Origin: an archaeon | Lineage (GTDB): Archaea > Aenigmatarchaeota > Aenigmatarchaeia > QMZP01 > JAFGSV01 | NCBI GenBank assembly: GCA_028279705.1 | Contig: JANQNF010000012.1 | Location: 160,163 to 224,162 of the forward strand | Direction: 5' to 3' | Length of the DNA: 64,000 bases | Part shown: positions 1 through 64,000 of the stretch, one piece after another | How the letters are laid out: each line of letters opens with the position of its first letter | How positions within the stretch are numbered: position 1 is the first letter of the stretch | The notes under the pieces: model-generated | Told to the model about the DNA's origin: nothing | The model's database searches: none | What the model saw: the letters and a program-made list of their open reading frames with translations, nothing else | Program-made: the position numbers and the translations under genes

Positions 1-725
1 AGAGGGCAGGGCTGACGGGAAACGAGTCCAAGGTCTACATAGCACTGCTTAAAAGAGGTATGTGCACGGCCGGGACGCTCGTCAAGGAGTCAGGCCTTCA
101 CAGGTCGAGGGTATATGAGAGTCTAGAAATGCTGTCACAGAAAGGACTCGTGGGACACGTCGTCAAGGACTTCAAGAAGCACTTCCAGGCTGCAAAGCCC
201 GAAGTTTTACTGGATTTCCTCGAGGAAAGGAAAAAAGTCCTGGAAGAGACTGGAAGGGAAATAGAGCATGCACTGCCGCAGTTAAGGGACATGCAGAACA
301 CAAAGAAAGAGGAGATAGACGGTGCCGTTTTCAAGGGCAAGGAAGGGCTGAAAGCCATACACTCCGACATGCTCAAGCAGGGAAAAGATGTCTGGGTGTT
401 GGGAGCGAAGGGACTGATATTTACAGAGCTGAAATACTTCATTACAGGCTTTGAACGTGACCGGGTCAAAAAAGGCATGAAATGGAGAAGCCTCTACGAT
501 AATGCAGACAATTTCAACAGGATCAATAAACCCCTTTTCGAAAAGAGAATGATGCCAAAAGGCTATGAAAGCCCAGGTGTCGTGAACATCTACGCTGACC
601 GCGTTGCAATAGTACTATGGAAAGAGAGATACCCTACTGGTTTTCTCATAAAAAACGCCCAGATAGCTGATGCCTTCCGCAAATGGTTCAACATGATCTG
701 GGAAATATCCAAAGACCGGCCGTAA
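1..725 (+). CDS. TrmB-family transcriptional regulator (5' end outside window)
   Basis: The reading frame is open from base 3, upstream of the first ATG at 60, and reads AGLTGNESKVYIALLKRG before it. This matches the start of the winged-helix domain of the second TrmB-like protein at 57740. The true start therefore lies just outside the window and the ORF-track start is internal. The HTH segment (HRSRVYESLEMLSQKGLV) is followed by a linker and a C-terminal effector-like domain ending in an IADAFRKWFNMIWE-type motif, as in TrmB/DUF118-like regulators. These bind DNA and respond to sugars or other small ligands in archaea. The ligand cannot be told from sequence. It is followed after 35 bases by dphB. 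Confidence 0.85.
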   Translation, partial: RAGLTGNESKVYIALLKRGMCTAGTLVKESGLHRSRVYESLEMLSQKGLVGHVVKDFKKHFQAAKPEVLLDFLEERKKVLEETGREIEHALPQLRDMQNTKKEEIDGAVFKGKEGLKAIHSDMLKQGKDVWVLGAKGLIFTELKYFITGFERDRVKKGMKWRSLYDNADNFNRINKPLFEKRMMPKGYESPGVVNIYADRVAIVLWKERYPTGFLIKNAQIADAFRKWFNMIWEISKDRP

Positions 726-760
726 ACGAAGAATTTAAAACGTTTGGCCCAATTTAACGT

Positions 761-1492
761 ATGCTCTACCTCATAGGACTCGGTATAGGAAGCGAGAAAG
801 ACATAACCTTGAGTGGCTTGGAGGCTTGCGAAAAGGCAAAAGAGGTCTACGCCGAGCTATACACTGCCAGATGGCCCGGTGACATGAAGGCGCTTGAGAA
901 GAAGATAGGAAAGCCCATCACGATAATACATCGAAAGAACATGGAGGAGGAAGTCAAGCAGCTTGTAAAACTGGGCAAGAATAACGATGTTGCAATACTC
1001 GTACCGGGAGATCCGCTAAGTGCCACAACCCACCTAAACGTCCTCATGGAAGCCAGGGAACAAAACGTCAAAACCGAGATCATCCATTCCTCTTCAATAC
1101 TAACTGCAGTTGCCGAGACGGGACTTAGTCTCTACAACTTCGGAAAGACCGTCACTATCGTCAGGCAAGCAAAGGACTATTCGCCGACGTCTTTTTATGA
1201 CGCAGCGGTCCAGAACAAGGAGCTTGGAATGCACACGCTTTTCCTCCTGGACATAGACATGGACACAAGCGAGGGTCTCGAAATCCTAATGAAGATCGAA
1301 CAAGAAAAAAAGAAAGGACTTATAGATTCTGACAAGCGCTTCATAGCAGCACATGGTATCGGTTCTTCCGAAAGAACGATAATGTACAACAAGGCACTCG
1401 AACTACTCAAGAGGCCACTTGATCCTCCGTCAGTCCTCGTACTTCCAGGAAAAATGCATTTCACTGAGGAAGAATTTCTCCAGTCTTTGTAG
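761..1492 (+). CDS. dphB: Diphthine synthase
   Basis: DphB (SAM-dependent tetrapyrrole methylase superfamily) methylates the modified histidine of elongation factor 2 during diphthamide synthesis. The 243-residue product has the family's normal length. It starts with MLYLIGLGIGSEKDITLSG and contains the LVPGDPLSATTH SAM-binding loop near residue 80 and the IHSSSILTAVAETGLSLYNFG motif near residue 110, both diagnostic of archaeal DphB. A TATA-like AATTTAAAA lies about 30 bases upstream of the ATG and there is no clear Shine-Dalgarno, so a leaderless or short-leader mRNA is likely. The protein is housekeeping and has no functional link to its neighbours. Confidence 0.95.
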   Translation: MLYLIGLGIGSEKDITLSGLEACEKAKEVYAELYTARWPGDMKALEKKIGKPITIIHRKNMEEEVKQLVKLGKNNDVAILVPGDPLSATTHLNVLMEAREQNVKTEIIHSSSILTAVAETGLSLYNFGKTVTIVRQAKDYSPTSFYDAAVQNKELGMHTLFLLDIDMDTSEGLEILMKIEQEKKKGLIDSDKRFIAAHGIGSSERTIMYNKALELLKRPLDPPSVLVLPGKMHFTEEEFLQSL

Positions 1493-1543
1493 TTTTCCAC
1501 GTTTTGTAAATAGCGCCTCTTGATACCGATTAATAAATCAGCG

Positions 1544-1632
1544 AAAAACACCAAAAAATGGCCATTTTTGAGGTCAAAATCGATAACAAGCGACTAATGA
1601 TAAGGTTTATAAACCTATAAATTAACTATTAT
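1544..1632 (+). promoter_or_regulatory. Promoter module, copy A of a duplicated upstream element
   Basis: This module shares AAAAACACC, (A)AATCGAYAACAAGYGAC, TTTATAAA and AACTA(T/C)TAT in the same order with the region upstream of the next gene (2176-2253). It contains a perfect 16-base palindrome AAAAATGGCCATTTTT at about 1554-1569 and a TATA-like GTTTATAAAC. It precedes the kinase-like gene, whose start has a GTGAT ribosome-binding motif. Confidence 0.6.
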
Positions 1633-1644
1633 TAAGTGATAATA

Positions 1645-2172
1645 ATGAACTATAGTACTGAAAATCTTGTACAGATCGGTGGAAATAACCAGAAGGTATA
1701 TCGTTCTGGAAATAATTACGATAGTGTTATCAAGGTTCTTAATAATGATTTCCGTGGCGACAGTCCTCACAAACACTGGAAAGTAGACGAGAGAATAGAC
1801 GCTTGTGTCAATGCTTACAGGGAGTTCCCGGAATTCTTCCCGGAGACAGAGAAGATAGCAGACGATGCGATAAGGCAGGATTACTTTAGCGGCGGCATAA
1901 ATTTTGGCAAGGCTTTAGAAAATAATGATTACACATCTTTGATTGAGATTTTCGGTAACCTGAAAAAAGTGCACAGTGAGGGTTACATTCATGCCGATCT
2001 CAAGGGAGACAATCTTAGCACAGGTAAGCTTTCAGTTGACACTGAAACTTTTGGCAAAGGTGATTACATGTATGATCTTTCAAAAGGAAGCAGGATTGCC
2101 GCGAAGAAGGGAAGATCAGGATTGTATAATACTGTGATATCAGACGTTTACGGTGACATAAGCCTGAATTAG
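1645..2172 (+). CDS. Minimal protein-kinase/APH-fold-like protein
   Basis: I do not recognise an exact family. Residues 116-123 read HADLKGDN, the HxDLxxxN catalytic loop of eukaryotic-like kinases and aminoglycoside/choline kinases. It is preceded by HSEGY and followed at about residue 132 by VDTETFGKGDYMYDLSKG, which matches the metal-binding D and the following DP(A)YDL segment of APH-type kinases. At 175 residues it is smaller than ordinary kinases (about 250 or more), and no clear glycine-rich loop or VAIK lysine is visible, though a lysine in DSVIKVLNN could serve. I start at the ATG at 1645 rather than the GTG at 1636, because the GTG lies within the GTGAT ribosome-binding site. It is the first gene of the accessory block next to the secretion-like locus. 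Confidence 0.55.
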   Translation: MNYSTENLVQIGGNNQKVYRSGNNYDSVIKVLNNDFRGDSPHKHWKVDERIDACVNAYREFPEFFPETEKIADDAIRQDYFSGGINFGKALENNDYTSLIEIFGNLKKVHSEGYIHADLKGDNLSTGKLSVDTETFGKGDYMYDLSKGSRIAAKKGRSGLYNTVISDVYGDISLN

Positions 2173-2175
2173 GGC

Positions 2176-2253
2176 AAAAAACACCCGTTTTTCGGGGTGA
2201 AATCGACAACAAGTGACACATAACAACCTTTATAAATACTTAAAATAACTACT
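2176..2253 (+). promoter_or_regulatory. Promoter module, copy B of a duplicated upstream element
   Basis: This is the second copy of the element at 1544-1632. Here the symmetric part is a hairpin CACCCGTTTTTCGGGGTG, followed by AAATCGACAACAAGTGAC, the TATA-like CCTTTATAAATAC and AATAACTACTAT. It lies upstream of the HExxH gene at 2284. The hairpin could also end transcription from the kinase-like gene. Confidence 0.6.
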
Positions 2254-2283
2254 ATACAGGAATGAAAATAGTTAGGTGTAAAA

Positions 2284-3045
2284 ATGACAGGAAAAAACGT
2301 TACTGGGGATGGAAGCTGGGTAAAGGATAGCACAGGCGCTCTTTATGAAGACGGAATTGATCCTACTGTCGTAAAACCAAGGATTGTCAAGGATATTGCC
2401 ACAAGTGCAATAAAGACAGGTAGTAAGATTCTCGGTGAAATTGCAAATCGTGGTGCTGTTGCCAGGGTCGAGAAAAAATATGTCTTCTCGAGACCTGGTA
2501 ACATGGACAGTATATACCCTCTTAACGACAACGAAACGATAGGTAGACCGTCCATTTATTCCGATGATGGCAGATTCAGCGAAAAATACACTCCAAAGCG
2601 TGCTGGACAGACGTGGCTTCAGAAGATGACCGACAACATGGGCAGATACGTCTACGGTGCTGCTGTGAGAGCAGGTGAATACCTTGGAATACACATAGCA
2701 GACGATCTTATGGATGACAAGGAGGAATGTGAGAACAAGTACCACAGTGGATCTTGGAAAGATGCAGCGAAGCTTGCAAAAAGGTACTGGCAATATCTTG
2801 TCACATGGGGACATGAAAGAGCACACATGAACGGTGTTGATGACGAGAATGACGCGGAGAGGGATGGATACATTTTCGCCAATAATGAAACAAAGACGAA
2901 TAAGGTGGCCAATTTCGTCTACAGGGTCCTTAACAAGAGAAACTACTTGAATGACACGGGTAGCGGTGGCAAGACAATAGAGCTCGATCCTGCGATAAGG
3001 GGCCCGAGCATAGGAAGTCACAGGAACTACAGAAACGTTGGGTAG
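2284..3045 (+). CDS. Putative zinc-metalloprotease-like protein with HExxH motif
   Basis: The family is not recognised. Residues 177-181 are HERAH, an HExxH zinc-binding motif in a helix (YWQYLVTWGHERAHMNGV). It is followed about 10 residues later by DAERDGYIFA, where the glutamate could be the third zinc ligand, as in gluzincin-like proteins. The other parts are polar with no signal peptide or membrane segment. The ATG follows AGGTGT. The gene overlaps nothing upstream and ends 7 bases before the start of the next small gene, so 2284-4198 looks like one transcription unit. The enzymatic role is inferred from the motif only. Confidence 0.5.
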   Translation: MTGKNVTGDGSWVKDSTGALYEDGIDPTVVKPRIVKDIATSAIKTGSKILGEIANRGAVARVEKKYVFSRPGNMDSIYPLNDNETIGRPSIYSDDGRFSEKYTPKRAGQTWLQKMTDNMGRYVYGAAVRAGEYLGIHIADDLMDDKEECENKYHSGSWKDAAKLAKRYWQYLVTWGHERAHMNGVDDENDAERDGYIFANNETKTNKVANFVYRVLNKRNYLNDTGSGGKTIELDPAIRGPSIGSHRNYRNVG

Positions 3046-3052
3046 GGATGAT

Positions 3053-3232
3053 ATGATGAACGTAAAGATGCAAAAGGTCGCGAAAAAGAAGTACGGAAAA
3101 GATGTAGACCTACTGCTATCTCTCGTCACCCAGAAGGGTCTTGACCCTTTCGCAGAAGAGAGGAAAACCAGCATGCTCTATGCTCTCGAAGCAGAGGAAA
3201 TCAGCTTAAAGCAGTCGGGAGGCCGCGCTTAA
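3053..3232 (+). CDS. Small hypothetical protein (about 59 residues)
   Basis: The ORF track starts at a TTG (3038) inside the previous gene. Two adjacent ATGs at 3053 and 3056, following GGTAGGGATGAT, are more plausible. The product is short, lysine-rich at the N-terminus and acidic/helical later (EERKTSMLYALEAEEISL). No family is recognised. It sits between the HExxH gene and the following unknown gene with minimal spacing, so it is probably co-transcribed with them. Confidence 0.5.
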   Translation: MMNVKMQKVAKKKYGKDVDLLLSLVTQKGLDPFAEERKTSMLYALEAEEISLKQSGGRA

Positions 3233-3244
3233 GGTGTGATTATT

Positions 3245-4198
3245 ATGAAAGTGCCAAATGAAAAGGACCTGTATTCAGAGGAGAACCTCATCTACGGGAA
3301 TAATAAGGTCTCAGCCAATTCAAAGTCTGGCAATTACAGGCCTACGAGCGTAAGAGGTAACAGTTTTTTTAAGATGCTTGCCTATGGTATGGGCGAGAAG
3401 ATTCTCAGGAAATCTCCGACTGCAGATAAAAGCAGCGTTATCGGCGGAATTTACAATTCTCTTAGGAGCGGTCTTATCCAGTCAATGAACGCAGGAAAGC
3501 ACACGAACGGACAGATTGCGTTCCAGAACAACATACCGGGCCTGAAAAAGGTCATACAGAACCTGTACTCATTCTACCACCTGAAGGACGGTGTCACCAC
3601 GATTGATGAAGTTTACACTCTCAAATGCGGTGCAAATGGCGGAAAGGAATATATGCTGATGATCCATGGAGAGAAGGACCCAAGCGTGCCCACAAACGGA
3701 TTGCATGCGGTCGCCTCGAAAATAGTTGGAGACGAGTTAGCATTAAAAGAGCGTGCCGGAAAAATAAGGAAAGTCGCCATGAGCGATGAGTATGTTTACA
3801 AAGAAGCCGAGAAAGCGGGAGTTTACCACGAACTTACAGACGGTGACATAATGACAAAAAAGATCAGGGACTTTAACAGGATTTCACCTTTGTATCATAA
3901 TGCAGAGCTTTCACTTTTTGGCGCAAAGGGCAAAAAGTCGGTCGTGGCTACCGGCACGGCCAATGGTCAGAATTATACAATATACAAGTATGCAAAGCCT
4001 TCGGCAGCCGAATATTGGAGATTCTACGCGGAACTCGACCTCCTTTACAGCGCAACGGGCATCACGGCGGGTGCGGCAGAGAGGATGCTTAGGGGAATAG
4101 GGGGACAGAGGATATATCTCACAGAGATAAACAATGTAATAAACAGCGTAATAAACAGGTACGGGGGCAGCATGAACCCACTGTCACCTACCTATTAG
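3245..4198 (+). CDS. Hypothetical protein of the accessory block
   Basis: I do not recognise this 317-residue protein. It is soluble by inspection, with a disordered, Asn/Ser-rich N-terminus and a C-terminus with small helical segments. I chose the ATG at 3245 over the GTG at 3236 because the GTG lies in the ribosome-binding sequence GGTGTGAT. The reading frame is intact and 12 bases follow the previous gene. Its position beside a kinase-like and a protease-like gene, immediately upstream of the secretion-like locus, makes a substrate or regulator of that locus conceivable, but nothing in the sequence proves this. Confidence 0.6.
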   Translation: MKVPNEKDLYSEENLIYGNNKVSANSKSGNYRPTSVRGNSFFKMLAYGMGEKILRKSPTADKSSVIGGIYNSLRSGLIQSMNAGKHTNGQIAFQNNIPGLKKVIQNLYSFYHLKDGVTTIDEVYTLKCGANGGKEYMLMIHGEKDPSVPTNGLHAVASKIVGDELALKERAGKIRKVAMSDEYVYKEAEKAGVYHELTDGDIMTKKIRDFNRISPLYHNAELSLFGAKGKKSVVATGTANGQNYTIYKYAKPSAAEYWRFYAELDLLYSATGITAGAAERMLRGIGGQRIYLTEINNVINSVINRYGGSMNPLSPTY

Positions 4199-4247
4199 CA
4201 TAGAAGCTGGTCTAAACTTATTAAACTTTCGCAGGCCATTATTTATT

Positions 4248-4967
4248 ATGGCCAGCGTTCTGGATGTGCTGCAGCAGTTACTCTGCTACGGCAACAATGC
4301 CTGCATACAGGAGTTTCAGCAGTACGCCTACAAGCCAATTGAGGGTATATTCTATGCGGTATTCTTCCCGATAGTCTTCATACTCTTGTTCGTGTACATA
4401 GTATCGGGGGCGATCGGTTCGCTGCGAGCAAAGGGGTTTAGGATCCTGATAGCCGTTGCCATATTCGCATTCATAATCATTCAGGGACTGTACCATCTCT
4501 TCCTGGTCCTTGGGCAACTTTGGTTGTATGTACTCATCTTCCTTGGGTTCTTCTGGATGCTCATCCACACTTTCGTTGGAAGACGGGATGATGGCGGAGG
4601 TGCAAAGGGAAGGGTCGCTGGCATGGCTGGTGGCAGTGGAGGAGACTCGAGTGTGTTCGCAAGGGCTGCAAGTAGGGTAAAAAAAGACCTTACCGGTGAG
4701 ACGAAAACACTCGAAAATGAAATAAAGATGGCACTTGAGGAAGTGGCAATAGTCGAGAAAGCTGCAAAGAGAGGCGACGTGCAGGCATGGAGGTTGGCAT
4801 CAGACCTCATATCAAGGCTCCACGAACTCAGAAGGCAGTACCTAGAAATACTCAGGGGACCGATGGGCTTTAGGTTTGGCGGGAAATTCAAGGATGTTGA
4901 AAATGATATGAAAAATGCCATAAAAAAACTCCAGAACGTGCAGGGATCATCCAAGCAGGCGGCATGA
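4248..4967 (+). CDS. Polytopic membrane protein with C-terminal coiled coil
   Basis: The 239-residue product has about three membrane segments (roughly residues 33-55, 64-88 and 90-108). A Gly-rich linker (GGGAKGRVAGMAGGSGG) follows, then a charged helical region from about residue 145 to 235 that looks like a coiled coil. The N-terminus carries two cysteines (LLCYGNNACIQEF). No family is recognised. It begins a tight operon with three more small membrane proteins (gaps of 8, 4 and 53 bases) and precedes the ATPase and T2SF platform genes. A structural or channel role in that machine is inferred. Confidence 0.7.
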   Translation: MASVLDVLQQLLCYGNNACIQEFQQYAYKPIEGIFYAVFFPIVFILLFVYIVSGAIGSLRAKGFRILIAVAIFAFIIIQGLYHLFLVLGQLWLYVLIFLGFFWMLIHTFVGRRDDGGGAKGRVAGMAGGSGGDSSVFARAASRVKKDLTGETKTLENEIKMALEEVAIVEKAAKRGDVQAWRLASDLISRLHELRRQYLEILRGPMGFRFGGKFKDVENDMKNAIKKLQNVQGSSKQAA

Positions 4968-4975
4968 GGTGACTT

Positions 4976-5404
4976 ATGATACCTTTCAGTTTCATGACAA
5001 TGGAGACGCTTCTACCTTTCCTTCTAGTACTCGCTGTCGCTTACGGTGGGATGGAAAGTGCAAATATATTCAAGAACAAGGCGATAAAGGCAGTTGTCGC
5101 CGTCGTCATAGCATTCTTTGGCGTGAGCAGCTATTCCATGGTCCAGTTCATAAACAGCATACTTCCTTACATTGCCGTGATATTCCTGCTCGTTTTCATC
5201 GTGGGATTCGCCAAGAAGTCGCTTAGTGGGAGTGAGAAGGACAACACCATGATAATAGTCATGATGGTGCTCTTCCTCCTTCTTGTAGGATCATTCGCCA
5301 ACGCTGGAGGCGGGCTCGGGCTGGTGCAGTACACGGAGTTTCTGTGGCTCATAGGCGTCGTCATAGTGCTGGCTATAATATTTGCGGCATACAAGATGAA
5401 GTGA
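4976..5404 (+). CDS. Small polytopic membrane protein (four segments)
   Basis: The 142-residue product is almost entirely hydrophobic with about four membrane segments. Its N-terminal pattern METLLPFLLVLAVAYGGM, then a short positively charged loop and VVAVVIAFFG, resembles the 185-residue protein at 5966 (FFQYLFPFLLAFALLYGLM, then ALIAIVLAFF). The two look like diverged paralogues. The ATG follows GAGGTGACTT overlapping the upstream stop, a good ribosome-binding site indicating translational coupling. Function is unknown; the neighbourhood suggests a component of the secretion-like locus. Confidence 0.75.
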   Translation: MIPFSFMTMETLLPFLLVLAVAYGGMESANIFKNKAIKAVVAVVIAFFGVSSYSMVQFINSILPYIAVIFLLVFIVGFAKKSLSGSEKDNTMIIVMMVLFLLLVGSFANAGGGLGLVQYTEFLWLIGVVIVLAIIFAAYKMK

Positions 5405-5408
5405 TGGG

Positions 5409-5912
5409 ATGGCTGCGGGACCGTTTTCTGCAATGACAGAATTCTTAAGCAGCGTCGGGTTCTTCACATACCTCGCCTATTTCCTGCTTCTGATACTGCT
5501 CTACTACCTTTTCAGGCACCTGATAGGAAAGTACGCCGAAAGTGGGCTTGAAAGGCTGCAGAAGAAAACGAGTAATGTGAAAAAGAAGCTCATCTACAGG
5601 ATAATAGGCTTGATAGTGGCTTTCATATGCTTCGTTTTCCTCTCATTCCTGGGAACCTTTGTTGCCGCCATAATAGTACTGGTCGTCGGTGCAATCGTCC
5701 TTTTCATACTGTACGTGGCCGATACGAGGATGCTTTCAGTGATACTTTCGGTTGTGGTCACGGTTGCATCGTACTTCATGTTCGCATCATTTGCCGACAC
5801 GGCAGCCGCATTCATCACGACCGTAGTATTCGTCCTGGCCATCATAATAGTCCTGGTTGCAGCTGTCGTGAAACTCGCGGGTGTAGACGTTCTCTCTTTT
5901 TTCCAAAAGTAG
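5409..5912 (+). CDS. Small polytopic membrane protein with basic cytoplasmic loop
   Basis: The 167-residue product has a first membrane segment at about residues 17-38 and a basic loop (ESGLERLQKKTSNVKKKLIYR). Four further hydrophobic segments run to the C-terminus. It starts 4 bases after the previous stop with GTGATGGG as ribosome-binding sequence. No family is recognised. The basic loop predicts a cytoplasmic orientation between segments 1 and 2 by the positive-inside rule. It is part of the four-gene membrane operon 4248-6523. Confidence 0.7.
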   Translation: MAAGPFSAMTEFLSSVGFFTYLAYFLLLILLYYLFRHLIGKYAESGLERLQKKTSNVKKKLIYRIIGLIVAFICFVFLSFLGTFVAAIIVLVVGAIVLFILYVADTRMLSVILSVVVTVASYFMFASFADTAAAFITTVVFVLAIIIVLVAAVVKLAGVDVLSFFQK

Positions 5913-5965
5913 CATCATGGGCCTTACAGGAAAGGTTTATAAGTGTTATAGGCCAATAAAATGTT

Positions 5966-6523
5966 ATGGGACTATTCGAAACAATGGTTCAGAACATGCA
6001 GAGAATGGAGTTCTTCCAGTACCTGTTTCCGTTTCTTCTGGCATTTGCACTCCTCTACGGGCTGATGCAGTATGTCTTTGGAAAAGAGAAACTAGGTGGC
6101 AGTAGGGTCCATGCACTGATAGCAATCGTCCTGGCATTCTTCGTAATGCTCTACTCCAGCTACAACACGTGGCTGTACACATTCCTGACCAGCGCATCGG
6201 GCGTCTGGCTTGGATTTGCGACAGTCGTGCTCATGTTGGTGCTGGTACTGGCGCTTGCTGGTGTCAACATCCATGACCTTCTTGGCGACGAGAAGAACAA
6301 GTGGATAAAGTATCTGGTAGTACTGATAATAATCTACTTGGTGCTCATGGCAATCCTAGGCCAGGGAGGCCTGTTCTCTAGCTATCTGCCTTACTGGCTT
6401 ACCGGTAGCGACCTGTGGACTGTGGTCTTTGTGATCATAATCATAGGCGTAGTCTTCTGGTTCGTCGGTGGTGAGGACAAGGGCGGCGCTGCTGCTCCTC
6501 CTGAAAAAGGCGGAGACAAGTAA
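5966..6523 (+). CDS. Polytopic membrane protein, paralogue of the 4976 gene product
   Basis: The 185-residue product has about five membrane segments and a short Gly/Ala/Pro- and lysine-rich tail (GGAAAPPEKGGDK). Its first 60 residues share the layout and several residues of the protein at 4976. A TATA-like GGTTTATAAG lies about 28 bases upstream of the ATG, so this gene may also have its own, nearly leaderless transcript. The stop codon is followed by TTTTTCCTTTTTCTCTTATTTT, a T-rich stretch typical of archaeal termination. Function is unknown; it is probably a membrane subunit of the secretion-like machine. Confidence 0.75.
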   Translation: MGLFETMVQNMQRMEFFQYLFPFLLAFALLYGLMQYVFGKEKLGGSRVHALIAIVLAFFVMLYSSYNTWLYTFLTSASGVWLGFATVVLMLVLVLALAGVNIHDLLGDEKNKWIKYLVVLIIIYLVLMAILGQGGLFSSYLPYWLTGSDLWTVVFVIIIIGVVFWFVGGEDKGGAAAPPEKGGDK

Positions 6524-6546
6524 TTTTTCCTTTTTCTCTTATTTTA
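6524..6546 (+). terminator. T-rich transcription terminator
   Basis: The sequence after the 5966 gene contains three runs of T (ATTTTTCCTTTTTCTCTTATTTTAG). It sits between convergent genes, matching the oligo-T termination signals of archaeal RNA polymerase. No stable hairpin is needed or seen. Confidence 0.5.
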
Positions 6547-6561
6547 GAAACAGACGTAGTT

Positions 6562-7680
6562 CTATTCTTTGGAAGCTTGTGGTGAATACCTCGGGGGCAT
6601 GGCTGACGCAGCTTCCGGCTGCGCTGTCGGTTGTTCAGGAGGTTCGACTTCAGGCGCTTGTGGAAGTGGAGGCTCAGTCTTGGCCTCGTTTTTGGGCGTG
6701 GCAGAAGATTCCTGCGCCTTTGATATCCTGTTGAACTTCTTGACAGAATCCACCATGGGTGCAAGCGAGCTTTTGACAACATCCTCAAGGGAGTCTATCC
6801 TCGCGTTGGTCTCTTCTATACCCTCTTTGAGGTTTGCCATTTCATTCTTGACAGCGCTTAGCTCCTTTGGTGAGCCCCCGCCTTGTGCCTGTATGGCACT
6901 GTTTTTCATGTCACCTGAAAGCTTGTCGATGTTCTCCTCGACCAGCTGCACCCTGCTCATGATGTCCTTCCATTTCTCCTCGGTTATCTCTTCGGTCAGT
7001 TCCTCTATCTCCTTTCTTCTCCTGTCCTTGAGTTCCTTTGCCCTGTCATCCTTTTCCTTTGGAAGCGGCGTCTTTGCAAACGGAAGTGGTTTTGGTTCCG
7101 CTCCGGATGTAGGCGCAGTTGGTATATTGTCATCTATGCTCGACATGAACGAGTCGGGCCCAGCCTTTTTTTCCTTTGGGAACCTGCTCATGTCCATGTC
7201 CAGGTCATCATCGGGAAGATCGTCGTCTGCTCCCCAGTTGGTCGGTGCGAACTTGTTCTGCTCACCAAACTGTGGTCGCGGGGGTCCAAACGCTGGTGCA
7301 GGTGGCTGTGCCTGCTGTTGCGGATGTTGAGGAACATGTGGTTGTGGTACTGCAGGTTGAGGTGTGACGGGAGCGGCCGGTTCTGCATGCGGTATTGGAG
7401 CCTGCTGCGGATGGGCAGAAGCGGGCTGCGGGGCAACTGCAGGCTGTGCCTGCGGGTGGGGTGGCGCTGGCTGCCCCTTTGAGCCTGCACCAGTTCTCAT
7501 GGCATCCTTCATCGCCCTGTCGACTTCGATAGGGCTGTGCCCTTCATCCTTGAGCCTTTTGACAATTTCGGGTTCCGAAAGTCCCTGTGAAGAAAGAGAC
7601 ATCACTTTTTGAGTGGGTATTCCCGTACCGCCAGGAGGTCCGGCGGGCTTGCCGCCGCCTTTCTTTCCGAATCCTAACAT
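6562..7680 (-). CDS. Pro/Gln-rich coiled-coil protein of the secretion-like locus
   Basis: The protein (about 372 residues) starts MLGFGKKGGG and has a small helical motif near residues 30-60 (QGLSEPEIVKRLKDEGHSP, UBA-like). A long Pro/Gln/Ala-rich disordered region (about 70-150) follows, then an acidic patch (DDDLPDDDLDMDM) and a charged coiled coil (about 200-325), ending in a Pro/Ala-rich tail. I prefer the ATG at 7680; the track start at 7689 is possible. The layout recalls soluble coiled-coil adaptor proteins of archaella (ArlC/D/E-like) without convincing sequence identity. It is co-directional with the coiled-coil gene just upstream (7728-8120), and both diverge from the ATPase gene. 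Confidence 0.65.
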   Translation of the reverse strand: MLGFGKKGGGKPAGPPGGTGIPTQKVMSLSSQGLSEPEIVKRLKDEGHSPIEVDRAMKDAMRTGAGSKGQPAPPHPQAQPAVAPQPASAHPQQAPIPHAEPAAPVTPQPAVPQPHVPQHPQQQAQPPAPAFGPPRPQFGEQNKFAPTNWGADDDLPDDDLDMDMSRFPKEKKAGPDSFMSSIDDNIPTAPTSGAEPKPLPFAKTPLPKEKDDRAKELKDRRRKEIEELTEEITEEKWKDIMSRVQLVEENIDKLSGDMKNSAIQAQGGGSPKELSAVKNEMANLKEGIEETNARIDSLEDVVKSSLAPMVDSVKKFNRISKAQESSATPKNEAKTEPPLPQAPEVEPPEQPTAQPEAASAMPPRYSPQASKE

Positions 7681-7727
7681 AATCAGCATCGACCACTTTA
7701 TATTTCTCTTTCTCTCTACTTAAATCT

Positions 7728-8120
7728 TTACTGGCCCTTCTGCTCTGACATCTGGTTTCCAAGTTGGGTTAGTATTGGATCGACAAGCTTCAGCTTCTCC
7801 TCGACCCTTTTCATATCACTCTTCTTCACAAGAAACTGCAGCTGCTTTACGACTTCTTTAAGCGTGTTCTGTACAGTCGTCACCTTCTCATCCAGTGTCT
7901 TTATTTTCACATCCAGGTCCTTCCTTGCGTTTTCGAGCACTTCCAGCTTGTTTGCCACAGTCTCGTCCATTGAGCTTATACGGTTAGTGAGAAGCCTTTC
8001 CCTCTGCTCGAGGAGCCGGAGCCGCTTGGTGTTGTCATTTACCCTCCCAACGATCTCGTTTACTACGGGAACCGCGCTTCCTGATCCCTTCTTTTTCTGC
8101 TCTTCACTGAAAACTGGCAT
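7728..8120 (-). CDS. Small coiled-coil protein
   Basis: The 130-residue product is almost wholly coiled coil with heptad-like leucine/valine spacing (RLRLLEQRERLLTNRISS through LKEVVKQLQFLVKK). Such small coiled-coil proteins accompany FlaI/FlaJ-type machines in archaea; a link to ArlC/D-like proteins is an inference from context and shape only. It is transcribed divergently from the ATPase gene (ATG 8206) across an 85-base region with AT-rich promoter-like sequence. Confidence 0.65.
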   Translation of the reverse strand: MPVFSEEQKKKGSGSAVPVVNEIVGRVNDNTKRLRLLEQRERLLTNRISSMDETVANKLEVLENARKDLDVKIKTLDEKVTTVQNTLKEVVKQLQFLVKKSDMKRVEEKLKLVDPILTQLGNQMSEQKGQ

Positions 8121-8205
8121 ACCAAATCACTCCGGGTATTTTTATTTAGAGTCTAACAATATAAAATATTGCACAGCGCTTTAAATAGCATACAAGGTCG
8201 TGACT

Positions 8206-10452
8206 ATGGCCGTAGGTGATTATACTTATGACGAGAATGAGGAAAAGCTCAAGATAAACTATCTTGGTTCCATTTTTGGCGCGAGCATAGAGGATTTTGC
8301 CGAGTGCATGGCAGACGTCTTCGACAAGATACTGGAAGTAAAAAACGTCAACACAATAATTCTCACAAAGGACAGGGAGTACGAGTACGGCCCGGACCAG
8401 ACGAAGATGCTCGTGGAGATAGCAAAAGTAATAGAGGATGTCGTACACGAGAGGCTGATGTCGAGGGTAAAGATCTCCGACAACCTGCAAAGAAAGCTCC
8501 TCCCGGAAATGAACGCGAGGGTGCAGGACATTGTTTTAAACACCCTCAGAAGGGACCCTGTAGGAGCATACGTGGAACTGGTCAGGGAGACAAGGCGCGT
8601 CAGGATAAAGATGAAGAGTACTCGCTACAAGAGCGCCCACGATTTCTATGGAGATTACCTCAAAAACGTTCTTGACGTCATAAAGACAAAACTAGACAAT
8701 ACCCAGCTCATCCAGGTGGCAAAGCCCCACATCGCAGGCTACCACATAGGAGACAGGTCCATATACAGGGAGATATTCGTCCCAAGCGTGAGGCCAAACT
8801 TCATGCTCACAAGGTACATGATAACGCCCCCTGAGAACGGCAAGTCCGTCAAGCGCTACAACGTGGGCGACATAGAAATAGAGATATTCAAGCTCACAGA
8901 CACTGCCGAATACTTCTACTACGTGCTCCCCCCCGAATTCGTGCTAAGCGAGGAAAAGTACGCAGTTCTCGACGCGGCAAGAAGATACATGGCAACCCAC
9001 AAGCCAAAGGAAGCAGAATTCGTCAAGACAGGAAGGATAAGGGAAGTCTTCTTTAACATAGGGCGCGACATGATACGCGAGGTCGCAGACCACCAGAAGG
9101 TCTACCTCACAAACAAGGAGCTTGAGCAGCTTGCAACCATACTCACAAGGTACACTGCAGGTCTTGGCGTGCTGGAGCTTCTCCTTGCAGACGAGCAGAT
9201 ACAGGACATTTACGTCAATTCGCCTGTGGAATCCCAGCCCATACTAATCACGCACGGAGAATTCGAGGAGTGCAGGACGAACCTCATACCAACTCAGGAG
9301 GACGCTGAAGCATGGGCGACCAGGATGAGGATGGATTCAGGAAGGCCCCTTGACGAGGCAAACCCCGTCCTCGACACTGACATGGGCGTTCCCGGAGGGC
9401 AGGCAAGGTTCTGCATAATCACGAAGTCATTGTCACCGCACGGGCTCGGGTTTGCCATAAGGAGGCACAGGGACAAGCCATGGACGTTCCCTCTTTTCAT
9501 CAAGAGTAAAGCCATCACGCCTCTGGCTGCCGGTGTCCTTTCGTTCCTTATCGACGGTACTGCGAGCATGCTCGTCGCCGGCGGCAGAGGTGCAGGGAAG
9601 AGCAGCATGCTTGCAGCAATGATGCTTGAACTACTTCCAAAGACCCGCGTGGTGACTATAGAGGACACTCTCGAGCTCCCAACCGAGCAGCTGCGTGCCA
9701 TAGGCTATAACATAGAGCGACTGAAGTCCAGATCCGTGCTTACAATGGTCGAAACCGAGGTCGCATCGGACGAGGCGCTGAGGACCGCGCTGAGGCTCGG
9801 CGACTCTGCACTGGTTCTCGGTGAGGTGAGGTCCACCGAAGCCAAGGCGCTCTACGAGGCCATGAGAATCGGCGCACTGTCAAACGTCGTTATGGGAACC
9901 ATACACGGCGAATCCGCCTACGGTGTATTCGACAGGGTCGTAAACGATCTTGAAGTGCCAATGACTTCCTTCAAGGCAACGGACATAATCCCGATATGCA
10001 AGACCCTTCGTTCTGCTGACGGACTCCACAGGTTCAGGAGGATGACAGAGATCACCGAGATCAGAAAGAAGTGGGAGAAGAATCCCGAAAAGGAAGGTGG
10101 GTTCGTAAACCTTTTCGAATACTCGTCAAAGGAAGATGCCCTGAAGCCGACAGACACCCTGGTAAACGGTGAGTCCGAGACCCTAAACAGGATAGCAAGC
10201 TATGTGAGGGAATGGCACGGTGACTGGCAGTCGGTCTGGGATAACATAAACCTGAGGGCGAACATAAAGAAGGCCATGGTCGACATGAGCGAGAAGCTGA
10301 AGAACCCGGCTCTCATGGAGGCAGAATGGGTGACAAAGTCCAATTCACAGTTCCACCTGCTTTCAGAGATGGTGAGAAAGGAAACTGGGACAGTTGATTC
10401 AAAGCGCGTCTACGAAGACTGGCTCCACTGGTTCAAGAGCAAAGTAAGGTAA
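8206..10452 (+). CDS. Type II/IV secretion (VirB11/FlaI-like) ATPase
   Basis: This is the motor ATPase of a pilus- or secretion-type machine. The 748-residue protein has an N-terminal unique part and a conserved C-terminal ATPase core. That core contains Walker A GGRGAGKSS at about residue 459, an Asp-box region VVTIEDTLELP, Walker B-like LVLGEVRS at about residue 535 and a His-box GTIHGESAYG. These are the motifs of the GspE/VirB11/FlaI superfamily. I use the ATG at 8206; the track's GTG at 8200 lies in the leader. It is followed after 38 bases by the double T2SF membrane protein, the usual motor/platform pairing. It is longer than archaellum FlaI (about 550) and distinct from the intein-bearing pilus ATPase at 38067. 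Confidence 0.93.
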   Translation: MAVGDYTYDENEEKLKINYLGSIFGASIEDFAECMADVFDKILEVKNVNTIILTKDREYEYGPDQTKMLVEIAKVIEDVVHERLMSRVKISDNLQRKLLPEMNARVQDIVLNTLRRDPVGAYVELVRETRRVRIKMKSTRYKSAHDFYGDYLKNVLDVIKTKLDNTQLIQVAKPHIAGYHIGDRSIYREIFVPSVRPNFMLTRYMITPPENGKSVKRYNVGDIEIEIFKLTDTAEYFYYVLPPEFVLSEEKYAVLDAARRYMATHKPKEAEFVKTGRIREVFFNIGRDMIREVADHQKVYLTNKELEQLATILTRYTAGLGVLELLLADEQIQDIYVNSPVESQPILITHGEFEECRTNLIPTQEDAEAWATRMRMDSGRPLDEANPVLDTDMGVPGGQARFCIITKSLSPHGLGFAIRRHRDKPWTFPLFIKSKAITPLAAGVLSFLIDGTASMLVAGGRGAGKSSMLAAMMLELLPKTRVVTIEDTLELPTEQLRAIGYNIERLKSRSVLTMVETEVASDEALRTALRLGDSALVLGEVRSTEAKALYEAMRIGALSNVVMGTIHGESAYGVFDRVVNDLEVPMTSFKATDIIPICKTLRSADGLHRFRRMTEITEIRKKWEKNPEKEGGFVNLFEYSSKEDALKPTDTLVNGESETLNRIASYVREWHGDWQSVWDNINLRANIKKAMVDMSEKLKNPALMEAEWVTKSNSQFHLLSEMVRKETGTVDSKRVYEDWLHWFKSKVR

Positions 10453-10490
10453 TTATCCAACATTAAAGAACTTTGCTACAATTATTTAAC

Positions 10491-12599
10491 ATGTCCTTGT
10501 TTGGCGGAAAAAAGAAAGATGATGTACCGCAGGCTCCCCGTAACATAGCAGGCGGTCCGGGCATGGGAAGGAGGATAGACATAACCTCCAGGGAGTACAG
10601 GCTCTTTCGAAAGACAGAAAAGCAGAGTTTTTCTTGGTATGAGATCATCGCCCGTTTTGCAGGAAGCATAATGGACATAAGCTTTGACAAAAAGACCACA
10701 GACGACATGAAGGCCGCAATAGATTTCACAGGACTTAGGATAAAGCCAAACTCCCCTGTATCGCTTCTCATACTGAGTACGATAATCTTCTCTTTCGGCG
10801 CGGGATTTCTTTTTGCAATAAGGATGATAACAAGTCCCTTTGGCATAGTCATAGCAGCTGTGCTTGGGCTCGCCTTCGGATTCTACCTTTTCAGGTACCC
10901 GATAAGTCTAATGAAATCAATGCGAATAAAGGCAAGCTCCCAGGTGGTCCTTGCAATACTCTACATGGTCGTCAGCATGAGGATAACGCCCAACATAGAA
11001 AAGGCGCTAAAGTTCACGTCGTCAAACATATCGGGAGTGCTTGCATGGGACATGCGAAAGCTCCTCTGGGACATAGAGATGGGAAAATACTACTCTGCAA
11101 ATGAAGCCCTCGTAGACTACATAGCCAAGTGGAAGCCCGAAAACGAGGAGTTCTCAGAGTCCCTTCGCCTCATAATGGAATCGCAGAGGCAGATCCCGGA
11201 AAAGGGAGAGAAGACTCTTGACGAGGCACTGCGCGTGGTGCTTGAAGGTACAAAGGTCAGGATGAAGCATTACGCGCAGGACCTTCAGATGCCAGTCACT
11301 GTGATACACATGATGGGAATAGTGCTTCCGATACTCGGATCCGTCATGGCCCCGATGGCTGCAGTCTTCATGTCAGACGTCGTCACGCCCTGGCATTTCC
11401 TAATAGGATATGACGTCGCACTTCCGCTGATACTCATCTGGTTCATCAACAATACGTTAAGCAAGCGTCCAGTGACCTTTTCCAAGGTCGACGTTTCCAA
11501 GCACCCAAGCCTTCCACCGAAGGGAAGTCTCCTTGTCAAGACAGGAAAGAGTAAGGTGGCAATACCTGTGCTGCCGATCGCCCTTCTTGTGGGACTTCTC
11601 ATAATGCTTCCTTCCATCATGTACTTTGCAGAGCATCCGGACTACCTGTTCGTGATGCAGGAGGTTAGCGAGGACGGCGTCCTGGGAGAGCCTGAGCTGA
11701 GCGATCCCGATCCGCAGCTTTCCCTTATCATGTCCTTGCTACTCATAATAGGCGCAGGCACAGGATTTTCCATATTCTTCATACTGTCCAATGTGCAAAC
11801 GACGAGGATAGAGGACTCGGTATACAAGATGGAGTCGGAATTCGAGCTTGCGCTCTTCCAGCTTGGAAACCGCATATCAGGCGGCACACCGCTTGAGATA
11901 GCAATAGAGAGGGCAAACGATGACGTAAAGGACCTTGAGATCTCGCGCATGTTCAACATAATAATGCGAAACATGCGTAACTTCGGCATGACATTCGAGC
12001 AGGCGCTCATGAACCCCCAGAGCGGCGCTCTCAGGTTCTACCCAAGCAAGCTCATACAAAACGTCATGAGGACGATAACCGACACTGCAAGAAAGGGAGT
12101 GCAGTTCGCATCAGAGTCCATGCTTACCGTGTCTAAGTACCTAAAGAACGTAAGGGAGACGCAGGAATACATGCGAACGCTGCTTTCGGAAACCACAAGC
12201 AGTATGCAGTTCCAGGCATACGCCATGGCACCGCTTGTAAGCGGCCTCATAGTCGCGATGTCGCAGGTAATAATACAGGTACTCGTCTTCCTTGGAGGAA
12301 GGCTAAACGAGATGGGATTCGACGAGACGTTTGGGATAGACGCAAGCCAGATACTGGGCACCACGACGTCCATAACATCCACCATGTTCCAGTTGATAGT
12401 GGGAGTCTACCTGATAGAAGTCATAATCATCCTTGCGATGTTTGTCACAAAGATCAACAGGGGAGACGACAGCGCCATGCAGTGGGCGCTTGCAGGCAAG
12501 ATGATAATAGTCGCGATAATAATCTACGCTCTCGTGACGGTCGGAAGCACCATGATGTTCGGCAGTATGATAGAAGGTGCCATGCGGACGCTCACGTGA
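10491..12599 (+). CDS. T2SF-domain membrane platform protein (TadC/FlaJ-like)
   Basis: The 702-residue integral membrane protein has two GspF/TadC (T2SF) domains. A first pair of membrane segments near residues 80-135 is followed by a cytoplasmic helical domain containing VVSMRITPNIEKALKF. Further segments follow near 255-305, 355-375 and 420-445, then a second cytoplasmic domain (LGNRISGGTPLEIAIERA) and C-terminal segments. This is the FlaJ/TadB-C layout, which anchors the ATPase and moves pilin subunits through the membrane. The track start is a TTG; the ATG at 10491 (MSLFGGKKK) follows a TATA-containing AT-rich leader. Its partner is the ATPase immediately upstream. Confidence 0.92.
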   Translation: MSLFGGKKKDDVPQAPRNIAGGPGMGRRIDITSREYRLFRKTEKQSFSWYEIIARFAGSIMDISFDKKTTDDMKAAIDFTGLRIKPNSPVSLLILSTIIFSFGAGFLFAIRMITSPFGIVIAAVLGLAFGFYLFRYPISLMKSMRIKASSQVVLAILYMVVSMRITPNIEKALKFTSSNISGVLAWDMRKLLWDIEMGKYYSANEALVDYIAKWKPENEEFSESLRLIMESQRQIPEKGEKTLDEALRVVLEGTKVRMKHYAQDLQMPVTVIHMMGIVLPILGSVMAPMAAVFMSDVVTPWHFLIGYDVALPLILIWFINNTLSKRPVTFSKVDVSKHPSLPPKGSLLVKTGKSKVAIPVLPIALLVGLLIMLPSIMYFAEHPDYLFVMQEVSEDGVLGEPELSDPDPQLSLIMSLLLIIGAGTGFSIFFILSNVQTTRIEDSVYKMESEFELALFQLGNRISGGTPLEIAIERANDDVKDLEISRMFNIIMRNMRNFGMTFEQALMNPQSGALRFYPSKLIQNVMRTITDTARKGVQFASESMLTVSKYLKNVRETQEYMRTLLSETTSSMQFQAYAMAPLVSGLIVAMSQVIIQVLVFLGGRLNEMGFDETFGIDASQILGTTTSITSTMFQLIVGVYLIEVIIILAMFVTKINRGDDSAMQWALAGKMIIVAIIIYALVTVGSTMMFGSMIEGAMRTLT

Positions 12600-12635
12600 T
12601 CGCCTTTTTATTCGAAACTGTCATAATATATTAAT

Positions 12636-15215
12636 ATGACAATAATGGGCTTGGGTTCTACAGGCCAGCTCATAATAGTTATAGCTATGGTGTCACTTGC
12701 TTTGGGTGGGATGACCCTGATGAGGGGCAACATCATGGAGATTATCTATGGAGCTTGTGAGAAGAACCCCACGCTGCCGCACTGTGATTATGAAGATATA
12801 AAGGTCAAAAGCTTCCAGAACGCTGAGTATTCAGTGGAGGCACTGGTGTGCGCGGTGAATACCGTCCTCACTGGTTCTGAATGGGCAGGATTCAGCAGTG
12901 ACGGAAAGGATGTGAAGTGTTCCGATTATTACGTTGAGACTGCGGATGCAGCTGGGGAAATTCCACCCGACGGTTCCGGCTGGAACAAGGTGACCCAGTA
13001 CATAAAGAAACATGATGACTGCAATTCCAAGTGCATTGCCGATCAGGAAGAACTTTGCGAGGAATTCAAGACAGCCTGCAGGGTCACGGGCGGGAGGTAT
13101 GTCGAAAGGGACACGCGTATCATTGACCTTAAGTCGGACAAGTGCGAATGTGACATCTACATACCGGACAGGCCTCTTGTTAATTGCCAGCCAGGCGAAG
13201 ACGACGATGGCATGGAATGCCAAGTTTACAATTTCCAGCTTCCACAGGAAATAGATTCGCTAGAAAAGTGGATAAACTATTACGGGGATCCCCAGTATCT
13301 CGTGTACTGGCAGAAGTTCCCCCTGACTGAAGATACGTGGACGCTCGACGAGGACGCCCGTCTGGGATACACGATAGCCATTATAGGCTTTTCCGTACTT
13401 CCTTTCGGGAAGATGGCGAGGTTATTTGGCAAGGCGGGCTACAGCGCTGCATCGAAAGCAGCCGTTAACGGTGCAAGTAGATTAAAGTCATTCTTTACAA
13501 AAACCAAGGCGTCAGGTTTCGTTTCCACAAGTACGGCCAAGGCTGAAATAAGATATATAACAAAGGAAGCGGCAGAGGAGGTGCAAAAAGCTGTGGCAAA
13601 GGACATGGTAGAGAAGTTCACCGTAAATGGAATATTCAAGGAGGGTGGAAAGAGGCTCCTCAAGCCTTCGACTTATATCAAGGGCGGAATAGGTATAGGT
13701 ACCCTGACGGTCGTGGACATAGTTGACAGCTGGCTTGGCAAGCTGAGCGGCGAATATCCTAACAGGATGCTTCTCAAGTACGCTGGAGAAAAATACCCCG
13801 AACCTTACCCGCTTGAAGAAGAATTGTCTTCTCCGGTGTTCCTCAAATACCGTGGTGGTGCCCTGTCAAGTGATACGGTAACGCTCATGCTAGCTTCACC
13901 ATGCTACATAAACGAGATGACCGTAAGGGCCGCCGACGGGGCGCTCTGTGAGCAGTTCATCTGGGAATCTACAGACAAGGGCGACGTCATCAACTGCATT
14001 GGCGCCTCAGAAGGAGGGGAGAAGTATCCCTCCTGTTATGAACCTGATAAATATCTCAAGAAGGGGGGTGGCAACAAGCTAAAAGAGGACGCCGAAGATC
14101 CTGTGATAGGATACGTCTACAGTTTCAGGGAGGAGATACCTAAATATGTTGAAATAGGCAACGGCAGCGCCACCGTCGTAATTTCAGGTATAGGTACTGA
14201 TGGCGCTGAAGGTGAGTTTACAGGCGGCGTCGCTTTCAAGTTCAACGCAAGAGACGGCAGACATTTCGATGACGCTTATCTCATATTCGACACCGAGAAA
14301 GGCATAGAAAAGATACCCGTAAGGCCCATAACAGCTGAGGAGGCAAAATCGGACAATTATCATTCAAGAGGGGAAGATCACAAAGGCCAGTTAGGTGCGG
14401 CAGATTACAAATCTGCCAGGATAGAATTCTTTTTATATGACTCTGGAGATGAGAGGAATGCACCGGGATGTGGCGTGACTGATGAAGGTATTGAGAACTT
14501 GGCCAAGTTCAATCCTTCCTTCTTTAGCCAAGACAAAAAACCGAGTTTTAGTGAACTTGATGGTGTCGGATGTCTGGGTTCTTTTGCTGTCGTGGAAAAA
14601 TGCGATAAGAACGAATCCGACGATATGTGTGATCTCATTAAAGACCTTAAGTTCAGAAGGGAAGCTGACCTCAACCCGGGTACCTTTTACAGAAACGGCC
14701 TTTTCAGATACGGCGACAACTGGACTATTAGTTGTGTGCTATCTGAGCCGGATGAAACCATTTTTCTTGACGTTGAATACTGGGTAGAATTGAGCGATAT
14801 GAATGGTGATAGTTTCATAGACAAGATAGGAATAAACAGTGGTGGCGGATTAACTGGTGGAAGAAGGCAATTTATAGAGTTCTATGACCAAAACGATAAC
14901 TTCAGAACATTCAACATGAAGAATTGCCACCTTCCAAAAGCGGTGATCGTGGAAGACGTCGTGAAGAGGGATGACATCGTGGGTGAGGAAAACTACTGCT
15001 ATGCAAGCCTCACGTCCGGTAAGAGAACACTGAGGATAGTTGGAATGACTCTGTCAGCAGTTGCGATCACCGTAACCGGGATAGTTAGTTTTGGCGGCTC
15101 GTTTGCAGTACTTGGAGTTTCAGCAGGTACCATAGCTACTGGCGCAACTGTTGCGGGAGCAGCGGTGGATGCTATAGCTGTACCAGACACCAAATGGCCA
15201 AGGTCAGGAAAATGA
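12636..15215 (+). CDS. Large Cys-rich membrane-anchored protein of the secretion-like locus
   Basis: No family is recognised for this 859-residue protein. It has an N-terminal hydrophobic segment (LIIVIAMVSLALGGMTLM, residues 11-28) and a Cys-rich presumably extracytoplasmic region (about residues 40-200 with at least 14 Cys). More hydrophobic stretches follow near residues 247 and 350, then a long mainly beta region, and the C-terminus has Gly/Ala/Val-rich hydrophobic segments (about 805-850). Paired cysteines suggest disulfides outside the cell. A second in-frame ATG at 12645 is an alternative start. The gene follows the T2SF gene by 36 bases and starts the series of exported proteins. A surface or channel component is inferred. 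Confidence 0.65.
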   Translation: MTIMGLGSTGQLIIVIAMVSLALGGMTLMRGNIMEIIYGACEKNPTLPHCDYEDIKVKSFQNAEYSVEALVCAVNTVLTGSEWAGFSSDGKDVKCSDYYVETADAAGEIPPDGSGWNKVTQYIKKHDDCNSKCIADQEELCEEFKTACRVTGGRYVERDTRIIDLKSDKCECDIYIPDRPLVNCQPGEDDDGMECQVYNFQLPQEIDSLEKWINYYGDPQYLVYWQKFPLTEDTWTLDEDARLGYTIAIIGFSVLPFGKMARLFGKAGYSAASKAAVNGASRLKSFFTKTKASGFVSTSTAKAEIRYITKEAAEEVQKAVAKDMVEKFTVNGIFKEGGKRLLKPSTYIKGGIGIGTLTVVDIVDSWLGKLSGEYPNRMLLKYAGEKYPEPYPLEEELSSPVFLKYRGGALSSDTVTLMLASPCYINEMTVRAADGALCEQFIWESTDKGDVINCIGASEGGEKYPSCYEPDKYLKKGGGNKLKEDAEDPVIGYVYSFREEIPKYVEIGNGSATVVISGIGTDGAEGEFTGGVAFKFNARDGRHFDDAYLIFDTEKGIEKIPVRPITAEEAKSDNYHSRGEDHKGQLGAADYKSARIEFFLYDSGDERNAPGCGVTDEGIENLAKFNPSFFSQDKKPSFSELDGVGCLGSFAVVEKCDKNESDDMCDLIKDLKFRREADLNPGTFYRNGLFRYGDNWTISCVLSEPDETIFLDVEYWVELSDMNGDSFIDKIGINSGGGLTGGRRQFIEFYDQNDNFRTFNMKNCHLPKAVIVEDVVKRDDIVGEENYCYASLTSGKRTLRIVGMTLSAVAITVTGIVSFGGSFAVLGVSAGTIATGATVAGAAVDAIAVPDTKWPRSGK

Positions 15216-15219
15216 TATT

Positions 15220-15369
15220 ATGGAATTCACGCTAAAGACAATGGTCGCAATCATAATCCTTATCGTCACATTGCTTGTTATATCGACCGTTATCCTCGAC
15301 TGGCACGAAATGCTGATGAACTGGCTGAATATGGCATTCGCCATGTTTAATGAATTCCTGGGACTTTAG
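15220..15369 (+). CDS. 49-residue single-span membrane (pilin-like) protein
   Basis: This reading frame was too short for the ORF track. It starts 4 bases after the previous stop and encodes MEFTLKTMVAIIIL, a long hydrophobic segment, then DWHEMLMNWLNMAFAMFNEFLGL. The single N-terminal membrane helix followed by an amphipathic tail resembles a minimal pilin or pilin-like subunit. Position in the operon and absence of any other reading frame in the gap support it being real. It is the same length as the small protein at 16592. Confidence 0.55.
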   Translation: MEFTLKTMVAIIILIVTLLVISTVILDWHEMLMNWLNMAFAMFNEFLGL

Positions 15370-15428
15370 CAGGCCTTAAACGTAAAAACACGTTATATTT
15401 TTAAGGTCGCAGGGTCAATATTATATTC

Positions 15429-15770
15429 ATGAAGGGGTTATCGCTGACGCTTACGATTGTCATAATAGCCATAGTTTTGCTTGTGACCGCACTGGTGATA
15501 ATGACGATATTCGGAAGCCAGATGGCCCAGGTCATCGGAGTTCTCAATCCATGGTCATCATCGATGCTTGAAAGTAGCCTATGTCAGCAGAAGTGTGCCA
15601 CATGGTGCCAGCTGAATCCTGACAAGTCAGGACCTACTGGAGGATGGGGTGCATTTGAGGTAGAAACCAGTGATGGAAAACCAGAAAATTGCGATACTGT
15701 TATGGCGAGGGCAGCAGGCGATGATGTGGGAAATTGCAAATGTCTAGGGTTTAAGCCCAAAGACGATTAG
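15429..15770 (+). CDS. Pilin-like Cys-rich protein
   Basis: The 113-residue product begins MKGLSLTLTIVIIAIVLLV: a short basic leader ending KG, then a hydrophobic helix, as in archaeal class III (type IV pilin) signal peptides. The mature part has six cysteines (SSLCQQKCATWCQ, ENCDT, NCKC) that could form disulfides outside the cell. A TATA-like TATATTTTTAAGG lies about 30 bases upstream, so it may begin its own transcript. The processing enzyme is not in this window. Assignment as a pilin-like subunit is by layout. Confidence 0.65.
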   Translation: MKGLSLTLTIVIIAIVLLVTALVIMTIFGSQMAQVIGVLNPWSSSMLESSLCQQKCATWCQLNPDKSGPTGGWGAFEVETSDGKPENCDTVMARAAGDDVGNCKCLGFKPKDD

Positions 15771-15826
15771 AATACCACCACTGCACGAATCATGATTTTT
15801 ATTCCATCCTGTTCTAATTATTTATC

Positions 15827-16567
15827 ATGAGAGGAATCTCCGAGACCGCCATGATATTCCTGATAGGTACGCTTGTCATGCTTATGATAACTACTTACAC
15901 CTTTGCAAACAGGGGAATTGATACAAATTCTACGGCACTCGATGGTAGGTGGAATCAAAACTCCTTCATTGACCCGCAGTATGACACTGTCATATATTCA
16001 CAGTCCGAGCCGCAGGTAACAGAAGAGCAGGTGGTGGCTTACGTGCGCGATATAGGGGGAGACCGTCTGAAGACCAGGGGAAAGGTTTTCCATGAAATGG
16101 GTGTCAGGTACGACATCGACCCTGCTTTCGGAGTTGCAGTCTCGCAGAAGGAGACAACACTCGGTACTAACACGTGCCAGAACATGAGCCAGTCATGCAA
16201 CAACTTCTTTTGCATGACTTATAACGCTACGAAATCCGCTGGCATTGTAGCAGAAAAACGGTGGGGCCTGGACAGGTACTGGGCGTGCTTTGAAAATATG
16301 GATGCAGGCATTGAAGCATTCTACGTCTACATTAAAGAGAAATACGTCCTTTACATACATCCGCAGATAAATGAACCCCAGGACACTATATCCAAGATAG
16401 GATGTGCACCAGGGACAGGACTCACGGAGCACTGTTATTGCGTTGGTGAGGAGGAAGGAGTCCCCTACTGCCACAAATGGCTGTACGGCCAGGGAAGCGT
16501 CCCAGACATTGTAGAGAAGATAAGAAACTACGAATTGGAGCAGGAACCTGTCAGCATCTCAGCTTAA
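15827..16567 (+). CDS. Membrane-anchored lysozyme/glucosaminidase-like protein
   Basis: The 246-residue protein begins MRGISETAMIFLIGTLVMLM (RG leader then hydrophobic helix). Its outer domain (about residues 65-170) resembles bacterial glucosaminidase/lysozyme-like domains. It has DIDPAFGVAVSQKETTLGT with a candidate catalytic Glu near residue 109, then CNNFFCMTY, like the NNLFGI segment of GH73-type enzymes, and a FENMDAGIEAFYVYI helix. Such enzymes cleave the glycan strands of bacterial murein. Cysteines around the core suggest disulfide stabilisation. It lies among pilin-like genes and upstream of two other cell-wall hydrolase genes. The catalytic assignment is inferred from motifs. Confidence 0.7.
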   Translation: MRGISETAMIFLIGTLVMLMITTYTFANRGIDTNSTALDGRWNQNSFIDPQYDTVIYSQSEPQVTEEQVVAYVRDIGGDRLKTRGKVFHEMGVRYDIDPAFGVAVSQKETTLGTNTCQNMSQSCNNFFCMTYNATKSAGIVAEKRWGLDRYWACFENMDAGIEAFYVYIKEKYVLYIHPQINEPQDTISKIGCAPGTGLTEHCYCVGEEEGVPYCHKWLYGQGSVPDIVEKIRNYELEQEPVSISA

Positions 16568-16591
16568 TAAATGATTTTGTCAAATATAGTT

Positions 16592-16741
16592 ATGGGTCGT
16601 ATGAAAGGGGTGCTGCTGGGACTTAACGTTTTCAAGATATTGGGCTTTGCAATCGCGTTCGTTGCCATTATCGTGGGAATAAACATAATTATGACGCTCA
16701 TCTCCGGAGCCGGAAATACAAATGTAAATCTATTCACATGA
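16592..16741 (+). CDS. 49-residue single-span membrane (pilin-like) protein
   Basis: This frame was too short for the ORF track. It encodes MGRMKGVLLGLNVFKILGFA and a continuous hydrophobic helix, then a short polar tail (GAGNTNVNLFT). An internal ATG at 16601 would give MKGVLLGLN, an even more leader-like start. It lies in line with the other small exported proteins, 24 bases after the lysozyme-like gene. It may be a minor pilin or membrane scaffold. Confidence 0.5.
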   Translation: MGRMKGVLLGLNVFKILGFAIAFVAIIVGINIIMTLISGAGNTNVNLFT

Positions 16742-16783
16742 GACCGATTCCCACTTTTAAGATTGTATAACTAATAGATATAG

Positions 16784-17383
16784 ATGAAGAAAGCCGTTTT
16801 CGGGGACCTCAAAATGTTCTTTTACGCATTCGCGTTGATCATTGTCATTTTCCTTTTCAGCTCATTCACGCTTAACGCATCTACGTTACTGGAGGACCCA
16901 TGTTGGAGGAAAGTTGGTCTTTCCCTTGGAAAGGTCGAGAACCCGCAGTCCGGTGTTCCGGAGATCGTCATTGATGGTGAATGCCTGAAAAAGATGGTCT
17001 TCACAACAGATAACCGCACATGCGAGGCAACCTGCAGGGAGCACGGCAATGAGGATGATACCGTTGACTGCATACAAAAGTGCAGGGGTGTAAAGGAAGG
17101 GCACAGCATGGTTATTGCGCTCCCAAAAGAAGGTAGTTTTGAAAAGGCCAGTGAAGAGAGGGATCCGAGATGGATGGGCTGGGGGAGTCCGTACGTTTTC
17201 ATCATAAACTGCCAGATCACATCCATCACAGAGACCATAGAAGAATGCACTGCTGTCGGCGGAGATTGGATATGCTTGCCCGAATCAGACGTCTATGAGA
17301 GAATTTACAAGATAGCGATCAATAAAAAAACAAAGGAAAGCAGAGCCTGTGAAATTGTGGATTGGGCCACAGAAGATACATGA
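16784..17383 (+). CDS. Exported Cys-rich pilin-like protein
   Basis: The 199-residue protein has a basic N-terminus (MKKAVFGDLK), a membrane helix (residues 11-28, MFFYAFALIIVIFLFSSF) and an extracytoplasmic domain with about ten cysteines (DPCWRK, ECLKK, TCEATCREHG, DCIQKCRG and others). It is not recognised as a known family. A TATA-like element (TTTTAAGATTGTATAACTAATA) precedes the ATG closely, suggesting a near-leaderless start. The layout matches its neighbours: one anchor, then a disulfide-rich head. Confidence 0.65.
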   Translation: MKKAVFGDLKMFFYAFALIIVIFLFSSFTLNASTLLEDPCWRKVGLSLGKVENPQSGVPEIVIDGECLKKMVFTTDNRTCEATCREHGNEDDTVDCIQKCRGVKEGHSMVIALPKEGSFEKASEERDPRWMGWGSPYVFIINCQITSITETIEECTAVGGDWICLPESDVYERIYKIAINKKTKESRACEIVDWATEDT

Positions 17384-17402
17384 ATTTGATGGTGTTGTTC
17401 CT

Positions 17403-17840
17403 ATGGAAGCCAACAGGAAGATCATGGCACTCGCCTTCGCCCTCATTATGACAACGTTCTGGTTCATAATGGTCGCGAATTTCACAAACCCCTTTCTTCA
17501 CCACAGCTTGGCAAAAACCGATGACAAGATAGCCCTTTACGTAGATGCCTTTTCCGTCGTCGAGGAGGGCGAGATAAAGATACCTCTGGGCGAGGGTACG
17601 GTTCTTGATATCAGGATAAACTACGAGAAGAAAGAGGACGATGAAAGAGATTACGATATAACAACAGAAGGCTGGTACGCGGTAGTCAATTACGACATGG
17701 GTGCTGGGGGTATAAAGAGTGCAAGCAGGATAAACACATATCCTCTTGACATGAATTTCGAAAAGATGTTCTTCGCGCCAAACGACATATGCGTGACAAA
17801 GTCTAAAGACACGGTCCTAGCGGAGGTCAGGGAATGTTGA
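17403..17840 (+). CDS. Membrane-anchored exported protein
   Basis: The track frame begins inside the previous gene. The ATG at 17403, after GATGGTG, gives MEANRKIMALAFALIMTTFW with a single N-terminal membrane helix. The remaining 115 or so residues look like a beta-rich extracytoplasmic domain (DKIALYVDAFSVVEEGEIKI). No family is recognised. It overlaps the following gene by 7 bases, indicating coupled translation. The general plan equals that of the other pilin-like proteins in this operon. Confidence 0.65.
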   Translation: MEANRKIMALAFALIMTTFWFIMVANFTNPFLHHSLAKTDDKIALYVDAFSVVEEGEIKIPLGEGTVLDIRINYEKKEDDERDYDITTEGWYAVVNYDMGAGGIKSASRINTYPLDMNFEKMFFAPNDICVTKSKDTVLAEVREC

Positions 17841-18691
17841 AGGGTCAGTTCGAGCTTGACATGGAATTTCCAATGGCAACCATGTTAGCCATGCTGACAA
17901 TAATACTGCTTATAGGAGTAGTAGTGTTACCGTCTTTCAATCTCGTTCAGAACGTTTATGGTTCAGAGGGTGACATAAAGTCGGTCGAGTTCTCAAATTT
18001 CGTCAAATTCAAACTTGAGAATAACCTTGGTGATGGCGACGGGCTCAAGTACGATAAGATCACTTCCTTCACCGAGGGAGAGCTTTCCAGTTTTGGCCTG
18101 GCTGACAACTACGTGACCATAAAAAATCTCGCTTCAGGTGAGCTGTGGGAATACGGTAAAGAGGAAAGAAGAAACCAGCACACGGTCTATACGACGATAG
18201 AAAAGAAGTATAATATCATTGATGATGAGAAAGAAGTCGTCATGAAAGGAGACTCTGAATACTTAGTCCACGTTTATGCTATCGACAAGAGCACGGTCAT
18301 TGACGTGTACTCTGATTACATCTGTGATCAGAAAGGAAGAAAAGAAGGGTTCCCCGGAAGGTACGTAATGATTGGTTGCAGTGAAATGGAAGAAAGCGCC
18401 GGTGAGAACATGGGCACGCATCATCTTCTAGGCAGTGTCATTTCTCCAGTGGTTAATCAGGCAAAGCCGTATCTGATCCAGCGCCTGGTCCCTGGAAGTG
18501 ACATGACTGCCGGCGACATTGTTCCCCGCGGTTCTTCGCTCGGCGACATTGAAGATTGTGAAAATCATCGAAGAGGAAAGGTATGCATCAGGGTCATAGG
18601 AAATCATGTTGATCCCGCAAGCATATTCGTGGCACTGAAAAACAACGCGGAATTCACAAGTTATGCAAGGATGGTTGACAGTAATGTGTAA
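17834..18691 (+). CDS. Membrane-anchored exported protein with KG/Glu leader
   Basis: The 285-residue product starts MLKGQFELDMEF and has a membrane helix at about residues 15-36, then an extracytoplasmic domain of unknown family. The KG followed by Glu three residues later is also seen at 15827 (RGISE) and 18693 (KGGIE). This fits processing by a prepilin peptidase. A strong ribosome-binding site GGAGGTCA lies just upstream, within the overlap with the previous gene. It is probably a pilin-like subunit. Confidence 0.65.
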   Translation: MLKGQFELDMEFPMATMLAMLTIILLIGVVVLPSFNLVQNVYGSEGDIKSVEFSNFVKFKLENNLGDGDGLKYDKITSFTEGELSSFGLADNYVTIKNLASGELWEYGKEERRNQHTVYTTIEKKYNIIDDEKEVVMKGDSEYLVHVYAIDKSTVIDVYSDYICDQKGRKEGFPGRYVMIGCSEMEESAGENMGTHHLLGSVISPVVNQAKPYLIQRLVPGSDMTAGDIVPRGSSLGDIEDCENHRRGKVCIRVIGNHVDPASIFVALKNNAEFTSYARMVDSNV

Positions 18692-18692
18692 A

Positions 18693-19727
18693 ATGAAAGG
18701 CGGGATAGAGATGGCAGGAATGATCATAATATCCCTTGGTCTGCTTGTGATAGTGATGGCTTTCCACTCGTTTCCCATACTAAACAAGACGTTCGATATA
18801 AAGTCAGAAGCTGACGTTTTTTTGGATTTCAATGACGACACTGGAAGGATACTGCCGATACTAAAGTCCACTGAGGATGGTGTTTCACACACCGACGTTT
18901 TTGCGTGCATGCTGTCCGGTTCATCTGATTGCGGCATGACAGAAGACCAGCTTTCCAGCCTCGCCGAAGACTTCGATACAGAACTACTGCTTTTCATGGA
19001 AGACGGTGAAGTGAAAAACTACGGTGACAAGAACTTCGGCGATGTCTTCAGATCCGAGATACCACTTCCAAACGGAAAGACCGGGACGATAGGCGTAGTT
19101 GTCAGGATAAGGTCTTCGACAAGCAGGAGCCCGGTTGGTGCTGACTGGTTATGGCCGATTGATACAGGAAGTGGCATAACCGTTCGGCACTGTTACGGTG
19201 AAAAGAGGACGAGCAAGATAAGCGGAAGACCGTATGAACATTCGGGAGTCGATCTTGGGGGAAAGCTCATGGACCCGATTTACGCTGTCGATGACGGTGC
19301 AGTGCTGTACACATGTGACGGGGCAGAGGACGGTGCGGTAAGCGAAAACGCGACAAGAGTATGCCACGGTTACGGTAACATGATTCTGGCAGAGCACGGA
19401 AACTACTATGTAAGATACAGTCATCTGAAAAAGATGGCCGACGGAATAAAGCCCGGTACCAGATTAAGGAAGGGCGAAGTGATAGGGTACATGGGAAATA
19501 CTGGATATTCGTTTGGCGTCCACCTTGATTTCAAGGTCTACACTTACAATCCGGGTAAGTGGGGATACAACGCAAACATTGATCCCCTGTGCATGTACAC
19601 GAAAGAATACTTAACTGATGTAGTGGACTTAAAGTACGCAGAAGGTGACCCCGACTGTCAGAAATCAAGGCTGTGTGCAAAGACGAGCCCTGGAAGCTAC
19701 ATAGTCCAGATAGAGGAGGAAATGTAA
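18693..19727 (+). CDS. Membrane-anchored M23 (LytM-like) metallopeptidase
   Basis: M23 peptidases cleave peptide cross-links in bacterial murein. The ATG at 18693 (MKGGIEMAGMIIISLGLLVI), just after the previous stop, is preferred over upstream ATGs inside it. A single membrane helix is followed by a linker domain. A C-terminal M23 domain runs from about residue 148 to 290, with YEHSGVDLGG (HxxxD zinc ligands, about residue 182), VRYSHLKKM (His, about 242), LRKGEVIGYMGNTGYS and GVHLDFKV (about 274). In most active M23 enzymes the last motif is HxH; here it is HLD, so zinc binding would need Asp or activity may be altered. The next gene starts after one base. Confidence 0.88.
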   Translation: MKGGIEMAGMIIISLGLLVIVMAFHSFPILNKTFDIKSEADVFLDFNDDTGRILPILKSTEDGVSHTDVFACMLSGSSDCGMTEDQLSSLAEDFDTELLLFMEDGEVKNYGDKNFGDVFRSEIPLPNGKTGTIGVVVRIRSSTSRSPVGADWLWPIDTGSGITVRHCYGEKRTSKISGRPYEHSGVDLGGKLMDPIYAVDDGAVLYTCDGAEDGAVSENATRVCHGYGNMILAEHGNYYVRYSHLKKMADGIKPGTRLRKGEVIGYMGNTGYSFGVHLDFKVYTYNPGKWGYNANIDPLCMYTKEYLTDVVDLKYAEGDPDCQKSRLCAKTSPGSYIVQIEEEM

Positions 19728-19728
19728 A

Positions 19729-22700
19729 ATGAGAAAGATGAAAGCAATGGCGATTTCCGTATACACTGCCGGGCTTATACTTACATTGGTAATGATGGTC
19801 GCTCTCATAATTTCCTCTACCGTAGAAAGGAACGTGGAATCCGTTGAGGTGAGGGTGGGAAACAGCGTTTACCTGATGAGGGATGCGCTCGACCTGACAA
19901 AGTCATACATAGACACGGCTGTCAGGTATTCCGTCTACCAGGCTGCTTTCGATAACGGCATGAGAGGAGGATTCTCCGGTACTGATAGCATGAAATATGT
20001 CGATCATGACGGAAACGATCTTGCACTTTGGTACGACGACGGGGACATCTCACCAAGTGAGGATTCGTTCATGGAATCGCTCAGTGAAGAGTCGTTTAGT
20101 AACTTTGGCGTCTATGTCTCCCAGGGTTCCGTAATCGAGATATATCCTGTGAAAATACCCCCATATGGCCAAATGTCCATACAAAGCATAAACGGTTACG
20201 AGATGCGCGCAGTCATGGATTCCTCATCAGAACTCGCCATAAGTAAGAAAACAGAAGAAACAGATGAGATAGAGATAACCACTCCGGCTGAAGTTGACAC
20301 GACTTTCCATTTACCGTACATGATGCTTTTCAGCGAGGCCAAGAAATATTTCAGTGAACTGCGTGGAAAGCTTTCCTCATGCAGCAGGCTTGATATAAAA
20401 AAGGAAGTTGACACGTTCTGCTGCAGTGTTAAATCTGAAGTAATCGAAAGTGAGAAAGGATCATGTATCGTCAAGGTGGAGGCTTCCACCAAGAAGAAGT
20501 ACCTGTTATGGAACGGCAATGACGCATCGTTTGAGCACGTAAAGCTGGTTTTCGCAGTCAAGAAGGGAGGCGGGGGAACGGTGACAGTCAAGGTCACGCT
20601 GAGTGACGCAGGCTCTCCTGTCAGAGCGAAAGTCAAAGTATGTAATGGCGATACCGGGGTGTGCAGGGACGCTGTCCAAACTGATGCCAGCGGGACAGCT
20701 GAGATAGAAGTTGGAGAGGAGGACGATGTCATAAAAGTTACGGATGATGACGAAAGCAAGGATTCAACCAGCGTGACGATCTGCCCTGAAGAATCATCAG
20801 AGGAAGAAACCTGTACAGTTCCAGAAAAGACCGCGCAGACAGGGAATACGGTAGAATTCGACATACCAGACGAGGTAACAGACTCAGTTTCCAAAGAGCA
20901 GGAGCCCGTTACATATGAAGTGACGGTCGAAAATGACGGCAAGCAGGCTGAAGGTACGGTCGAAGTGTGTGACAGTACGGGAGATGTCTGCACGACGCCC
21001 GTTGAAATCGAGGACGGAAAGGCAGAGGTTTCTGTTTCTTCTGCACACGAGAAGATAAGGGTGACTGAGAAGTTGGTCCCGCTTAAGAGTATAGAAGTGA
21101 ACCTGTGCACAGATGTGGACGAACAGGAGTTGGCACCGATGTGCGTGATGCCCCAGCTGACGGACACTGAAGGCAAGGTCGACATTCCAGAAGAACTAAA
21201 GCCCAAGATACCCTTTGAGGCTGCTATGTCAGCTCCTGCACTTGGACGTGTCGGAGAGCAGGCGAGTTTCGCAGCATCTTCAAACAAGGATAATGTCGAA
21301 AGCTATGAATGGGATTTCGGCGACGGGACGGCAACGTCAATAACGAGTTCTGCGTCCATAGAGCACACCTATGAAAGCGAGGGAACGTACACCGTGGAAC
21401 TGACTGTTGTCCTTGATACATGGGAGACCGTGACCGTCTCAGAGGAGTTCATTGTCAGGCCCGGTCCTCTGGAGACGGTGAGAAGAATAGAGTTTTCCTT
21501 TGAGCCCGAAGAAATATCAATAGTCGAGAATGTCATGGTTTGCGACACGTCAGGCATTGTTTGTGATGACCCCGTGGATCTGGACGACGAAGGTAAGGTC
21601 ACACTTGAAGTTGACCAGACCGATGTGGTGAAGGTCAGGGCAGCCGAACCGCTTGCACTTCTGGAACCCAAATATTGTCTGATCGAGACGAAAGCTCCAT
21701 CCTGCGGCCTGGCCACGGTAAAGAAAACCACCATCATAAAGACGGAGATACCAAAAAACCTTGTAGACGAAAGCAACAAGATTGAAGTGGGGTCCCTCGT
21801 GCCATCCGAAGGTTCGGTGCAGTCTTGCAGCGAGACGGAATGCAGCGAACCCGTCAATGCAAACGAAGAGGGTGAGGTTTCGATACAGACGAGTCCCGGT
21901 GACAGCTACGTGAAAATAAACGGCGTCAGGGACTCGATCGAAAATATAGCCCCTCACATCTGCACGGATGATACCATAAAGCCGCTTTGCATAGTCGAGG
22001 ACATTGAAATAGATCAGGAAATGCAGATAGAAATCGACAAAATTTTAAGCGAGATGGAGGCTGTTATCGGGAGGATATCATTGGAGACGGAAATTGGTAG
22101 GATCGACTACCTCATGCGTGATAGATTCATAATAGATGATAGTGAACCTGTGATGATAGTCCACGGCTCGGCACAGAAGATGTACATACTTTCAAGGAGC
22201 GGCGAATCGGTAAGTATAGACAAGGAATACGACATATCCACCGGCATTGCGGGTTTTGGTAATGTGTACGGGTCAGGGAAGACACCGATAGGTGTTCACA
22301 AAATAAAAGAAAAGATTGGTGCTGGCAGTCCTCTTGGCACGATTTTCAAGGCCAGGGCGGATACCGGAAGGATTGCAACGATATACACGGATTCCACGAA
22401 TGTGCCAGAGGACCTGGTCACCAGCAGAATCATGTGGCTGGATGGCGCTGAAGGGAGGAGCGCCACGACGGGTCCAAGGCAAATATACATACACGGTACG
22501 CAGGAAGAGGGACTCATCGGTGAGCCTGTTTCACACGGATGTATAAGAATGAAGAATGAAGATGCCATGGAGCTCTTTGATATCGTAGAAGATGGAACCT
22601 ACGTCAACATCTTCGAAAACCTTCCCATAGGGTCTGGTTCACAGCTTGTAGTGATAGATCCGGGTCATGGCGGCATTGACCCAGGTGCAATCAGTTCGTC

Positions 22701-23340
22701 GGGGATAAAAGAAGAGGACGTCAACCTCGCCATTGCCAAAAGCTTAAGAGACGACCTCATGCTGTCAGGAATTGATGTGATTCTCACAAGGGATACCGAC
22801 ACGATGGTAAACACAATGAGTCACGACATCAACCGCGACGGAGATTATACAGTAAGCGACAGGCAACTGGCAAGGACATACGTGGCAAACGAAAATGACG
22901 CAGACATATTCATAAGCATACATTCAAACTCCAATCCGGATTCAAAAGAGACGGGAACCGAAGTCTACATTTTCTGCTACGCGAATGAGAAAGCTTATGG
23001 TAACAAGATGCTTGACTATTCATACCCGATCTCAGACTACTGCCGTGAGCACGCAGGACCTGCGGGCTTCTCGTCAAACTATGCACTAGCAGAATCTGTC
23101 CTGCCGAGAGTCACGTCAGTAGGGATAGCTGACAGGGGCATAAGGGGAGCTGACATGACAGTTCTTGAAAACGCCCAGATGCCTGCTATATTGATAGAGG
23201 TCGGTTATCTGTCAGATCCAGAAGAAGCAATTTTCATAAACAATCCAGCCAATCAGGAGCTTATAGCAAGTGCCATCTCAGACGGCGTTAATTTATTTTC
23301 TATTGGCGTGGAACAGGATATATACGCCGATGCGCAGTAG
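19729..23340 (+). CDS. Giant anchored L,D-transpeptidase / N-acetylmuramoyl-L-alanine amidase fusion
   Basis: The 1203-residue protein has an N-terminal membrane helix (about residues 10-28) and a head region. Two copies of a roughly 100-residue four-Cys module (about 280-385 and 390-490) follow, then a PKD domain (about 496-578, YEWDFGDGTA) and two more four-Cys modules (about 580-790). Next comes a YkuD L,D-transpeptidase domain (about 800-965) with the signature HGTQEEGLIGEPVSHGCIRM. Last is a complete amidase_3 domain (about 973-1195) with VIDPGHGGIDPGA, a second-ligand Glu in KEEDVNLAIA, SIHSNSN and catalytic ILIEVGYLS. YkuD acts on L,D peptide bonds, and amidase_3 cuts MurNAc-L-Ala. Both substrates are bacterial murein features, not archaeal pseudomurein. 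It is the last gene of the locus. Confidence 0.92.
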   Translation: MRKMKAMAISVYTAGLILTLVMMVALIISSTVERNVESVEVRVGNSVYLMRDALDLTKSYIDTAVRYSVYQAAFDNGMRGGFSGTDSMKYVDHDGNDLALWYDDGDISPSEDSFMESLSEESFSNFGVYVSQGSVIEIYPVKIPPYGQMSIQSINGYEMRAVMDSSSELAISKKTEETDEIEITTPAEVDTTFHLPYMMLFSEAKKYFSELRGKLSSCSRLDIKKEVDTFCCSVKSEVIESEKGSCIVKVEASTKKKYLLWNGNDASFEHVKLVFAVKKGGGGTVTVKVTLSDAGSPVRAKVKVCNGDTGVCRDAVQTDASGTAEIEVGEEDDVIKVTDDDESKDSTSVTICPEESSEEETCTVPEKTAQTGNTVEFDIPDEVTDSVSKEQEPVTYEVTVENDGKQAEGTVEVCDSTGDVCTTPVEIEDGKAEVSVSSAHEKIRVTEKLVPLKSIEVNLCTDVDEQELAPMCVMPQLTDTEGKVDIPEELKPKIPFEAAMSAPALGRVGEQASFAASSNKDNVESYEWDFGDGTATSITSSASIEHTYESEGTYTVELTVVLDTWETVTVSEEFIVRPGPLETVRRIEFSFEPEEISIVENVMVCDTSGIVCDDPVDLDDEGKVTLEVDQTDVVKVRAAEPLALLEPKYCLIETKAPSCGLATVKKTTIIKTEIPKNLVDESNKIEVGSLVPSEGSVQSCSETECSEPVNANEEGEVSIQTSPGDSYVKINGVRDSIENIAPHICTDDTIKPLCIVEDIEIDQEMQIEIDKILSEMEAVIGRISLETEIGRIDYLMRDRFIIDDSEPVMIVHGSAQKMYILSRSGESVSIDKEYDISTGIAGFGNVYGSGKTPIGVHKIKEKIGAGSPLGTIFKARADTGRIATIYTDSTNVPEDLVTSRIMWLDGAEGRSATTGPRQIYIHGTQEEGLIGEPVSHGCIRMKNEDAMELFDIVEDGTYVNIFENLPIGSGSQLVVIDPGHGGIDPGAISSSGIKEEDVNLAIAKSLRDDLMLSGIDVILTRDTDTMVNTMSHDINRDGDYTVSDRQLARTYVANENDADIFISIHSNSNPDSKETGTEVYIFCYANEKAYGNKMLDYSYPISDYCREHAGPAGFSSNYALAESVLPRVTSVGIADRGIRGADMTVLENAQMPAILIEVGYLSDPEEAIFINNPANQELIASAISDGVNLFSIGVEQDIYADAQ

Positions 23341-23435
23341 CATATAACATTTAAAAAACAACTTTCCCAAGATAATATCACTGCCGCCGCAACGGCGCAG
23401 TGTTACAGTAAAACGCAAAAACGGAGGTGTTAGTA

Positions 23436-23969
23436 ATGTCAGAAGAGCAGAATGCACTAAACGATGTGCTTAACGAGAATGCGCAGGAAGAAAAGCCTGC
23501 AGAAGAAACTCAGGAAAAGCAGTCCGAAGCACCGGAGCCTGAACCTGAGAAAACAGAAGAACAGAAGCCAGCAGAAGAGAAACCCGCTGAAGAAAAAGCG
23601 ACAGAGGAAAAGCCCGTAGAAAAGAAAGAAGAGCCAAAGAAAGAACAGAAAAGTGAAGAACCCAAAAAAGAGTCACCATCAAAGCCGGTGAAGAAAAAAA
23701 GTATGGACAAAAACGTCGTCTTTGTCGGAAAGAAGCCGACCATGAGCTACGTGCTCGCGGCAGTGACCCAATTCTCAGACGGCCTGGACGAGATACACAT
23801 AAAGGCTAGGGGAAGGAGCATAAGCAGGGCAGTTGATGTCGCAGAGGTCGTCAGAAACAGGTTCATTCAGAACCTCAACACGGACGTGAACATAGGCACA
23901 AACGAGGTCACTGACGACAACAATAACAAGATAAACGTTTCCACGATAGACATAGTGCTTAAGAAGTAG
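23436..23969 (+). CDS. albA: Alba-family DNA/RNA-binding protein with long acidic N-terminal extension
   Basis: The C-terminal 90 residues (from MDKNVVFVGKKPTMSYVLA to IDIVLKK) form a complete Alba domain with the IHIKARGRSISRAVDVAEVV nucleic-acid-binding segment. Alba dimers coat DNA or RNA in archaea. The N-terminal 85 residues are low-complexity Glu/Pro/Lys/Ala repeats (EEKPAEE-like), an unusual extension, since Alba is normally about 90 residues. The ATG at 23436 follows a near-perfect ribosome-binding site GGAGGTG; the track's GTG lies inside that site. A TTTAAAAAA promoter-like element lies near 23350. Confidence 0.9.
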   Translation: MSEEQNALNDVLNENAQEEKPAEETQEKQSEAPEPEPEKTEEQKPAEEKPAEEKATEEKPVEKKEEPKKEQKSEEPKKESPSKPVKKKSMDKNVVFVGKKPTMSYVLAAVTQFSDGLDEIHIKARGRSISRAVDVAEVVRNRFIQNLNTDVNIGTNEVTDDNNNKINVSTIDIVLKK

Positions 23970-24077
23970 TTTTCTGGGAACGGTCTTTATTTATTTTTCA
24001 ATCACGTAGTCCAGGCTCCCGGAAATTTAATAAACAGCGAGATAATATATACTATTTCATTAATTTGGGGTGATTTC

Positions 24078-25322
24078 ATGGACAAATTCAAGATCGAAAA
24101 AATAAAGGCAAGGGAGATTCTCGATTCCAGGGGAAATCCCACTGTTGAGGTTGATGTTTACACCTGGGCAGGCATGGCAAGGGCTGCAGTCCCAAGTGGG
24201 GCCAGCACAGGAAAGCACGAAGCTGTCGAGCTCAGGGACGGCGGCAAGCGCTATGGTGGTAAGGGTGTGCTCAATGCAGTCGAGAATGTGAATGGCCTGA
24301 TAGCAGGAAGTCTTAAAGGAAAGGACGTACGTGAGCAAGCCAAGATAGACGAGCACCTGATAGAACTGGACGGGACGGAGAACAAGTCAAAACTCGGAGC
24401 AAACGCGCTCCTTGGCGTCAGCATGGCCGTCTGCAAGGCCGCTGCCATGGGAAAAGGTATGTCACTCTTCAAATACATTGCGTCTCTTGCGCAGACAAAG
24501 GACATGAAACTTCCAGTACCTTCGATGAACGTCATAAACGGAGGTGCTCATGCGGGTAACAAGCTTGACATCCAGGAGTTTATGATACAGCCGTTTGGTG
24601 ATACGTTTGCCGAATCCATGCGGATGGGTGCAGAAACATATCACGTTCTCAAGAAGATAATAAAGGAAAAGCACGGCCAGGACGCCATCAACGTTGGAGA
24701 CGAGGGAGGTTTCGCAGCGCCGATCAACAGTACCACTGAGGCACTCGACATGATAACAAAGGCGATAGATGAGGCAGGCTATCATGGAAAGATAATGATA
24801 GCGCTTGATTCTGCAGCTTCGGGATTTTACAAGGATGGCAACTACCATCTTGACGGTAAAAAGCTCACAGTGGAAGAACTCGTTGATTTCTATGCAGACC
24901 TTTCAAAGAAGTACCCAATACTTTCAATGGAAGATCCATTCGACGAGGAGGACTGGCACGGATTCGCAGCGCTCACCGAGAAGATCGGAAAGAAGGTGAC
25001 GGTCATAGGAGACGACCTGCTTGTAACGAACGTTAAGAGGATAAAAAAGGCAGTCGAGATGGATGCGTGCAACGGGCTTCTTCTGAAGGTCAACCAGATA
25101 GGCACAGTCACAGAAGCCATGCACGCCGCAAAGTACGCGATGGAAAACGGATGGAGGGTCATGGTCTCGCACAGGTCAGGAGAAACCTCTGACAGCTTCA
25201 TCGCAGACCTCGTCGTGGGACTCAACACTGGCATAATCAAGACCGGAGCTCCGTGCAGATCGGAAAGGAACTCAAAGTACAACCAACTCATCAGGATAGA
25301 AGAAGAAATGTTGGGAAAATAG
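24078..25322 (+). CDS. eno: Enolase
   Basis: Enolase interconverts 2-phosphoglycerate and phosphoenolpyruvate. The 414-residue product has the normal length. It contains [17 protein letters not shown] at the N-terminus, GASTGKHEA, the [11 protein letters not shown] and [10 protein letters not shown] metal-binding segments, [14 protein letters not shown] with the catalytic Lys, and the signature [19 protein letters not shown]. The ATG follows GGGGTGATTT, a good ribosome-binding site, and an AT-rich promoter (GATAATATATAC). The phosphoglycerate mutase gene follows after 11 bases, so these two adjacent glycolytic steps are likely one operon. Confidence 0.97.
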
Positions 25323-25333
25323 GTGCATAAATA

Positions 25334-26869
25334 ATGCAACCCAGAAAGAAGGTAATGGTAATAATACGCGATGGTTGGGGTTACAGCAAGGAAGAGAAAG
25401 GAAACGCTGTTCTGGCTGCAAAAACGCCAACAGACGACACTTATTATGAGAGTTGTCCTACATCAATAATACAGTGTACAGGAAACGATGTAGGCAATCC
25501 GAAAGGTGTCCAGGGGGGCTCCGAGGTGGGTCATCTCACACTTGGTGCAGGCAGGATAGTCTGGCAGCCTTATGAGCTGATAAACAGGAAAATAAGTGAC
25601 GGCTCTTTCTTTGAAAACAAGGAAATTATGGGTGCAATTGATAATTGTAAAAAACACAATTCGGATCTTCACCTGTCGGGACTTTTTTCAGACCAGGGTG
25701 TGCATGCAGACATCAATCACATGTTCTCCTTGCTAGAGCTTGCAAAGAATAAATCTGTAAGAAACGTCTACATACATCTCTGTCTGGACGGAAGGGACGT
25801 CCCGGAGAAATCCGCACTTTCATTTCTCAAAAAACTCAATGATAAAATCATGCAATTAGGTATAGGAAAGATAGTGAGCGTTGCTGGAAGATATTACGGA
25901 ATGGATAGAGACAGGAACTGGGACAGGACAGCCAAATTCTACGAAATGCTTACAGAAGGAAAAGGTTTCGAGGCATCTAGTGCAGAGGAAGCAATAAGAA
26001 ATGCCTATGAACGCGGGGACAAGACGGACTACTATGTCAGGCCGACTGTCGTCATGGAAAACGGGAAACCTGCCGGTACGTTGAAGGATAACGATTCATT
26101 CATATGGTTTAACTTCAGGAGCGACAGGTCAAGGCAGATAACGGCCATGATAAACAGCCTCGACTATTGCACCGAGAAGCCATCAAAACCTGTCAATGTA
26201 CATTACGTCTGCTTCTGCTCATATGACGACAACTGGAAGCTTCCAGTGGCTTTCCCGCAGGAAAAGGTTACAAATAACCTTGGAAACATCATAGCTTCCA
26301 GTGGCATGAAGCAGCTGAGGATCGCAGAGACTGAGAAATACGCTCATGTGACATTCTTCTTCAACAGTCAGGTTGATACTCCAAACAAGAATGAAAACAG
26401 GATACTCGTCGATTCACCGAAGGTACCTTCTTACGACGAGAAGCCCGAGATGAGTGCTTACGAAGTCACGGAAAAGATTCTTCCTCAGATAGGAGAATAC
26501 GATTTCATAGCACTCAATTACGCGAACCCTGATTTGGTCGGACATTCCGGTGTGTTCAGTGCAGCCGTAAAGGCTTGTGAGGTCGTTGACGAGTGCTGTG
26601 GAAAAGTGATAAAGCAGGCACTCGAAGAAGACTACGTCATTTTCCTGATGGCAGATCACGGTAACGCCGATCACATGCTCTACGATAATGGCGAGTCTGA
26701 TCCGTCGCACGGTTTCAGCCCGGTGAGGCTCACGTTGATATCAAACGATGAGAAGCTGAAAAACGCAAAGCTCCGTGACGGTGGCATGAAGGACATAGCA
26801 CCGACGATACTTGACATAATGGGTATTGAAAAACCCAAAGAAATGACAGGTAAAAGTCTGATCAGCTGA
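25334..26869 (+). CDS. gpmI: 2,3-bisphosphoglycerate-independent phosphoglycerate mutase (bacterial GpmI type)
   Basis: The enzyme interconverts 3- and 2-phosphoglycerate. The 511-residue length and architecture are those of bacterial/plant GpmI rather than the shorter archaeal ApgM (about 400). Visible motifs are IIRDGWGYSK (metal), GGSEVGHLTLGAGR with the phosphorylated Ser, VAGRYYGMDRDRNWDR, FNFRSDRSRQIT, ALNYANPDLVGHSG and MADHGNADHM (metal). All key residues are present. Together with enolase it connects RuBisCO-derived 3-phosphoglycerate to PEP. The 3' end overlaps the convergent gene by 8 bases. Confidence 0.95.
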   Translation: MQPRKKVMVIIRDGWGYSKEEKGNAVLAAKTPTDDTYYESCPTSIIQCTGNDVGNPKGVQGGSEVGHLTLGAGRIVWQPYELINRKISDGSFFENKEIMGAIDNCKKHNSDLHLSGLFSDQGVHADINHMFSLLELAKNKSVRNVYIHLCLDGRDVPEKSALSFLKKLNDKIMQLGIGKIVSVAGRYYGMDRDRNWDRTAKFYEMLTEGKGFEASSAEEAIRNAYERGDKTDYYVRPTVVMENGKPAGTLKDNDSFIWFNFRSDRSRQITAMINSLDYCTEKPSKPVNVHYVCFCSYDDNWKLPVAFPQEKVTNNLGNIIASSGMKQLRIAETEKYAHVTFFFNSQVDTPNKNENRILVDSPKVPSYDEKPEMSAYEVTEKILPQIGEYDFIALNYANPDLVGHSGVFSAAVKACEVVDECCGKVIKQALEEDYVIFLMADHGNADHMLYDNGESDPSHGFSPVRLTLISNDEKLKNAKLRDGGMKDIAPTILDIMGIEKPKEMTGKSLIS

Positions 26870-27257
26870 TTTCATCTATTTCCTTTATCAGTACTATGTT
26901 GGGCGGAGTGGACTTTTCCCTGTTGCATGGCTCCCCGCTGAGCATCTTGTTTGTCTTACGTATGAACTTGTTGAGCACACTTGAGGCGAACTTCGCTTCA
27001 GGCGACCTGTGAACTATCTGCTTGACAACATTTATCTTGGTAGTGTAATTCACAGTGACGTTCGGTGACAAATCGTTACCTTCCATTAATATTTCAAGAT
27101 CATCTCCATTGAATTTTGCATCGAACCTGACACCGTCTATTTCCACACCGTCAATTACTTCTGCGAGGTATTCTGTGTCAGCGTCATTGACTTCTCTTGC
27201 AAGAAGATTTCCCTGCGGGTCTATTGACCCGAAGCGGGATTTCAGCAGTAGTTTCAT
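26862..27257 (-). CDS. Hypothetical protein
   Basis: The product is about 131 residues from the ATG at 27257 (MKLLLKSRFGSIDPQGNLL); the track start 42 bases upstream would overlap the divergent membrane gene. It is a soluble mixed alpha/beta protein with an EVIDGVEIDGVRFDAKFNGDDLEI segment. No family is recognised. It diverges from 27287 across only 29 bases, so both promoters must be very short or shared. Confidence 0.6.
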   Translation of the reverse strand: MKLLLKSRFGSIDPQGNLLAREVNDADTEYLAEVIDGVEIDGVRFDAKFNGDDLEILMEGNDLSPNVTVNYTTKINVVKQIVHRSPEAKFASSVLNKFIRKTNKMLSGEPCNREKSTPPNIVLIKEIDEIS

Positions 27258-27286
27258 ATATAACTCCTGCAAATCAAGCAATAAAA

Positions 27287-27622
27287 ATGTCACTTTCAAA
27301 GCTTGTCGTGGACTTTTTCATCGCCGGCGGACTCATCGCAGTTGTCCTGGAAATCGCCAATTTGATGGGTCCGTTCATTGCGGGAATAATTGCCGCACTG
27401 CCATTGAGGGTATGGATGACGCTTCTAATAGCAGGTACAACGGAAAGCCCGGAATTCATCATGTCACTTCTCAGGGGGATAATACCCGGGAGTTTCGGTG
27501 CTTGGACATTCATGATCACGCTTTCATTTTCTACAAGGAAATGGGGCATATGGAAGAGTTTCGCACTGGCATGCATAACCTGCACGTGCGTGACGTTGAT
27601 AGGACTCGTGGTATTCGCATGA
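27287..27622 (+). CDS. Small membrane protein, first of a tandem paralogous pair
   Basis: The 111-residue product from the ATG at 27287 has about three to four membrane segments. Its N-terminal half (LVVDFFIAGGLIAVVLEI, then FIAGIIAALPLRVWMTL) aligns with the next protein (NFLAGGFLVAIALWIA, then IGGLIAGLPLRFAVTW). The pattern GG-L/I-I-A-(G/A)-LPLR recalls the GlpM/DUF3147 family of small membrane proteins; that link is tentative. The stop overlaps the next start (ATGA), as expected for subunits made in equal amounts. Confidence 0.65.
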   Translation: MSLSKLVVDFFIAGGLIAVVLEIANLMGPFIAGIIAALPLRVWMTLLIAGTTESPEFIMSLLRGIIPGSFGAWTFMITLSFSTRKWGIWKSFALACITCTCVTLIGLVVFA

Positions 27623-27972
27623 GAAGCAAAAGGAAGATAGTAAGAGAATTCACGGAGAACTTCTTAGCCGGAGGCTTCCTGGTTGCAATCGCCCTGTGGA
27701 TAGCATACACCTCCAGTCCAGTGATAGGTGGATTGATAGCAGGCCTTCCGTTGAGATTTGCGGTCACTTGGATTCTGGGTGCCGTCAGGAAAGGTCCTGA
27801 ATTTGCGCAAATGATGGCAAGGGGAAGCCTGAGAGGGATGACCGCGAATATAATATCTTCACTGACGCTTTTCTATTCACTGTTCGTACTGGGATTTGCA
27901 GCAGCGTTCGCTCTGACACTGGTTGTTTGCTTTGTAATAATACTCGTACTGAGGTTTACCTTTCCAGAATGA
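27619..27972 (+). CDS. Small membrane protein, second of a tandem paralogous pair
   Basis: The track lists this frame from 27055, but the first 188 codons overlap other genes. The real start is the ATG at 27619 overlapping the upstream stop (MRSKRKIVREFTENFLAGG). The 117-residue protein is a diverged copy of its neighbour with LAGGFLVAIALW, VIGGLIAGLPLRF and two further hydrophobic segments. Function is unknown; a heteromeric membrane unit is likely given the pairing. It overlaps the convergent AMP phosphorylase gene by 17 bases. Confidence 0.65.
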   Translation: MRSKRKIVREFTENFLAGGFLVAIALWIAYTSSPVIGGLIAGLPLRFAVTWILGAVRKGPEFAQMMARGSLRGMTANIISSLTLFYSLFVLGFAAAFALTLVVCFVIILVLRFTFPE

Positions 27973-29497
27973 AGTATTTCGGATGGTGGGTCTTCCTTGG
28001 TATCTTCTCAAGAAGCATGTCATGCTTTTCACCAACGCCCACAGCCCTTGATTCCCTGGCTATCCTCAGTGCCCTTTCCAGTTTGTAGTTCTTTTCAGCG
28101 TATATCTCAAATAGAGTGTCACCCTTTTTGACACCTTCGCCTATCTTTTTCTTAAGAATTATACCAGATCCCTTGTCTTTTGGCGTCCCGGCAGCTCTTG
28201 ATATTTCGACTATCGCGTGGTTGTCCACCCAGCTGACGACACCCCCGACATTTGATTTGACTTCAGCCTTTTCAGTGCCTACAGGGATGTCATCGGGCTT
28301 TATGTTGGGGTCCCCGCCCTGCGCTTCTATTATCTCCTTCAGCTTTTCATAGGCCTTACCAGTCCTTACGAGCCTCATTGCCTCCTTGTATCCACCCCTT
28401 CCCATCTTGAAGTCCAGGAGCATCCCGGCTATGTCGCATACTTTGTCAATGGTATCTTCAGGACCCTTGCCGGTCTTTAGTATTGAGAGTGCCTCCCGTG
28501 CCTCCAGTGCCGGGCCTATGCCGCAGCCTATTGGCTGTTCGCCATACGTTGATGCACCGACGGTCTGTATGCCTAGTTTCTTTCCAAGATCTATGAACTG
28601 TCCTGCAAGTCCTTCAGCTTCCTTTGTAGTCTTGACCTTTGTATCTTCTCCTGTTGGAATGTCTATGACAAGATATTTGGCACCCACTGCTTTCTTCTTT
28701 GACATTACCGATGGTAGCAGCAGTGGGTCTATCGAGAGCGGATATTCTATCTTTATGAAAAGGTCGTCTGCCGGTGCCAGGTCGACTGCGCCGCCCCATA
28801 CAAGGCAGCAGTTTATCTTATTGACGACTTTTTTGATTTCATCGAAATCGAGTTCCACAGGCGCAAGACATTCGAACCTGTCCGCGGTCCCTGCAGGAGA
28901 CGTTATTGCACGGCTGGATGTCTTTGGTATTGTGAGTCCGGCAGCCCCTATTATCGGGACGAGTATCATCGAAGTCTTGTCACCCGGCACTCCTCCGATG
29001 CTGTGCTTATCGTATATCTGCTTCTTTCCAAGGTCAAGCATTTTGCCTGTGTACGCCATGGACTTTGACAGCGCCGCGACTTCTCCTGTGGTCATGCCGT
29101 GGTTGTAGAGCGCCGTCACGAATGCAGTCATCTCTATTTCCGACAGTTTCCTGTGTACAGTATCCTCAACTATGTGGTTTATCTGCTCTCCTGTCAGAGT
29201 CTTCCCGGAAAGCTTTTCCCTTATGTGTATGAGCGATGACGGGGGCTCCGAAGGCATCACGGCTATCATGTCACCGGCCTTTGCTCTCATGTGTTCCATT
29301 ATTTCCCCGTAAAGCCCTATTTCACCCTCTTTTATGAAACGGGTAGCGATGTTTACTATAGCGGTTCCTTTCTGCTTTCCGAGTACAAGATCTACCCTGT
29401 CAAGCGTCCTGACGTCGATTTCTTCAGCATCTTCCTTGTTTAATATGACGATGGGCTTTTCAGCTTCAAGACCGAGAATCTTTGATTTCAGTTTCAT
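27956..29497 (-). CDS. deoA: AMP phosphorylase
   Basis: This archaeal enzyme splits AMP (also CMP, UMP) with phosphate into base and ribose-1,5-bisphosphate. The product is about 513 residues with the archaeal N-terminal extension domain (KLKSKILGLEAEKPIVILN). It has the glycosyltransferase signature region SIGGVPGDKTSMILVPIIGAAG, KTSSRAITSPAGTADRFE, GGAVDLAPADD and the C-terminal PYNP-like domain (GSGIILKKKIGEGVKKGDTL). The start overlaps the RuBisCO stop as TAATG, indicating one operon. It supplies the substrate for the R15P isomerase two genes away. Confidence 0.95.
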   Translation of the reverse strand: MKLKSKILGLEAEKPIVILNKEDAEEIDVRTLDRVDLVLGKQKGTAIVNIATRFIKEGEIGLYGEIMEHMRAKAGDMIAVMPSEPPSSLIHIREKLSGKTLTGEQINHIVEDTVHRKLSEIEMTAFVTALYNHGMTTGEVAALSKSMAYTGKMLDLGKKQIYDKHSIGGVPGDKTSMILVPIIGAAGLTIPKTSSRAITSPAGTADRFECLAPVELDFDEIKKVVNKINCCLVWGGAVDLAPADDLFIKIEYPLSIDPLLLPSVMSKKKAVGAKYLVIDIPTGEDTKVKTTKEAEGLAGQFIDLGKKLGIQTVGASTYGEQPIGCGIGPALEAREALSILKTGKGPEDTIDKVCDIAGMLLDFKMGRGGYKEAMRLVRTGKAYEKLKEIIEAQGGDPNIKPDDIPVGTEKAEVKSNVGGVVSWVDNHAIVEISRAAGTPKDKGSGIILKKKIGEGVKKGDTLFEIYAEKNYKLERALRIARESRAVGVGEKHDMLLEKIPRKTHHPKYFILER

Positions 29498-30771
29498 TAA
29501 GACCACTTCTTTAGTGCCTCCGCAAGCTCATTATTAGTTTTGGCATGGTCCTTTAAATCAATTCCATTCATGACCGCGTCCACTGCCTGTCTTATCGCTT
29601 TCCCGCCGGCTCTCGTACCTTTTGGGTGGCCATGACAGCCGCCACCAAATTGCATCACTATGTTCTTTCCAAGTATCTCCATAAGATCGTCAATGTGTCC
29701 TGGGTGAAGACCACCCGAACAAACCGCAAACACTGGTTTTATGTCACCCCAGTTATCACCGAGCACGTGATCATGCTCCTTTATCATCGTGTCTTCCATT
29801 TCATGTTCTATGTCGATCACTTCAGCCTTCTTGCCCTGCATCTTCCCGACAACGGTTCCTATGTGTATCTGGTCGACTCCTATCAGTCTTGAAGTTTCTG
29901 CAAGCACCATCATGGACACGCCGTGCTTTGGATTTCTCGTAAGAGCTGCATGTCCCGCCCTGTGTGCATGCATCACAAGCTTTAAGTCTCGGTTTTCATT
30001 TCTCAGTGACTGAAGGCCTGCCCATCCTGTTGCGAGTATGTCTACCATCAGGTACTCGTTTCCGCTGTCCTTGACAAACCTAGCCCTCCTAAGCATTTCC
30101 ATGGTCTCGGCTGTAACGTTTGGCATGTACATCTTCTTTTCTCCAGTCTCCTTCTCAGCCTTTTCTTTCATCCTGACAGTTTCCGTGACCCTCTTTTCGA
30201 ATTTGTTGAACTTCATGTGGGAAAGGTTCTCGTCATCCTTTACGATGTCGAGTCCGCCAACCCACGCTTCATAAGCAACCTTTGCATGCTCCTTTTCATT
30301 CAGTCCGAGCTTGGGCTTGACTATCGTTCCTGTAAGTGGCCTGTCCTTGACTTTTGTTATTCTTCTGACACCATTTATTCCAAACATCGGTCCCCTGAAG
30401 GATTTCATGATGCTTTTTGGCCAGTGTATGGATTCAAGCCTGAGCCCGTCTATCATCTTCATCCCAAAGATGTTTCCGGCAATTGAGCTGTGTATCTGCG
30501 ACATGTTGCCTTCTTCGAAAAGTTCAGAAGGGTATGCAATCTTTGCCCAGTTGCCCTTTATTGAGAAAACCTTGGCACCGATCTTTTGTATCTCCGGGCT
30601 CATTGTGCATACGTCAGTCCATGTCCCGATGCTTGATTCGGCAGCCACGTGTTCAGCCGCCTTCCTAACACTCAGCCCCTTTCCCGGGTCTATGTAGAAT
30701 TGACAGACGAGATCATTTGCTGTCGGCTTGTAGCCGAGTTGTACATAGCCAGAAGGTTTGATATGTTTCAT
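29497..30771 (-). CDS. rbcL: Form III ribulose-1,5-bisphosphate carboxylase/oxygenase, large subunit
   Basis: RuBisCO III carboxylates RuBP made from nucleotides to two 3-phosphoglycerates. The 424-residue product has every active-site element visible: GTIVKPKLGLN (catalytic Lys), GGLDIVKDDENL (carbamylated Lys with Asp and Glu), HAHRAGHAALTR (His), GKMQGKK (loop 6 Lys), CSGGLHPGHI and QFGGGCHGHPKGTRAGG (phosphate sites). The ATG at 30771, after GGTGTCTTG, gives MKHIKPSGYVQLGY, a normal start; the track start is 9 codons upstream. No small-subunit gene is present, as expected. It lies between the AMP phosphorylase and R15P isomerase genes. Confidence 0.97.
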   Translation of the reverse strand: MKHIKPSGYVQLGYKPTANDLVCQFYIDPGKGLSVRKAAEHVAAESSIGTWTDVCTMSPEIQKIGAKVFSIKGNWAKIAYPSELFEEGNMSQIHSSIAGNIFGMKMIDGLRLESIHWPKSIMKSFRGPMFGINGVRRITKVKDRPLTGTIVKPKLGLNEKEHAKVAYEAWVGGLDIVKDDENLSHMKFNKFEKRVTETVRMKEKAEKETGEKKMYMPNVTAETMEMLRRARFVKDSGNEYLMVDILATGWAGLQSLRNENRDLKLVMHAHRAGHAALTRNPKHGVSMMVLAETSRLIGVDQIHIGTVVGKMQGKKAEVIDIEHEMEDTMIKEHDHVLGDNWGDIKPVFAVCSGGLHPGHIDDLMEILGKNIVMQFGGGCHGHPKGTRAGGKAIRQAVDAVMNGIDLKDHAKTNNELAEALKKWS

Positions 30772-30827
30772 CAAGACACCAATATACATATATCGCAAAT
30801 CTGAAATAAAAGTTAATCCGGAGTGGA

Positions 30828-31652
30828 CTAACCAAGCCAGGGATAAGCCTTCCGTACTTCCTGTATGAACACGGATGGCGGGAAATCGCCAAGCTCTGAT
30901 ATTATTGCGGTTATGAGTTTCGGATCCACTCGCTCAAAGGCAAGGTTCATTATGTCGACTCCTTTCGGTGACTTGTCCCATACTTCCTTTGAATCTCGCC
31001 TCTCTATAGGCTCCCTCTTTCCAAAGACCGTCAGTGGATCGTATTTCCACGAGTCGGTGCAGCAGTAAGTGTCGGTGTCGTATTTCTCCGCGATCTCGGC
31101 AAACATCTCGCTTCCAATCTTATTGATGACTTTTCCTTCACTTGTCACAGCGTCGCAACCCATGAAGAATACGTCACTGTCTCGAAGCGCCATCCTTGCA
31201 CCCGAGTCTACCCACATCGTGACAGGAACGCCAATGGATGATATCTCTTTTGCAGTTTTCCTTCCCTGGAAAAGAGGCCTGGTCTCAGTGCAGTATAGCT
31301 GGAATTTCACACCATTTTCCTTTGCCTTCTTCAGGACGCCCATTACAGCTGACGAATGACAGTGCGTGAATACGATCATGTCGTCTTCTACCTTCTTTGC
31401 TCCGTATTCAAAAAGCCTGTCAGAGTCCTTGAAGTGTTGCAGTGCCTGCGGACCCAATGTTGCAGGATCTTTCTTTACAAACTCTACGGCATTCCTAAGG
31501 CACGGTTCTGTTACCCTGAGCGATACCAGCTTTTCGACAGCCTTATTGTCGTTTCTTATCATCAGCGCTTTCACTGCCGCTTCGGCGACCGCTTCCGCAC
31601 CCTGTATCTTGACGGACTTTATATCCCTGCATATCTGCTCGAACTTGTCCAT
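30828..31652 (-). CDS. Ribose-1,5-bisphosphate isomerase (eIF2B-like)
   Basis: The enzyme isomerises ribose-1,5-bisphosphate to RuBP, linking AMP phosphorylase to RuBisCO. The 274-residue protein belongs to the eIF2B-alpha/MtnA superfamily. It shows FTHCHSSAVMGVL, LYCTETRPLFQGR with the conserved Cys, FFMGCDAVTSEGKVINKIGS with the conserved Asp, and DSWKYDPLTVFGKREPIE, as in the characterised archaeal enzyme rather than in translation factor eIF2B. It is the first gene of the operon R15P isomerase, RuBisCO, AMP phosphorylase, and diverges from the tRNA-Cys gene. Confidence 0.93.
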   Translation of the reverse strand: MDKFEQICRDIKSVKIQGAEAVAEAAVKALMIRNDNKAVEKLVSLRVTEPCLRNAVEFVKKDPATLGPQALQHFKDSDRLFEYGAKKVEDDMIVFTHCHSSAVMGVLKKAKENGVKFQLYCTETRPLFQGRKTAKEISSIGVPVTMWVDSGARMALRDSDVFFMGCDAVTSEGKVINKIGSEMFAEIAEKYDTDTYCCTDSWKYDPLTVFGKREPIERRDSKEVWDKSPKGVDIMNLAFERVDPKLITAIISELGDFPPSVFIQEVRKAYPWLG

Positions 31653-31690
31653 ATAATTAATTTAAAACTCTTTCTATAAATTAGAACCAC

Positions 31691-31800
31691 GCGGAGATGG
31701 CCGAGTGGCTCAGGCGATCGGCTGCAGGCGGTATGGAAAGGCACTTTTGCCGATGACCGAGAGATACCGATTCAGAGGGGTTCGATTCCCCTTCTCCGCT
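31691..31800 (+). tRNA. tRNA-Cys (GCA) with a 38-nt intron
   Basis: Acceptor stem GCGGAGA pairs with TCTCCGC, with discriminator T at 31800 as is normal for tRNA-Cys. T-arm is AGGGG TTCGATT CCCCT. The anticodon stem is ATCGG (31717-31721) with CCGAT (31767-31771). The loop reads CTGCAG, then an insertion at 31728-31765, then A, giving anticodon GCA at 31724-31726. The intron sits at the canonical position 37/38 and contains nested helices CGGT/ACCG and GGCA/TGCC. The central helix of the BHB is imperfect, so the exact ends could shift by a base or two. The mature tRNA would be 72 nt. A TATA-like TTTAAAACTC lies about 26 bases upstream. Confidence 0.88.
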
Positions 31801-31818
31801 TTCTGATCCCACGCTTAA

Positions 31819-31932
31819 TCAGAGTACAAGCTCGCCTTTGTCCTTTATGTGATACTTTATCTCTTTCAGTTCGGCTTTTATACCTTCCATCTCCTTTAGA
31901 AGTCTTTTCATGAGAAGCGTGTCGTGATTCAT
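31819..31932 (-). CDS. Possible 37-residue small protein
   Basis: This frame is below the track cut-off. It encodes MNHDTLLMKRLLKEMEGIKA followed by ELKEIKYHIKDKGELVL, a single charged amphipathic helix. Small proteins of this shape are common in archaea, sometimes as antitoxin-like partners, but no partner is seen here. It diverges from the wHTH gene at 32037, with AT-rich promoter sequence between them. It may be a real gene or chance. Confidence 0.35.
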   Translation of the reverse strand: MNHDTLLMKRLLKEMEGIKAELKEIKYHIKDKGELVL

Positions 31933-32036
31933 GTATAATGCTTGTAAACGCTCCTTTAAATACTTTACATGGGAGTAAGTTAGTTACTTTTATTGTATGG
32001 AAAATGATTTGTTTAAAGTTACGAATGCTATTATAT

Positions 32037-32315
32037 ATGAAAAAGAAAGACGACGTTCTCAACGTGCTTTCCAAGAAATATTCTTACGAGATGCTTAAGA
32101 ACCTCAGGGAAAGTCCCAAGAGGTTCAAGGACCTTTCTTCCGTATGCTACATCGAAAAGATGCGTGCACAGCGCCTCAAGGAGTTCGAAGACTTAAAGCT
32201 TCTTGACGTGAAAGTCAAGCGCGTCGGCAGGCGTGCAGTGTCGATATACAAGCTTTCAGATGTAGGTAAAGAGACACTCAAGCTTGCAGAAGACATAAAA
32301 AAGCTGCAGAAATGA
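32037..32315 (+). CDS. Winged-helix transcriptional regulator (HxlR/ArsR-like)
   Basis: From the ATG at 32037 the product is 92 residues. It starts MKKKDDVLNVLSKKYSYEML and continues SPKRFKDLSSV, then a recognition-helix segment (KMRAQRLKEFEDLKLLDVKV) and a wing (KRVGRRAVSIYKLSDVGKE), a minimal winged-helix DNA-binding domain like HxlR proteins. Part of the longer track frame is upstream noise. The ATG follows TTATATATG directly, suggesting a leaderless transcript. Targets are unknown. It is convergent with radC, the stops being one base apart. Confidence 0.75.
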   Translation: MKKKDDVLNVLSKKYSYEMLKNLRESPKRFKDLSSVCYIEKMRAQRLKEFEDLKLLDVKVKRVGRRAVSIYKLSDVGKETLKLAEDIKKLQK

Positions 32316-32316
32316 G

Positions 32317-33015
32317 TCAGATGATGCCCATTTCCCTGAAGCTGACGTAGCCGTTTCTTCCTATTATTACATGGTCCACTATTTCTATTCCGAGAAGTTT
32401 TCCCGACTTGATGAGCTTTTTTGTAAACTTCACGTCATCATCACTTGGGGAAGGATCTCCTGACGGGTGGTTATGAACGAGTATCATGCCTGCGGCAGAA
32501 TCCCTCACAGCTGTTGAGAAAACTTCCCTTGGATGTACGCTGTTTGTGTTGAGACACCCTATGCTTATTATGTCGTTTCCTATCATCCTTTTCTTAGCAT
32601 CCAGGTATATGCCCCTTAGGAACTCTTTTTTCAGGTTCCTCATCCTTGGGATCATGAGCTTTGCTATGTGGTCCGGGCTTTCTACAGTATTTCCTTCAAC
32701 GTTCATCTCGCATGCGGCCCTTCTTCCAAGCTCGATTGCCGACAGTATGCTGCATGCCTTTGCATTGCTTAGGCCCGGTATCTTGTTTAGTTCCCTCACA
32801 CTCGCGTTGGACAGTCTTGGAAGGCTGTATTCGGATAGTATCTTTCCCGCGAGCTGGAAGACACCACCGTTCCTGCCGCCTGAGCCTACTATCGCGCAGA
32901 TGAGTTCTGCGTTGCTGAGTGATTCTGCGCCGTGGCTGAGAAGTCTTTCCCTTGGTCTCTGGTGCAGCGGGACATCCTTCATCTCTAGTCTATACCCTGG
33001 AGTATCGTCTGTCAT
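32317..33015 (-). CDS. radC: RadC-family JAB-domain protein
   Basis: The protein (about 232 residues) has an N-terminal helix-hairpin-helix region (RPRERLLSHGAESLSNAELI through LNKIPGLSNAKAC). A C-terminal MPN/JAB metalloprotease-like domain follows with the signature VHNHPSGDPSPSDDD. RadC is widespread in bacteria and patchy in archaea, and its biochemical role is unsettled despite the DNA-repair name. The ATG at 33015 is preferred (MTDDTPGYRLEMKDVPL). It lies downstream of radA on the same strand with 16 bases between, so a recombination-linked operon is likely. Confidence 0.92.
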   Translation of the reverse strand: MTDDTPGYRLEMKDVPLHQRPRERLLSHGAESLSNAELICAIVGSGGRNGGVFQLAGKILSEYSLPRLSNASVRELNKIPGLSNAKACSILSAIELGRRAACEMNVEGNTVESPDHIAKLMIPRMRNLKKEFLRGIYLDAKKRMIGNDIISIGCLNTNSVHPREVFSTAVRDSAAGMILVHNHPSGDPSPSDDDVKFTKKLIKSGKLLGIEIVDHVIIGRNGYVSFREMGII

Positions 33016-33031
33016 AATCAATCGAGAAATC

Positions 33032-33970
33032 TCAGTCCCTTACGCCTTCCCCAAGTACCCTGAAGACGGCCTCGCCTTCCGGCAGTGACGGCGAGTCTAT
33101 GAGCCTTCCTATCCTCTTCTCGCCTTTGGACTTCCTAAGGTAGACCCTGAATGTTGCCTGGTGGCCGAGTATGTGACCACCTATCGGTGCCGTCGGGTCA
33201 CCGAAAAGTATGTCAGGCCTGGACATCACCTGGTTCGTTATGTATATTGCTGCGTTATAGACGTCTGCCAGTTTCTGAAGCTGGTGCAGGTGCCTGTTTA
33301 GTTTCTGCTGCCTGTCTGCAAGCGTTCCGCGGCCTGTGTAATCGGACCTGAACGCTGATGAAATGGAGTCTACTATTATGATCTTGACGCCGCCGGTCTT
33401 TAGAAGCTCTTCAGACTTCTCAGCAAGTATCACCTGGTGGTCGCTGTTGTAAGCCTTTGCAACGTAAATGTTCTTCAGTGCGGTATCGGGGTTTATTCCC
33501 GCGGCCTTTGCCATCTGCTGGATCCTTTCCGGCCTGAATGTTCCTTCAGTATCTATGAAAACGGCCTTTCCGCCGAGTCCGCCCTTGTCTTTTGGGAGCT
33601 GTACATTGACTGCAAGCTGCAGACCTATCTGAGATTTACCTGAACCGAATGCACCATGCATCTCTGTTATGGCCTGCGTTTCTATACCGCCGCCAAGCAT
33701 CTCGTCCAGTGCCTTTGACCCAGTCGTTATTCTTCCCATCTGCTGCCTTTTCTTAAGAGATTCAGTCGCAGGTTCAAAACCCATCTTGAGTTTCGTCCTC
33801 GCATCAGCAATGAGTTTTTCTGCAGTGTCGGCACCAATGCCTGCAGCTGCGGAAAGGACACCCGCTGATGAAGCAGCTATGCTCATCAGATCAGTGAAGC
33901 CAGCTTCCTTGAGCTTTTCACTGGTCTTTTCTCCTATGCCATTCACGTCTTCTATCGAACCTTCTGTCAT
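33032..33970 (-). CDS. radA: DNA recombinase RadA
   Basis: RadA is the archaeal RecA/Rad51 homologue that forms filaments on single-stranded DNA for strand exchange. The product is about 312 residues. It has an N-terminal HhH domain (SIEDVNGIGEKTSEKLKEAG), Walker A GAFGSGKSQ, the IDTEGTFRPERI segment, Walker B KIIIVDSISSAF, the L1/L2 region (DRQQKLNRHLHQLQKLAD, ITNQVMSRPD) and GGHILGHQATFRVYLRKSKG. No intein is present. The ATG at 33970 follows GGTTGAC. Confidence 0.97.
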   Translation of the reverse strand: MTEGSIEDVNGIGEKTSEKLKEAGFTDLMSIAASSAGVLSAAAGIGADTAEKLIADARTKLKMGFEPATESLKKRQQMGRITTGSKALDEMLGGGIETQAITEMHGAFGSGKSQIGLQLAVNVQLPKDKGGLGGKAVFIDTEGTFRPERIQQMAKAAGINPDTALKNIYVAKAYNSDHQVILAEKSEELLKTGGVKIIIVDSISSAFRSDYTGRGTLADRQQKLNRHLHQLQKLADVYNAAIYITNQVMSRPDILFGDPTAPIGGHILGHQATFRVYLRKSKGEKRIGRLIDSPSLPEGEAVFRVLGEGVRD

Positions 33971-34225
33971 GTCAACCAACTATCTAATTAAATGAAGCTG
34001 AGATTTATAAACTCCGCGAGTACGCGCTGCCCCCTCTTCATCCGGAACCTTTTGTATTCCATGATATTCTTGAATTTTCAAACCCATTTAAAGGTAACGG
34101 AAGGGTAGCATTCCGCTATTCCGCTAGAATAAAAGCGATATGAAGCTAACACGCACGAGCTTTCCGGTAAAATCCAAATCAAGAATGAACGTTCTTTTGT
34201 GCGCTAATTTTTGACCCTGTCAATA

Positions 34226-35275
34226 TCAGCTGCCAACCTTTGCGAGAAGTGCATGGCATTCGCCTTTGACGTCGACGTCAGAAACGCTGTTTGCAACGAT
34301 CTCGGGTTCCTTGCTGAGGTCATTTGTTTTTACCCTGCCTTCTATCATGATCTCCTTTCCTGTTGCAGGGAACTTGTCCCAGAAATCATCATGACCTATC
34401 TCGTTGAATTCTTTCCTGACCTCTTCTGCGCCTTTGCCAAAGAGTTTCTCCGCCTGCTCCCTGAAGAACACGACCCTTATGTTCGCGGTGCCGTCATCAA
34501 CTACTCCTGTAAGAAGCAGGTTTGACATTGGTTTCACTATTCCGTGTTCCTTGCACCCAAGCCCGCCTTCCTTCTCTTCAAGCTTGCCGTTGCATTGAGG
34601 GCATGTCTCAAAGTAAGGCCTCTTCCTGTATACTTGCACTATGCATCCCCTGACTATCACACTCATTCCGGGCTGCGCTGCCTTTATCTCAACTCTCTGC
34701 GCCGCCTGCTGGGGCTGCCCTTCTGTTGAGTTGTGTACCACTTCATCCTCGTCGGGCCCGGGATCGTCACCCTGCTCGACTACCTTTATCTTCCCCCTCT
34801 TTCCGAGACGAAGTTCTACCCCGTCCCTGTAATTATCCTTCTTGGCCCACGCGCCGGTAACCTCAATCTTGTCTCCCCTCTTGAGCCCAGTCGATGCTAT
34901 TAGACCCACTTCGTCGTTCCAGAGCGGAAACCTTATCGTCCCGCTGTCGTCAGAAAGTATGATGCTTGATACCCTCCCGGTCTTTCCGTTCTTGTTGAAC
35001 TCCCTTACATCGAACACGCTTGCAACCCTTGCAACAACATCGACGTTTCTCATGTCTGGCACGATGTTTACTATCTTCAGGTCGCGCTTAGTCTCCTTTA
35101 TCAGTTCCACTCCGAGCTCCCTTCCGACTATGTATGCAGCACCTTCCTCGGAAACAAGATCGGAAAGCTCCGTCTGCTTGTCCTTTATCAGTTTCCTTAT
35201 CTCTTCTTCGGCCTTGCCGGTTTTGCCTGAAATTTCACTTATCAGCTCGTCAACAGAAAGCATGACTATTTTCAT
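34226..35275 (-). CDS. Replication protein A (OB-fold single-stranded DNA-binding protein)
   Basis: The 349-residue protein has an N-terminal helical region (LISEISGKTGKAEEEIRKLI) and two or more OB folds (VARVASVFDVREFNKNGKTGRVSSI; SVIVRGCIVQVYRKRPY). A zinc-finger-like module CPQCNGKLEEKEGGLGCKEH (Cys3His) lies near residue 240, followed by a C-terminal OB-like domain. This is the archaeal RPA/RFA1 layout, protecting single-stranded DNA in replication and repair. A second ATG four codons in (35263) is an alternative start. The 255-base region before radA's start holds no gene that I can support. Confidence 0.93.
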   Translation of the reverse strand: MKIVMLSVDELISEISGKTGKAEEEIRKLIKDKQTELSDLVSEEGAAYIVGRELGVELIKETKRDLKIVNIVPDMRNVDVVARVASVFDVREFNKNGKTGRVSSIILSDDSGTIRFPLWNDEVGLIASTGLKRGDKIEVTGAWAKKDNYRDGVELRLGKRGKIKVVEQGDDPGPDEDEVVHNSTEGQPQQAAQRVEIKAAQPGMSVIVRGCIVQVYRKRPYFETCPQCNGKLEEKEGGLGCKEHGIVKPMSNLLLTGVVDDGTANIRVVFFREQAEKLFGKGAEEVRKEFNEIGHDDFWDKFPATGKEIMIEGRVKTNDLSKEPEIVANSVSDVDVKGECHALLAKVGS

Positions 35276-35358
35276 GTCATTCAGATTTAAATGGTTTGCG
35301 GAAAAAGGTGGAATTTTGAAATTTAATAAGACAACGGGTCAATAATCAATAGAAGAGC

Positions 35359-36234
35359 ATGCATCCTATATACGAGAGGATATCCAAGGCAACTTTCGGC
35401 TGGCTCGTTGAAAAGTACATAATCAACTTCGAGCCGCTGAAGCAGCACCTGAGGGGTGCCAGGATAAACGTCCTCTTAAAGACGTGGGTATCTGTCATAT
35501 TTTTCACAACGCTTGTGACTTACATAGCTTCACTTGCAGCGATCATTGCAATCGGTTTTTTCATCGAAATATACATACTCCTCTACATAATAATGCTGGT
35601 ATTCATCCCAATACTTGCGGCATCCTTTGCCTTCCTCGTATTCTACATCTATCCCATGCAGATGGCAAAATCCCGGGCCAACTCGATAGAGAACAACCTT
35701 CCTTTTGCAATAACCCACATGGCAGCTACTGCATCTTCGGGCATACCTCCCGAGTTCATGTTCAACCTCATAGCAGGGTTCGAGGAATATGGTGAAATAT
35801 CAAGGGAAGCGCAGATGGTTGTGAAAAACATAAGGACGTTTGGGTCTTCCAGCGTTGCTGCGATGAAAAGCGTCGCCTCCCAGACCCCTTCAAAGGAACT
35901 AAGAGAGGTTCTCCTTGGCATAAGCTCGACGATAGAGACTGGTGGGAACCTCACATCATATCTCAAGGAGATGTCGGACAAGGCGCTTTTCGATTACAGG
36001 ATAAAGCGTGAGAAGTACCTGAAAACACTTTCGACGTACGCTGACATATACACCGCACTCCTCGTTGCAGCACCACTTTTCCTCCTCTCAACTCTTGCGA
36101 CCATGAGCATCATCGGCGGCGACATAATGGGATTCAGTACGTCAGAAATAGTGACACTGATGACATGGGCGGTGCTACCTCTCATGAACATAGGATTCCT
36201 CACGTTCATACACGTCACATATCCGGGTGTCTAG
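35359..36234 (+). CDS. Type IV pilus membrane platform protein, T2SF/TadB-like
   Basis: The 291-residue protein has membrane segments near residues 45-70 and 75-100, a cytoplasmic T2SF domain (MAKSRANSIENNLPFAITHMAAT, GGNLTSYLKEMSDKALFDYR) and two C-terminal segments. It is one half of the platform; the other half is the next gene, which starts on the base after this stop. The pair plus the intein-bearing ATPase and two pilins make a conventional archaeal type IV pilus locus, separate from the secretion-like locus at 4-23 kb. Confidence 0.92.
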   Translation: MHPIYERISKATFGWLVEKYIINFEPLKQHLRGARINVLLKTWVSVIFFTTLVTYIASLAAIIAIGFFIEIYILLYIIMLVFIPILAASFAFLVFYIYPMQMAKSRANSIENNLPFAITHMAATASSGIPPEFMFNLIAGFEEYGEISREAQMVVKNIRTFGSSSVAAMKSVASQTPSKELREVLLGISSTIETGGNLTSYLKEMSDKALFDYRIKREKYLKTLSTYADIYTALLVAAPLFLLSTLATMSIIGGDIMGFSTSEIVTLMTWAVLPLMNIGFLTFIHVTYPGV

Positions 36235-37095
36235 ATGGAACTGAAAAAATATATCATAGAGATAGTAAGCGTGATAATAGGTTCAGTCATAATACTGCTG
36301 AACATATTCGTTTTTCCAGCTGCGATGCCAGAGTTCATATTCGATATCATCCAGCCACTTATGAACATGGTGGGTGCCATGATAGCAATCATACCACCAG
36401 TCCTTGTATTCTACAGCAGGTACAAGGAAAACAAGGAAGTTGAAAAGGAGTTTACCATCTTCATGTCGGATTTCACAGAAGCCATAGACTCCGGGATGAC
36501 ACTGCCGATGGCACTGAAGTACTGCAGCGGCAAGGATTATGGGATATTGACAAAACATGTACAGGCGGTGGCGTCTCAGGTCAACTGGGGCGTGCCTTTC
36601 AGGGAGGCCCTGAAGATATTCTCAAACAAGATAGAATCGCTGCCCGTCAGGAGGGCCATTACAACTATAATAGAAACGTATAAGGTTGGCGGGAAGATAT
36701 CAGATACGTTGAAGGCAGTCGGTGAGAGCCTCATGGAAATAAACAAGATAAAGGCCGAGCGGTCCGTGTCCGTCCAATCGCAGATACTGACGTCATACCT
36801 GATATTCTTCGTTTTCATATTCATCCTTGTCATACTTCAAAGCTTCCTGATACCAGCGCTGACGCCGCAGGGCGGTATGGGAGTGCCTACGATGAGCGGC
36901 GGCGCTACACCGGAGATGTTTCCTCCAGAACTGTTCGTCAATTTCATTCTCATCCAGGGATTCTTCGCAGGACTTGCCACAGGGAAGATGGCTGAAGGTT
37001 CAGTCGTGGCCGGCGTGAAACACTCCATAGTGCTGACGGTAATAGGGTACAGCATATTCTCTGTTGCATCACACGTCCAGTTCAGCCTGTTCTGA
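36235..37095 (+). CDS. Type IV pilus membrane platform protein, T2SF/TadC-like
   Basis: The 286-residue protein has two N-terminal membrane segments (residues 8-30 and 42-62) and a T2SF cytoplasmic domain. The latter includes FTIFMSDFTEAIDSGMTLPMAL and RRAITTIIETYKVGGKISDTL; two or three C-terminal segments follow. It directly abuts the previous gene, so the two are translated together. In the 10491 protein both halves are fused in one chain, which shows the two machines are related but distinct. It is followed by the two pilin genes. Confidence 0.92.
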   Translation: MELKKYIIEIVSVIIGSVIILLNIFVFPAAMPEFIFDIIQPLMNMVGAMIAIIPPVLVFYSRYKENKEVEKEFTIFMSDFTEAIDSGMTLPMALKYCSGKDYGILTKHVQAVASQVNWGVPFREALKIFSNKIESLPVRRAITTIIETYKVGGKISDTLKAVGESLMEINKIKAERSVSVQSQILTSYLIFFVFIFILVILQSFLIPALTPQGGMGVPTMSGGATPEMFPPELFVNFILIQGFFAGLATGKMAEGSVVAGVKHSIVLTVIGYSIFSVASHVQFSLF

Positions 37096-37130
37096 GGGAA
37101 TATTTAAGTTGACGCGGGATAATCTATAAT

Positions 37131-37583
37131 ATGACAAAAAAGGGCATATCGCCTGTGGTCGCGGTAGTCGTTCTCATAGGAGTCGCGGTTATGCTCGGCG
37201 GCCTCGTTTCTTCATGGATGAACTCTTTTGTCACCAAGAGTACGCAGCATAACACGTGCGCGATTACTACCATGTACACAATATCCAGCGCAACCGTAAA
37301 CGAAACCAGCGGAAGACTCCTGATAACGGTGAAGAACATTGGAAAGAGCACGGTCTATAATTTCACCTTCGAGGCTGATAACGGGACCGTAATTGACGTG
37401 ATGCAGGCAACTTCGCCAGCGGAAACGTACACACTTGAGCCTGGAAGGACACAGTACGTGGAAACCAACATATCCAATTACAACGTATCGAGGCAAAACA
37501 TAACCAACATAGACACAGTGACTGTTCTTACGGAGTCATGTCCCGAATATGCACCAGAACCGATAAAAGTCACAAATATTTAA
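37131..37583 (+). CDS. Archaeal type IV pilin
   Basis: The 150-residue product begins MTKKGISPVVAVVVLIGVAV, the canonical archaeal pilin leader: a basic stretch ending KG, then ISPVVA and a hydrophobic helix. A beta-rich head follows (ITVKNIGKSTVYNFTFEADN). The leader would be cut after KG by a prepilin peptidase, and the helix packs in the pilus core. A promoter-like AATATTTAAGTTG lies about 35 bases upstream. Confidence 0.92.
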   Translation: MTKKGISPVVAVVVLIGVAVMLGGLVSSWMNSFVTKSTQHNTCAITTMYTISSATVNETSGRLLITVKNIGKSTVYNFTFEADNGTVIDVMQATSPAETYTLEPGRTQYVETNISNYNVSRQNITNIDTVTVLTESCPEYAPEPIKVTNI

Positions 37584-37617
37584 AAGGAGCCAGAATCAAT
37601 AATAAAAAGGGGAATAA

Positions 37618-38055
37618 ATGAGAAGAAAAGACAAAGGTATATCACCTCTCGTCGCGGTTATAATGCTTATAGCATTCACGATGATCGTTGCCGGCATTCT
37701 CGCAGGGTGGGCAACAAGGTTTGCCACCGAGCAAAGGAGCATGCTGGAAAAGTGTGTGAGGGCAAATCTTGTCATAAAGAAAGCTGTTTATGATTCTGCT
37801 GACGGCAACCTGAGCCTGATGCTTTACAATGCAGGCACGGTCCCCCTGACGGACTTCCAGGCGCAGATCACCTATAACGACAACGGGCCGCCTTTGCCGG
37901 ATACGTGGAATATACAGTCCACATTGGCAGCCAATTCCCTCGAGACGTTCGTGCAAAACATCACTGACACCAACATAGACTATATCGAGATAAGATCGGC
38001 AGAGTGTCAGGGAGCATACGACCTCATCAGGGGTTACGACGTCGTCTTCTCCTAG
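37618..38055 (+). CDS. Archaeal type IV pilin
   Basis: The 145-residue product begins MRRKDKGISPLVAVIMLIAF, again the KG-ISP-hydrophobic pilin leader, and has a beta-rich head with LMLYNAGTVPLTDFQAQITY. It resembles the preceding pilin in layout, so the two are probably major and minor subunits or duplicated pilins. It ends 11 bases before the convergent ATPase gene's stop. A weak TATA-like AAATATTTAAAAG upstream may give it its own transcript. Confidence 0.92.
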   Translation: MRRKDKGISPLVAVIMLIAFTMIVAGILAGWATRFATEQRSMLEKCVRANLVIKKAVYDSADGNLSLMLYNAGTVPLTDFQAQITYNDNGPPLPDTWNIQSTLAANSLETFVQNITDTNIDYIEIRSAECQGAYDLIRGYDVVFS

Positions 38056-38066
38056 CTTTTTAGAAA

Positions 38067-41000
38067 TCACTTGATTGATTTTATTCCAGTCACGAAACCG
38101 GAAAGCTTCTTGGTCTTGTCTTTGGCCTCGTATGGATGCACGTTCTTGTCCACAAGTTTCATGAGAGTCTTTGGATCCCTGTAATAGAGCGATACGAACT
38201 CCGCCACGTTTTCATACCTGGTAACGTCATGTCTCTGCATCCACTCCAGCACTTTCTTGCGGTTTTCAAGCTCCTCTGTTATCTTCTGGTAGTTGAGGCC
38301 TTTTTCAAATGATATCTTTCTCAGGAGCTCTGATTCTGCGATCTTGCTGTCGAAACTATCGGTTGCGGGATTCCAGGTAAAGCTTTTGAGTGTCTTTGCC
38401 CTCCCGCTGTCGCTGTCGACAGACTGTATTTCAACGACTTCCTTGACCCTCCTGGCAGACTCTCCCCTTTCCCTTGATTTGATCATCACTATGAGAAGGT
38501 CCAGTGACTCCACGAGACTTGGCGATATCTCTATTGGTGGCGTCTCAAGCCTCTTTATGACGTCATCCACGGAACCGGCGTGTATGGTGCCTATGCTCGG
38601 GTGGCCGGAAGCCATCCCCTGGAACATGACGTAGGCTTCCTTGCCCCTGACTTCTCCCACTATCACGTAGTTTGGATTCTGCCTGAAAGACTCCTTGAGC
38701 AGCTCAAAGAGCGTGACCTCACCGTACCTTTTCCCAGAAGCGTCCGGAACGCCAAAGCCCGCCCTTGAAACGGCAGGTATCCAGTTGTCGTGTGGTAAAT
38801 TTAATTCCCTAGTATTGTGCAGGATTACGTTTGAGCATATAAATTTTTCCGTTCCCGGGACGGATATGTCATAAACTGTCCTTCTCTTTCTGGGCAGCTT
38901 GCTGACACTTTTCACCTTGTCCCATAGTATGTCGGAATGTGAAATGTCATTGAAGACGGATCCCTCCTTTGCTATTTCCTGCAGGTATTCCCTTCCAATG
39001 TTCTGCTTGCCCTGAAGATATGGCCAGCATATCTTATGGTGGTCGTTGACTTCAGACATCTGGTTTTTGGTAAGGGGAATAACATCCGAGCATGTATGGT
39101 GCGGTTTCTTGAGGCATATCTCAGCAAGTTTGGAATTCTTCCTTTCCTGTAGGAATCCCACATCTTTTTTGAATTTCATGACATTGTCGTGTGATGACAC
39201 CGACAAGTTTATGCAGCCGTCCTTTCTTTTGAAATCTGAAATCCTTGAAATTATACCCATCCTCAGGAGTACAGTCTGGATGTCGTGAAGCATCTTTAAG
39301 CTTTGCGAACTGCACGACACTTCGTTTTTCTTCACCCCACCGTCTGCACTGAAATAACCCTTCAACACTTCCCTCAGCTGCCCGTTGCTGAGCCTGAATA
39401 GCAAGTCGGGTATCCTCTTCGTGGCTGAATACCCGTCAATTCCGAGTACATTCTTCATAAGTTTGTACAGCACTGTGCTGTTTATGCCCATCGAAACCCC
39501 GTCATTCATCAAGGACATGTTCAGCCCCAGTTTTTCTGAAAATTCCGATACTATGTTCCTGCATTCCTTGTCACTGTTCGATATTATTACCCTGTTTGCG
39601 TTGTGGTTGTCATAGCTCCCATCACCGAGCCACAGCCCTGCGAGATTCAGAAACGTCCTGTCCAGTGGGAAAATCACGGGAACTGATCCCGTATTCTTGC
39701 TTTTGATACTCAACTGCACGAGTTCGCTTTTCTTAAACGATATCCCAGCTTCCTTGAGCAGTGGCACCTTTATTATCCCTCTTCTCTTGTACCACGCGTG
39801 GGTAGACTTGTTGATATTGAGGTCTTCGTGGCTCTTCTTCTGCAGCAGTTTCCTCACAGGTTCTCCTGTCAGGAAATCGTCGCTGAATGTACCGGCGAAG
39901 TCGAGCAAGTTTACGGAGGCCCTCCTTTCCCCGTCTATTGGCAGCATCCTCGGGACCGCGATGAACCTGTCCTTGAGACCTTCAGGTTTCGTCTCTTCAA
40001 TACCTTTCTCACCCCACGTGAACAGCGAATGGTCGGATGTGACCTTCACTATCCTGCCTGTCGAAGTGACTATTTTATAGATGTCCTTTTCCACGGAATG
40101 CTTGATGAGTTTTGAAGGCTTGACGAATCTTATCTTGTGATCTTTGCCCAGCGTCAGTATGGGGAGTCTGATATCGGAATCCACATATTCTTTTATAGTA
40201 GTCCTTCTTATCCCACCATCCTTTACTAGTATTTCCGAATCTTCGGTCACGCTATCCTCAATCGATACGATTTTAGCCTCAGGTGGTATGAAAAGCGTTA
40301 TTGCATTGAGCAGGCTGGTCTTTCCGGTACTGACACCCCCGCACGATAGTATGGATACCCCGGACTGCATGACAAGCCACAAGTACGACATCACGTCGGA
40401 AGATGCGGTCCCGAGGTTCATCAGCTCTATCGGCGACAGCGGGAACTTCCTAAACCTTCTTATGGAGAATGTCGGGCCCCTTGTCGTGACGTCCTTTGCA
40501 AGCGATGCCTGTATCCTGGACCCGTCCGGAAGCGACCCGTCCAAAAGCGGTCTCGCATAGGATATGTACCTGCCGCAGCGTTCCGCGAGCTTGACGACGA
40601 AATTGTTCAACTGGTCTATGTCCTTGTAAATGACGCTGGTTTCAAGCGAACCGAACCTCTTGTGAACGACGTATATTGGTGTCCCGATGCCGTCGCATCC
40701 TATGTCCTCTATGTACGGGTCGTGCATCAGGGGCTCTATCTCATTCACGCCAATGAAGTCCCTGAATATGTAATACATTATCTTTATGTACTCCTTTGTG
40801 GGAATCTGTATGTTCTCCTCCTCGAGTACCTTTTTGACCTTTCCTTCGAGATATGACATCGTGGCTCCCTCTTCGTCCAGCTTGGTAAGTTCCACGTCTA
40901 TGAGCTCCACGAGATCCTTCTTTATGTTGTCAAGCTTTTCCTGTTCGCTTTTTGTCAACACGGGTTCAATTATGTGATATTTCAAAGACTTCTTCTCAGG

Positions 41001-41258
41001 CATCCATTTGATGTTTGCCGATGCCAGAGGTTCCAGAAGCGGATAGTTAATGTCAAGATTCTTCACGTCATCCGTCTTTGGGAGCTCTATGAGATACCCA
41101 GGCTCCTTTATGACGAATTTGGGGTATTTCGTGGCTTCATGTTTCTTGAAAATGTTATGGACGGACTTGAGTTCTTTGAGAGAACCAAGCGCTTTTGTTG
41201 ATTTCAATTTCTCTAAATAATTCAGCTTCGACGACTTCAGGTTTTTCGGGGATTTCAT
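38067..41258 (-). CDS. Type IV pilus assembly ATPase containing an intein
   Basis: This is a GspE/VirB11/FlaI-superfamily motor. The ATG at 41258 (MKSPKNLKSSKLNYLEKL), 5 bases after the S26e stop, is a better start than the track's upstream one. The precursor is about 1063 residues. Removing the 480-residue intein leaves about 583, the normal FlaI-like size. Extein motifs are Walker A CGGVSTGKTSLLNA, the Asp box IVSIED/TRELNLPHD interrupted by the intein, Walker B YVIVGEVRGKEAY and His box GTIHAGSVDD. It is convergent with the pilus genes 35359-38055 and presumably drives that pilus. Confidence 0.94.
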   Translation of the reverse strand: MKSPKNLKSSKLNYLEKLKSTKALGSLKELKSVHNIFKKHEATKYPKFVIKEPGYLIELPKTDDVKNLDINYPLLEPLASANIKWMPEKKSLKYHIIEPVLTKSEQEKLDNIKKDLVELIDVELTKLDEEGATMSYLEGKVKKVLEEENIQIPTKEYIKIMYYIFRDFIGVNEIEPLMHDPYIEDIGCDGIGTPIYVVHKRFGSLETSVIYKDIDQLNNFVVKLAERCGRYISYARPLLDGSLPDGSRIQASLAKDVTTRGPTFSIRRFRKFPLSPIELMNLGTASSDVMSYLWLVMQSGVSILSCGGVSTGKTSLLNAITLFIPPEAKIVSIEDSVTEDSEILVKDGGIRRTTIKEYVDSDIRLPILTLGKDHKIRFVKPSKLIKHSVEKDIYKIVTSTGRIVKVTSDHSLFTWGEKGIEETKPEGLKDRFIAVPRMLPIDGERRASVNLLDFAGTFSDDFLTGEPVRKLLQKKSHEDLNINKSTHAWYKRRGIIKVPLLKEAGISFKKSELVQLSIKSKNTGSVPVIFPLDRTFLNLAGLWLGDGSYDNHNANRVIISNSDKECRNIVSEFSEKLGLNMSLMNDGVSMGINSTVLYKLMKNVLGIDGYSATKRIPDLLFRLSNGQLREVLKGYFSADGGVKKNEVSCSSQSLKMLHDIQTVLLRMGIISRISDFKRKDGCINLSVSSHDNVMKFKKDVGFLQERKNSKLAEICLKKPHHTCSDVIPLTKNQMSEVNDHHKICWPYLQGKQNIGREYLQEIAKEGSVFNDISHSDILWDKVKSVSKLPRKRRTVYDISVPGTEKFICSNVILHNTRELNLPHDNWIPAVSRAGFGVPDASGKRYGEVTLFELLKESFRQNPNYVIVGEVRGKEAYVMFQGMASGHPSIGTIHAGSVDDVIKRLETPPIEISPSLVESLDLLIVMIKSRERGESARRVKEVVEIQSVDSDSGRAKTLKSFTWNPATDSFDSKIAESELLRKISFEKGLNYQKITEELENRKKVLEWMQRHDVTRYENVAEFVSLYYRDPKTLMKLVDKNVHPYEAKDKTKKLSGFVTGIKSIK
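38814..40253 (-). mobile_element. Intein with LAGLIDADG homing endonuclease inside the pilus ATPase
   Basis: The insertion runs from Ser in IVSIED/SVTEDSEILV to Asn in SNVILHN/TREL, 480 residues in frame. Intein blocks are visible. Block A is SVTEDSEILVKDGG with Ser1, and block B is VKVTSDHSLFTWG. The DOD endonuclease helices are NLAGLWLGDGSYD and VLKGYFSADGGV, each with its acidic residue. Block F/G is VYDISVPGTEKFICSNVILHN with the His-Asn end and a Thr +1. All catalytic positions are present, so self-splicing and homing are plausible. It interrupts the conserved Asp-box motif IEDT, a position where the protein cannot work unless the intein splices out. Confidence 0.93.
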
Positions 41259-41262
41259 GAAC

Positions 41263-41526
41263 CTACCTTTTCTTTCTTCTGACAATGTGCCTGTGCCTGG
41301 CGCAGCCAGGGCATGCATACTGCTTGCTGTTCATCAGCGATACACCCCTGCCCTTTGTTCCGAGTTCTTCCTTCAGCAGAGGGTCTGTTATCCTGAAACC
41401 GCGAACAACCGAGAATGTCTTGTACTTCGGGACCTTCCTTCCGCAGAACGTGCACGTGACGAGCGTCTCTTTTCCTCTCCCCTGCCCGTGCTTCCATCCT
41501 CTCGAATATCCCTTATTGACTGGCAT
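41263..41526 (-). CDS. rps26e: 30S ribosomal protein S26e
   Basis: The 87-residue product has the S26e zinc motif split as CTFCGRKVPK (residues 24-33) and CPGCARHRHIVRRKKR at the C-terminus, with the basic N-terminus KGYSRGWKHGQGRG. The ATG follows GGTGA. In archaea S26e is typical of TACK and Asgard groups and some DPANN, and is absent from most Euryarchaeota, so it is informative for placing the organism. It is co-directional with, and 4 bases from, the pilus ATPase start. Confidence 0.85.
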   Translation of the reverse strand: MPVNKGYSRGWKHGQGRGKETLVTCTFCGRKVPKYKTFSVVRGFRITDPLLKEELGTKGRGVSLMNSKQYACPGCARHRHIVRRKKR

Positions 41527-41583
41527 ATTTTCACCTATCCTATTAATGTTGTTTCTGAATATTAAAAGTGTATATTATTATAT

Positions 41584-43051
41584 TTAACCCTTGATCACGC
41601 CTACAGGTTCCATACGGCACACTTTCTTGCTCACATCAGCCCCATGTACGGAGTCGACAACCGCTTCCACGTCCTTGTATGCAAGTGGCGCTTCTTCTGC
41701 GAGGCTCTTTGGGTGTGGGCTCTTCGATTCTATGCCTTTTCCTGCAAGTTCCTGCTTCACTTTGTCGCCCCAGAATTTCTTTATTGCAGCGTGCCTGCTC
41801 ATAGCCCTTCCTGCACCATGTGCTGATGAACCGAATGTCTTGGAGAGTGCAGTTTCCGTTCCCCTGAGCAGGTAAGAACTCGTTCCCATTGTTCCTGCAA
41901 TTATGACAGGCTTGTCCGGGTATGATCTTGTTGCGCCCTTCCTGTGTACGTATAACTTTCTCTTCTTTCCATCTATATCGAATTCCTCAAGCTTTACGAT
42001 GTTGTGTGCTATTGCATAGACGGTCTTCATGTCCATATCTTCCCAGGTCCTTCCAAAAACCTTCTCAAACACCTCGCGTATCCATTTTGTCATGACAGCC
42101 CTGTTTGTGAAAGAATAATTCACTGCAGCCTTCATTGCAGAAAAGAAGTCCTGGCCTTCCTGTGACTGCGCCGGTGCACATGCAAGCTGCTTGTCCGGAA
42201 TCCATATATTATGCTTCTTCACTGCCTGTTCCTGTATCTTGAGATAGTCAGATGCTACCTGATGACCAAGTCCCCTGGACCCGCAATGTAGCATTATCAT
42301 AGACTGCCCGGGCTCCTTTATGCCCCACTTCCCTGCAGTATCATTATCGATAACATCCGTTACATTCTGTATCTCTAGGAAATGGTTGCCCGCACCGAGC
42401 GTGCCAAGCTGTGGCGCACCTCTCTTCTTCGCAAGGTCCGACACCTTCGAAGGATCAGCTCCTTCCATCCTTCCACCCTCTTCTGTTGCGGCTTTGTCAT
42501 CCTTTGTAACATAACCATTGTCGATCGCCCAGTCGACGCCCTTCACGAGCACCTCGTCCAGCTGTTCGCCTGAAAGCTTCAGCTTCCCCTTGCCGCCCAC
42601 ACCGACCGGTATCTTGTTGAACAGTTCGGATACAAGTTCCTTCTGGCGCTTCCTGACCTCTTCGGTGCTAAGATTCGTCCTTATCAGGTTTATTCCACAG
42701 TTTATGTCTTGGTCGACAGGAACATTATTCCCACCTAAAACCACATAAACCTGCGGAAATTATACCTTCCTTGTCATCGAAAGCCGAGACGGCCCCCATC
42801 GGCAAGCCATTTGGAGGTAAGACAGTATTTCTACTATCAAACAAACCCCAGTGCATGTCGGGGAGACCAACTACAGGTTCGACGACCCCAGGTAAGCAAG
42901 CAACATTTGTTAGCTGCTGTACCGCGTCTTCTTCTATGGCATCGAGAATTTTTTGGTTTGCAATTATTCTCGCATTCACTTTCATCTCTTTGCGTACAGT
43001 TTTCGGCAGCTTCCATTCAAAGTCGCTCACTTTTTCAAGTTTTTCCTTCAT
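41584..43051 (-). CDS. rtcB: RNA-splicing ligase RtcB, coding sequence interrupted by two BHB-type introns
   Basis: RtcB ligates tRNA halves after intron removal. The genomic frame is split into two track ORFs. Joining 43051-42844, 42810-42737 and 42708-41584 on the minus strand gives 468 residues, normal for RtcB. The joined product restores LPDMHWGYGLPMGAVSAFDD and GLCGFDINCGINLIRTNL exactly at the junctions. Metal and catalytic residues are then all present: DINCG, GAGNHFLEIQ, LHCGSRGLGHQ, YVHRKGATRSYP and SAHGAGRAMSRH with the guanylylated His. The start has a strong GGAGGAATT site. Read without splicing, the protein would carry an 11-residue insertion and stop at codon 109. Archease lies just upstream. 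Confidence 0.92.
42709..42736 (-). other. BHB intron 2 of rtcB (28 nt)
   Basis: The 28-nt insertion AGGTGGGAATAATGTTCCTG... separates GGTTTT from GACATAAAC and shifts the frame into a TAA. It folds into an essentially perfect BHB. The outer helix is GTTTATGT/ACATAAAC (8 bp) and the central helix GGTT/GACC (4 bp). Bulges TT/A and AA/G sit at the two cut sites. The inner helix GGTGGGAA/TTCCTGTC (8 bp with wobbles) is closed by a 5-nt loop. Removal yields GF-DINCG, the invariant metal-binding segment. Confidence 0.9.
42811..42843 (-). other. Candidate BHB intron 1 of rtcB (33 nt)
   Basis: Removal of TGTTTGATAGTAGAAATACT... (33 nt, minus strand) changes DMHWG-LFDSRNTVLPPN-GLPMG to the canonical DMHWGYGLPMG. 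Predicted fold: exon GGGG pairs with intron CTCC (4 bp, one G-U), 3-nt bulges TT/T and AA/A at the two cut sites, and an inner helix GATAGTA/TACTGTC capped by GAAA. The outer exon-exon helix is weak, so the ends rest mainly on protein alignment. The length is a multiple of three and no stop is created, so unspliced mRNA reads through. Confidence 0.7.
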
Positions 43052-43092
43052 AATTCCTCCATCGTTAATCTATTACTCACTGTTTATAAATT

Positions 43093-43503
43093 TCATATGT
43101 CAAGGCTCACCCTTGCAACGTACCCGTCAGCGGTCTTTTCGAAATTGTATTTGTAATAAGTAACGGCCTTGACTACGGTCTCGCCCTTCTCTGGAACCAT
43201 CTCCTCCCCGTATATCTTGGCCTTGATATGGTTCTCGTCGATTTCGGTTATCTCGAATTTCGAGAAGAACATGCTTTCTATGTCCACGAGGCCAATGAGT
43301 TCCTGGAGCCAGTTTATCATAAGTTCTTCTGCGCTTTCAGCCTCGACCGAAACTTCTATCGTCTTCTCCTGTGAGACCTTTTCCATCTGGCATATGACGC
43401 TGAACATGGCTTCCGCTGCATTTGTGAATACCTCCTTCAGATCCTTTCCGAAAGCCTCGAACATCACGTCCGATGTCAGGTCGTCTATGAACTTGTACTT
43501 CAT
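43093..43503 (-). CDS. Archease (RtcB activator)
   Basis: Archease speeds RtcB guanylylation and turnover. The product is about 136 residues from the ATG at 43503 (MKYKFIDDLTSDVMFEAFG), which follows GGTGTGA. Family features are the TSDVMFEAFG segment, FTNAAEAMFSVI, ELMINWLQELIGLVDIE and the C-terminal VKAVTYYKYN...VARVSLDI with the conserved final Asp. It lies directly upstream of rtcB with 41 bases between, the usual archease-rtcB arrangement, so the two are likely one transcript. Confidence 0.92.
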   Translation of the reverse strand: MKYKFIDDLTSDVMFEAFGKDLKEVFTNAAEAMFSVICQMEKVSQEKTIEVSVEAESAEELMINWLQELIGLVDIESMFFSKFEITEIDENHIKAKIYGEEMVPEKGETVVKAVTYYKYNFEKTADGYVARVSLDI

Positions 43504-43561
43504 GTTCACACCTTCACGTAATCATGATTTGTATATCCATTATTTAAACATTTATCAGAGT

Positions 43562-43942
43562 TTACTGCATTGCTAGTTTTGGGTAGAAGAAGTGGTAACC
43601 TCCATTTGAACGGTATTTATATGCGACATCATTTACACAATCGGCTTTGAGATTTTCATTTATATTATTACTATTTTCATCCATCTTTACGGTCAATCCT
43701 TTTGGTACTCTTACACTTGTCCCAGCTTTTAATGCGTAATATATCGTTCTTACGATGCACCCGTCTTCCCAAGCACCTATGACCTCTATATATGAATTTC
43801 TTGGCAAGTCATCTTTTACACTTTCTGCATTTCTATATAAGGATGATTCTTCGATGATTCTATCCGTGATACGATCTTTTATTTTACTGTAACGTGAATC
43901 GGACAAGTCTTGCAAACCTATAACAAATTGCCAATCTATCAT
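43562..43942 (-). CDS. Hypothetical protein, AT-rich gene
   Basis: This is a 126-residue protein of unknown family. The segment EVIGAWEDGCIVRTIYYALKAG followed by SVRVPKGLTV loosely recalls the cysteine-containing strand-helix-strand of isochorismatase-like hydrolases. The protein is too short and lacks their N-terminal catalytic Asp region, so I do not name it. Codon use is more A/T-rich than the neighbours, hinting at recent acquisition. A TATA-like TTTATAAATAG lies upstream of its ATG. Confidence 0.55.
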   Translation of the reverse strand: MIDWQFVIGLQDLSDSRYSKIKDRITDRIIEESSLYRNAESVKDDLPRNSYIEVIGAWEDGCIVRTIYYALKAGTSVRVPKGLTVKMDENSNNINENLKADCVNDVAYKYRSNGGYHFFYPKLAMQ

Positions 43943-44099
43943 AAGTTTGAGTCTGTATAGAATTTTTATAAATAGTACGCTTTATGCCTTTCTCATATTG
44001 TCTTCCGTACACTTTTCTTGAAAAATACCACTCTTAGTTAATACGAATCCGTTAAGTCACCACTTATTTAAGCAGTAATCCAATTAATTATTGATTTCA

Positions 44100-44816
44100 A
44101 TGGTGGTTGACAGACTCAAAACTGGCATACCGGGACTCGATGAGATAATGAACGGCGGCATACCGCGCGGCCAGACCGTCCTGATTTCCGGCACATCGGG
44201 GACAGGCAAGACCATACTTTCTTCCCAGTACCTTTACGAGGGAGTCAAGAACTTCAATGAACCGTCTGTGTATCTTTCTTTCGAGGAGAGGCCGGAATCT
44301 ATAAAGAAGAACATGCTGAACTTCGGAATGGATTTTGGGCCGCTTGAAAAGAGCGGGAAGTTCGCGTTCGTCAAGTACGACCCCTACCATGTGGATGACA
44401 TAGCCACGAACCTTGAGGGAAAGATAAGGGATATTGGTGCAAAGAGGGTTGTTATCGATTCCGTCTCGGCGCTCAGCTTCTACTTAAGGGAGGACGACAA
44501 CTTCAGGAGGCTGCTGTTTGCCATTTCCAATATTCTGCAGAACCTTGAATGCACGACATTCATGATATCTGAAGTCCAGCCGGAGACTCTGGGACTTTCC
44601 AGAAGCGGCGTTGCAGAATTCGTTGCAGACGCTGCCGTAGTCCTTTACTACAGGAGGGTGGATTCCACGTTCTCCCGTGCGATACAGGTTTGGAAGATGA
44701 GGGGAAGCAGCCACTCTGAAAGGCTGCATCCATACAAGATAACAGAAAAGGGCGTAACGGTCTTCCCAAAAGAGGAAGCATTCATTGACGTAAAGCAGGG
44801 ATCGACCAAGCTCTAA
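44100..44816 (+). CDS. KaiC-like RecA-superfamily ATPase
   Basis: The product is about 238 residues from the ATG at 44100 (MVVDRLKTGIPGLDEIMNGG). It is a single KaiC domain with Walker A SGTSGTGKTIL, VYLSFEERPESI, Walker B KRVVIDSVSALSF and MISEVQPETLGLSRSGVAEFVADAAVVLYY. Archaeal single-domain KaiC proteins act in signalling and motility regulation (ArlH-like family), but the partner here is unknown. The following PRC-barrel gene is on the opposite strand and convergent. Confidence 0.88.
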   Translation: MVVDRLKTGIPGLDEIMNGGIPRGQTVLISGTSGTGKTILSSQYLYEGVKNFNEPSVYLSFEERPESIKKNMLNFGMDFGPLEKSGKFAFVKYDPYHVDDIATNLEGKIRDIGAKRVVIDSVSALSFYLREDDNFRRLLFAISNILQNLECTTFMISEVQPETLGLSRSGVAEFVADAAVVLYYRRVDSTFSRAIQVWKMRGSSHSERLHPYKITEKGVTVFPKEEAFIDVKQGSTKL

Positions 44817-44842
44817 AGCTTTTGCTTAGGAGAAATGGAATC

Positions 44843-45106
44843 TTAGAGTATGTCAGTCTCGCTGACTATTATGAAATCCCCGACGGATTTCACTGCAGAG
44901 AACGGGACAAGTATCCTGCTCTTCTCGTCCTGCCTTAGGTTCAGGTCCGAGATGTGCTGGGTGGGTTCCACGAGAACTAGGTTTATCAGCTCACCGGATT
45001 CTATGATGTAGTCGAGGTCGCCAACGACGCCGAACTTCTTGCCGGATTCTTCAGAAATGAGAATCTTTCCGACAAGGTCCTTGCTTTTTACTCGCTCTTC
45101 CATCAA
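44843..45106 (-). CDS. PRC-barrel domain protein
   Basis: The 87-residue product matches the small archaeal PRC-barrel proteins. VKSKDLVGKILISEESGKKFGVVGDLDYII and SRILVPFSAVKSVGDFIIV form the paired beta-barrel halves. PRC-barrel proteins take part in RNA processing and in cell division (CdpB-like in archaea). Which role applies here cannot be told. Two ATGs at the start (43 and 44 codons after nothing else) make the exact start uncertain by one residue. Confidence 0.8.
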   Translation of the reverse strand: MMEERVKSKDLVGKILISEESGKKFGVVGDLDYIIESGELINLVLVEPTQHISDLNLRQDEKSRILVPFSAVKSVGDFIIVSETDIL

Positions 45107-45153
45107 AACACCTGAAACTTTATGCTTAATATAGAGATATGCTATTTAAAAAT

Positions 45154-46236
45154 TTATGCGTTCACGAACATGGTTTGGAGCTTCGGATCGATTTTATACT
45201 TGTACGCTTTGCCCTTCCTTTCCCTTATGACCATCTTGTCAGTCATGAGTCTTCTCAGTATGTTGTTCACAGATCTCACTGCATTTCCCTTGCTGTTGTA
45301 ATCGTCAGGTCCCATCTGCTTGACTATCTGTGAAGGAGTCATGTCTCCGCCTGTTGAAAGAATCTCAAGTATGTGCTTTTGCCTGTACGGAAGCTCGTCG
45401 ACGCTTTCCATCGAAGCCCTCTTCTCGGTGCACTTCACGTCCTTTAGGAAGTCCGTGTCGATTGAGCTGATGTTCTTTTCAAGCGCGTTCTGTACAAGGT
45501 CGTTACATATCCTGAGTACTTCCCTTGGGAAGCCGCTTGTCTTGTCGTAGACGAACTGGACACTGTTTGATGTGAACGGTTTCACGTCTTCACCGCCCAT
45601 CCATTCCACCCTCTTTTTGATCAGTTCCCTAGTCTCAGCAGAAGTAAGATTCGTAAGCTCTATCCTGTTCTCTATCCTTCTCCTGAATGTCTCCAGTTCT
45701 TCCATGAGCTTCTTCTCAAAGACGGGAAGACCGCCGACGACCAGTGAAAGATTGTCCACCTGATCTGTCAGTGTTCTCAGCCATTCCAGTGATTCACGCG
45801 TTGATTCATGGCATTCATCGACGAGCAGGAGAAGCCTCTTGTTCTTGGATCTCTTGTTTATCCACTCGCCAACTTCGTATATGGTAACGTCCTTCATCTT
45901 CGTCCGGAGAAACACCCTCCTGAAGAATCCGGGCTTTACTATCTCCGTGAATATCTTTTTCCACCCTTCGGGATCGTTTGGTGGTTTGGGTACGTAGAAC
46001 ACCCTTCCGTAGCCCTGTATCTTGTTTATCACGTTCTTCATCATCGTTGTCTTTCCGGAACCAGTCGGGCCCAGTATGAGCGTGAACTTGCAGCCGTTTG
46101 AAAGGTTTTCTATTAGAGAATTCACTTCCTTTTCATAACCTACGAAGAGGTCTGGAAGTATCTTGAACACGAACGGGTTTCCTTCCCATCCGAACAACTT
46201 CATGTATCTTTCACGCGACCGTAATTCTTCATTCAT
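45154..46236 (-). CDS. AAA+ ATPase with C-terminal winged helix
   Basis: The 360-residue protein starts with a WEGNPFVFKILPDLFVGYEKEV segment. It has Walker A LGPTGSGKTTMMK, Walker B RLLLLVDECHEST, sensor-like NLSLVVGGLP and an arginine-rich FRRRIENRIEL. A C-terminal winged-helix domain follows (MTPSQIVKQMGPDDYNSKGNAVRSVNNILRRLM). The layout is like ExeA/Orc-type AAA ATPases. ORC/Cdc6 identity is not supported by clear motifs, so the function is left open; a DNA-related ATPase is likely. Confidence 0.8.
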   Translation of the reverse strand: MNEELRSRERYMKLFGWEGNPFVFKILPDLFVGYEKEVNSLIENLSNGCKFTLILGPTGSGKTTMMKNVINKIQGYGRVFYVPKPPNDPEGWKKIFTEIVKPGFFRRVFLRTKMKDVTIYEVGEWINKRSKNKRLLLLVDECHESTRESLEWLRTLTDQVDNLSLVVGGLPVFEKKLMEELETFRRRIENRIELTNLTSAETRELIKKRVEWMGGEDVKPFTSNSVQFVYDKTSGFPREVLRICNDLVQNALEKNISSIDTDFLKDVKCTEKRASMESVDELPYRQKHILEILSTGGDMTPSQIVKQMGPDDYNSKGNAVRSVNNILRRLMTDKMVIRERKGKAYKYKIDPKLQTMFVNA

Positions 46237-46291
46237 AGTTTCACATAATTATCGGTAGGTTTTATAAGTCTTTTTAGGAGTAACCTAGACT

Positions 46292-46678
46292 ATGGACGAG
46301 GGTCAGCTGAGGAAGCTTTCAGTTATAGGGTCCGTAGCCAGCCTTTTCGTGCTGTACGTTATCGTTCTTTACGTGGTTCCGGAGAGCGTGAACATATGCG
46401 ACATAACGTTCGAACATGCTGGCAGGATAATCAACGTCACGGGGACTGCCAAGGACGTGATTCACAGGGATGGTAACGTCTTCTTCACGCTGTCGGGTGA
46501 TGGATGTGAAATAAGGGTAGTGTTGTGGAAGAACGTTGTATCAGGCATTGAACTGAGAGGAACCAATGCTTCACTCATTCAGGAAAACGTCACCGTAAAC
46601 CTAGCGGGTGAAGTTGACGTTCACGGTGGATACCTGCAGATAGTCCCGACGAGACCTGAAGTAAAACTGATATCATGA
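46292..46678 (+). CDS. Membrane-anchored OB-fold protein
   Basis: The 128-residue product has one membrane helix (residues 12-30, SVIGSVASLFVLYVIVLYVV) followed by an OB-fold-like domain: INVTGTAKDVIHRDGNVFFT, LSGDGCEIRVVLWKNV, and NLAGEVDVHGGYLQIVP. It is similar to predicted archaeal nucleic-acid-binding OB domains on a membrane anchor. Role unknown. A TATA-like TTTTATAAG precedes the ATG by about 30 bases. Confidence 0.7.
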   Translation: MDEGQLRKLSVIGSVASLFVLYVIVLYVVPESVNICDITFEHAGRIINVTGTAKDVIHRDGNVFFTLSGDGCEIRVVLWKNVVSGIELRGTNASLIQENVTVNLAGEVDVHGGYLQIVPTRPEVKLIS

Positions 46679-46730
46679 GAGCATACTTCACGTTTGTTTC
46701 ACATAATGTGAACATTCAGATATTCAGTTC

Positions 46731-47762
46731 TCAGAAATATTTGTTCGCGCTTCCGACCAAGTTCACGCAAAGCTTCACGCAGTTCTCGATGTCCTTCATG
46801 TCCGCAACTTCCACTGGTGTGTGAACGTACCTGGACGGTACGGTGAGCGCTCCAGAAGGCACGCCTTCCCTCACGGTCGGCGTTATGGAAGCGTCAGTTG
46901 CGCTTCCTTCCATGACTATGTACTGCAGCTTCACTTTCGCCTTTTTTGCAGTCTCCTTCACCCATTTCTTCACGGCCGGATCGATGACGCTTATCGCATC
47001 CTTTATGTCGAGTGTGGGCCCTGACGAGAGCTTTACCGGAGAATCCTCAGGCTTCATCCCAGGCATGTCACCTGCAATGTTAGTATCAAGCGCGAGGACG
47101 ACATCGGGGTTGACGCTGAACGTGGAACTCCTTATGCCTATGAGTCCCATCTCCTCTTTCACGGTCCCCACAAAGTACACAGTTCCCTTGAAATTCTTAA
47201 GTCTTTTTGCGGTCTCGATAAGCGTTAGGCAGCCGATCCTGTCGTCGAAGCCCTGCCCCGTCACGCGGGTGCCCATAAGCTTTTGGACTTCTCCCTGCAT
47301 GGTTATGAAGTCGCCGATGCTTATGCCAGCCTTCTTCACGTCAGCTTCACTTTTAGCTCCGATGTCTATGAACATCTCTTTTGCCTTGAGACTCTTCTTT
47401 GATTCTTCCCTGTCCTGCATATGTATGGGCTTCATGCCGATGACACCAAGGACAGGACCCTTGGATCCGTGTATCATGACCTTGGCCGTTGCCAGTATCC
47501 GGTCGTCCCAGCCGCCTATCTTGTCGAACATGACGAACCCTTCCTTGTTCACGTACTTTACGATGAGCCCTATCTTGTCCATGTGTGCTGCAAGCATTAT
47601 CTTCGGTGAACCCTTTCCCTTCCTGGCGATCACGTTTCCAACCTTGTCGACCTTCACCTCATTTGTGTATTTCTTCAGCTCTTTTACCATGATCTTCCGG
47701 ACACTTTCCTCGTAACCGCTTATGGCGTCCGCTTCAACGAGATTCTTTAGCATATCGTACAT
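46731..47762 (-). CDS. M42-family metallo-aminopeptidase
   Basis: The 343-residue protein has all metal and catalytic residues of M42 (TET-type) peptidases. These are AAHMDKIGL (His), GQGFDDRIGC (bridging Asp), GTVKEEMGLIG (Glu-Glu), LALDTNIAGD (Asp) and RYVHTPVEV (His). These enzymes form large tetrahedral complexes that trim peptides from the proteasome. The next gene upstream encodes an M24 peptidase with the same orientation and 25 bases between, which suggests a peptide-degradation operon. Confidence 0.93.
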   Translation of the reverse strand: MYDMLKNLVEADAISGYEESVRKIMVKELKKYTNEVKVDKVGNVIARKGKGSPKIMLAAHMDKIGLIVKYVNKEGFVMFDKIGGWDDRILATAKVMIHGSKGPVLGVIGMKPIHMQDREESKKSLKAKEMFIDIGAKSEADVKKAGISIGDFITMQGEVQKLMGTRVTGQGFDDRIGCLTLIETAKRLKNFKGTVYFVGTVKEEMGLIGIRSSTFSVNPDVVLALDTNIAGDMPGMKPEDSPVKLSSGPTLDIKDAISVIDPAVKKWVKETAKKAKVKLQYIVMEGSATDASITPTVREGVPSGALTVPSRYVHTPVEVADMKDIENCVKLCVNLVGSANKYF

Positions 47763-47787
47763 GAATCCACCTATATTCAGATTGGTT

Positions 47788-48867
47788 TTACATCCTTATT
47801 AACTTTGATTTCGTGAGGAGTTCGCACCCGTTCTTCTTCACGAGTATGGTATTCTCAAGCCTGCAGCCACCAACGTTCCTTTCATAAACACCTGGCTCTA
47901 CTGCGAGTATCATCCCGGCCTTCAGTTCTATCTCAGTGCCGCTGAGCGATGGATACTCGTGTACGTCCATCCCGACGGAGTGGCCGAGCGAATGTTTGAT
48001 CTTGAACCCCGCAGACTCCACGGCTTTCTGGTAAATGCCATGGAGGCTACTTGTTTTCACGCCTGATTTTATCTTCTTTCTTACATCTTCCCATGCAGCC
48101 ATGACAGTGTCTACTATCTGCTGTTGTCTCTCGTGAAGCTTACCGTTTGTGAAAGGTACTGTTATGTCAGTAGAATACCCGTTGTGCACTGCACCGAAAT
48201 CGACGATACCAAGGCCGTTTTCGATCGCCTCTGTAGATGCAGGCGGGCTGGGATGAACGAAGTGTGACCTGATACCGCTAGTCACTATGGTCTCAAAAGG
48301 AGGGTACTCCGAACCGGTGATCTTCAGCACCCTCTCGAGTTCGGCCGCAAGTTCACACTCTTTCATACCATCCTGAATGAAGCCTTCCATAAACTTCACA
48401 CCCTTGTTGCATATGGCTGCGCATTGACGGGCGGCATCGATTTCCTTTTGTTCTTTAACCATCCTGCACCTCTCCATCACCGTGCTTATGTCATCCAGGC
48501 TGGAAAGCTTCATCCCGGTCCTTTCCGCCATCTCGACAGTGAAAAGGTTTTTCATCACGCCTATTTTTCTGTATTTTTTGCAGTGGTCCTTGATGGACTG
48601 GTATAGCTCCAGGCCGCTTTTGCATTTGAATATGTCATCAACGTGCGCGTGCTCTTGTGCCCTATCGTAGTCGAGTTCCGTTGTTATGAGCTCCAGCTTT
48701 TCCGGGCTTACAAGCAGCGCTCCGCTGAGCATCCCTCCAAAGCCGCTGATGTATGCAATGTTAGAATCCAGCACCGGCTCGTTGTTCACAAAAAGCGCAG
48801 CATGAAGTCCCTTCTCTCCGATCTTGTCTCTCAATTCTTCTATCTTCCTGCTGCCTATGAGTCTCAT
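47788..48867 (-). CDS. pepQ: M24-family Xaa-Pro aminopeptidase
   Basis: The protein is about 359 residues from the ATG at 48867 (MRLIGSRKIEELRDKI). It has a creatinase N-terminal domain and a pita-bread catalytic domain with metal ligands GIVDFGAVHNGYSTDIT (two Asp), LGHSVGMDVHEYP (His), MILAVEPGVY (Glu) and CRLENTILV (Glu). It cleaves X-Pro dipeptides or N-terminal residues ahead of proline; whether it is a prolidase or an aminopeptidase P cannot be decided. The start lies after the dnaG stop and both genes are co-directional. Confidence 0.9.
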   Translation of the reverse strand: MRLIGSRKIEELRDKIGEKGLHAALFVNNEPVLDSNIAYISGFGGMLSGALLVSPEKLELITTELDYDRAQEHAHVDDIFKCKSGLELYQSIKDHCKKYRKIGVMKNLFTVEMAERTGMKLSSLDDISTVMERCRMVKEQKEIDAARQCAAICNKGVKFMEGFIQDGMKECELAAELERVLKITGSEYPPFETIVTSGIRSHFVHPSPPASTEAIENGLGIVDFGAVHNGYSTDITVPFTNGKLHERQQQIVDTVMAAWEDVRKKIKSGVKTSSLHGIYQKAVESAGFKIKHSLGHSVGMDVHEYPSLSGTEIELKAGMILAVEPGVYERNVGGCRLENTILVKKNGCELLTKSKLIRM

Positions 48868-48878
48868 GTTATCCCAGT

Positions 48879-50090
48879 CTACTGGAGATCTTTTTTGCAC
48901 AGTATGGCTACCGGGGAATGGATATCTTCCTTCTCCATGCCCACGAGGAATTTCGTGCCTTTGTCCATTGCCACGCCGTTTAGTTTCTGGTCAACCGTGC
49001 CATCGAATATTATCGTGTGTGGACTGTCTATTGTGCGAAGCGTGTTGACAAGCTCGCTTACCGGAACCTTGCCTAGCAGCTGGTTCTTCGAATCGAAGAT
49101 GCACGCGGCTCTCGTTCCGACAAGGTCAGAAAGCACCTTCTTGAAGTTGTCCTTCTGGGTCTTGCTTATCCTTGGAGCCCTCTTTGCCATCTTGACTTCC
49201 TTTGTCCTGCTGCTCCTGGGTGAAGACTTTTTCGAATCGAACTTGGAACTCTTTGGATAGGGTTTTGTGTCCTTCTTCTTGTAATCCGCTGTCTTCATTT
49301 TTTCCCTGAGTGCCTTGAATATCTCCTTCTTGCTCAGTTCCTCTACTTCCTTACCATCGGGCGCAAACGCCACGAAGTCTATGTCAGCGGTCTCCATCAG
49401 TCCCTTGAGATTGAGCTGTCCTCCCCTGTCGCCGTCCATGAAAGCTGTCGTTTCCTTCTCCTTGGACGCTTCCTTGACGGGATCGGGAACGCTAGCCCCT
49501 TCTATTGCTATTGTGTTCCTTATTCCATGCTTGAGCAGGTTTATGATGTCTGCCCTTCCCTCGACTATTATCATCTCGGAAGAATCCTCCATGTTGGGTC
49601 CGCACGGCAGTCCATGAAACGAAGTTATCTCATGTGACCTGACAGCTTCCTTTATCTCTTCAGATAGTCCGTCAGCATCCGGAACTCCCTCGTCCATCAT
49701 GCCCTGCAGAATCTCCTTTGCCTTGTCAACCACGTACTTTCTCTTGTCAGAACGCGTGTCCTCGACCGAAGTTACCGTTATGGTCGCATTGCACGGACCG
49801 ACCCTTTCGATCGTCTCAAGCGTTGCCGCTATGAGTGCAGTCTCTGCAGCGTCAAGAGAGCTCGGTATGATTATCTCACCTTCGCTCTCACCGCTCTTTG
49901 ATTTTACAGTGACTTCAACCCTTCCGATCCTGCCGGTTTCCTGTAGCTCCCTTAGGTTGAGATCAGAACCAAGCAGACCTTCCGTCTGACCGAACACCGC
50001 TCCTATGACGTCCGGTTTTTCAATTACTCCTTTTGCCTTTATCGTGGCCTTTACCACGTACTTTATTGACGTTGGCGCCAATTTTGCCAT
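48879..50090 (-). CDS. dnaG: Archaeal DnaG-type primase
   Basis: The protein is about 403 residues from the ATG at 50090 (MAKLAPTSIKYVVKATIKAK). It has the archaeal N-terminal domain (GVIEKPDVIGAVFGQTEGLLG), the Toprim core EMIIVEGRADI and TAFMDGDRGG, and a Lys/Ser-rich C-terminal part. In archaea this protein is tied to primase activity and to the RNA exosome. The reading frame's start overlaps the end of the Toprim gene by 71 bases; even the later start keeps this overlap. Confidence 0.92.
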   Translation of the reverse strand: MAKLAPTSIKYVVKATIKAKGVIEKPDVIGAVFGQTEGLLGSDLNLRELQETGRIGRVEVTVKSKSGESEGEIIIPSSLDAAETALIAATLETIERVGPCNATITVTSVEDTRSDKRKYVVDKAKEILQGMMDEGVPDADGLSEEIKEAVRSHEITSFHGLPCGPNMEDSSEMIIVEGRADIINLLKHGIRNTIAIEGASVPDPVKEASKEKETTAFMDGDRGGQLNLKGLMETADIDFVAFAPDGKEVEELSKKEIFKALREKMKTADYKKKDTKPYPKSSKFDSKKSSPRSSRTKEVKMAKRAPRISKTQKDNFKKVLSDLVGTRAACIFDSKNQLLGKVPVSELVNTLRTIDSPHTIIFDGTVDQKLNGVAMDKGTKFLVGMEKEDIHSPVAILCKKDLQ

Positions 50091-50457
50091 AAATATCCCC
50101 TTCCTTAAACCCTTCAATGCAACTCTTGCCGAATTGTGCGAACCTTTTCCTCATCCTCGTATTCACTGCAATTTTATGCTTCTTCAGCAGCAGTTCCAGC
50201 TTTGCCGCAATCCGTTTACCTTCAGAATCAAAATCCGTGAGTATCACTACTTCTCTTACTTCCGGATCATTCAGTGTCGTTATAGACCTTGAAACATGAA
50301 AGGTAAATTCAGCAAGTGGCATACCGCCAAGTTGCATAATATTCTTTACACCGAGGCTTTTTAAAGACCTACTGTCTTTTGCTCCTTCGACAATGACGAG
50401 CTTGTCATCTAATTCGCTGACGCATCTTTTGAGCTTTTCACCGTCTATTCCCTTCAA
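50020..50457 (-). CDS. Toprim-domain protein (UPF0292-like)
   Basis: The 145-residue product has KLVIVEGAKDSRSLKSLGVK and REVVILTDFDSEGKRIAAKL, the Glu and DxD halves of the Toprim fold, then a basic C-terminus. It resembles the small archaeal Toprim proteins UPF0292. Its 3' end overlaps the start of dnaG by 71 bases in another frame, and its ATG overlaps the stop of the CBS gene by 4 bases. It is a probable nucleic-acid or replication partner. Confidence 0.85.
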   Translation of the reverse strand: MKGIDGEKLKRCVSELDDKLVIVEGAKDSRSLKSLGVKNIMQLGGMPLAEFTFHVSRSITTLNDPEVREVVILTDFDSEGKRIAAKLELLLKKHKIAVNTRMRKRFAQFGKSCIEGFKEGDIYGKIGANVNKVRGKGHDKGKRSN

Positions 50458-51290
50458 AACTCGACCACGTCCACTATGTCCCTTTCGGTGATTATCCCAA
50501 TAAGCTGGTGGTCCTCGACGACCGGAAGCCCGCCGACTTCCTTTGAGACCATTGTCTGTGCTGCAGCATGGATGTCAGCGTCGGGCCTTACCGTCATGAC
50601 ATCCTTTTTCATGATTTCTGTGACAGGCTGTTTCTGCTGGTCTATCTTGCCAAGCAGGCCCTTCCCGTTAAGGAATGTCAGCAGATCGCGGGACGTTACA
50701 ATACCTACGAGTATGCCATTTTTCACAACCGGAAGTCTCCGAAAGCCGCCAACAGAAAGCATTCCGGCCACGTCGGCCACTGAGTGATGGTCCTGTGCCA
50801 CCATGGGCCTTCTCACCATGACATCCGACACCTTCACGCCGGTCTTTCCCCGTATCTGCCTCACGATATCCCATTCGGAAACCACGCCCACGAGACCTTT
50901 CCTGTAAGTAACCGGGTATGCTCCCTTCCGGTGCTTTTTGAAAAAATCCATGACATCACTAAGCTTCATGTTCTTGTCTATGTGCATGACATGGGAAGAC
51001 ATGACGCTTTTCACCTTCACGTCTTCATGTTTCTTTGCCCGGTGCTTCTTCTTGCCCTTGCCTGAAAGCATGCGCAGCACGTCAGTTGAAGAGATCACGC
51101 CCCTCACGTGACCTTCCTTGTTCAGTACCGGAAGCCTCCGGTGCTGTTTGGAAAGTATGGAGATCACTTCACCAAGTTTCTGGTCCATCCTGCAGCTTAC
51201 AGGGGCCTTGGATGATATGTAAGTTACAGTTGCATCTTTCTTCACCCATTTTGATATCTTCAGAGTCTTCCCGACACCGAGTTTTAGCAT
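50454..51290 (-). CDS. Protein with four CBS domains
   Basis: The product is about 278 residues from the ATG at 51290 (MLKLGVGKTLKISKWVKKD). It contains two Bateman modules, with repeats near VSCRMDQKLGEVISILSK, VKSVMSSHVMHIDKNMKLSD, VSDVMVRRPMVAQDHHSVAD and VTEIMKKDVMTVRPDADIHA. CBS pairs bind adenosine nucleotides and usually regulate attached or partner proteins. No catalytic domain is attached. It is the first gene of the CBS-Toprim-dnaG-M24 operon. Confidence 0.9.
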   Translation of the reverse strand: MLKLGVGKTLKISKWVKKDATVTYISSKAPVSCRMDQKLGEVISILSKQHRRLPVLNKEGHVRGVISSTDVLRMLSGKGKKKHRAKKHEDVKVKSVMSSHVMHIDKNMKLSDVMDFFKKHRKGAYPVTYRKGLVGVVSEWDIVRQIRGKTGVKVSDVMVRRPMVAQDHHSVADVAGMLSVGGFRRLPVVKNGILVGIVTSRDLLTFLNGKGLLGKIDQQKQPVTEIMKKDVMTVRPDADIHAAAQTMVSKEVGGLPVVEDHQLIGIITERDIVDVVEF

Positions 51291-51358
51291 GATATATTCT
51301 TGTTTGCGGAAAATAAAAATCCGGTGCACATATTAACCAATTTCTCCAAACAATAAGC

Positions 51359-52762
51359 ATGGGCAATGCCGAAACCGTTCTCAAAAAAGTTCTGGAGAAG
51401 ATAACGCCTGATGATACCGAACGAAAGAAAACCGATGCAGCCCTCACCTCTATAAAGAAAGCCACCGAAGAGGTCATAAAACCGCTCAAGCTCGACTACA
51501 CGCTTGCCGGGTCTTTTCTCAGGGACACATGGCTTCCAGACAAGAAGGAGTTTGACATATTCATAATGTTTCCTGAGACTGTCAGCAGGGAAAAACTGGA
51601 AAAGACAGGAATTGACGTTGGGAAGAAGATAGTCAAGGCACTGAAAGGTTCCTACGAGATAGCATACGCCGAACACCCATACATACGCGCAGTCGTCGGT
51701 GAGTATGCAGTGGATTTTGTTCCCTGCTACGACATAAAGGATGCGGGAAAGATAAAATCCGCAGTTGACAGGACGCCCCACCACAACAGGTACATATTGA
51801 AGAACATCACGCCTGCGCTTTCGTCAGAAGTCAGGCTTCTCAAGCAGTTCTGTAAAAGCGTTGGTGTGTACGGATCCGACCTTCGGGTCGAAGGATTCTC
51901 AGGCTATCTTTCCGAGCTGCTCGTTGTCAGGTACAGGAGCTTTTTAAACATCGTAAGAGAGGCAAGCAATTGGGATGCGGGTAAAGTGTTCATAGATCTG
52001 AGTGGTCATCACAAGGACGAGAAACCCGACGTTCATAAGAAGTATCCCGGACAGCCCATGATAGTCATAGATCCCGTTGACAGGAACAGAAACGTCGCAG
52101 CAGCCCTTTCGCCGGGAAACTTCGAGAAGTTCAAGGAGAGCTGCAGGCTGTTTCTGAAGGCGCCTTCAGAAAAGTACTTCAGGCTTGAAAGGAAGGTAAA
52201 CGTCAAGGGACTTTCCAAAATATTCAAGGAAAGGAAGACCAAGATGATATCAGTCGTTTTCAAAAGGCCTGGCGTCGTAGACGACATCATCTTCCCTCAG
52301 ATGAGAAGGAGTACAAGGCGCATAAAGGGCATGCTTGAGGACGGCGATTTCCGCGTCATCGGAAGTGATGTTTGGTGTGACAGTGAAGAGTGCGTGATGT
52401 TCCTGGAACTTGAGGTGTGGAAGCTTCCGAAGATAAAGAAACTCACAGGCCCACCGACGTTTTCCAAAAAGCACAGCGAAGAGTTCACAAAGAAGTACAA
52501 GGGACATGGACGCATATGGGTCGAAGGCAAGAACCTTGTCACGGAAATTGACAGGAAGTTTACGGAAGCTGACGAACTCGTTGGAAAAAGCCTTAAGGTC
52601 GGCAAGAAGGCCCTGCTCGACATGGGCATCGCCTCACACGTTGCTTCTGGCATGTCCAGTGGATTCACACTGCTTTCCGACAGCAGGATCGTGAAGAAGG
52701 CTGAAGGAAGTAACGAACTTGCCTTCTCCCTGAGCAATTACTTTAAAAACAAGATACTCTAA
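51359..52762 (+). CDS. cca: CCA-adding enzyme (archaeal class I)
   Basis: The 467-residue protein adds CCA to tRNA 3' ends. The nucleotidyltransferase core is LAGSFLRDTWLPDKKEFDIFI (G-S and DxD-type metal residues), with VDFVPCYD and DRTPHHNRYI. Then come the archaeal CCA central and tail domains (LLKQFCKSVGVYGSDLRVEGFSGYL, VIDPVDRNRNVAAALS), highly conserved. All motifs and length fit. It starts divergently from the CBS gene. None of the three tRNA genes here encodes CCA, so the enzyme is essential. Confidence 0.95.
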   Translation: MGNAETVLKKVLEKITPDDTERKKTDAALTSIKKATEEVIKPLKLDYTLAGSFLRDTWLPDKKEFDIFIMFPETVSREKLEKTGIDVGKKIVKALKGSYEIAYAEHPYIRAVVGEYAVDFVPCYDIKDAGKIKSAVDRTPHHNRYILKNITPALSSEVRLLKQFCKSVGVYGSDLRVEGFSGYLSELLVVRYRSFLNIVREASNWDAGKVFIDLSGHHKDEKPDVHKKYPGQPMIVIDPVDRNRNVAAALSPGNFEKFKESCRLFLKAPSEKYFRLERKVNVKGLSKIFKERKTKMISVVFKRPGVVDDIIFPQMRRSTRRIKGMLEDGDFRVIGSDVWCDSEECVMFLELEVWKLPKIKKLTGPPTFSKKHSEEFTKKYKGHGRIWVEGKNLVTEIDRKFTEADELVGKSLKVGKKALLDMGIASHVASGMSSGFTLLSDSRIVKKAEGSNELAFSLSNYFKNKIL

Positions 52763-52790
52763 ATAAATCATTCAGATTAGAGGTGTTGAC

Positions 52791-53087
52791 ATGAAAGCTG
52801 TGTTTTTCATAGAGAAGGATAAGTACGGTGGCGCAAAGAACAAGCTTTACGCTGACGATGTTGTCTCAAAGCAGTCAATAACAGTCAGGGACAACACTGC
52901 TGTCGGCAAGGACAAAGACGGATACTACGTGCTGATAGATGGCGACGATGAAGCAGTCAAGAAGGCCGAAGAGATACTAAAAGACGTGTCAAAGAAGCTT
53001 TCGGACAAGGAAGCCGGCGAAATAGAAAAGGCAATCGAGAGCCAGGAATCGAGCGCTGCTGACGGATTCGGCGCGATTTTCGGCTGA
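52791..53087 (+). CDS. Small conserved-looking hypothetical protein
   Basis: The 98-residue product starts after a good ribosome-binding site (GAGGTGTTGAC). It has a beta-rich first half (MKAVFFIEKDKYGGAKNKLY, DGYYVLIDGDDE) and a charged helical second half ending DGFGAIFG. No family is recognised. It may be co-transcribed with cca (28 bases between). Confidence 0.65.
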   Translation: MKAVFFIEKDKYGGAKNKLYADDVVSKQSITVRDNTAVGKDKDGYYVLIDGDDEAVKKAEEILKDVSKKLSDKEAGEIEKAIESQESSAADGFGAIFG

Positions 53088-53128
53088 GTTTTCCCCTGAT
53101 TTATTAGCTTTTGCCGGGAATTATTAAC

Positions 53129-54523
53129 ATGGTCCTCTGCAGAACAGATTTTACTGCGATTCTTGGCAATTTCTTCTGGACCATGAGGTACATGGGGCTC
53201 ATTTTCTTCGCTCCAGTCATAGCCTCCCTTTTGACCCTGGAATTCTCTTTCGCTTCGGGTTTTGCTTCCATAGGACTCATGGTAGTACTGACTTCCCATT
53301 TCATGAGGAGCAGGATGAAGACGACTACCGGGGGGACACTCAGGCATGCGATGATGACCGTTGTGCTCGTCTGGGTAGTGATGAGCATACTTGGCGCTAT
53401 ACCATTCGTTCTCTACATGAACCTTCCATGGATAGATGCTCTATTCGAATCAGTTTCAGCCTGGACGACCACGGGTTTCACTGTCATAGCCGATGTCGAG
53501 AGCGCACCGATGACTATGCTGCTATGGAGGTCCCTGATGCAGTGGCTGGGTGGCATAGGGCTCGTCGTGGCCGTTCTGACCGGAATGCTCAGCATGGGCG
53601 GCTCGCTTTATATAGCCGAGGCAAGGGAAGAGCGCCTCAGGCCCAACATAATGAACACTGCAAAGAGCCTGTGGTGGATATATCTTTCGTACACGGTCCT
53701 CGGTGTGGTGCTCCTGATGATAGCAGGAATGCCATTTTTCGATTCAGTGAACCATTCCATGACATCTCTTGCAACCGGCGGCATGAGCGTGAAGAACGGG
53801 AGTATAGGAGCTTATGATAACGTTTTCATAGAGATCGTGGTAATGTTTCTCATGATGCTTGGGGGCATCAGCTTCCTTTCCCATTATAGGCTGTTGAGAG
53901 GTGAAAGGAGTAAATTCATAAGGGACAGCCAGCTGAAAGGTATGATCATAGTTCTTGTTTTATCATGCCTTCTGGTATCTCCCTGGCTGGATCTGAGGTA
54001 TTCAGCGTTTCATTCAATATCCGCGATAACATCGACGGGATTCGGTACGCAGGAAATTGCAGGCTGGAACGCGCTCCCCGTCTTTGTCATAATGATCATC
54101 ATGCTCATCGGAGGGTCCTCGGGCTCCACCGCAAGCGGCATCAAGATCTTCAGGATAGGTGTCATGCTGAAGTCGTTCTACTGGAACCTGAGGAAGATTT
54201 CGACACCACATATAGTCCTGATCAAGAAGTTCGGGATGCAGAAGTTTAGCGACGATGCTATAAAATCCATATTGATATTCATAATGTTGTACCTGATTTT
54301 CATAGCAGCCGGAATCGGGGTTCTGGTCTCCCAGGGATACCCCCTCGAAGAAAGCATGTTTGACGTGGTTTCAGCACAGGGCAACATGGGATTGAGTGTG
54401 GGGCTTGCCAATATCGACATGACATTTATAGGAAAACTAATGTTAATTATTAACATGCTCGCGGGACGCCTTGAGATATGGTCCGTCCTTGTTTTCGTGA
54501 GCGCGTTGCTGACGAGGAGATAA
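53129..54523 (+). CDS. trkH: Potassium uptake protein, TrkH/KtrB family
   Basis: The integral membrane protein (about 464 residues from the ATG at 53129) has repeated membrane-pore units. The four pore loops are visible as TTTGFTV, LATGGMSV, ITSTGFGTQ and GNMGLSVG, each with the selectivity glycine. The track start at 53111 is a TTG upstream. It forms the potassium channel with the TrkA-type regulatory subunit encoded next (one base between stop and ATG). Confidence 0.93.
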   Translation: MVLCRTDFTAILGNFFWTMRYMGLIFFAPVIASLLTLEFSFASGFASIGLMVVLTSHFMRSRMKTTTGGTLRHAMMTVVLVWVVMSILGAIPFVLYMNLPWIDALFESVSAWTTTGFTVIADVESAPMTMLLWRSLMQWLGGIGLVVAVLTGMLSMGGSLYIAEAREERLRPNIMNTAKSLWWIYLSYTVLGVVLLMIAGMPFFDSVNHSMTSLATGGMSVKNGSIGAYDNVFIEIVVMFLMMLGGISFLSHYRLLRGERSKFIRDSQLKGMIIVLVLSCLLVSPWLDLRYSAFHSISAITSTGFGTQEIAGWNALPVFVIMIIMLIGGSSGSTASGIKIFRIGVMLKSFYWNLRKISTPHIVLIKKFGMQKFSDDAIKSILIFIMLYLIFIAAGIGVLVSQGYPLEESMFDVVSAQGNMGLSVGLANIDMTFIGKLMLIINMLAGRLEIWSVLVFVSALLTRR

Positions 54524-54524
54524 A

Positions 54525-55175
54525 ATGTATGTTATAGTGTGCGGCGGCGGGAAGATGGTCAACAGCCTCGTTGAGGATCTGGCTGCTGAGAAGCATGACG
54601 TCGTCATCGTAGAGAAAGATCATGATACCGCAGAAAAGCTCGCCGAGGAGCTCAACGCGACTGTCAGAGAAGGCAACGCCACTGATCCTAAGATAATGCA
54701 CGAAGCGGGTCTTGAGAAGGCCGACGTGGTGGTTGCCGTTACCCCAAACGAGAGCGAGAACCTTCTAATATGCCTCACTGCGAAGAAAAGGAAATCCTGC
54801 AAGACCGCAGCAAGGATAGAGAGGGCGGAGTCCGAGGAAGTGTTCAAGAACATGGGTATAGACACGGTAATTTATCCCGAGAAGGCCGCGGCCCACTACC
54901 TTGAGGAGCTAATAACAAAGCCCGAGGTCGTCGACTTGGCCTTCATAGACAGGGGGGAGGCAGCCATACTCGAGTTCAAGATAGATAAGAAGTCAGGTGT
55001 CGTCGGAAAGCAGATAAAGAATCTTGAATACCCAAAAGGTTCCATGATAATAGCAGTCTATGAGAAAGACAGGCTGGTTATACCAACACCCGACTTCCGG
55101 ATAAAGAAGGGTGACAATGTCTTAGTCATCGCAAGAAACGACGTCATAAAAAAGGTCACAGGAATCTTCAACTGA
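54525..55175 (+). CDS. trkA: Potassium uptake regulatory subunit TrkA
   Basis: The 216-residue protein has an N-terminal Rossmann RCK-N domain (MYVIVCGGGKMVNSLVEDLA; DVVVAVTPNESENLLICLTA). A C-terminal RCK-C domain follows (IDKKSGVVGKQIKNLEYPKGSMI, FRIKKGDNVLVIARNDVIKKV). It binds NAD(H) or nucleotides and gates the TrkH channel. The gene directly follows trkH. Its N-terminus reads GGGKM rather than the typical GxGxxG, so nucleotide binding could be altered. Confidence 0.93.
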   Translation: MYVIVCGGGKMVNSLVEDLAAEKHDVVIVEKDHDTAEKLAEELNATVREGNATDPKIMHEAGLEKADVVVAVTPNESENLLICLTAKKRKSCKTAARIERAESEEVFKNMGIDTVIYPEKAAAHYLEELITKPEVVDLAFIDRGEAAILEFKIDKKSGVVGKQIKNLEYPKGSMIIAVYEKDRLVIPTPDFRIKKGDNVLVIARNDVIKKVTGIFN

Positions 55176-55222
55176 CCGGAACTTAACTTTATTAATAATA
55201 TGCAGTTATAATACACTAACGT

Positions 55223-55296
55223 GCGTCGGTAGTTTAGTCTGGCCATGACACGGCGTTGCCAACGCTGTAACCCGGGTTCAAATCCCGGCCGACGCA
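55223..55296 (+). tRNA. tRNA-Gly (GCC)
   Basis: Acceptor GCGTCGG pairs with CCGACGC, discriminator A. Anticodon stem CGGCG/CGCTG encloses loop TTGCCAA, giving anticodon GCC. T-arm is CCGGG TTCAAAT CCCGG. No intron. A TATA-like TTTATTAATAATATG lies about 26-35 bases upstream. The last 19 bases of the tRNA, plus two bases beyond it, are repeated at 56330-56350 as an apparent attachment-site duplication. Confidence 0.95.
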
Positions 55297-55298
55297 TT
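55278..55298. repeat. Attachment-site-like direct repeat, left copy (tRNA-Gly 3' end)
   Basis: TCAAATCCCGGCCGACGCATT is a 21-base perfect match to 56330-56350. This copy spans the T-loop to the 3' end of tRNA-Gly plus two bases, the usual target of archaeal tyrosine integrases. Confidence 0.85.
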
Positions 55299-55319
55299 TA
55301 GTTCTTATTTATGAGAAAC

Positions 55320-55365
55320 GATACATTTATATATAATATGGAACAAAAATGTATCATATGATACA
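55320..55365 (+). promoter_or_regulatory. Palindromic operator-like region at the start of the toxin-antitoxin-like operon
   Basis: GATACAT at 55320-55326 and ATGTATC at 55349-55355 are inverted arms flanking the TATA-like TTATATATAAT. A perfect 16-base palindrome TGTATCATATGATACA (55350-55365) covers the candidate start codons. The first protein carries an HTH, so autoregulation through these sites is plausible. Confidence 0.6.
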
Positions 55366-55903
55366 AAATTATAGTATATGGAAGGTGTTGAGGGTATTCT
55401 TCGACGACCCCCAGTCAGCCGAGGGCTTCACCATAAGATGGATATCAAAGGCAATAGGGCTCGCTGCAACCTCAGTAAAAATACATCTGGATGAACTCTC
55501 AAGGGAGGACAAGGAGGGATTTCCCCTTGTAGTAAGAACCGAGGGGAGGAGTTATCCTGTATACAGGGCGAAAAGGGAGAGTGAACTCTTCAGGTTCTAT
55601 AAGAAAATGGACGTGATTTTCAGGCTCGAGGAGACAGGTTTAATAGAGTTCCTGGAACGTGAGCTTTCGCCTGATGCTATAGTTTTGTTCGGGTCCGCTT
55701 CAAGAGGCGATGACATTTCAGGAAGCGACATAGACCTCTATGTGCAATGCAATGAAAAGAGGATGTATCTCGATAAATATGAAGATGTACTCAAAAGGAA
55801 GATAGAACTTCATTTCAGCGACAGCTTCAAGAAACTCCCAAAGGAACTGGGGAATAACATAATAAACGGTACGGTCTTGAGCGGATACCTCAAGGTGTCA
55901 TGA
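55358..55903 (+). CDS. HTH plus MNT-type nucleotidyltransferase (candidate antitoxin)
   Basis: The product is about 181 residues from the ATG at 55358; 55349 is an alternative start. The N-terminal winged-helix region (SAEGFTIRWISKAIGLAATSVKIHLDEL) is followed by a minimal nucleotidyltransferase domain with VLFGSASRGDDISGSDIDLYV. This is the GS-RG...SDIDL signature of MNT proteins. In MNT/HEPN modules the transferase modifies and silences the HEPN RNase. The stop overlaps the next start (ATGA). Located within the tRNA-Gly cassette. Confidence 0.85.
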   Translation: MIQNYSIWKVLRVFFDDPQSAEGFTIRWISKAIGLAATSVKIHLDELSREDKEGFPLVVRTEGRSYPVYRAKRESELFRFYKKMDVIFRLEETGLIEFLERELSPDAIVLFGSASRGDDISGSDIDLYVQCNEKRMYLDKYEDVLKRKIELHFSDSFKKLPKELGNNIINGTVLSGYLKVS

Positions 55904-56328
55904 TGGAAAATTTCATTAAAGTTACTCCGGACAGGGAAATGGCAAAGAATCTTCTGGAAACAGTGGACATAAGGCTGGATGCGATAGAACTTCTCACGAA
56001 AACCGATGCAGCGAAGTTCGCTTCAAAGATAACAGAAGAGTATTACGAGGCGATGCTAGAGATAGTGAATGCAATACTGTCAATAGACGGATACCGGACA
56101 AGAACCGACATTGCGGGAGCTCACATTTCAAGCATAAGCTATATGCGAAGATACCCTGAAATAAGCGAGCGTGACATACACCTCCTGGATGACATGAGAA
56201 AAAAGAGGTCAGGCGTCAAATACTACGGCCGTCACGTAAACTACGGTTTCATAAAAAGGAATGAGAATGATCTGAAATCACTGATAAGAAAGCTGAGGTT
56301 AATCGCTGAGAAAAGACTTGATGTATAA
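55900..56328 (+). CDS. HEPN-domain protein (candidate toxin of MNT/HEPN pair)
   Basis: The 142-residue all-helical protein has the HEPN pattern: RLDAIELLTKTDAAKFASKI, YYEAMLEIVNAILSIDGYRT and a conserved RKKRSGVKYYGRHV segment where R and H could form the RNase active site. HEPN proteins of MNT pairs are RNA-cleaving toxins neutralised by the partner. The gene overlaps the MNT gene by 4 bases and its stop is one base from the right repeat. Activity is inferred from family and pairing. Confidence 0.8.
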   Translation: MMENFIKVTPDREMAKNLLETVDIRLDAIELLTKTDAAKFASKITEEYYEAMLEIVNAILSIDGYRTRTDIAGAHISSISYMRRYPEISERDIHLLDDMRKKRSGVKYYGRHVNYGFIKRNENDLKSLIRKLRLIAEKRLDV

Positions 56329-56329
56329 A

Positions 56330-56350
56330 TCAAATCCCGGCCGACGCATT
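56330..56350. repeat. Attachment-site-like direct repeat, right copy
   Basis: TCAAATCCCGGCCGACGCATT matches the tRNA-Gly 3' end at 55278-55298 over 21 of 21 bases. It lies immediately after the HEPN stop codon and carries only the tRNA 3' part, not a functional tRNA. Confidence 0.85.
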
Positions 56351-56357
56351 CATTTTT

Positions 56358-57668
56358 TCAAACCTGGTCGAATCTCTCTTTGTGTGCATCCACATGGTAT
56401 TTGCCTTTCTTGATGTATGCCGAGCCCATCTGGTAGGTGATCTCTGATTTGTAATCGCTTGTGTTCTCCTCTTCCTCTTTGAATTCAAAGTCGTATTTTT
56501 TCTTTGGAATCTCCTCTACTTCCTCTTCCTCGATCTTAATTTTCACTTCGAACGACTCGTATGCGGGCGGCTTGTAAGAAGGTTCCCCATCGGCCCGGAA
56601 CTTCCAGAGAAGGTTCCCGTCCATGTCCAGGCAGTACATGTGGCAGTCCCACGAGCCGAAGTATATCCTGCCGTCACATATGAACGGACTGAGTACTACC
56701 GACCCGTTAGTCTCGAATTTCCATACCTCCCTGCCGTCCAGGTCAATGCAGTAGAAGAACTTATTCCCCGACCCGAAATAGATGAGGCCTTCGTGTATGA
56801 GCGGTATATGGACGACTTCCCGCGTGGAAAACCTCCACACTATCTTCCCTCCAAGTGAGATGCAGACCACGTCCCCGTCCCTCGTTCCTTGGTAAATGTA
56901 GTCTCCATGCTTGACGGGGCACGCCGACACGCCGTAGTTTCCGACCCTGGTTTTCCAAAGCTCTACTCCGTCTTCTATCCTAAAAGCTCTCAGTATGTTG
57001 TCCGTGGCAGTTACGTACAGTATGCCATCGTCTATCAGGAACCTGTTGATGTTGTGTACCTCTCCCTGCGTGCTGTATTTCCTGATGAGTTCCCCGCTTG
57101 ATGCATTGATTTGGTAGACGTTCCTGTCATACGAGCCGATGAAGACGCTGGAATTCCAGAATGTCGGCATGGATGCTATGTCATCATATGTTGCGAATTT
57201 CCAGATGAGCTTTCCTGTGACAAAATCAATCGCATAAAGGTTTCGGTCCTTTGATCCTGCATACACGATGTTATCGTGAACTTCTACCCGGGCGTATATC
57301 GGACCTTCTGTTCGGAACCTCCATAGTAGGGAACCGTCTTTTGCATCGAGGCAGTATATGTGATGGTCATAGCTGCCGAAAAGTATACACCCTTCATGGT
57401 ACACCGGTCCCGAGCCACCTACTCTGTCACGCGCCTCAAACCTCCAGATTTCCTCGCCGGAGGTCGCATCGTTTGCATAGACGTTGTGATTCATTGACGC
57501 AAAATACAGTATCCCATCGACAACGAGTGGTGCACTTACTATGCTCCCCCCTGTTTCTATCCTCATGAACCTGTCGAACTTCTGCGTCTGTACGACTTCA
57601 TATTCCCCGATCTCCACGTCGAATCCTTCCACGCCCGCAAAATCGGATTCACTCATAGAACCTTCCAT
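56358..57668 (-). CDS. PQQ/WD-like beta-propeller protein
   Basis: The 436-residue protein consists mainly of repeated blades of the type LIWKFATYDDIASMPTFWNS, with G-x-L/I-x-W-(K/R)-F motifs. Roughly eight blades with YCLDxxG/YAID strands give a beta-propeller (residues 35-370). An acidic tail (KIEEEEVEEIPKKKYDFEFKEEEE) follows. There is no signal peptide, so it is probably cytoplasmic. Such propellers act as scaffolds or sensors; the specific role is unknown. It is divergent from the TrmB gene with an inverted-repeat operator between. Confidence 0.85.
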   Translation of the reverse strand: MEGSMSESDFAGVEGFDVEIGEYEVVQTQKFDRFMRIETGGSIVSAPLVVDGILYFASMNHNVYANDATSGEEIWRFEARDRVGGSGPVYHEGCILFGSYDHHIYCLDAKDGSLLWRFRTEGPIYARVEVHDNIVYAGSKDRNLYAIDFVTGKLIWKFATYDDIASMPTFWNSSVFIGSYDRNVYQINASSGELIRKYSTQGEVHNINRFLIDDGILYVTATDNILRAFRIEDGVELWKTRVGNYGVSACPVKHGDYIYQGTRDGDVVCISLGGKIVWRFSTREVVHIPLIHEGLIYFGSGNKFFYCIDLDGREVWKFETNGSVVLSPFICDGRIYFGSWDCHMYCLDMDGNLLWKFRADGEPSYKPPAYESFEVKIKIEEEEVEEIPKKKYDFEFKEEEENTSDYKSEITYQMGSAYIKKGKYHVDAHKERFDQV

Positions 57669-57713
57669 CGCTGCACCACCGAAATAGCGTTAAATAGCGT
57701 ATAATATAAATAT

Positions 57714-57738
57714 TTGTTGTAATATTATATAACAACAA
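57714..57738. promoter_or_regulatory. Inverted-repeat operator between the propeller and TrmB genes
   Basis: TTGTTGT-AATATTATATA-ACAACAA is a 7-bp inverted repeat overlapping the AT-rich promoter, just 2 bases upstream of the TrmB start. A direct repeat AAATAGCGT (twice at about 57682-57700) lies nearby. TrmB proteins bind palindromes of this type, so autoregulation and control of the divergent gene are plausible. Confidence 0.6.
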
Positions 57739-57739
57739 T

Positions 57740-58492
57740 ATGGATATAAAAAGAATACTTAAGGAAGCAGGGCTTGCCGGAAACGAGGTGAAGGTTTATT
57801 TAGCCCTGCTTGAACTCGGTTCCGTTACCGCCGGTAAGATATCAGGAGAATCCGGAGTCAATAGGACCAACGTCTATGACGCTTTGAGATCACTCTCGGA
57901 GAAGGGACTAGTGAGCCACATGAAGAAGGCAGAAAGGCGCTACTTTGAGGCAGCCTCTCCGACCAAGTTCCTCCACCATCTCGAGGAAAAGGAAGACGAA
58001 TTGAGAAGGAAGCGCGCAGCATTCGAGGATGCTGTACCTGAAATGGAAATGAAAAGAAGTCTTTCAAAGGAAGATCACGAGGCAACCATATACACCGGAC
58101 GAAAAGGGCTGAAGACCGTCACAGAAGACATCCTAAGGACTGGAGAAGAGCTCCTCGTCTTCGGTGCGGAAGGCAAGTTCATGGAGGTTTTTAGGACGTA
58201 TTCGAGGAACTGGCAAAGGAGAAGGGCAAAGGCAAAGGTTCATCTAAAGATAATATACAGTAGCAGTCACATGGAGAAGAAAACAGGAAGGGAGATTCCA
58301 TACGCGGACATACGCTTCAACGACAAACTCTACGACACGCCTTCCACGACCTGGGTCTACGGCGGCAAGGTCGCTGTCGTGGTCTGGTCGGACCACCCGG
58401 TTGTAACTCTCATAAGAAGCGCAGACGTTGCAAAATCATACAGGATGTTTTTCAGGGAGCTTTGGAGGTCGTCAAAAGGAAGGCTCCAGTGA
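57740..58492 (+). CDS. TrmB-family transcriptional regulator
   Basis: The 250-residue protein begins MDIKRILKEAGLAGNEVKVY and has the winged helix NRTNVYDALRSLSEKGLVSHM. A helical linker follows, then a C-terminal effector-like domain with YTGRKGLKTVTEDILRTGEE and WVYGGKVAVVVWSDHP. It is a paralogue of the partial protein at the left edge of the window. Starts at ATG 57740 immediately after the inverted repeat. Ligand unknown. Confidence 0.9.
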   Translation: MDIKRILKEAGLAGNEVKVYLALLELGSVTAGKISGESGVNRTNVYDALRSLSEKGLVSHMKKAERRYFEAASPTKFLHHLEEKEDELRRKRAAFEDAVPEMEMKRSLSKEDHEATIYTGRKGLKTVTEDILRTGEELLVFGAEGKFMEVFRTYSRNWQRRRAKAKVHLKIIYSSSHMEKKTGREIPYADIRFNDKLYDTPSTTWVYGGKVAVVVWSDHPVVTLIRSADVAKSYRMFFRELWRSSKGRLQ

Positions 58493-58545
58493 ACATTTAA
58501 AAGCCAGAAATCGAAAGATAAGGTATAGTTTTGGAGTTGTTGAAG

Positions 58546-58956
58546 ATGCCAGCGGATTTCGAGGAAAAGATAAAGAAGGCAATACAGAAGCCTGCGCCCA
58601 GTGCTCCTCCCGGTGGTAAGAGACACTCACCTCCCGTATTCATCAAGATAGAGCGATACAAGGAGCTGCTTGACGACGTGCAGAAGCTAAGGTCTTACAC
58701 GCTCGGTCTCAGGGACGCGCTCGATGCGATGGGAGAGATCGAGAAGGAGCTCAAGACAGCAATGTCGCTGAGCAACAAGGTCCTTGATAAGATCAACATA
58801 ATCATATCATCGCTTGACATGAAGCTTCTTCAGAAGTCCGGGCCAGCTGTTGACACGGAGCACCCGATAAAGCCGCCAGAAGACGTTGAGAACTACGTCA
58901 AGGGGATATACGAGCAGATCGAGAAGCTCAAGACCGAGCTGAAGGCATTGTCCTAA
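58546..58956 (+). CDS. Small coiled-coil protein
   Basis: The protein is 136 residues from the ATG at 58546 (MPADFEEKIKKAIQKPAPSA), with a Pro-rich stretch and a long helical region. The latter includes FIKIERYKELLDDVQKLRSYTLGLRDALDAMGEIEKELKTAM and the C-terminal YEQIEKLKTELKALS. Resembles the coiled-coil protein at 7728 in type but not clearly in sequence. Function unknown. It lies upstream of tRNA-Leu and the ribosomal operon. Confidence 0.7.
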   Translation: MPADFEEKIKKAIQKPAPSAPPGGKRHSPPVFIKIERYKELLDDVQKLRSYTLGLRDALDAMGEIEKELKTAMSLSNKVLDKINIIISSLDMKLLQKSGPAVDTEHPIKPPEDVENYVKGIYEQIEKLKTELKALS

Positions 58957-59001
58957 GCGCTCCTGTCTTTTTAAATTTCTGACCGAATTTATTACTAGCA
59001 C

Positions 59002-59135
59002 GCGGGGGTAGCGAAGTGGTCAAACGCGGCAGATTCATCTTGAGCTCTGAGGGTTCTGATTCTCAGGCTCGTTGAAGTCGATGCTCAAGACCTGCTCTCT
59101 TAGTGAGTTCGTCGGTTCGAGCCCGGCCCCCCGCA
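59002..59135 (+). tRNA. tRNA-Leu (CAA) with a 50-nt intron at a non-canonical position
   Basis: Acceptor GCGGGGG pairs with CCCCCGC, discriminator A; T-arm is GTCGG TTCGAGC CCGGC, and a long variable arm (CTC/GAG) marks a type II tRNA. Removing 59033-59082 gives GCAGG CTCAAGA CCTGC, anticodon CAA. The intron lies after position 30 inside the anticodon stem, not at 37/38. It fits a BHB: central helix CGGC/GTCG, bulges AG/A and AT/G, inner helix TTCA/TGAA. Mature length is 84 nt. Within the intron a stem CTTGAGC can pair with the anticodon loop GCTCAAG. Confidence 0.88.
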
Positions 59136-59256
59136 TTCCTTTCTTTTAACCCGAAAATATCAATATTTTTAAACCTTTCCTGTACAAATAATGAGATACC
59201 GGTTAACCTATGCATATAAAAAGCATGGGTTAAATATTAGGAAGAGAGTGATTGAC

Positions 59257-59616
59257 ATGAAGGTCAGAGGAAAGAACCTGCTCTTAAAAGACCTGATAGT
59301 GAAGCTTGAAGAAAAAGGCAGGCAGGAGAATGTGCCTTTCTGGACGTCACTTGCAAAGAAGCTCAACAGGCCGCGAAGGAAGGCCTATGAAGTAAATCTT
59401 TTCAATCTCGCAAAGAATGCGACAGGAAAGGAGACCGTGGTCGTTCCTGGTTATGTCCTTGGTTCCGGCGAGATAGCAAAGCCGCTTACGATTGCTGCAA
59501 TTAAGTTCACAGGAAAGGCTGAAGAGAAGATAAAGAAGGCTGGCGGAAAGGTCCTTGACATGGAAGATTTCGTCGATAGCAAGCCCAATCTCAAGACAGT
59601 AAGGATCATGGGATGA
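59257..59616 (+). CDS. rpl18e: 50S ribosomal protein L18e
   Basis: The product is about 119 residues from the ATG at 59257 (MKVRGKNLLLKDLIVKLEEK); the track start 22 codons upstream is unlikely. Family features are WTSLAKKLNRPRRKAYEVNLFN and TVVVPGYVLGSGEIAKPLTIAA. It is first in the conserved archaeal order L18e-L13-S9. The stop overlaps the start region of L13. Confidence 0.95.
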   Translation: MKVRGKNLLLKDLIVKLEEKGRQENVPFWTSLAKKLNRPRRKAYEVNLFNLAKNATGKETVVVPGYVLGSGEIAKPLTIAAIKFTGKAEEKIKKAGGKVLDMEDFVDSKPNLKTVRIMG

Positions 59617-59621
59617 TTGTT

Positions 59622-60023
59622 ATGCTGAACATCGACGCTGACGGAATGGTTCTTGGGCGCCTGGCGTCGATTGTTGCCAAACATGTTCTTAACGGCGAAA
59701 GCGTAAACGTGGTCAATGCAGAGAAGCTGGTAATAGTTGGAAGACCGGAAGCCACGCTTTCCGAGTACAAGGAAAAAAGAGCCAGGGGAGACCCATATCA
59801 CGGACCATTCTTCCCAAAGAGTCCTGAGATGGTTTTCAAGAGGACGGTAAGAGGCATGATTCCATACAAAACGGCAAGAGGCAGGGAAGCTTTAAAAAGG
59901 CTCAAGGTCTTTATCTCTATACCAACCGAGCTCAAGGGAACGCAGTTCAGTGTAGTTGAAAACGCAAAGAACAAGGGTGAACAGAAATACATGACGCTAA
60001 AGAAGGTTGCTGATCTCGTATGA
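59622..60023 (+). CDS. rplM: 50S ribosomal protein L13
   Basis: The 133-residue product starts MLNIDADGMVLGRLASIVAK and contains RGDPYHGPFFPKSPEMVFKR and RGMIPYKTARGREALKRLKV. Both are diagnostic of archaeal/eukaryotic L13. I choose the ATG at 59622 after GGATGAT over the one at 59613 that overlaps the L18e stop. The downstream S9 start overlaps its stop (ATGA). Confidence 0.95.
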   Translation: MLNIDADGMVLGRLASIVAKHVLNGESVNVVNAEKLVIVGRPEATLSEYKEKRARGDPYHGPFFPKSPEMVFKRTVRGMIPYKTARGREALKRLKVFISIPTELKGTQFSVVENAKNKGEQKYMTLKKVADLV

Positions 60024-60472
60024 CAAAGAAAAACGAGGACGCTGATGTGAAAAAGGAAGAGACAAAGGCAGCTGACGCAGTATTCTCCACGGGAAAGAGG
60101 AGAAAGGCCGTTGCCAGGGCGAGCATAAAGCCCGGTAAGGGAACAGTCACGCTCAATTCCATGCCGGTAGACATGATTGAGAACAAGACCGTCCAGCTAC
60201 TGGTCAAGGAGCCGCTCATGCTTGTAGGTGACGCCTGGAAGAAGTTCAATATCAAGGCCACCGCCAGGGGAGGCGGCACGATCGGCCAGGCTCAGGCAGC
60301 AAGGCAGGCCATCGCAAAGGCACTGGCAGAGACGCTCGGACCTGACGCAAAGAAGATATTCATGGACTATGACAGGAACATGCTTGTTTACGATCCAAGG
60401 AGGACCGAACCCCACAAGTCGCCGAGGTCTTCACAGGGACCGAGAAGGGCAAAACAAAAGAGTAAGCGTTAG
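60020..60472 (+). CDS. rpsI: 30S ribosomal protein S9
   Basis: The 150-residue product has the S9 core TGKRRKAVARASIKPGKGTVTLNS, ATARGGGTIGQAQAARQAIAKAL and a C-terminal basic tail ending KQKSKR. The N-terminus has a short acidic/charged extension (MTKKNEDADVKKEETKAADA). It overlaps L13 by 4 bases. In most archaea RNA polymerase subunits N/K follow; here a homing endonuclease gene comes next. Confidence 0.95.
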   Translation: MTKKNEDADVKKEETKAADAVFSTGKRRKAVARASIKPGKGTVTLNSMPVDMIENKTVQLLVKEPLMLVGDAWKKFNIKATARGGGTIGQAQAARQAIAKALAETLGPDAKKIFMDYDRNMLVYDPRRTEPHKSPRSSQGPRRAKQKSKR

Positions 60473-60504
60473 ACCTTTATTAAGACAGTGGATATAAACG
60501 TAGT

Positions 60505-61407
60505 ATGGATAAGGACCTACAGGATATAATACAAGGAACACTACTTGGGGATGCTTGTATTACGGTGTCTTCTGGAAAATATTTCAATTATAAACACGTC
60601 GCGAAAGATAGAAAATATCTGGAATGGCAATCTAAGTTTTTGGAGAATTGTGGAATAAAATACCATATAGGCGTTGAGAATAAGATCAGCAAGACTCACC
60701 GTTTAAGTTTTTATATAAATTCCAAGAGAAACGAATTTTTAGACTCTTTGCATGAAAAATGGTATAAAGCGGAGCGCGGGAAAAATATAAAGCAACTACC
60801 ATCGGACATCATAATTACGCCGACAGTTTTGTCGCACTGGTATCTTGGTGATGGCAGCCTGATTCGGCAGAGTGGTAATAGGATACCCAGAATAGTCTTA
60901 GCTACGAACAATTTTTCAGCGGATGAAATCCAAATTCTAATAAATAAACTGGATGACATTGAGCTGAACTTTTACCCACTTTTATCATTAAGCGGGTTCG
61001 GCAAAGGCTCAGAGTGTGGTAGAGTCTTAGTTTCTAGAACAAATGAGGGAACACCCTTCAGATTCTTCAAGATGATAGGATTTGATTGTCCGGTGCAGAT
61101 AAAGCGGTGTTCAACTGGCAGAAAAGGAAAGGGGGCCAAGAAACATTATTTCAAAGACAAGTGGCCGACAGAAGAAGACTGGCTGAGAATATTATCGAAC
61201 GTGGAAGAAACGGGCAAAATAGTAAGGAAAAGGCGGGAGGATTTATCTGTAGATAGGAAAACTATAGCACTTCACACTGGTGTCACTAAAAAACACATAG
61301 AACGTATCGAAACAGGAAGACGTTATCCCAGCGTTGAAGTTTTTAGAAAACTTTTAAATATATTAGACATAAATGCATATTACCTTTTAAAGGAGATAGT
61401 GAAGTGA
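60505..61407 (+). mobile_element. Free-standing LAGLIDADG homing endonuclease with C-terminal HTH
   Basis: The 300-residue product resembles LAGLIDADG_2-type proteins. It starts DLQDIIQGTLLGDACITVSS, contains a second core helix LSHWYLGDGSLIRQSG (acidic residues in both) and FKMIGFDCPVQIKR. An XRE-like HTH lies at the C-terminus (KRREDLSVDRKTIALHTGVTKKHIERIE). It is not inside an intron or intein; it stands between S9 and S10 in the same direction, 32 bases after one and 4 bases before the next. Codon use is strikingly more A/T-rich than the ribosomal genes, indicating recent insertion. Confidence 0.88.
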
Positions 61408-61411
61408 TATC

Positions 61412-61732
61412 ATGGAATTTGCAAGAGTAAAGCTCGCAGGAAGAAACTACAGCGAACTGGAAGAGATATGCGACATGATAAAGGGTATAGCAAAGAAGTA
61501 CGGCGTAGCCGTCAGGGGACCGATGCCGATGCCGACCAAAAAGCTCAAGGTCACCACACTGAAAACTCCTTGCGGTGACGGAACTGGTCATGGCAATGCG
61601 ACGTGGGACAAGTGGGAAATGAGAATCCACAGGAGAATCATTGACATAGGCACAAACGACAGGGCACTCCGGCAGGTCGTCAGGCTTCCAATTCCGGAAG
61701 GCATAAAGATAGACATAGAGTTCAAGGAATGA
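61412..61732 (+). CDS. rpsJ: 30S ribosomal protein S10
   Basis: The 106-residue product begins MEFARVKLAGRNYSELEEIC and contains VRGPMPMPTKKLKVTTLKTPCGDGTG and WEMRIHRRIIDI, the signature of archaeal uS10. In most archaea S10 follows EF-1A; here it directly follows a homing endonuclease gene and neighbours the L18e-S9 operon. It may be translated from the same transcript as S9. Confidence 0.95.
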   Translation: MEFARVKLAGRNYSELEEICDMIKGIAKKYGVAVRGPMPMPTKKLKVTTLKTPCGDGTGHGNATWDKWEMRIHRRIIDIGTNDRALRQVVRLPIPEGIKIDIEFKE

Positions 61733-61926
61733 ACTTTTTCTAAACAGAAAAACAGCAAAAAATACTCCTAAACAGTGGTCGTTTATAAAACTTCTTTTAT
61801 AATAACATATACACCGGTCTTAACGGTTAACCAATAATAATAAATTACCTGTATCCAATTAAAACCAATAACGAAAATGCAAAAACCGGTTTTGCATTTA
61901 ACCGCTGAAGGAATCGGGGCACCTAA

Positions 61927-64000
61927 ATGGTCAATCTAAAGGGTTTAACGTCAGGCAGGAACATTTTGCTCATTCTAGGCGTAGTTGCTCTCGTTTCCTT
62001 CCTCGCTTTCTACCCGGCTTTCATTTCAGCCGCCGACCCGTACGTGACAGTGAGGGTCGCAAACATAGTCAATAACGACAGCATACAGTATGCTAACGTC
62101 AGCCTGATAAACTGTTCAGACGCACACGAGCTCCTCGGATACGGCCTGACCGCGGCCAATGGTTCGGTCTGGATAAACCTGTCGGAAAACGGCGTAACGG
62201 AAGCGAACATAACCCCAGGCTTCATGATCTACGTGAACACCACGGGCCTTATGACATCCCCGGAATACTATTTCAACGCAAGTGACGACAACAATAGCGT
62301 CTGTTACAATTTCACGACAGATGCTTTCACAGAGGAGATGTATCCGACGGACAAGGGAAGCTTCAATATCACGGTGAAGGATTATGTGAGCGGAAGGCCC
62401 GTTCCGAATGCCCGCGTCATGGTTTATGAATATTACAACGTCGAGCATTCCCAGGCAGACAACTACAGGTGTGACAGCGGTGAATGCACCACCGACGATG
62501 ACGGCAACATAATGCTTTTCGCGACAGCCGCCCATAGCGGGAGTACGGTCAACTACTTCTTCAGCGTTTCCCACAGTTACTACGATAACTGGAACACGAC
62601 CATGCAGACATATTCATACGATGGCGTCGGAAACCCGCAGTTCTCCCCGGGCATGAACAGGGACGAGGAGATACGGGTAAACGGGAGCACGACCGTCAGC
62701 GGATACGTCTTTGATGCCTTCAACAGCCAGCCCGTGGCTGACGCGGACGTGACTTTGGTACAACATAACGACAGCACGCACAGCACTCAGATAGGCTTTG
62801 ACAGCACATATTTCTACAACGTCACGACGGATGCGGACGGTAAGTATGAAATAAAGGCTCCAACAGACCTTCTCAACTGCACCTTGATAGTCCAGCTCGA
62901 CCTTCCAAGATACGACATCAACGTCACCGCAGATGGTTACATAAGCAGCATTGACAGGAACCCGTCAGATGGAAGTAACGGTTATTGTGGTTCCCAGAAC
63001 ATAGGCGACATCCATCTCACAGGTGAAGTAAATGTCTCTGGTACAGTACTGGATGATACCACAAAACAGCCCATAGAATCCGCATCGGTGCTCGTTTATA
63101 ACGAGACCATCAACTACACCGCACTTACTCTGTCGGACGGGTCTTTCCTAGTACCGATCAAAAACGTCAGCAACTACACAATTTCGATCACAATGTCAGG
63201 ATATGAAGACAGTGGTGTCATAGTCTCATATGACGGTTACGATGGCAACTATGATTTGGGCCATTACAATCTCACGGGAGCCGCAAACATAACAGGAAGG
63301 ATACTTGACGTCAACAGGAACAGCGCCAACCAGTACATATTGTTGCCCGCCAACGTAACGTTGTCCGGAGGGACATACCCCTACACCGCGTCCAGCGGTT
63401 CTGATGGTAACTTCCAGGTTTATGTGAGAAGCGGGGTTGCTTACGTTCTGGATGTTTCGCGCCCTGGTTACAACACGAATTCAAGCTCGTTTACGGCATC
63501 TGATGGACTGAACTATCGGGGAGATATAACACTGGAAGGAAAATTCAAGGTCAATGGAACCGTCAGGGACGTCGAGGATTGTACCTCAAACGGCTGCAGG
63601 TATGCAGGCGGCGTCCAAAAACCTGAAATCAACGACGTCGACGTGTACGTTTTCGACCTGAACAACGTGAACACGTACAAGGCTGAGACCGATTCCAACG
63701 GAAAGTACTCCGTGAGCATACCTTCGGAAGACCCGTCTCTGTATACGGTCAAATTCTACGCAGAGTATGTCAAGGACGGCTACCACAACACGACGCTCGA
63801 CAACAACGGGAATGGCTTCAGCGCTTCTGCTTACCCGCTTTACAAGAAGCTTGATGCCTACCTGCTTGGCGATACCACGATTGACGGCAAGGTCAGGGAT
63901 GCATATTCACCTTCCGGTTCAAACATATTCATTGAAAATGCGAAGCTGGAAGTGCTCGACTATAATAGCGGTGTCAAACTCTACGAGATCGAGACAGATC
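61927..64000 (+). CDS. Large surface protein with repeated carboxypeptidase-regulatory-like domains (3' end outside window)
   Basis: This frame was missed by the ORF track because no stop is reached within the window. It is open for at least 691 codons from the ATG at 61927. A signal-anchor (NILLILGVVALVSFLAFYPAFISAA, residues 13-37) precedes tandem beta domains of the CarboxypepD_reg type: TVSGYVFDAFNSQPVADADV, NVSGTVLDDTTKQPIESASV, NITGRILDVNRN, KVNGTVRDVEDC, TIDGKVRDAYSPSG. Abundant N-x-S/T sites suggest heavy glycosylation. It is probably an S-layer-like or adhesin protein on the cell surface. Upstream sequence has TATA-like AT-rich stretches. Confidence 0.85.
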   Translation, partial: MVNLKGLTSGRNILLILGVVALVSFLAFYPAFISAADPYVTVRVANIVNNDSIQYANVSLINCSDAHELLGYGLTAANGSVWINLSENGVTEANITPGFMIYVNTTGLMTSPEYYFNASDDNNSVCYNFTTDAFTEEMYPTDKGSFNITVKDYVSGRPVPNARVMVYEYYNVEHSQADNYRCDSGECTTDDDGNIMLFATAAHSGSTVNYFFSVSHSYYDNWNTTMQTYSYDGVGNPQFSPGMNRDEEIRVNGSTTVSGYVFDAFNSQPVADADVTLVQHNDSTHSTQIGFDSTYFYNVTTDADGKYEIKAPTDLLNCTLIVQLDLPRYDINVTADGYISSIDRNPSDGSNGYCGSQNIGDIHLTGEVNVSGTVLDDTTKQPIESASVLVYNETINYTALTLSDGSFLVPIKNVSNYTISITMSGYEDSGVIVSYDGYDGNYDLGHYNLTGAANITGRILDVNRNSANQYILLPANVTLSGGTYPYTASSGSDGNFQVYVRSGVAYVLDVSRPGYNTNSSSFTASDGLNYRGDITLEGKFKVNGTVRDVEDCTSNGCRYAGGVQKPEINDVDVYVFDLNNVNTYKAETDSNGKYSVSIPSEDPSLYTVKFYAEYVKDGYHNTTLDNNGNGFSASAYPLYKKLDAYLLGDTTIDGKVRDAYSPSGSNIFIENAKLEVLDYNSGVKLYEIETD

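Follow-up and report, generated by a model that had tools for sequence, protein, structure and literature searches.

Paralogous five-helix membrane proteins at a type IV filament-like motor locus of DPANN archaea: candidate subunits of one membrane complex

The archaeal type IV pili, the archaellum and the Tad systems, with their FlaI-FlaJ and CpaF-TadC pairs, have been described by Makarova et al. 2016 (PMC4858521). For the 'dark matter' islands of DPANN pili, Makarova et al. 2019 (PMC6393860) proposed that the uncharacterized signal-peptide proteins encoded there are pilins of diverse kinds. Two conserved T4P-like loci in cluster-2 DPANN were reported by Hamm et al. 2024 (PMC11291902), the second of which (locus 2) comprises CpaF, TadC and two coiled-coil proteins. 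The window analyzed here, i.e. the whole stretch of 64,000 nucleotides from a member of Aenigmatarchaeota, carries a locus (Table 1) in which a secretion ATPase (E), a membrane platform (F) and two coiled-coil proteins (cc1 and cc2) are accompanied by small polytopic membrane proteins, which we refer to as the m family. E, F, cc1 and cc2 are found together also, for example, in L094 and L103 (Nanohaloarchaea) and in L126 and L128 (Woesearchaeota), and this gene set, as well as the lineages that carry it (Nanohaloarchaeota, Woesearchaeota, Aenigmarchaeota and others), agree with the description of locus 2 in the main text of Hamm et al. Matched by gene content, E, F, cc1 and cc2 of the window very probably correspond to locus 2, and our finding of the m family is partly anticipated by that published locus. 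The same main text, however, contains no mention of the m family, its triplicate order or the m0 gene, and it likens the coiled-coil proteins to viral attachment proteins, while cc1 and cc2 look cytoplasmic (see below).

Table 1. Genes of the m0-F locus and of the region that follows it (window positions; TM, transmembrane helix)
Feature	Position	Strand	Description
m0	4248..4967	+	239 aa; 3 TM, followed by a long C-terminal half that looks cytoplasmic
m1	4976..5404	+	142 aa; 5 TM; member of the m family, with a weak affinity to subfamily 'c'
m2	5409..5912	+	167 aa; 5 predicted TM; diverged member of the m family
m3	5966..6523	+	185 aa; amphipathic helix at the N-terminus plus 5 TM; member of the m family, with 'b' as the nearest subfamily
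cc1	6562..7689	-	375 aa, soluble; N-terminal domain small and helical, then a proline-rich linker and a coiled coil in the C-terminal part
cc2	7728..8120	-	130 aa; soluble coiled-coil protein
E	8200..10452	+	750 aa; secretion ATPase of the VirB11/CpaF/FlaI type, extended at the N-terminus by ~210 residues
F	10473..12599	+	708 aa; diverged TadC/FlaJ-type membrane platform
Post-F train	12636..23340	+	eight proteins, each with a TM helix at the N-terminus; candidates for display or export

The locus resembles the archaeal type IV pili, the archaellum and Tad in its homologous motor ATPase, its diverged platform and the proteins with N-terminal TM helices encoded downstream, but its E and F lie at a large distance from the curated FlaI and TadA models, it has the five-TM m paralogs and the m-cc1-cc2 block in addition, and no major pilin was identified. 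It also shares with the 'dark matter' islands the presence of uncharacterized genes around FlaI and TadC homologs; being polytopic proteins with five TM helices, the m proteins do not fit as the pilins proposed for those islands.

The assignment of E is straightforward at the level of the superfamily: it matches the T2SSE family of Pfam (E-value 1.7e-14, 53.7 bits, with a cut-off of 24.9) and the structures of the archaeal GspE (2oap), CpaF and FlaI, while its match to the FlaI model (E-value 2e-40) is nonetheless far below the curated cut-off, and the match to the TadA model is likewise well below. The named relatives of E in the ATPase alignment come from Aenigmatarchaeota, Nanohaloarchaeota and Woesearchaeota, the closest ones all from Aenigmatarchaeota, to which phylum the window is thereby assigned. 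The window's F protein matches T2SSF only below the cut-off (E-value 0.13), but T2SSF was found in 8 of 11 F orthologs (best E-value 3.1e-7), and by its sequence F is assigned as a diverged member of the T2SF/TadC/FlaJ platforms. A prepilin peptidase (PF01478, 30.9 bits, above the cut-off) is encoded elsewhere in the window's genome. In four loci (L101, L102, L105 and L123) a single E gene is flanked by two F-like platform genes, partly in opposite orientation. The cc1 protein opens with a small conserved helical domain (SSQGLSExEI..). Neither a signal nor a TM helix is present in 91 of 92 homologs of cc1 and in 87 of 88 homologs of cc2, and both proteins therefore look cytoplasmic.

Successive genes from m0 to the beginning of the post-F train are separated by gaps of 8, 4, 53, 38, 38, 79, 20 and 36 bases. 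Since m3 and cc1 face each other, and cc2 and E point away from each other, the locus should comprise at least three transcription units rather than a single operon. A TATA-like sequence, TTTATAAG, can be read by eye shortly upstream of the start of m3. The sequence-only reading had placed m1 and m3 next to the ATPase and T2SF genes within one operon; the adjacency is borne out in many genomes, but the operon is not, since the minus-strand genes cc1 and cc2 intervene. Conserved in many genomes next to a secretion ATPase and a T2SF-like platform, the m pair sets this machine apart from standard pili.

The open reading frames of m1 and m3, which the sequence-only reading had singled out, were confirmed with the limits and lengths given in Table 1. 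Their local alignment scores 117, compared to 52 +/- 10 for shuffled sequences, and that of m2 with m3 scores 88; in both cases none of the 1000 local shuffles, which preserve the hydropathy profile, scored as high. Profile-profile comparison of the ortholog sets agrees with this result (m1-m3: 59, with 32 as the highest of 60 column-shuffled controls; m2-m3: 61, with a column-shuffled maximum of 26). The direct profile-profile comparison of m1 with m2 gave no significant score, and the relationship of these two proteins thus runs via m3. A phmmer search with m3 alone retrieved the m1 and m2 orthologs of the relatives, and iterated profiles seeded with m1, m2 and m3 converge, with 139 ORFs common to all three. 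The family consensus is F...L...GF..fLPFLL.fAIvYGlL...iFG...Is...AFF, with the corresponding motif reading LFPFLLAFALLYG...ALIAIVLAFF in m3 and LLPFLLVLAVAYG...AVVAVVIAFF in m1. We conclude from these comparisons that m1 and m3 are true paralogs and that m2 is a member of the same family. The paralogy proposed earlier for m1 and m3 therefore stands above shuffled controls, with the motif then quoted being slightly idealized, and to speak of a duplicated pair was an understatement, as the family has three members here, which form an old three-subunit set. The m0 protein, orthologs of which occupy the same place in the loci of relatives, is probably a remote relative, judging from its profile-profile score against the m family (43, with a column-shuffled maximum of 29). 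A search of the window's own genome with the m family gave only two strong matches, both in the m0-F locus. The m2 protein exceeds its family orthologs (~110 aa, 3 TM) by ~50 residues and two predicted TM helices; an internal duplication of a TM pair as the source of the extra residues is unsupported, with 114 of 1000 local shuffles scoring as well.

The mean numbers of K+R in the loops of the m family, from the N- to the C-terminus, are 0.7, 2.9, 0.4, 2.4, 0.7 and 2.6. This positive-inside bias predicts a topology with the N-terminus outside, five TM helices and the C-terminus inside, loops 1 and 3 also being inside; the signal-peptide-like N-termini of several members (L113, L069-L071) are consistent with an outside N-terminus. 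Charged residues are almost absent from the TM segments, and none is common there. Structure prediction, which had been proposed as a check, was carried out for m1 and m3 with AlphaFold2 (m1: pLDDT 82.5, pTM 0.61; m3: pLDDT 81, pTM 0.54), and the two models share the same layout of helices, the second TM helix being short and the third long. Foldseek searches revealed no significant match of either model in the PDB, nor of the m3 model among viral models, where matches to holins had E-values above 1. At the sequence level, the m family has no match in the PDB and none above any curated cut-off in Pfam, NCBIfam or PHROGs, the scattered Pfam matches (e.g. DUF2070) being weak and below the cut-off. 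These results agree with the earlier statement that m1 and m3 match no known family; membership in an unrelated family such as small transporters, which would have spoken against a role in the machine, was not found in Pfam, NCBIfam or PHROGs.

Members of the m family were found in 148 of 156 genomes of Aenigmatarchaeota (39/39 of the high-quality ones) and in 230 of 236 sampled genomes of the Woesearchaeota phylum, mostly in three copies, i.e. in 378/392 sampled genomes of two DPANN phyla; as the survey covers these two phyla, 'DPANN-specific' is used below with reference to that sample. A record titled as Micrarchaeota (L075, G164) was rejected as an outgroup, its match positions being equal to those of the phylum member G069. 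Most loci with enough sequence exhibit the gene order mmm> <cc1 <cc2 E> F>. Three m genes run toward cc1 in 19/19 of the Woesearchaeota-group loci fetched. The two coiled-coil genes share their orientation in 81 of 82 loci; E points away from cc2 in 80 of 81 and in the same direction as F in 68 of 69. In some genomes m is unlinked from E and F; where E is away from m, it is usually found elsewhere in the genome (G308, G198, G368), while in one m-bearing genome (G338) E was looked for and not found. Ten of the 14 genomes that lack m also lack the cognate ATPase, but missing contigs could lose both at once, and the co-absence may be partly due to this.

In a tree of 175 m proteins, which includes the three positions of 24 Woesearchaeota-group loci, these positions form three groups, with 3 label changes among the 72 genes. 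In the Woesearchaeota phylum position thus corresponds to orthologous group, as expected of an old set of hetero-subunits, and a recent lineage-specific duplication of m is rejected for this group by the tree. The loci outside the Woesearchaeota group are noisier, with 21 label changes. When the 15 three-copy loci among them are scored against the three subfamilies of the Woesearchaeota group (a, b and c), the order c-a-b fits 28 of 45 genes (15.0 expected), and none of 20,000 within-locus shuffles fits as well, a test that overstates the case, because the order was picked after the scores had been seen and the loci are related. Taken at the level of sequences, these patterns suggest that the triplication of m may predate the split of the two phyla.

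Within the post-F train, a Peptidase_M23 domain (18663-19727) is followed by PKD, YkuD and Amidase_3 domains (19729-23340), and the protein at 15827 has a weak match to Glucosaminidase, below the cut-off; domains of the bacterial cell-wall type thus occur at 15827-23340 on archaeal proteins with an N-terminal TM helix. At the same place, relatives from the genus encode M15 or M23 domains and an SLT match close to the cut-off; one relative has a C-type lectin. These murein-type domains suggest, as far as domain content can tell, that the targets in the window's genus may be bacterial. Some of the post-F proteins have, by eye, KG or RG before the hydrophobic stretch. Outside the Woesearchaeota group, 27 of 33 loci encode at least three proteins with N-terminal TM helices within 7 kb after F. 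In the two checkable Woesearchaeota loci, no train of this kind was seen near F. Amidase_3 was rejected as a conserved part of the system, being present in just 4/155 genomes, which indicates a fixed core with a changing set of exported proteins. Further downstream (27956-31652), adjacent genes resembling AMP phosphorylase, form III RuBisCO and ribose-1,5-bisphosphate isomerase of the AMP pathway were noticed by eye. The assembly of the window's genome has 1.9 Mb and a low reported contamination (0.35), and those of three relatives from the genus are about half that size (0.7-0.9 Mb).

On balance, it appears somewhat probable that m1, m2 and m3, probably joined by m0, make up a single heteromeric membrane complex as its homologous subunits, and that this complex is dedicated to a DPANN-specific type IV filament-like machine. 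This reading draws on the paralogy above controls, the near-universal presence in two DPANN phyla and the conserved gene order, on the correspondence between position and orthologous group, the co-absence of m and E and the cytoplasmic appearance of cc1 and cc2, as well as on the loop-charge topology and the N-terminal-TM trains after F. Counted against it are the genomes in which m is unlinked from E and F, the one in which E was not found, the missing trains in the two Woesearchaeota loci, the failure to identify a prepilin-type major subunit and the moderate confidence of the m1 and m3 models. The m subunits would form a ring or scaffold in the membrane around the platform F, with their cytoplasmic loops and tails, together with the cytoplasmic half of m0, docking the soluble cc1 and cc2, which in turn might couple the E hexamer to the membrane. 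Driven by ATP, E and F could then assemble or display the N-terminal-TM proteins, including the downstream cell-wall enzymes, at the cell surface or on a neighboring cell.

The main rival is the proposal of the sequence-only reading that the m subunits make up a translocation channel, which might work in the manner of VirB6 from type IV secretion systems (T4SS). The m proteins share with VirB6 the topology of an outside N-terminus, five TM helices and an inside C-terminus (PMC6120205), Rickettsiales carry four or five VirB6 paralogs in tandem (PMC7648143), the m genes adjoin an ATPase of the VirB11 superfamily, and the downstream proteins need to act outside the cell. The m proteins are, however, smaller and have no large periplasmic (extracellular) loop, their membrane segments are almost devoid of charged residues, none of 122 members matches VirB6/TrbL in Pfam (E-value <=0.01), no VirB6 match was found among PDB sequences or folds, and no other T4SS core genes, VirB4 and VirB8-10 among them, were seen in the window. 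The identification of m as a VirB6 is thus unsupported by sequence or fold; m may work in a VirB6-like manner, and we consider a channel rather doubtful overall.

Would the m proteins instead act directly on membranes at the site of host contact, as holin-like, fusion or remodeling factors that the motor just positions? They are small and very hydrophobic, with an amphipathic N-terminal helix predicted outside, and 'Ca. Nanohaloarchaeum antarcticus', from a lineage that has the locus, is described by Hamm et al. as entering and lysing its host (PMC11291902). The holins among the viral fold matches are at chance level, however, and paralogs fixed in position are more in line with the subunits of an assembled structure than with effectors, so that we regard this role as improbable. 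Even less credible is the view that m belongs to an unrelated family, with a housekeeping or transport function, and is just a neighbor of the machine: the near-universal presence of m, its occasional separation from E and F and the weak DUF2070-type matches would fit such a role, but m is linked to cc1 in all the Woesearchaeota-group loci fetched and to cc1, cc2 and E in most others, it is co-absent with E, and no transporter family scores above any cut-off.

In a bolder reading, which we consider unlikely as a whole, the m triplet may be the membrane core of a previously unrecognized contact-dependent delivery machine, which would pass or display lytic and binding proteins onto other cells, would have evolved from a type IV filament motor and would go back to the ancestry of two of the largest DPANN phyla, with the downstream enzymes suggesting bacterial targets in this genus. 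The cytoplasmic appearance of cc1 and cc2 bears on the published likening of the coiled-coil proteins of this locus to surface attachment proteins. The m family is a concrete candidate part of the machinery that lets DPANN archaea attach to other cells, feed on them or invade them, and it supplies defined subunits that can be tagged, localized or purified in cultivated nanohaloarchaea and nanoarchaea.
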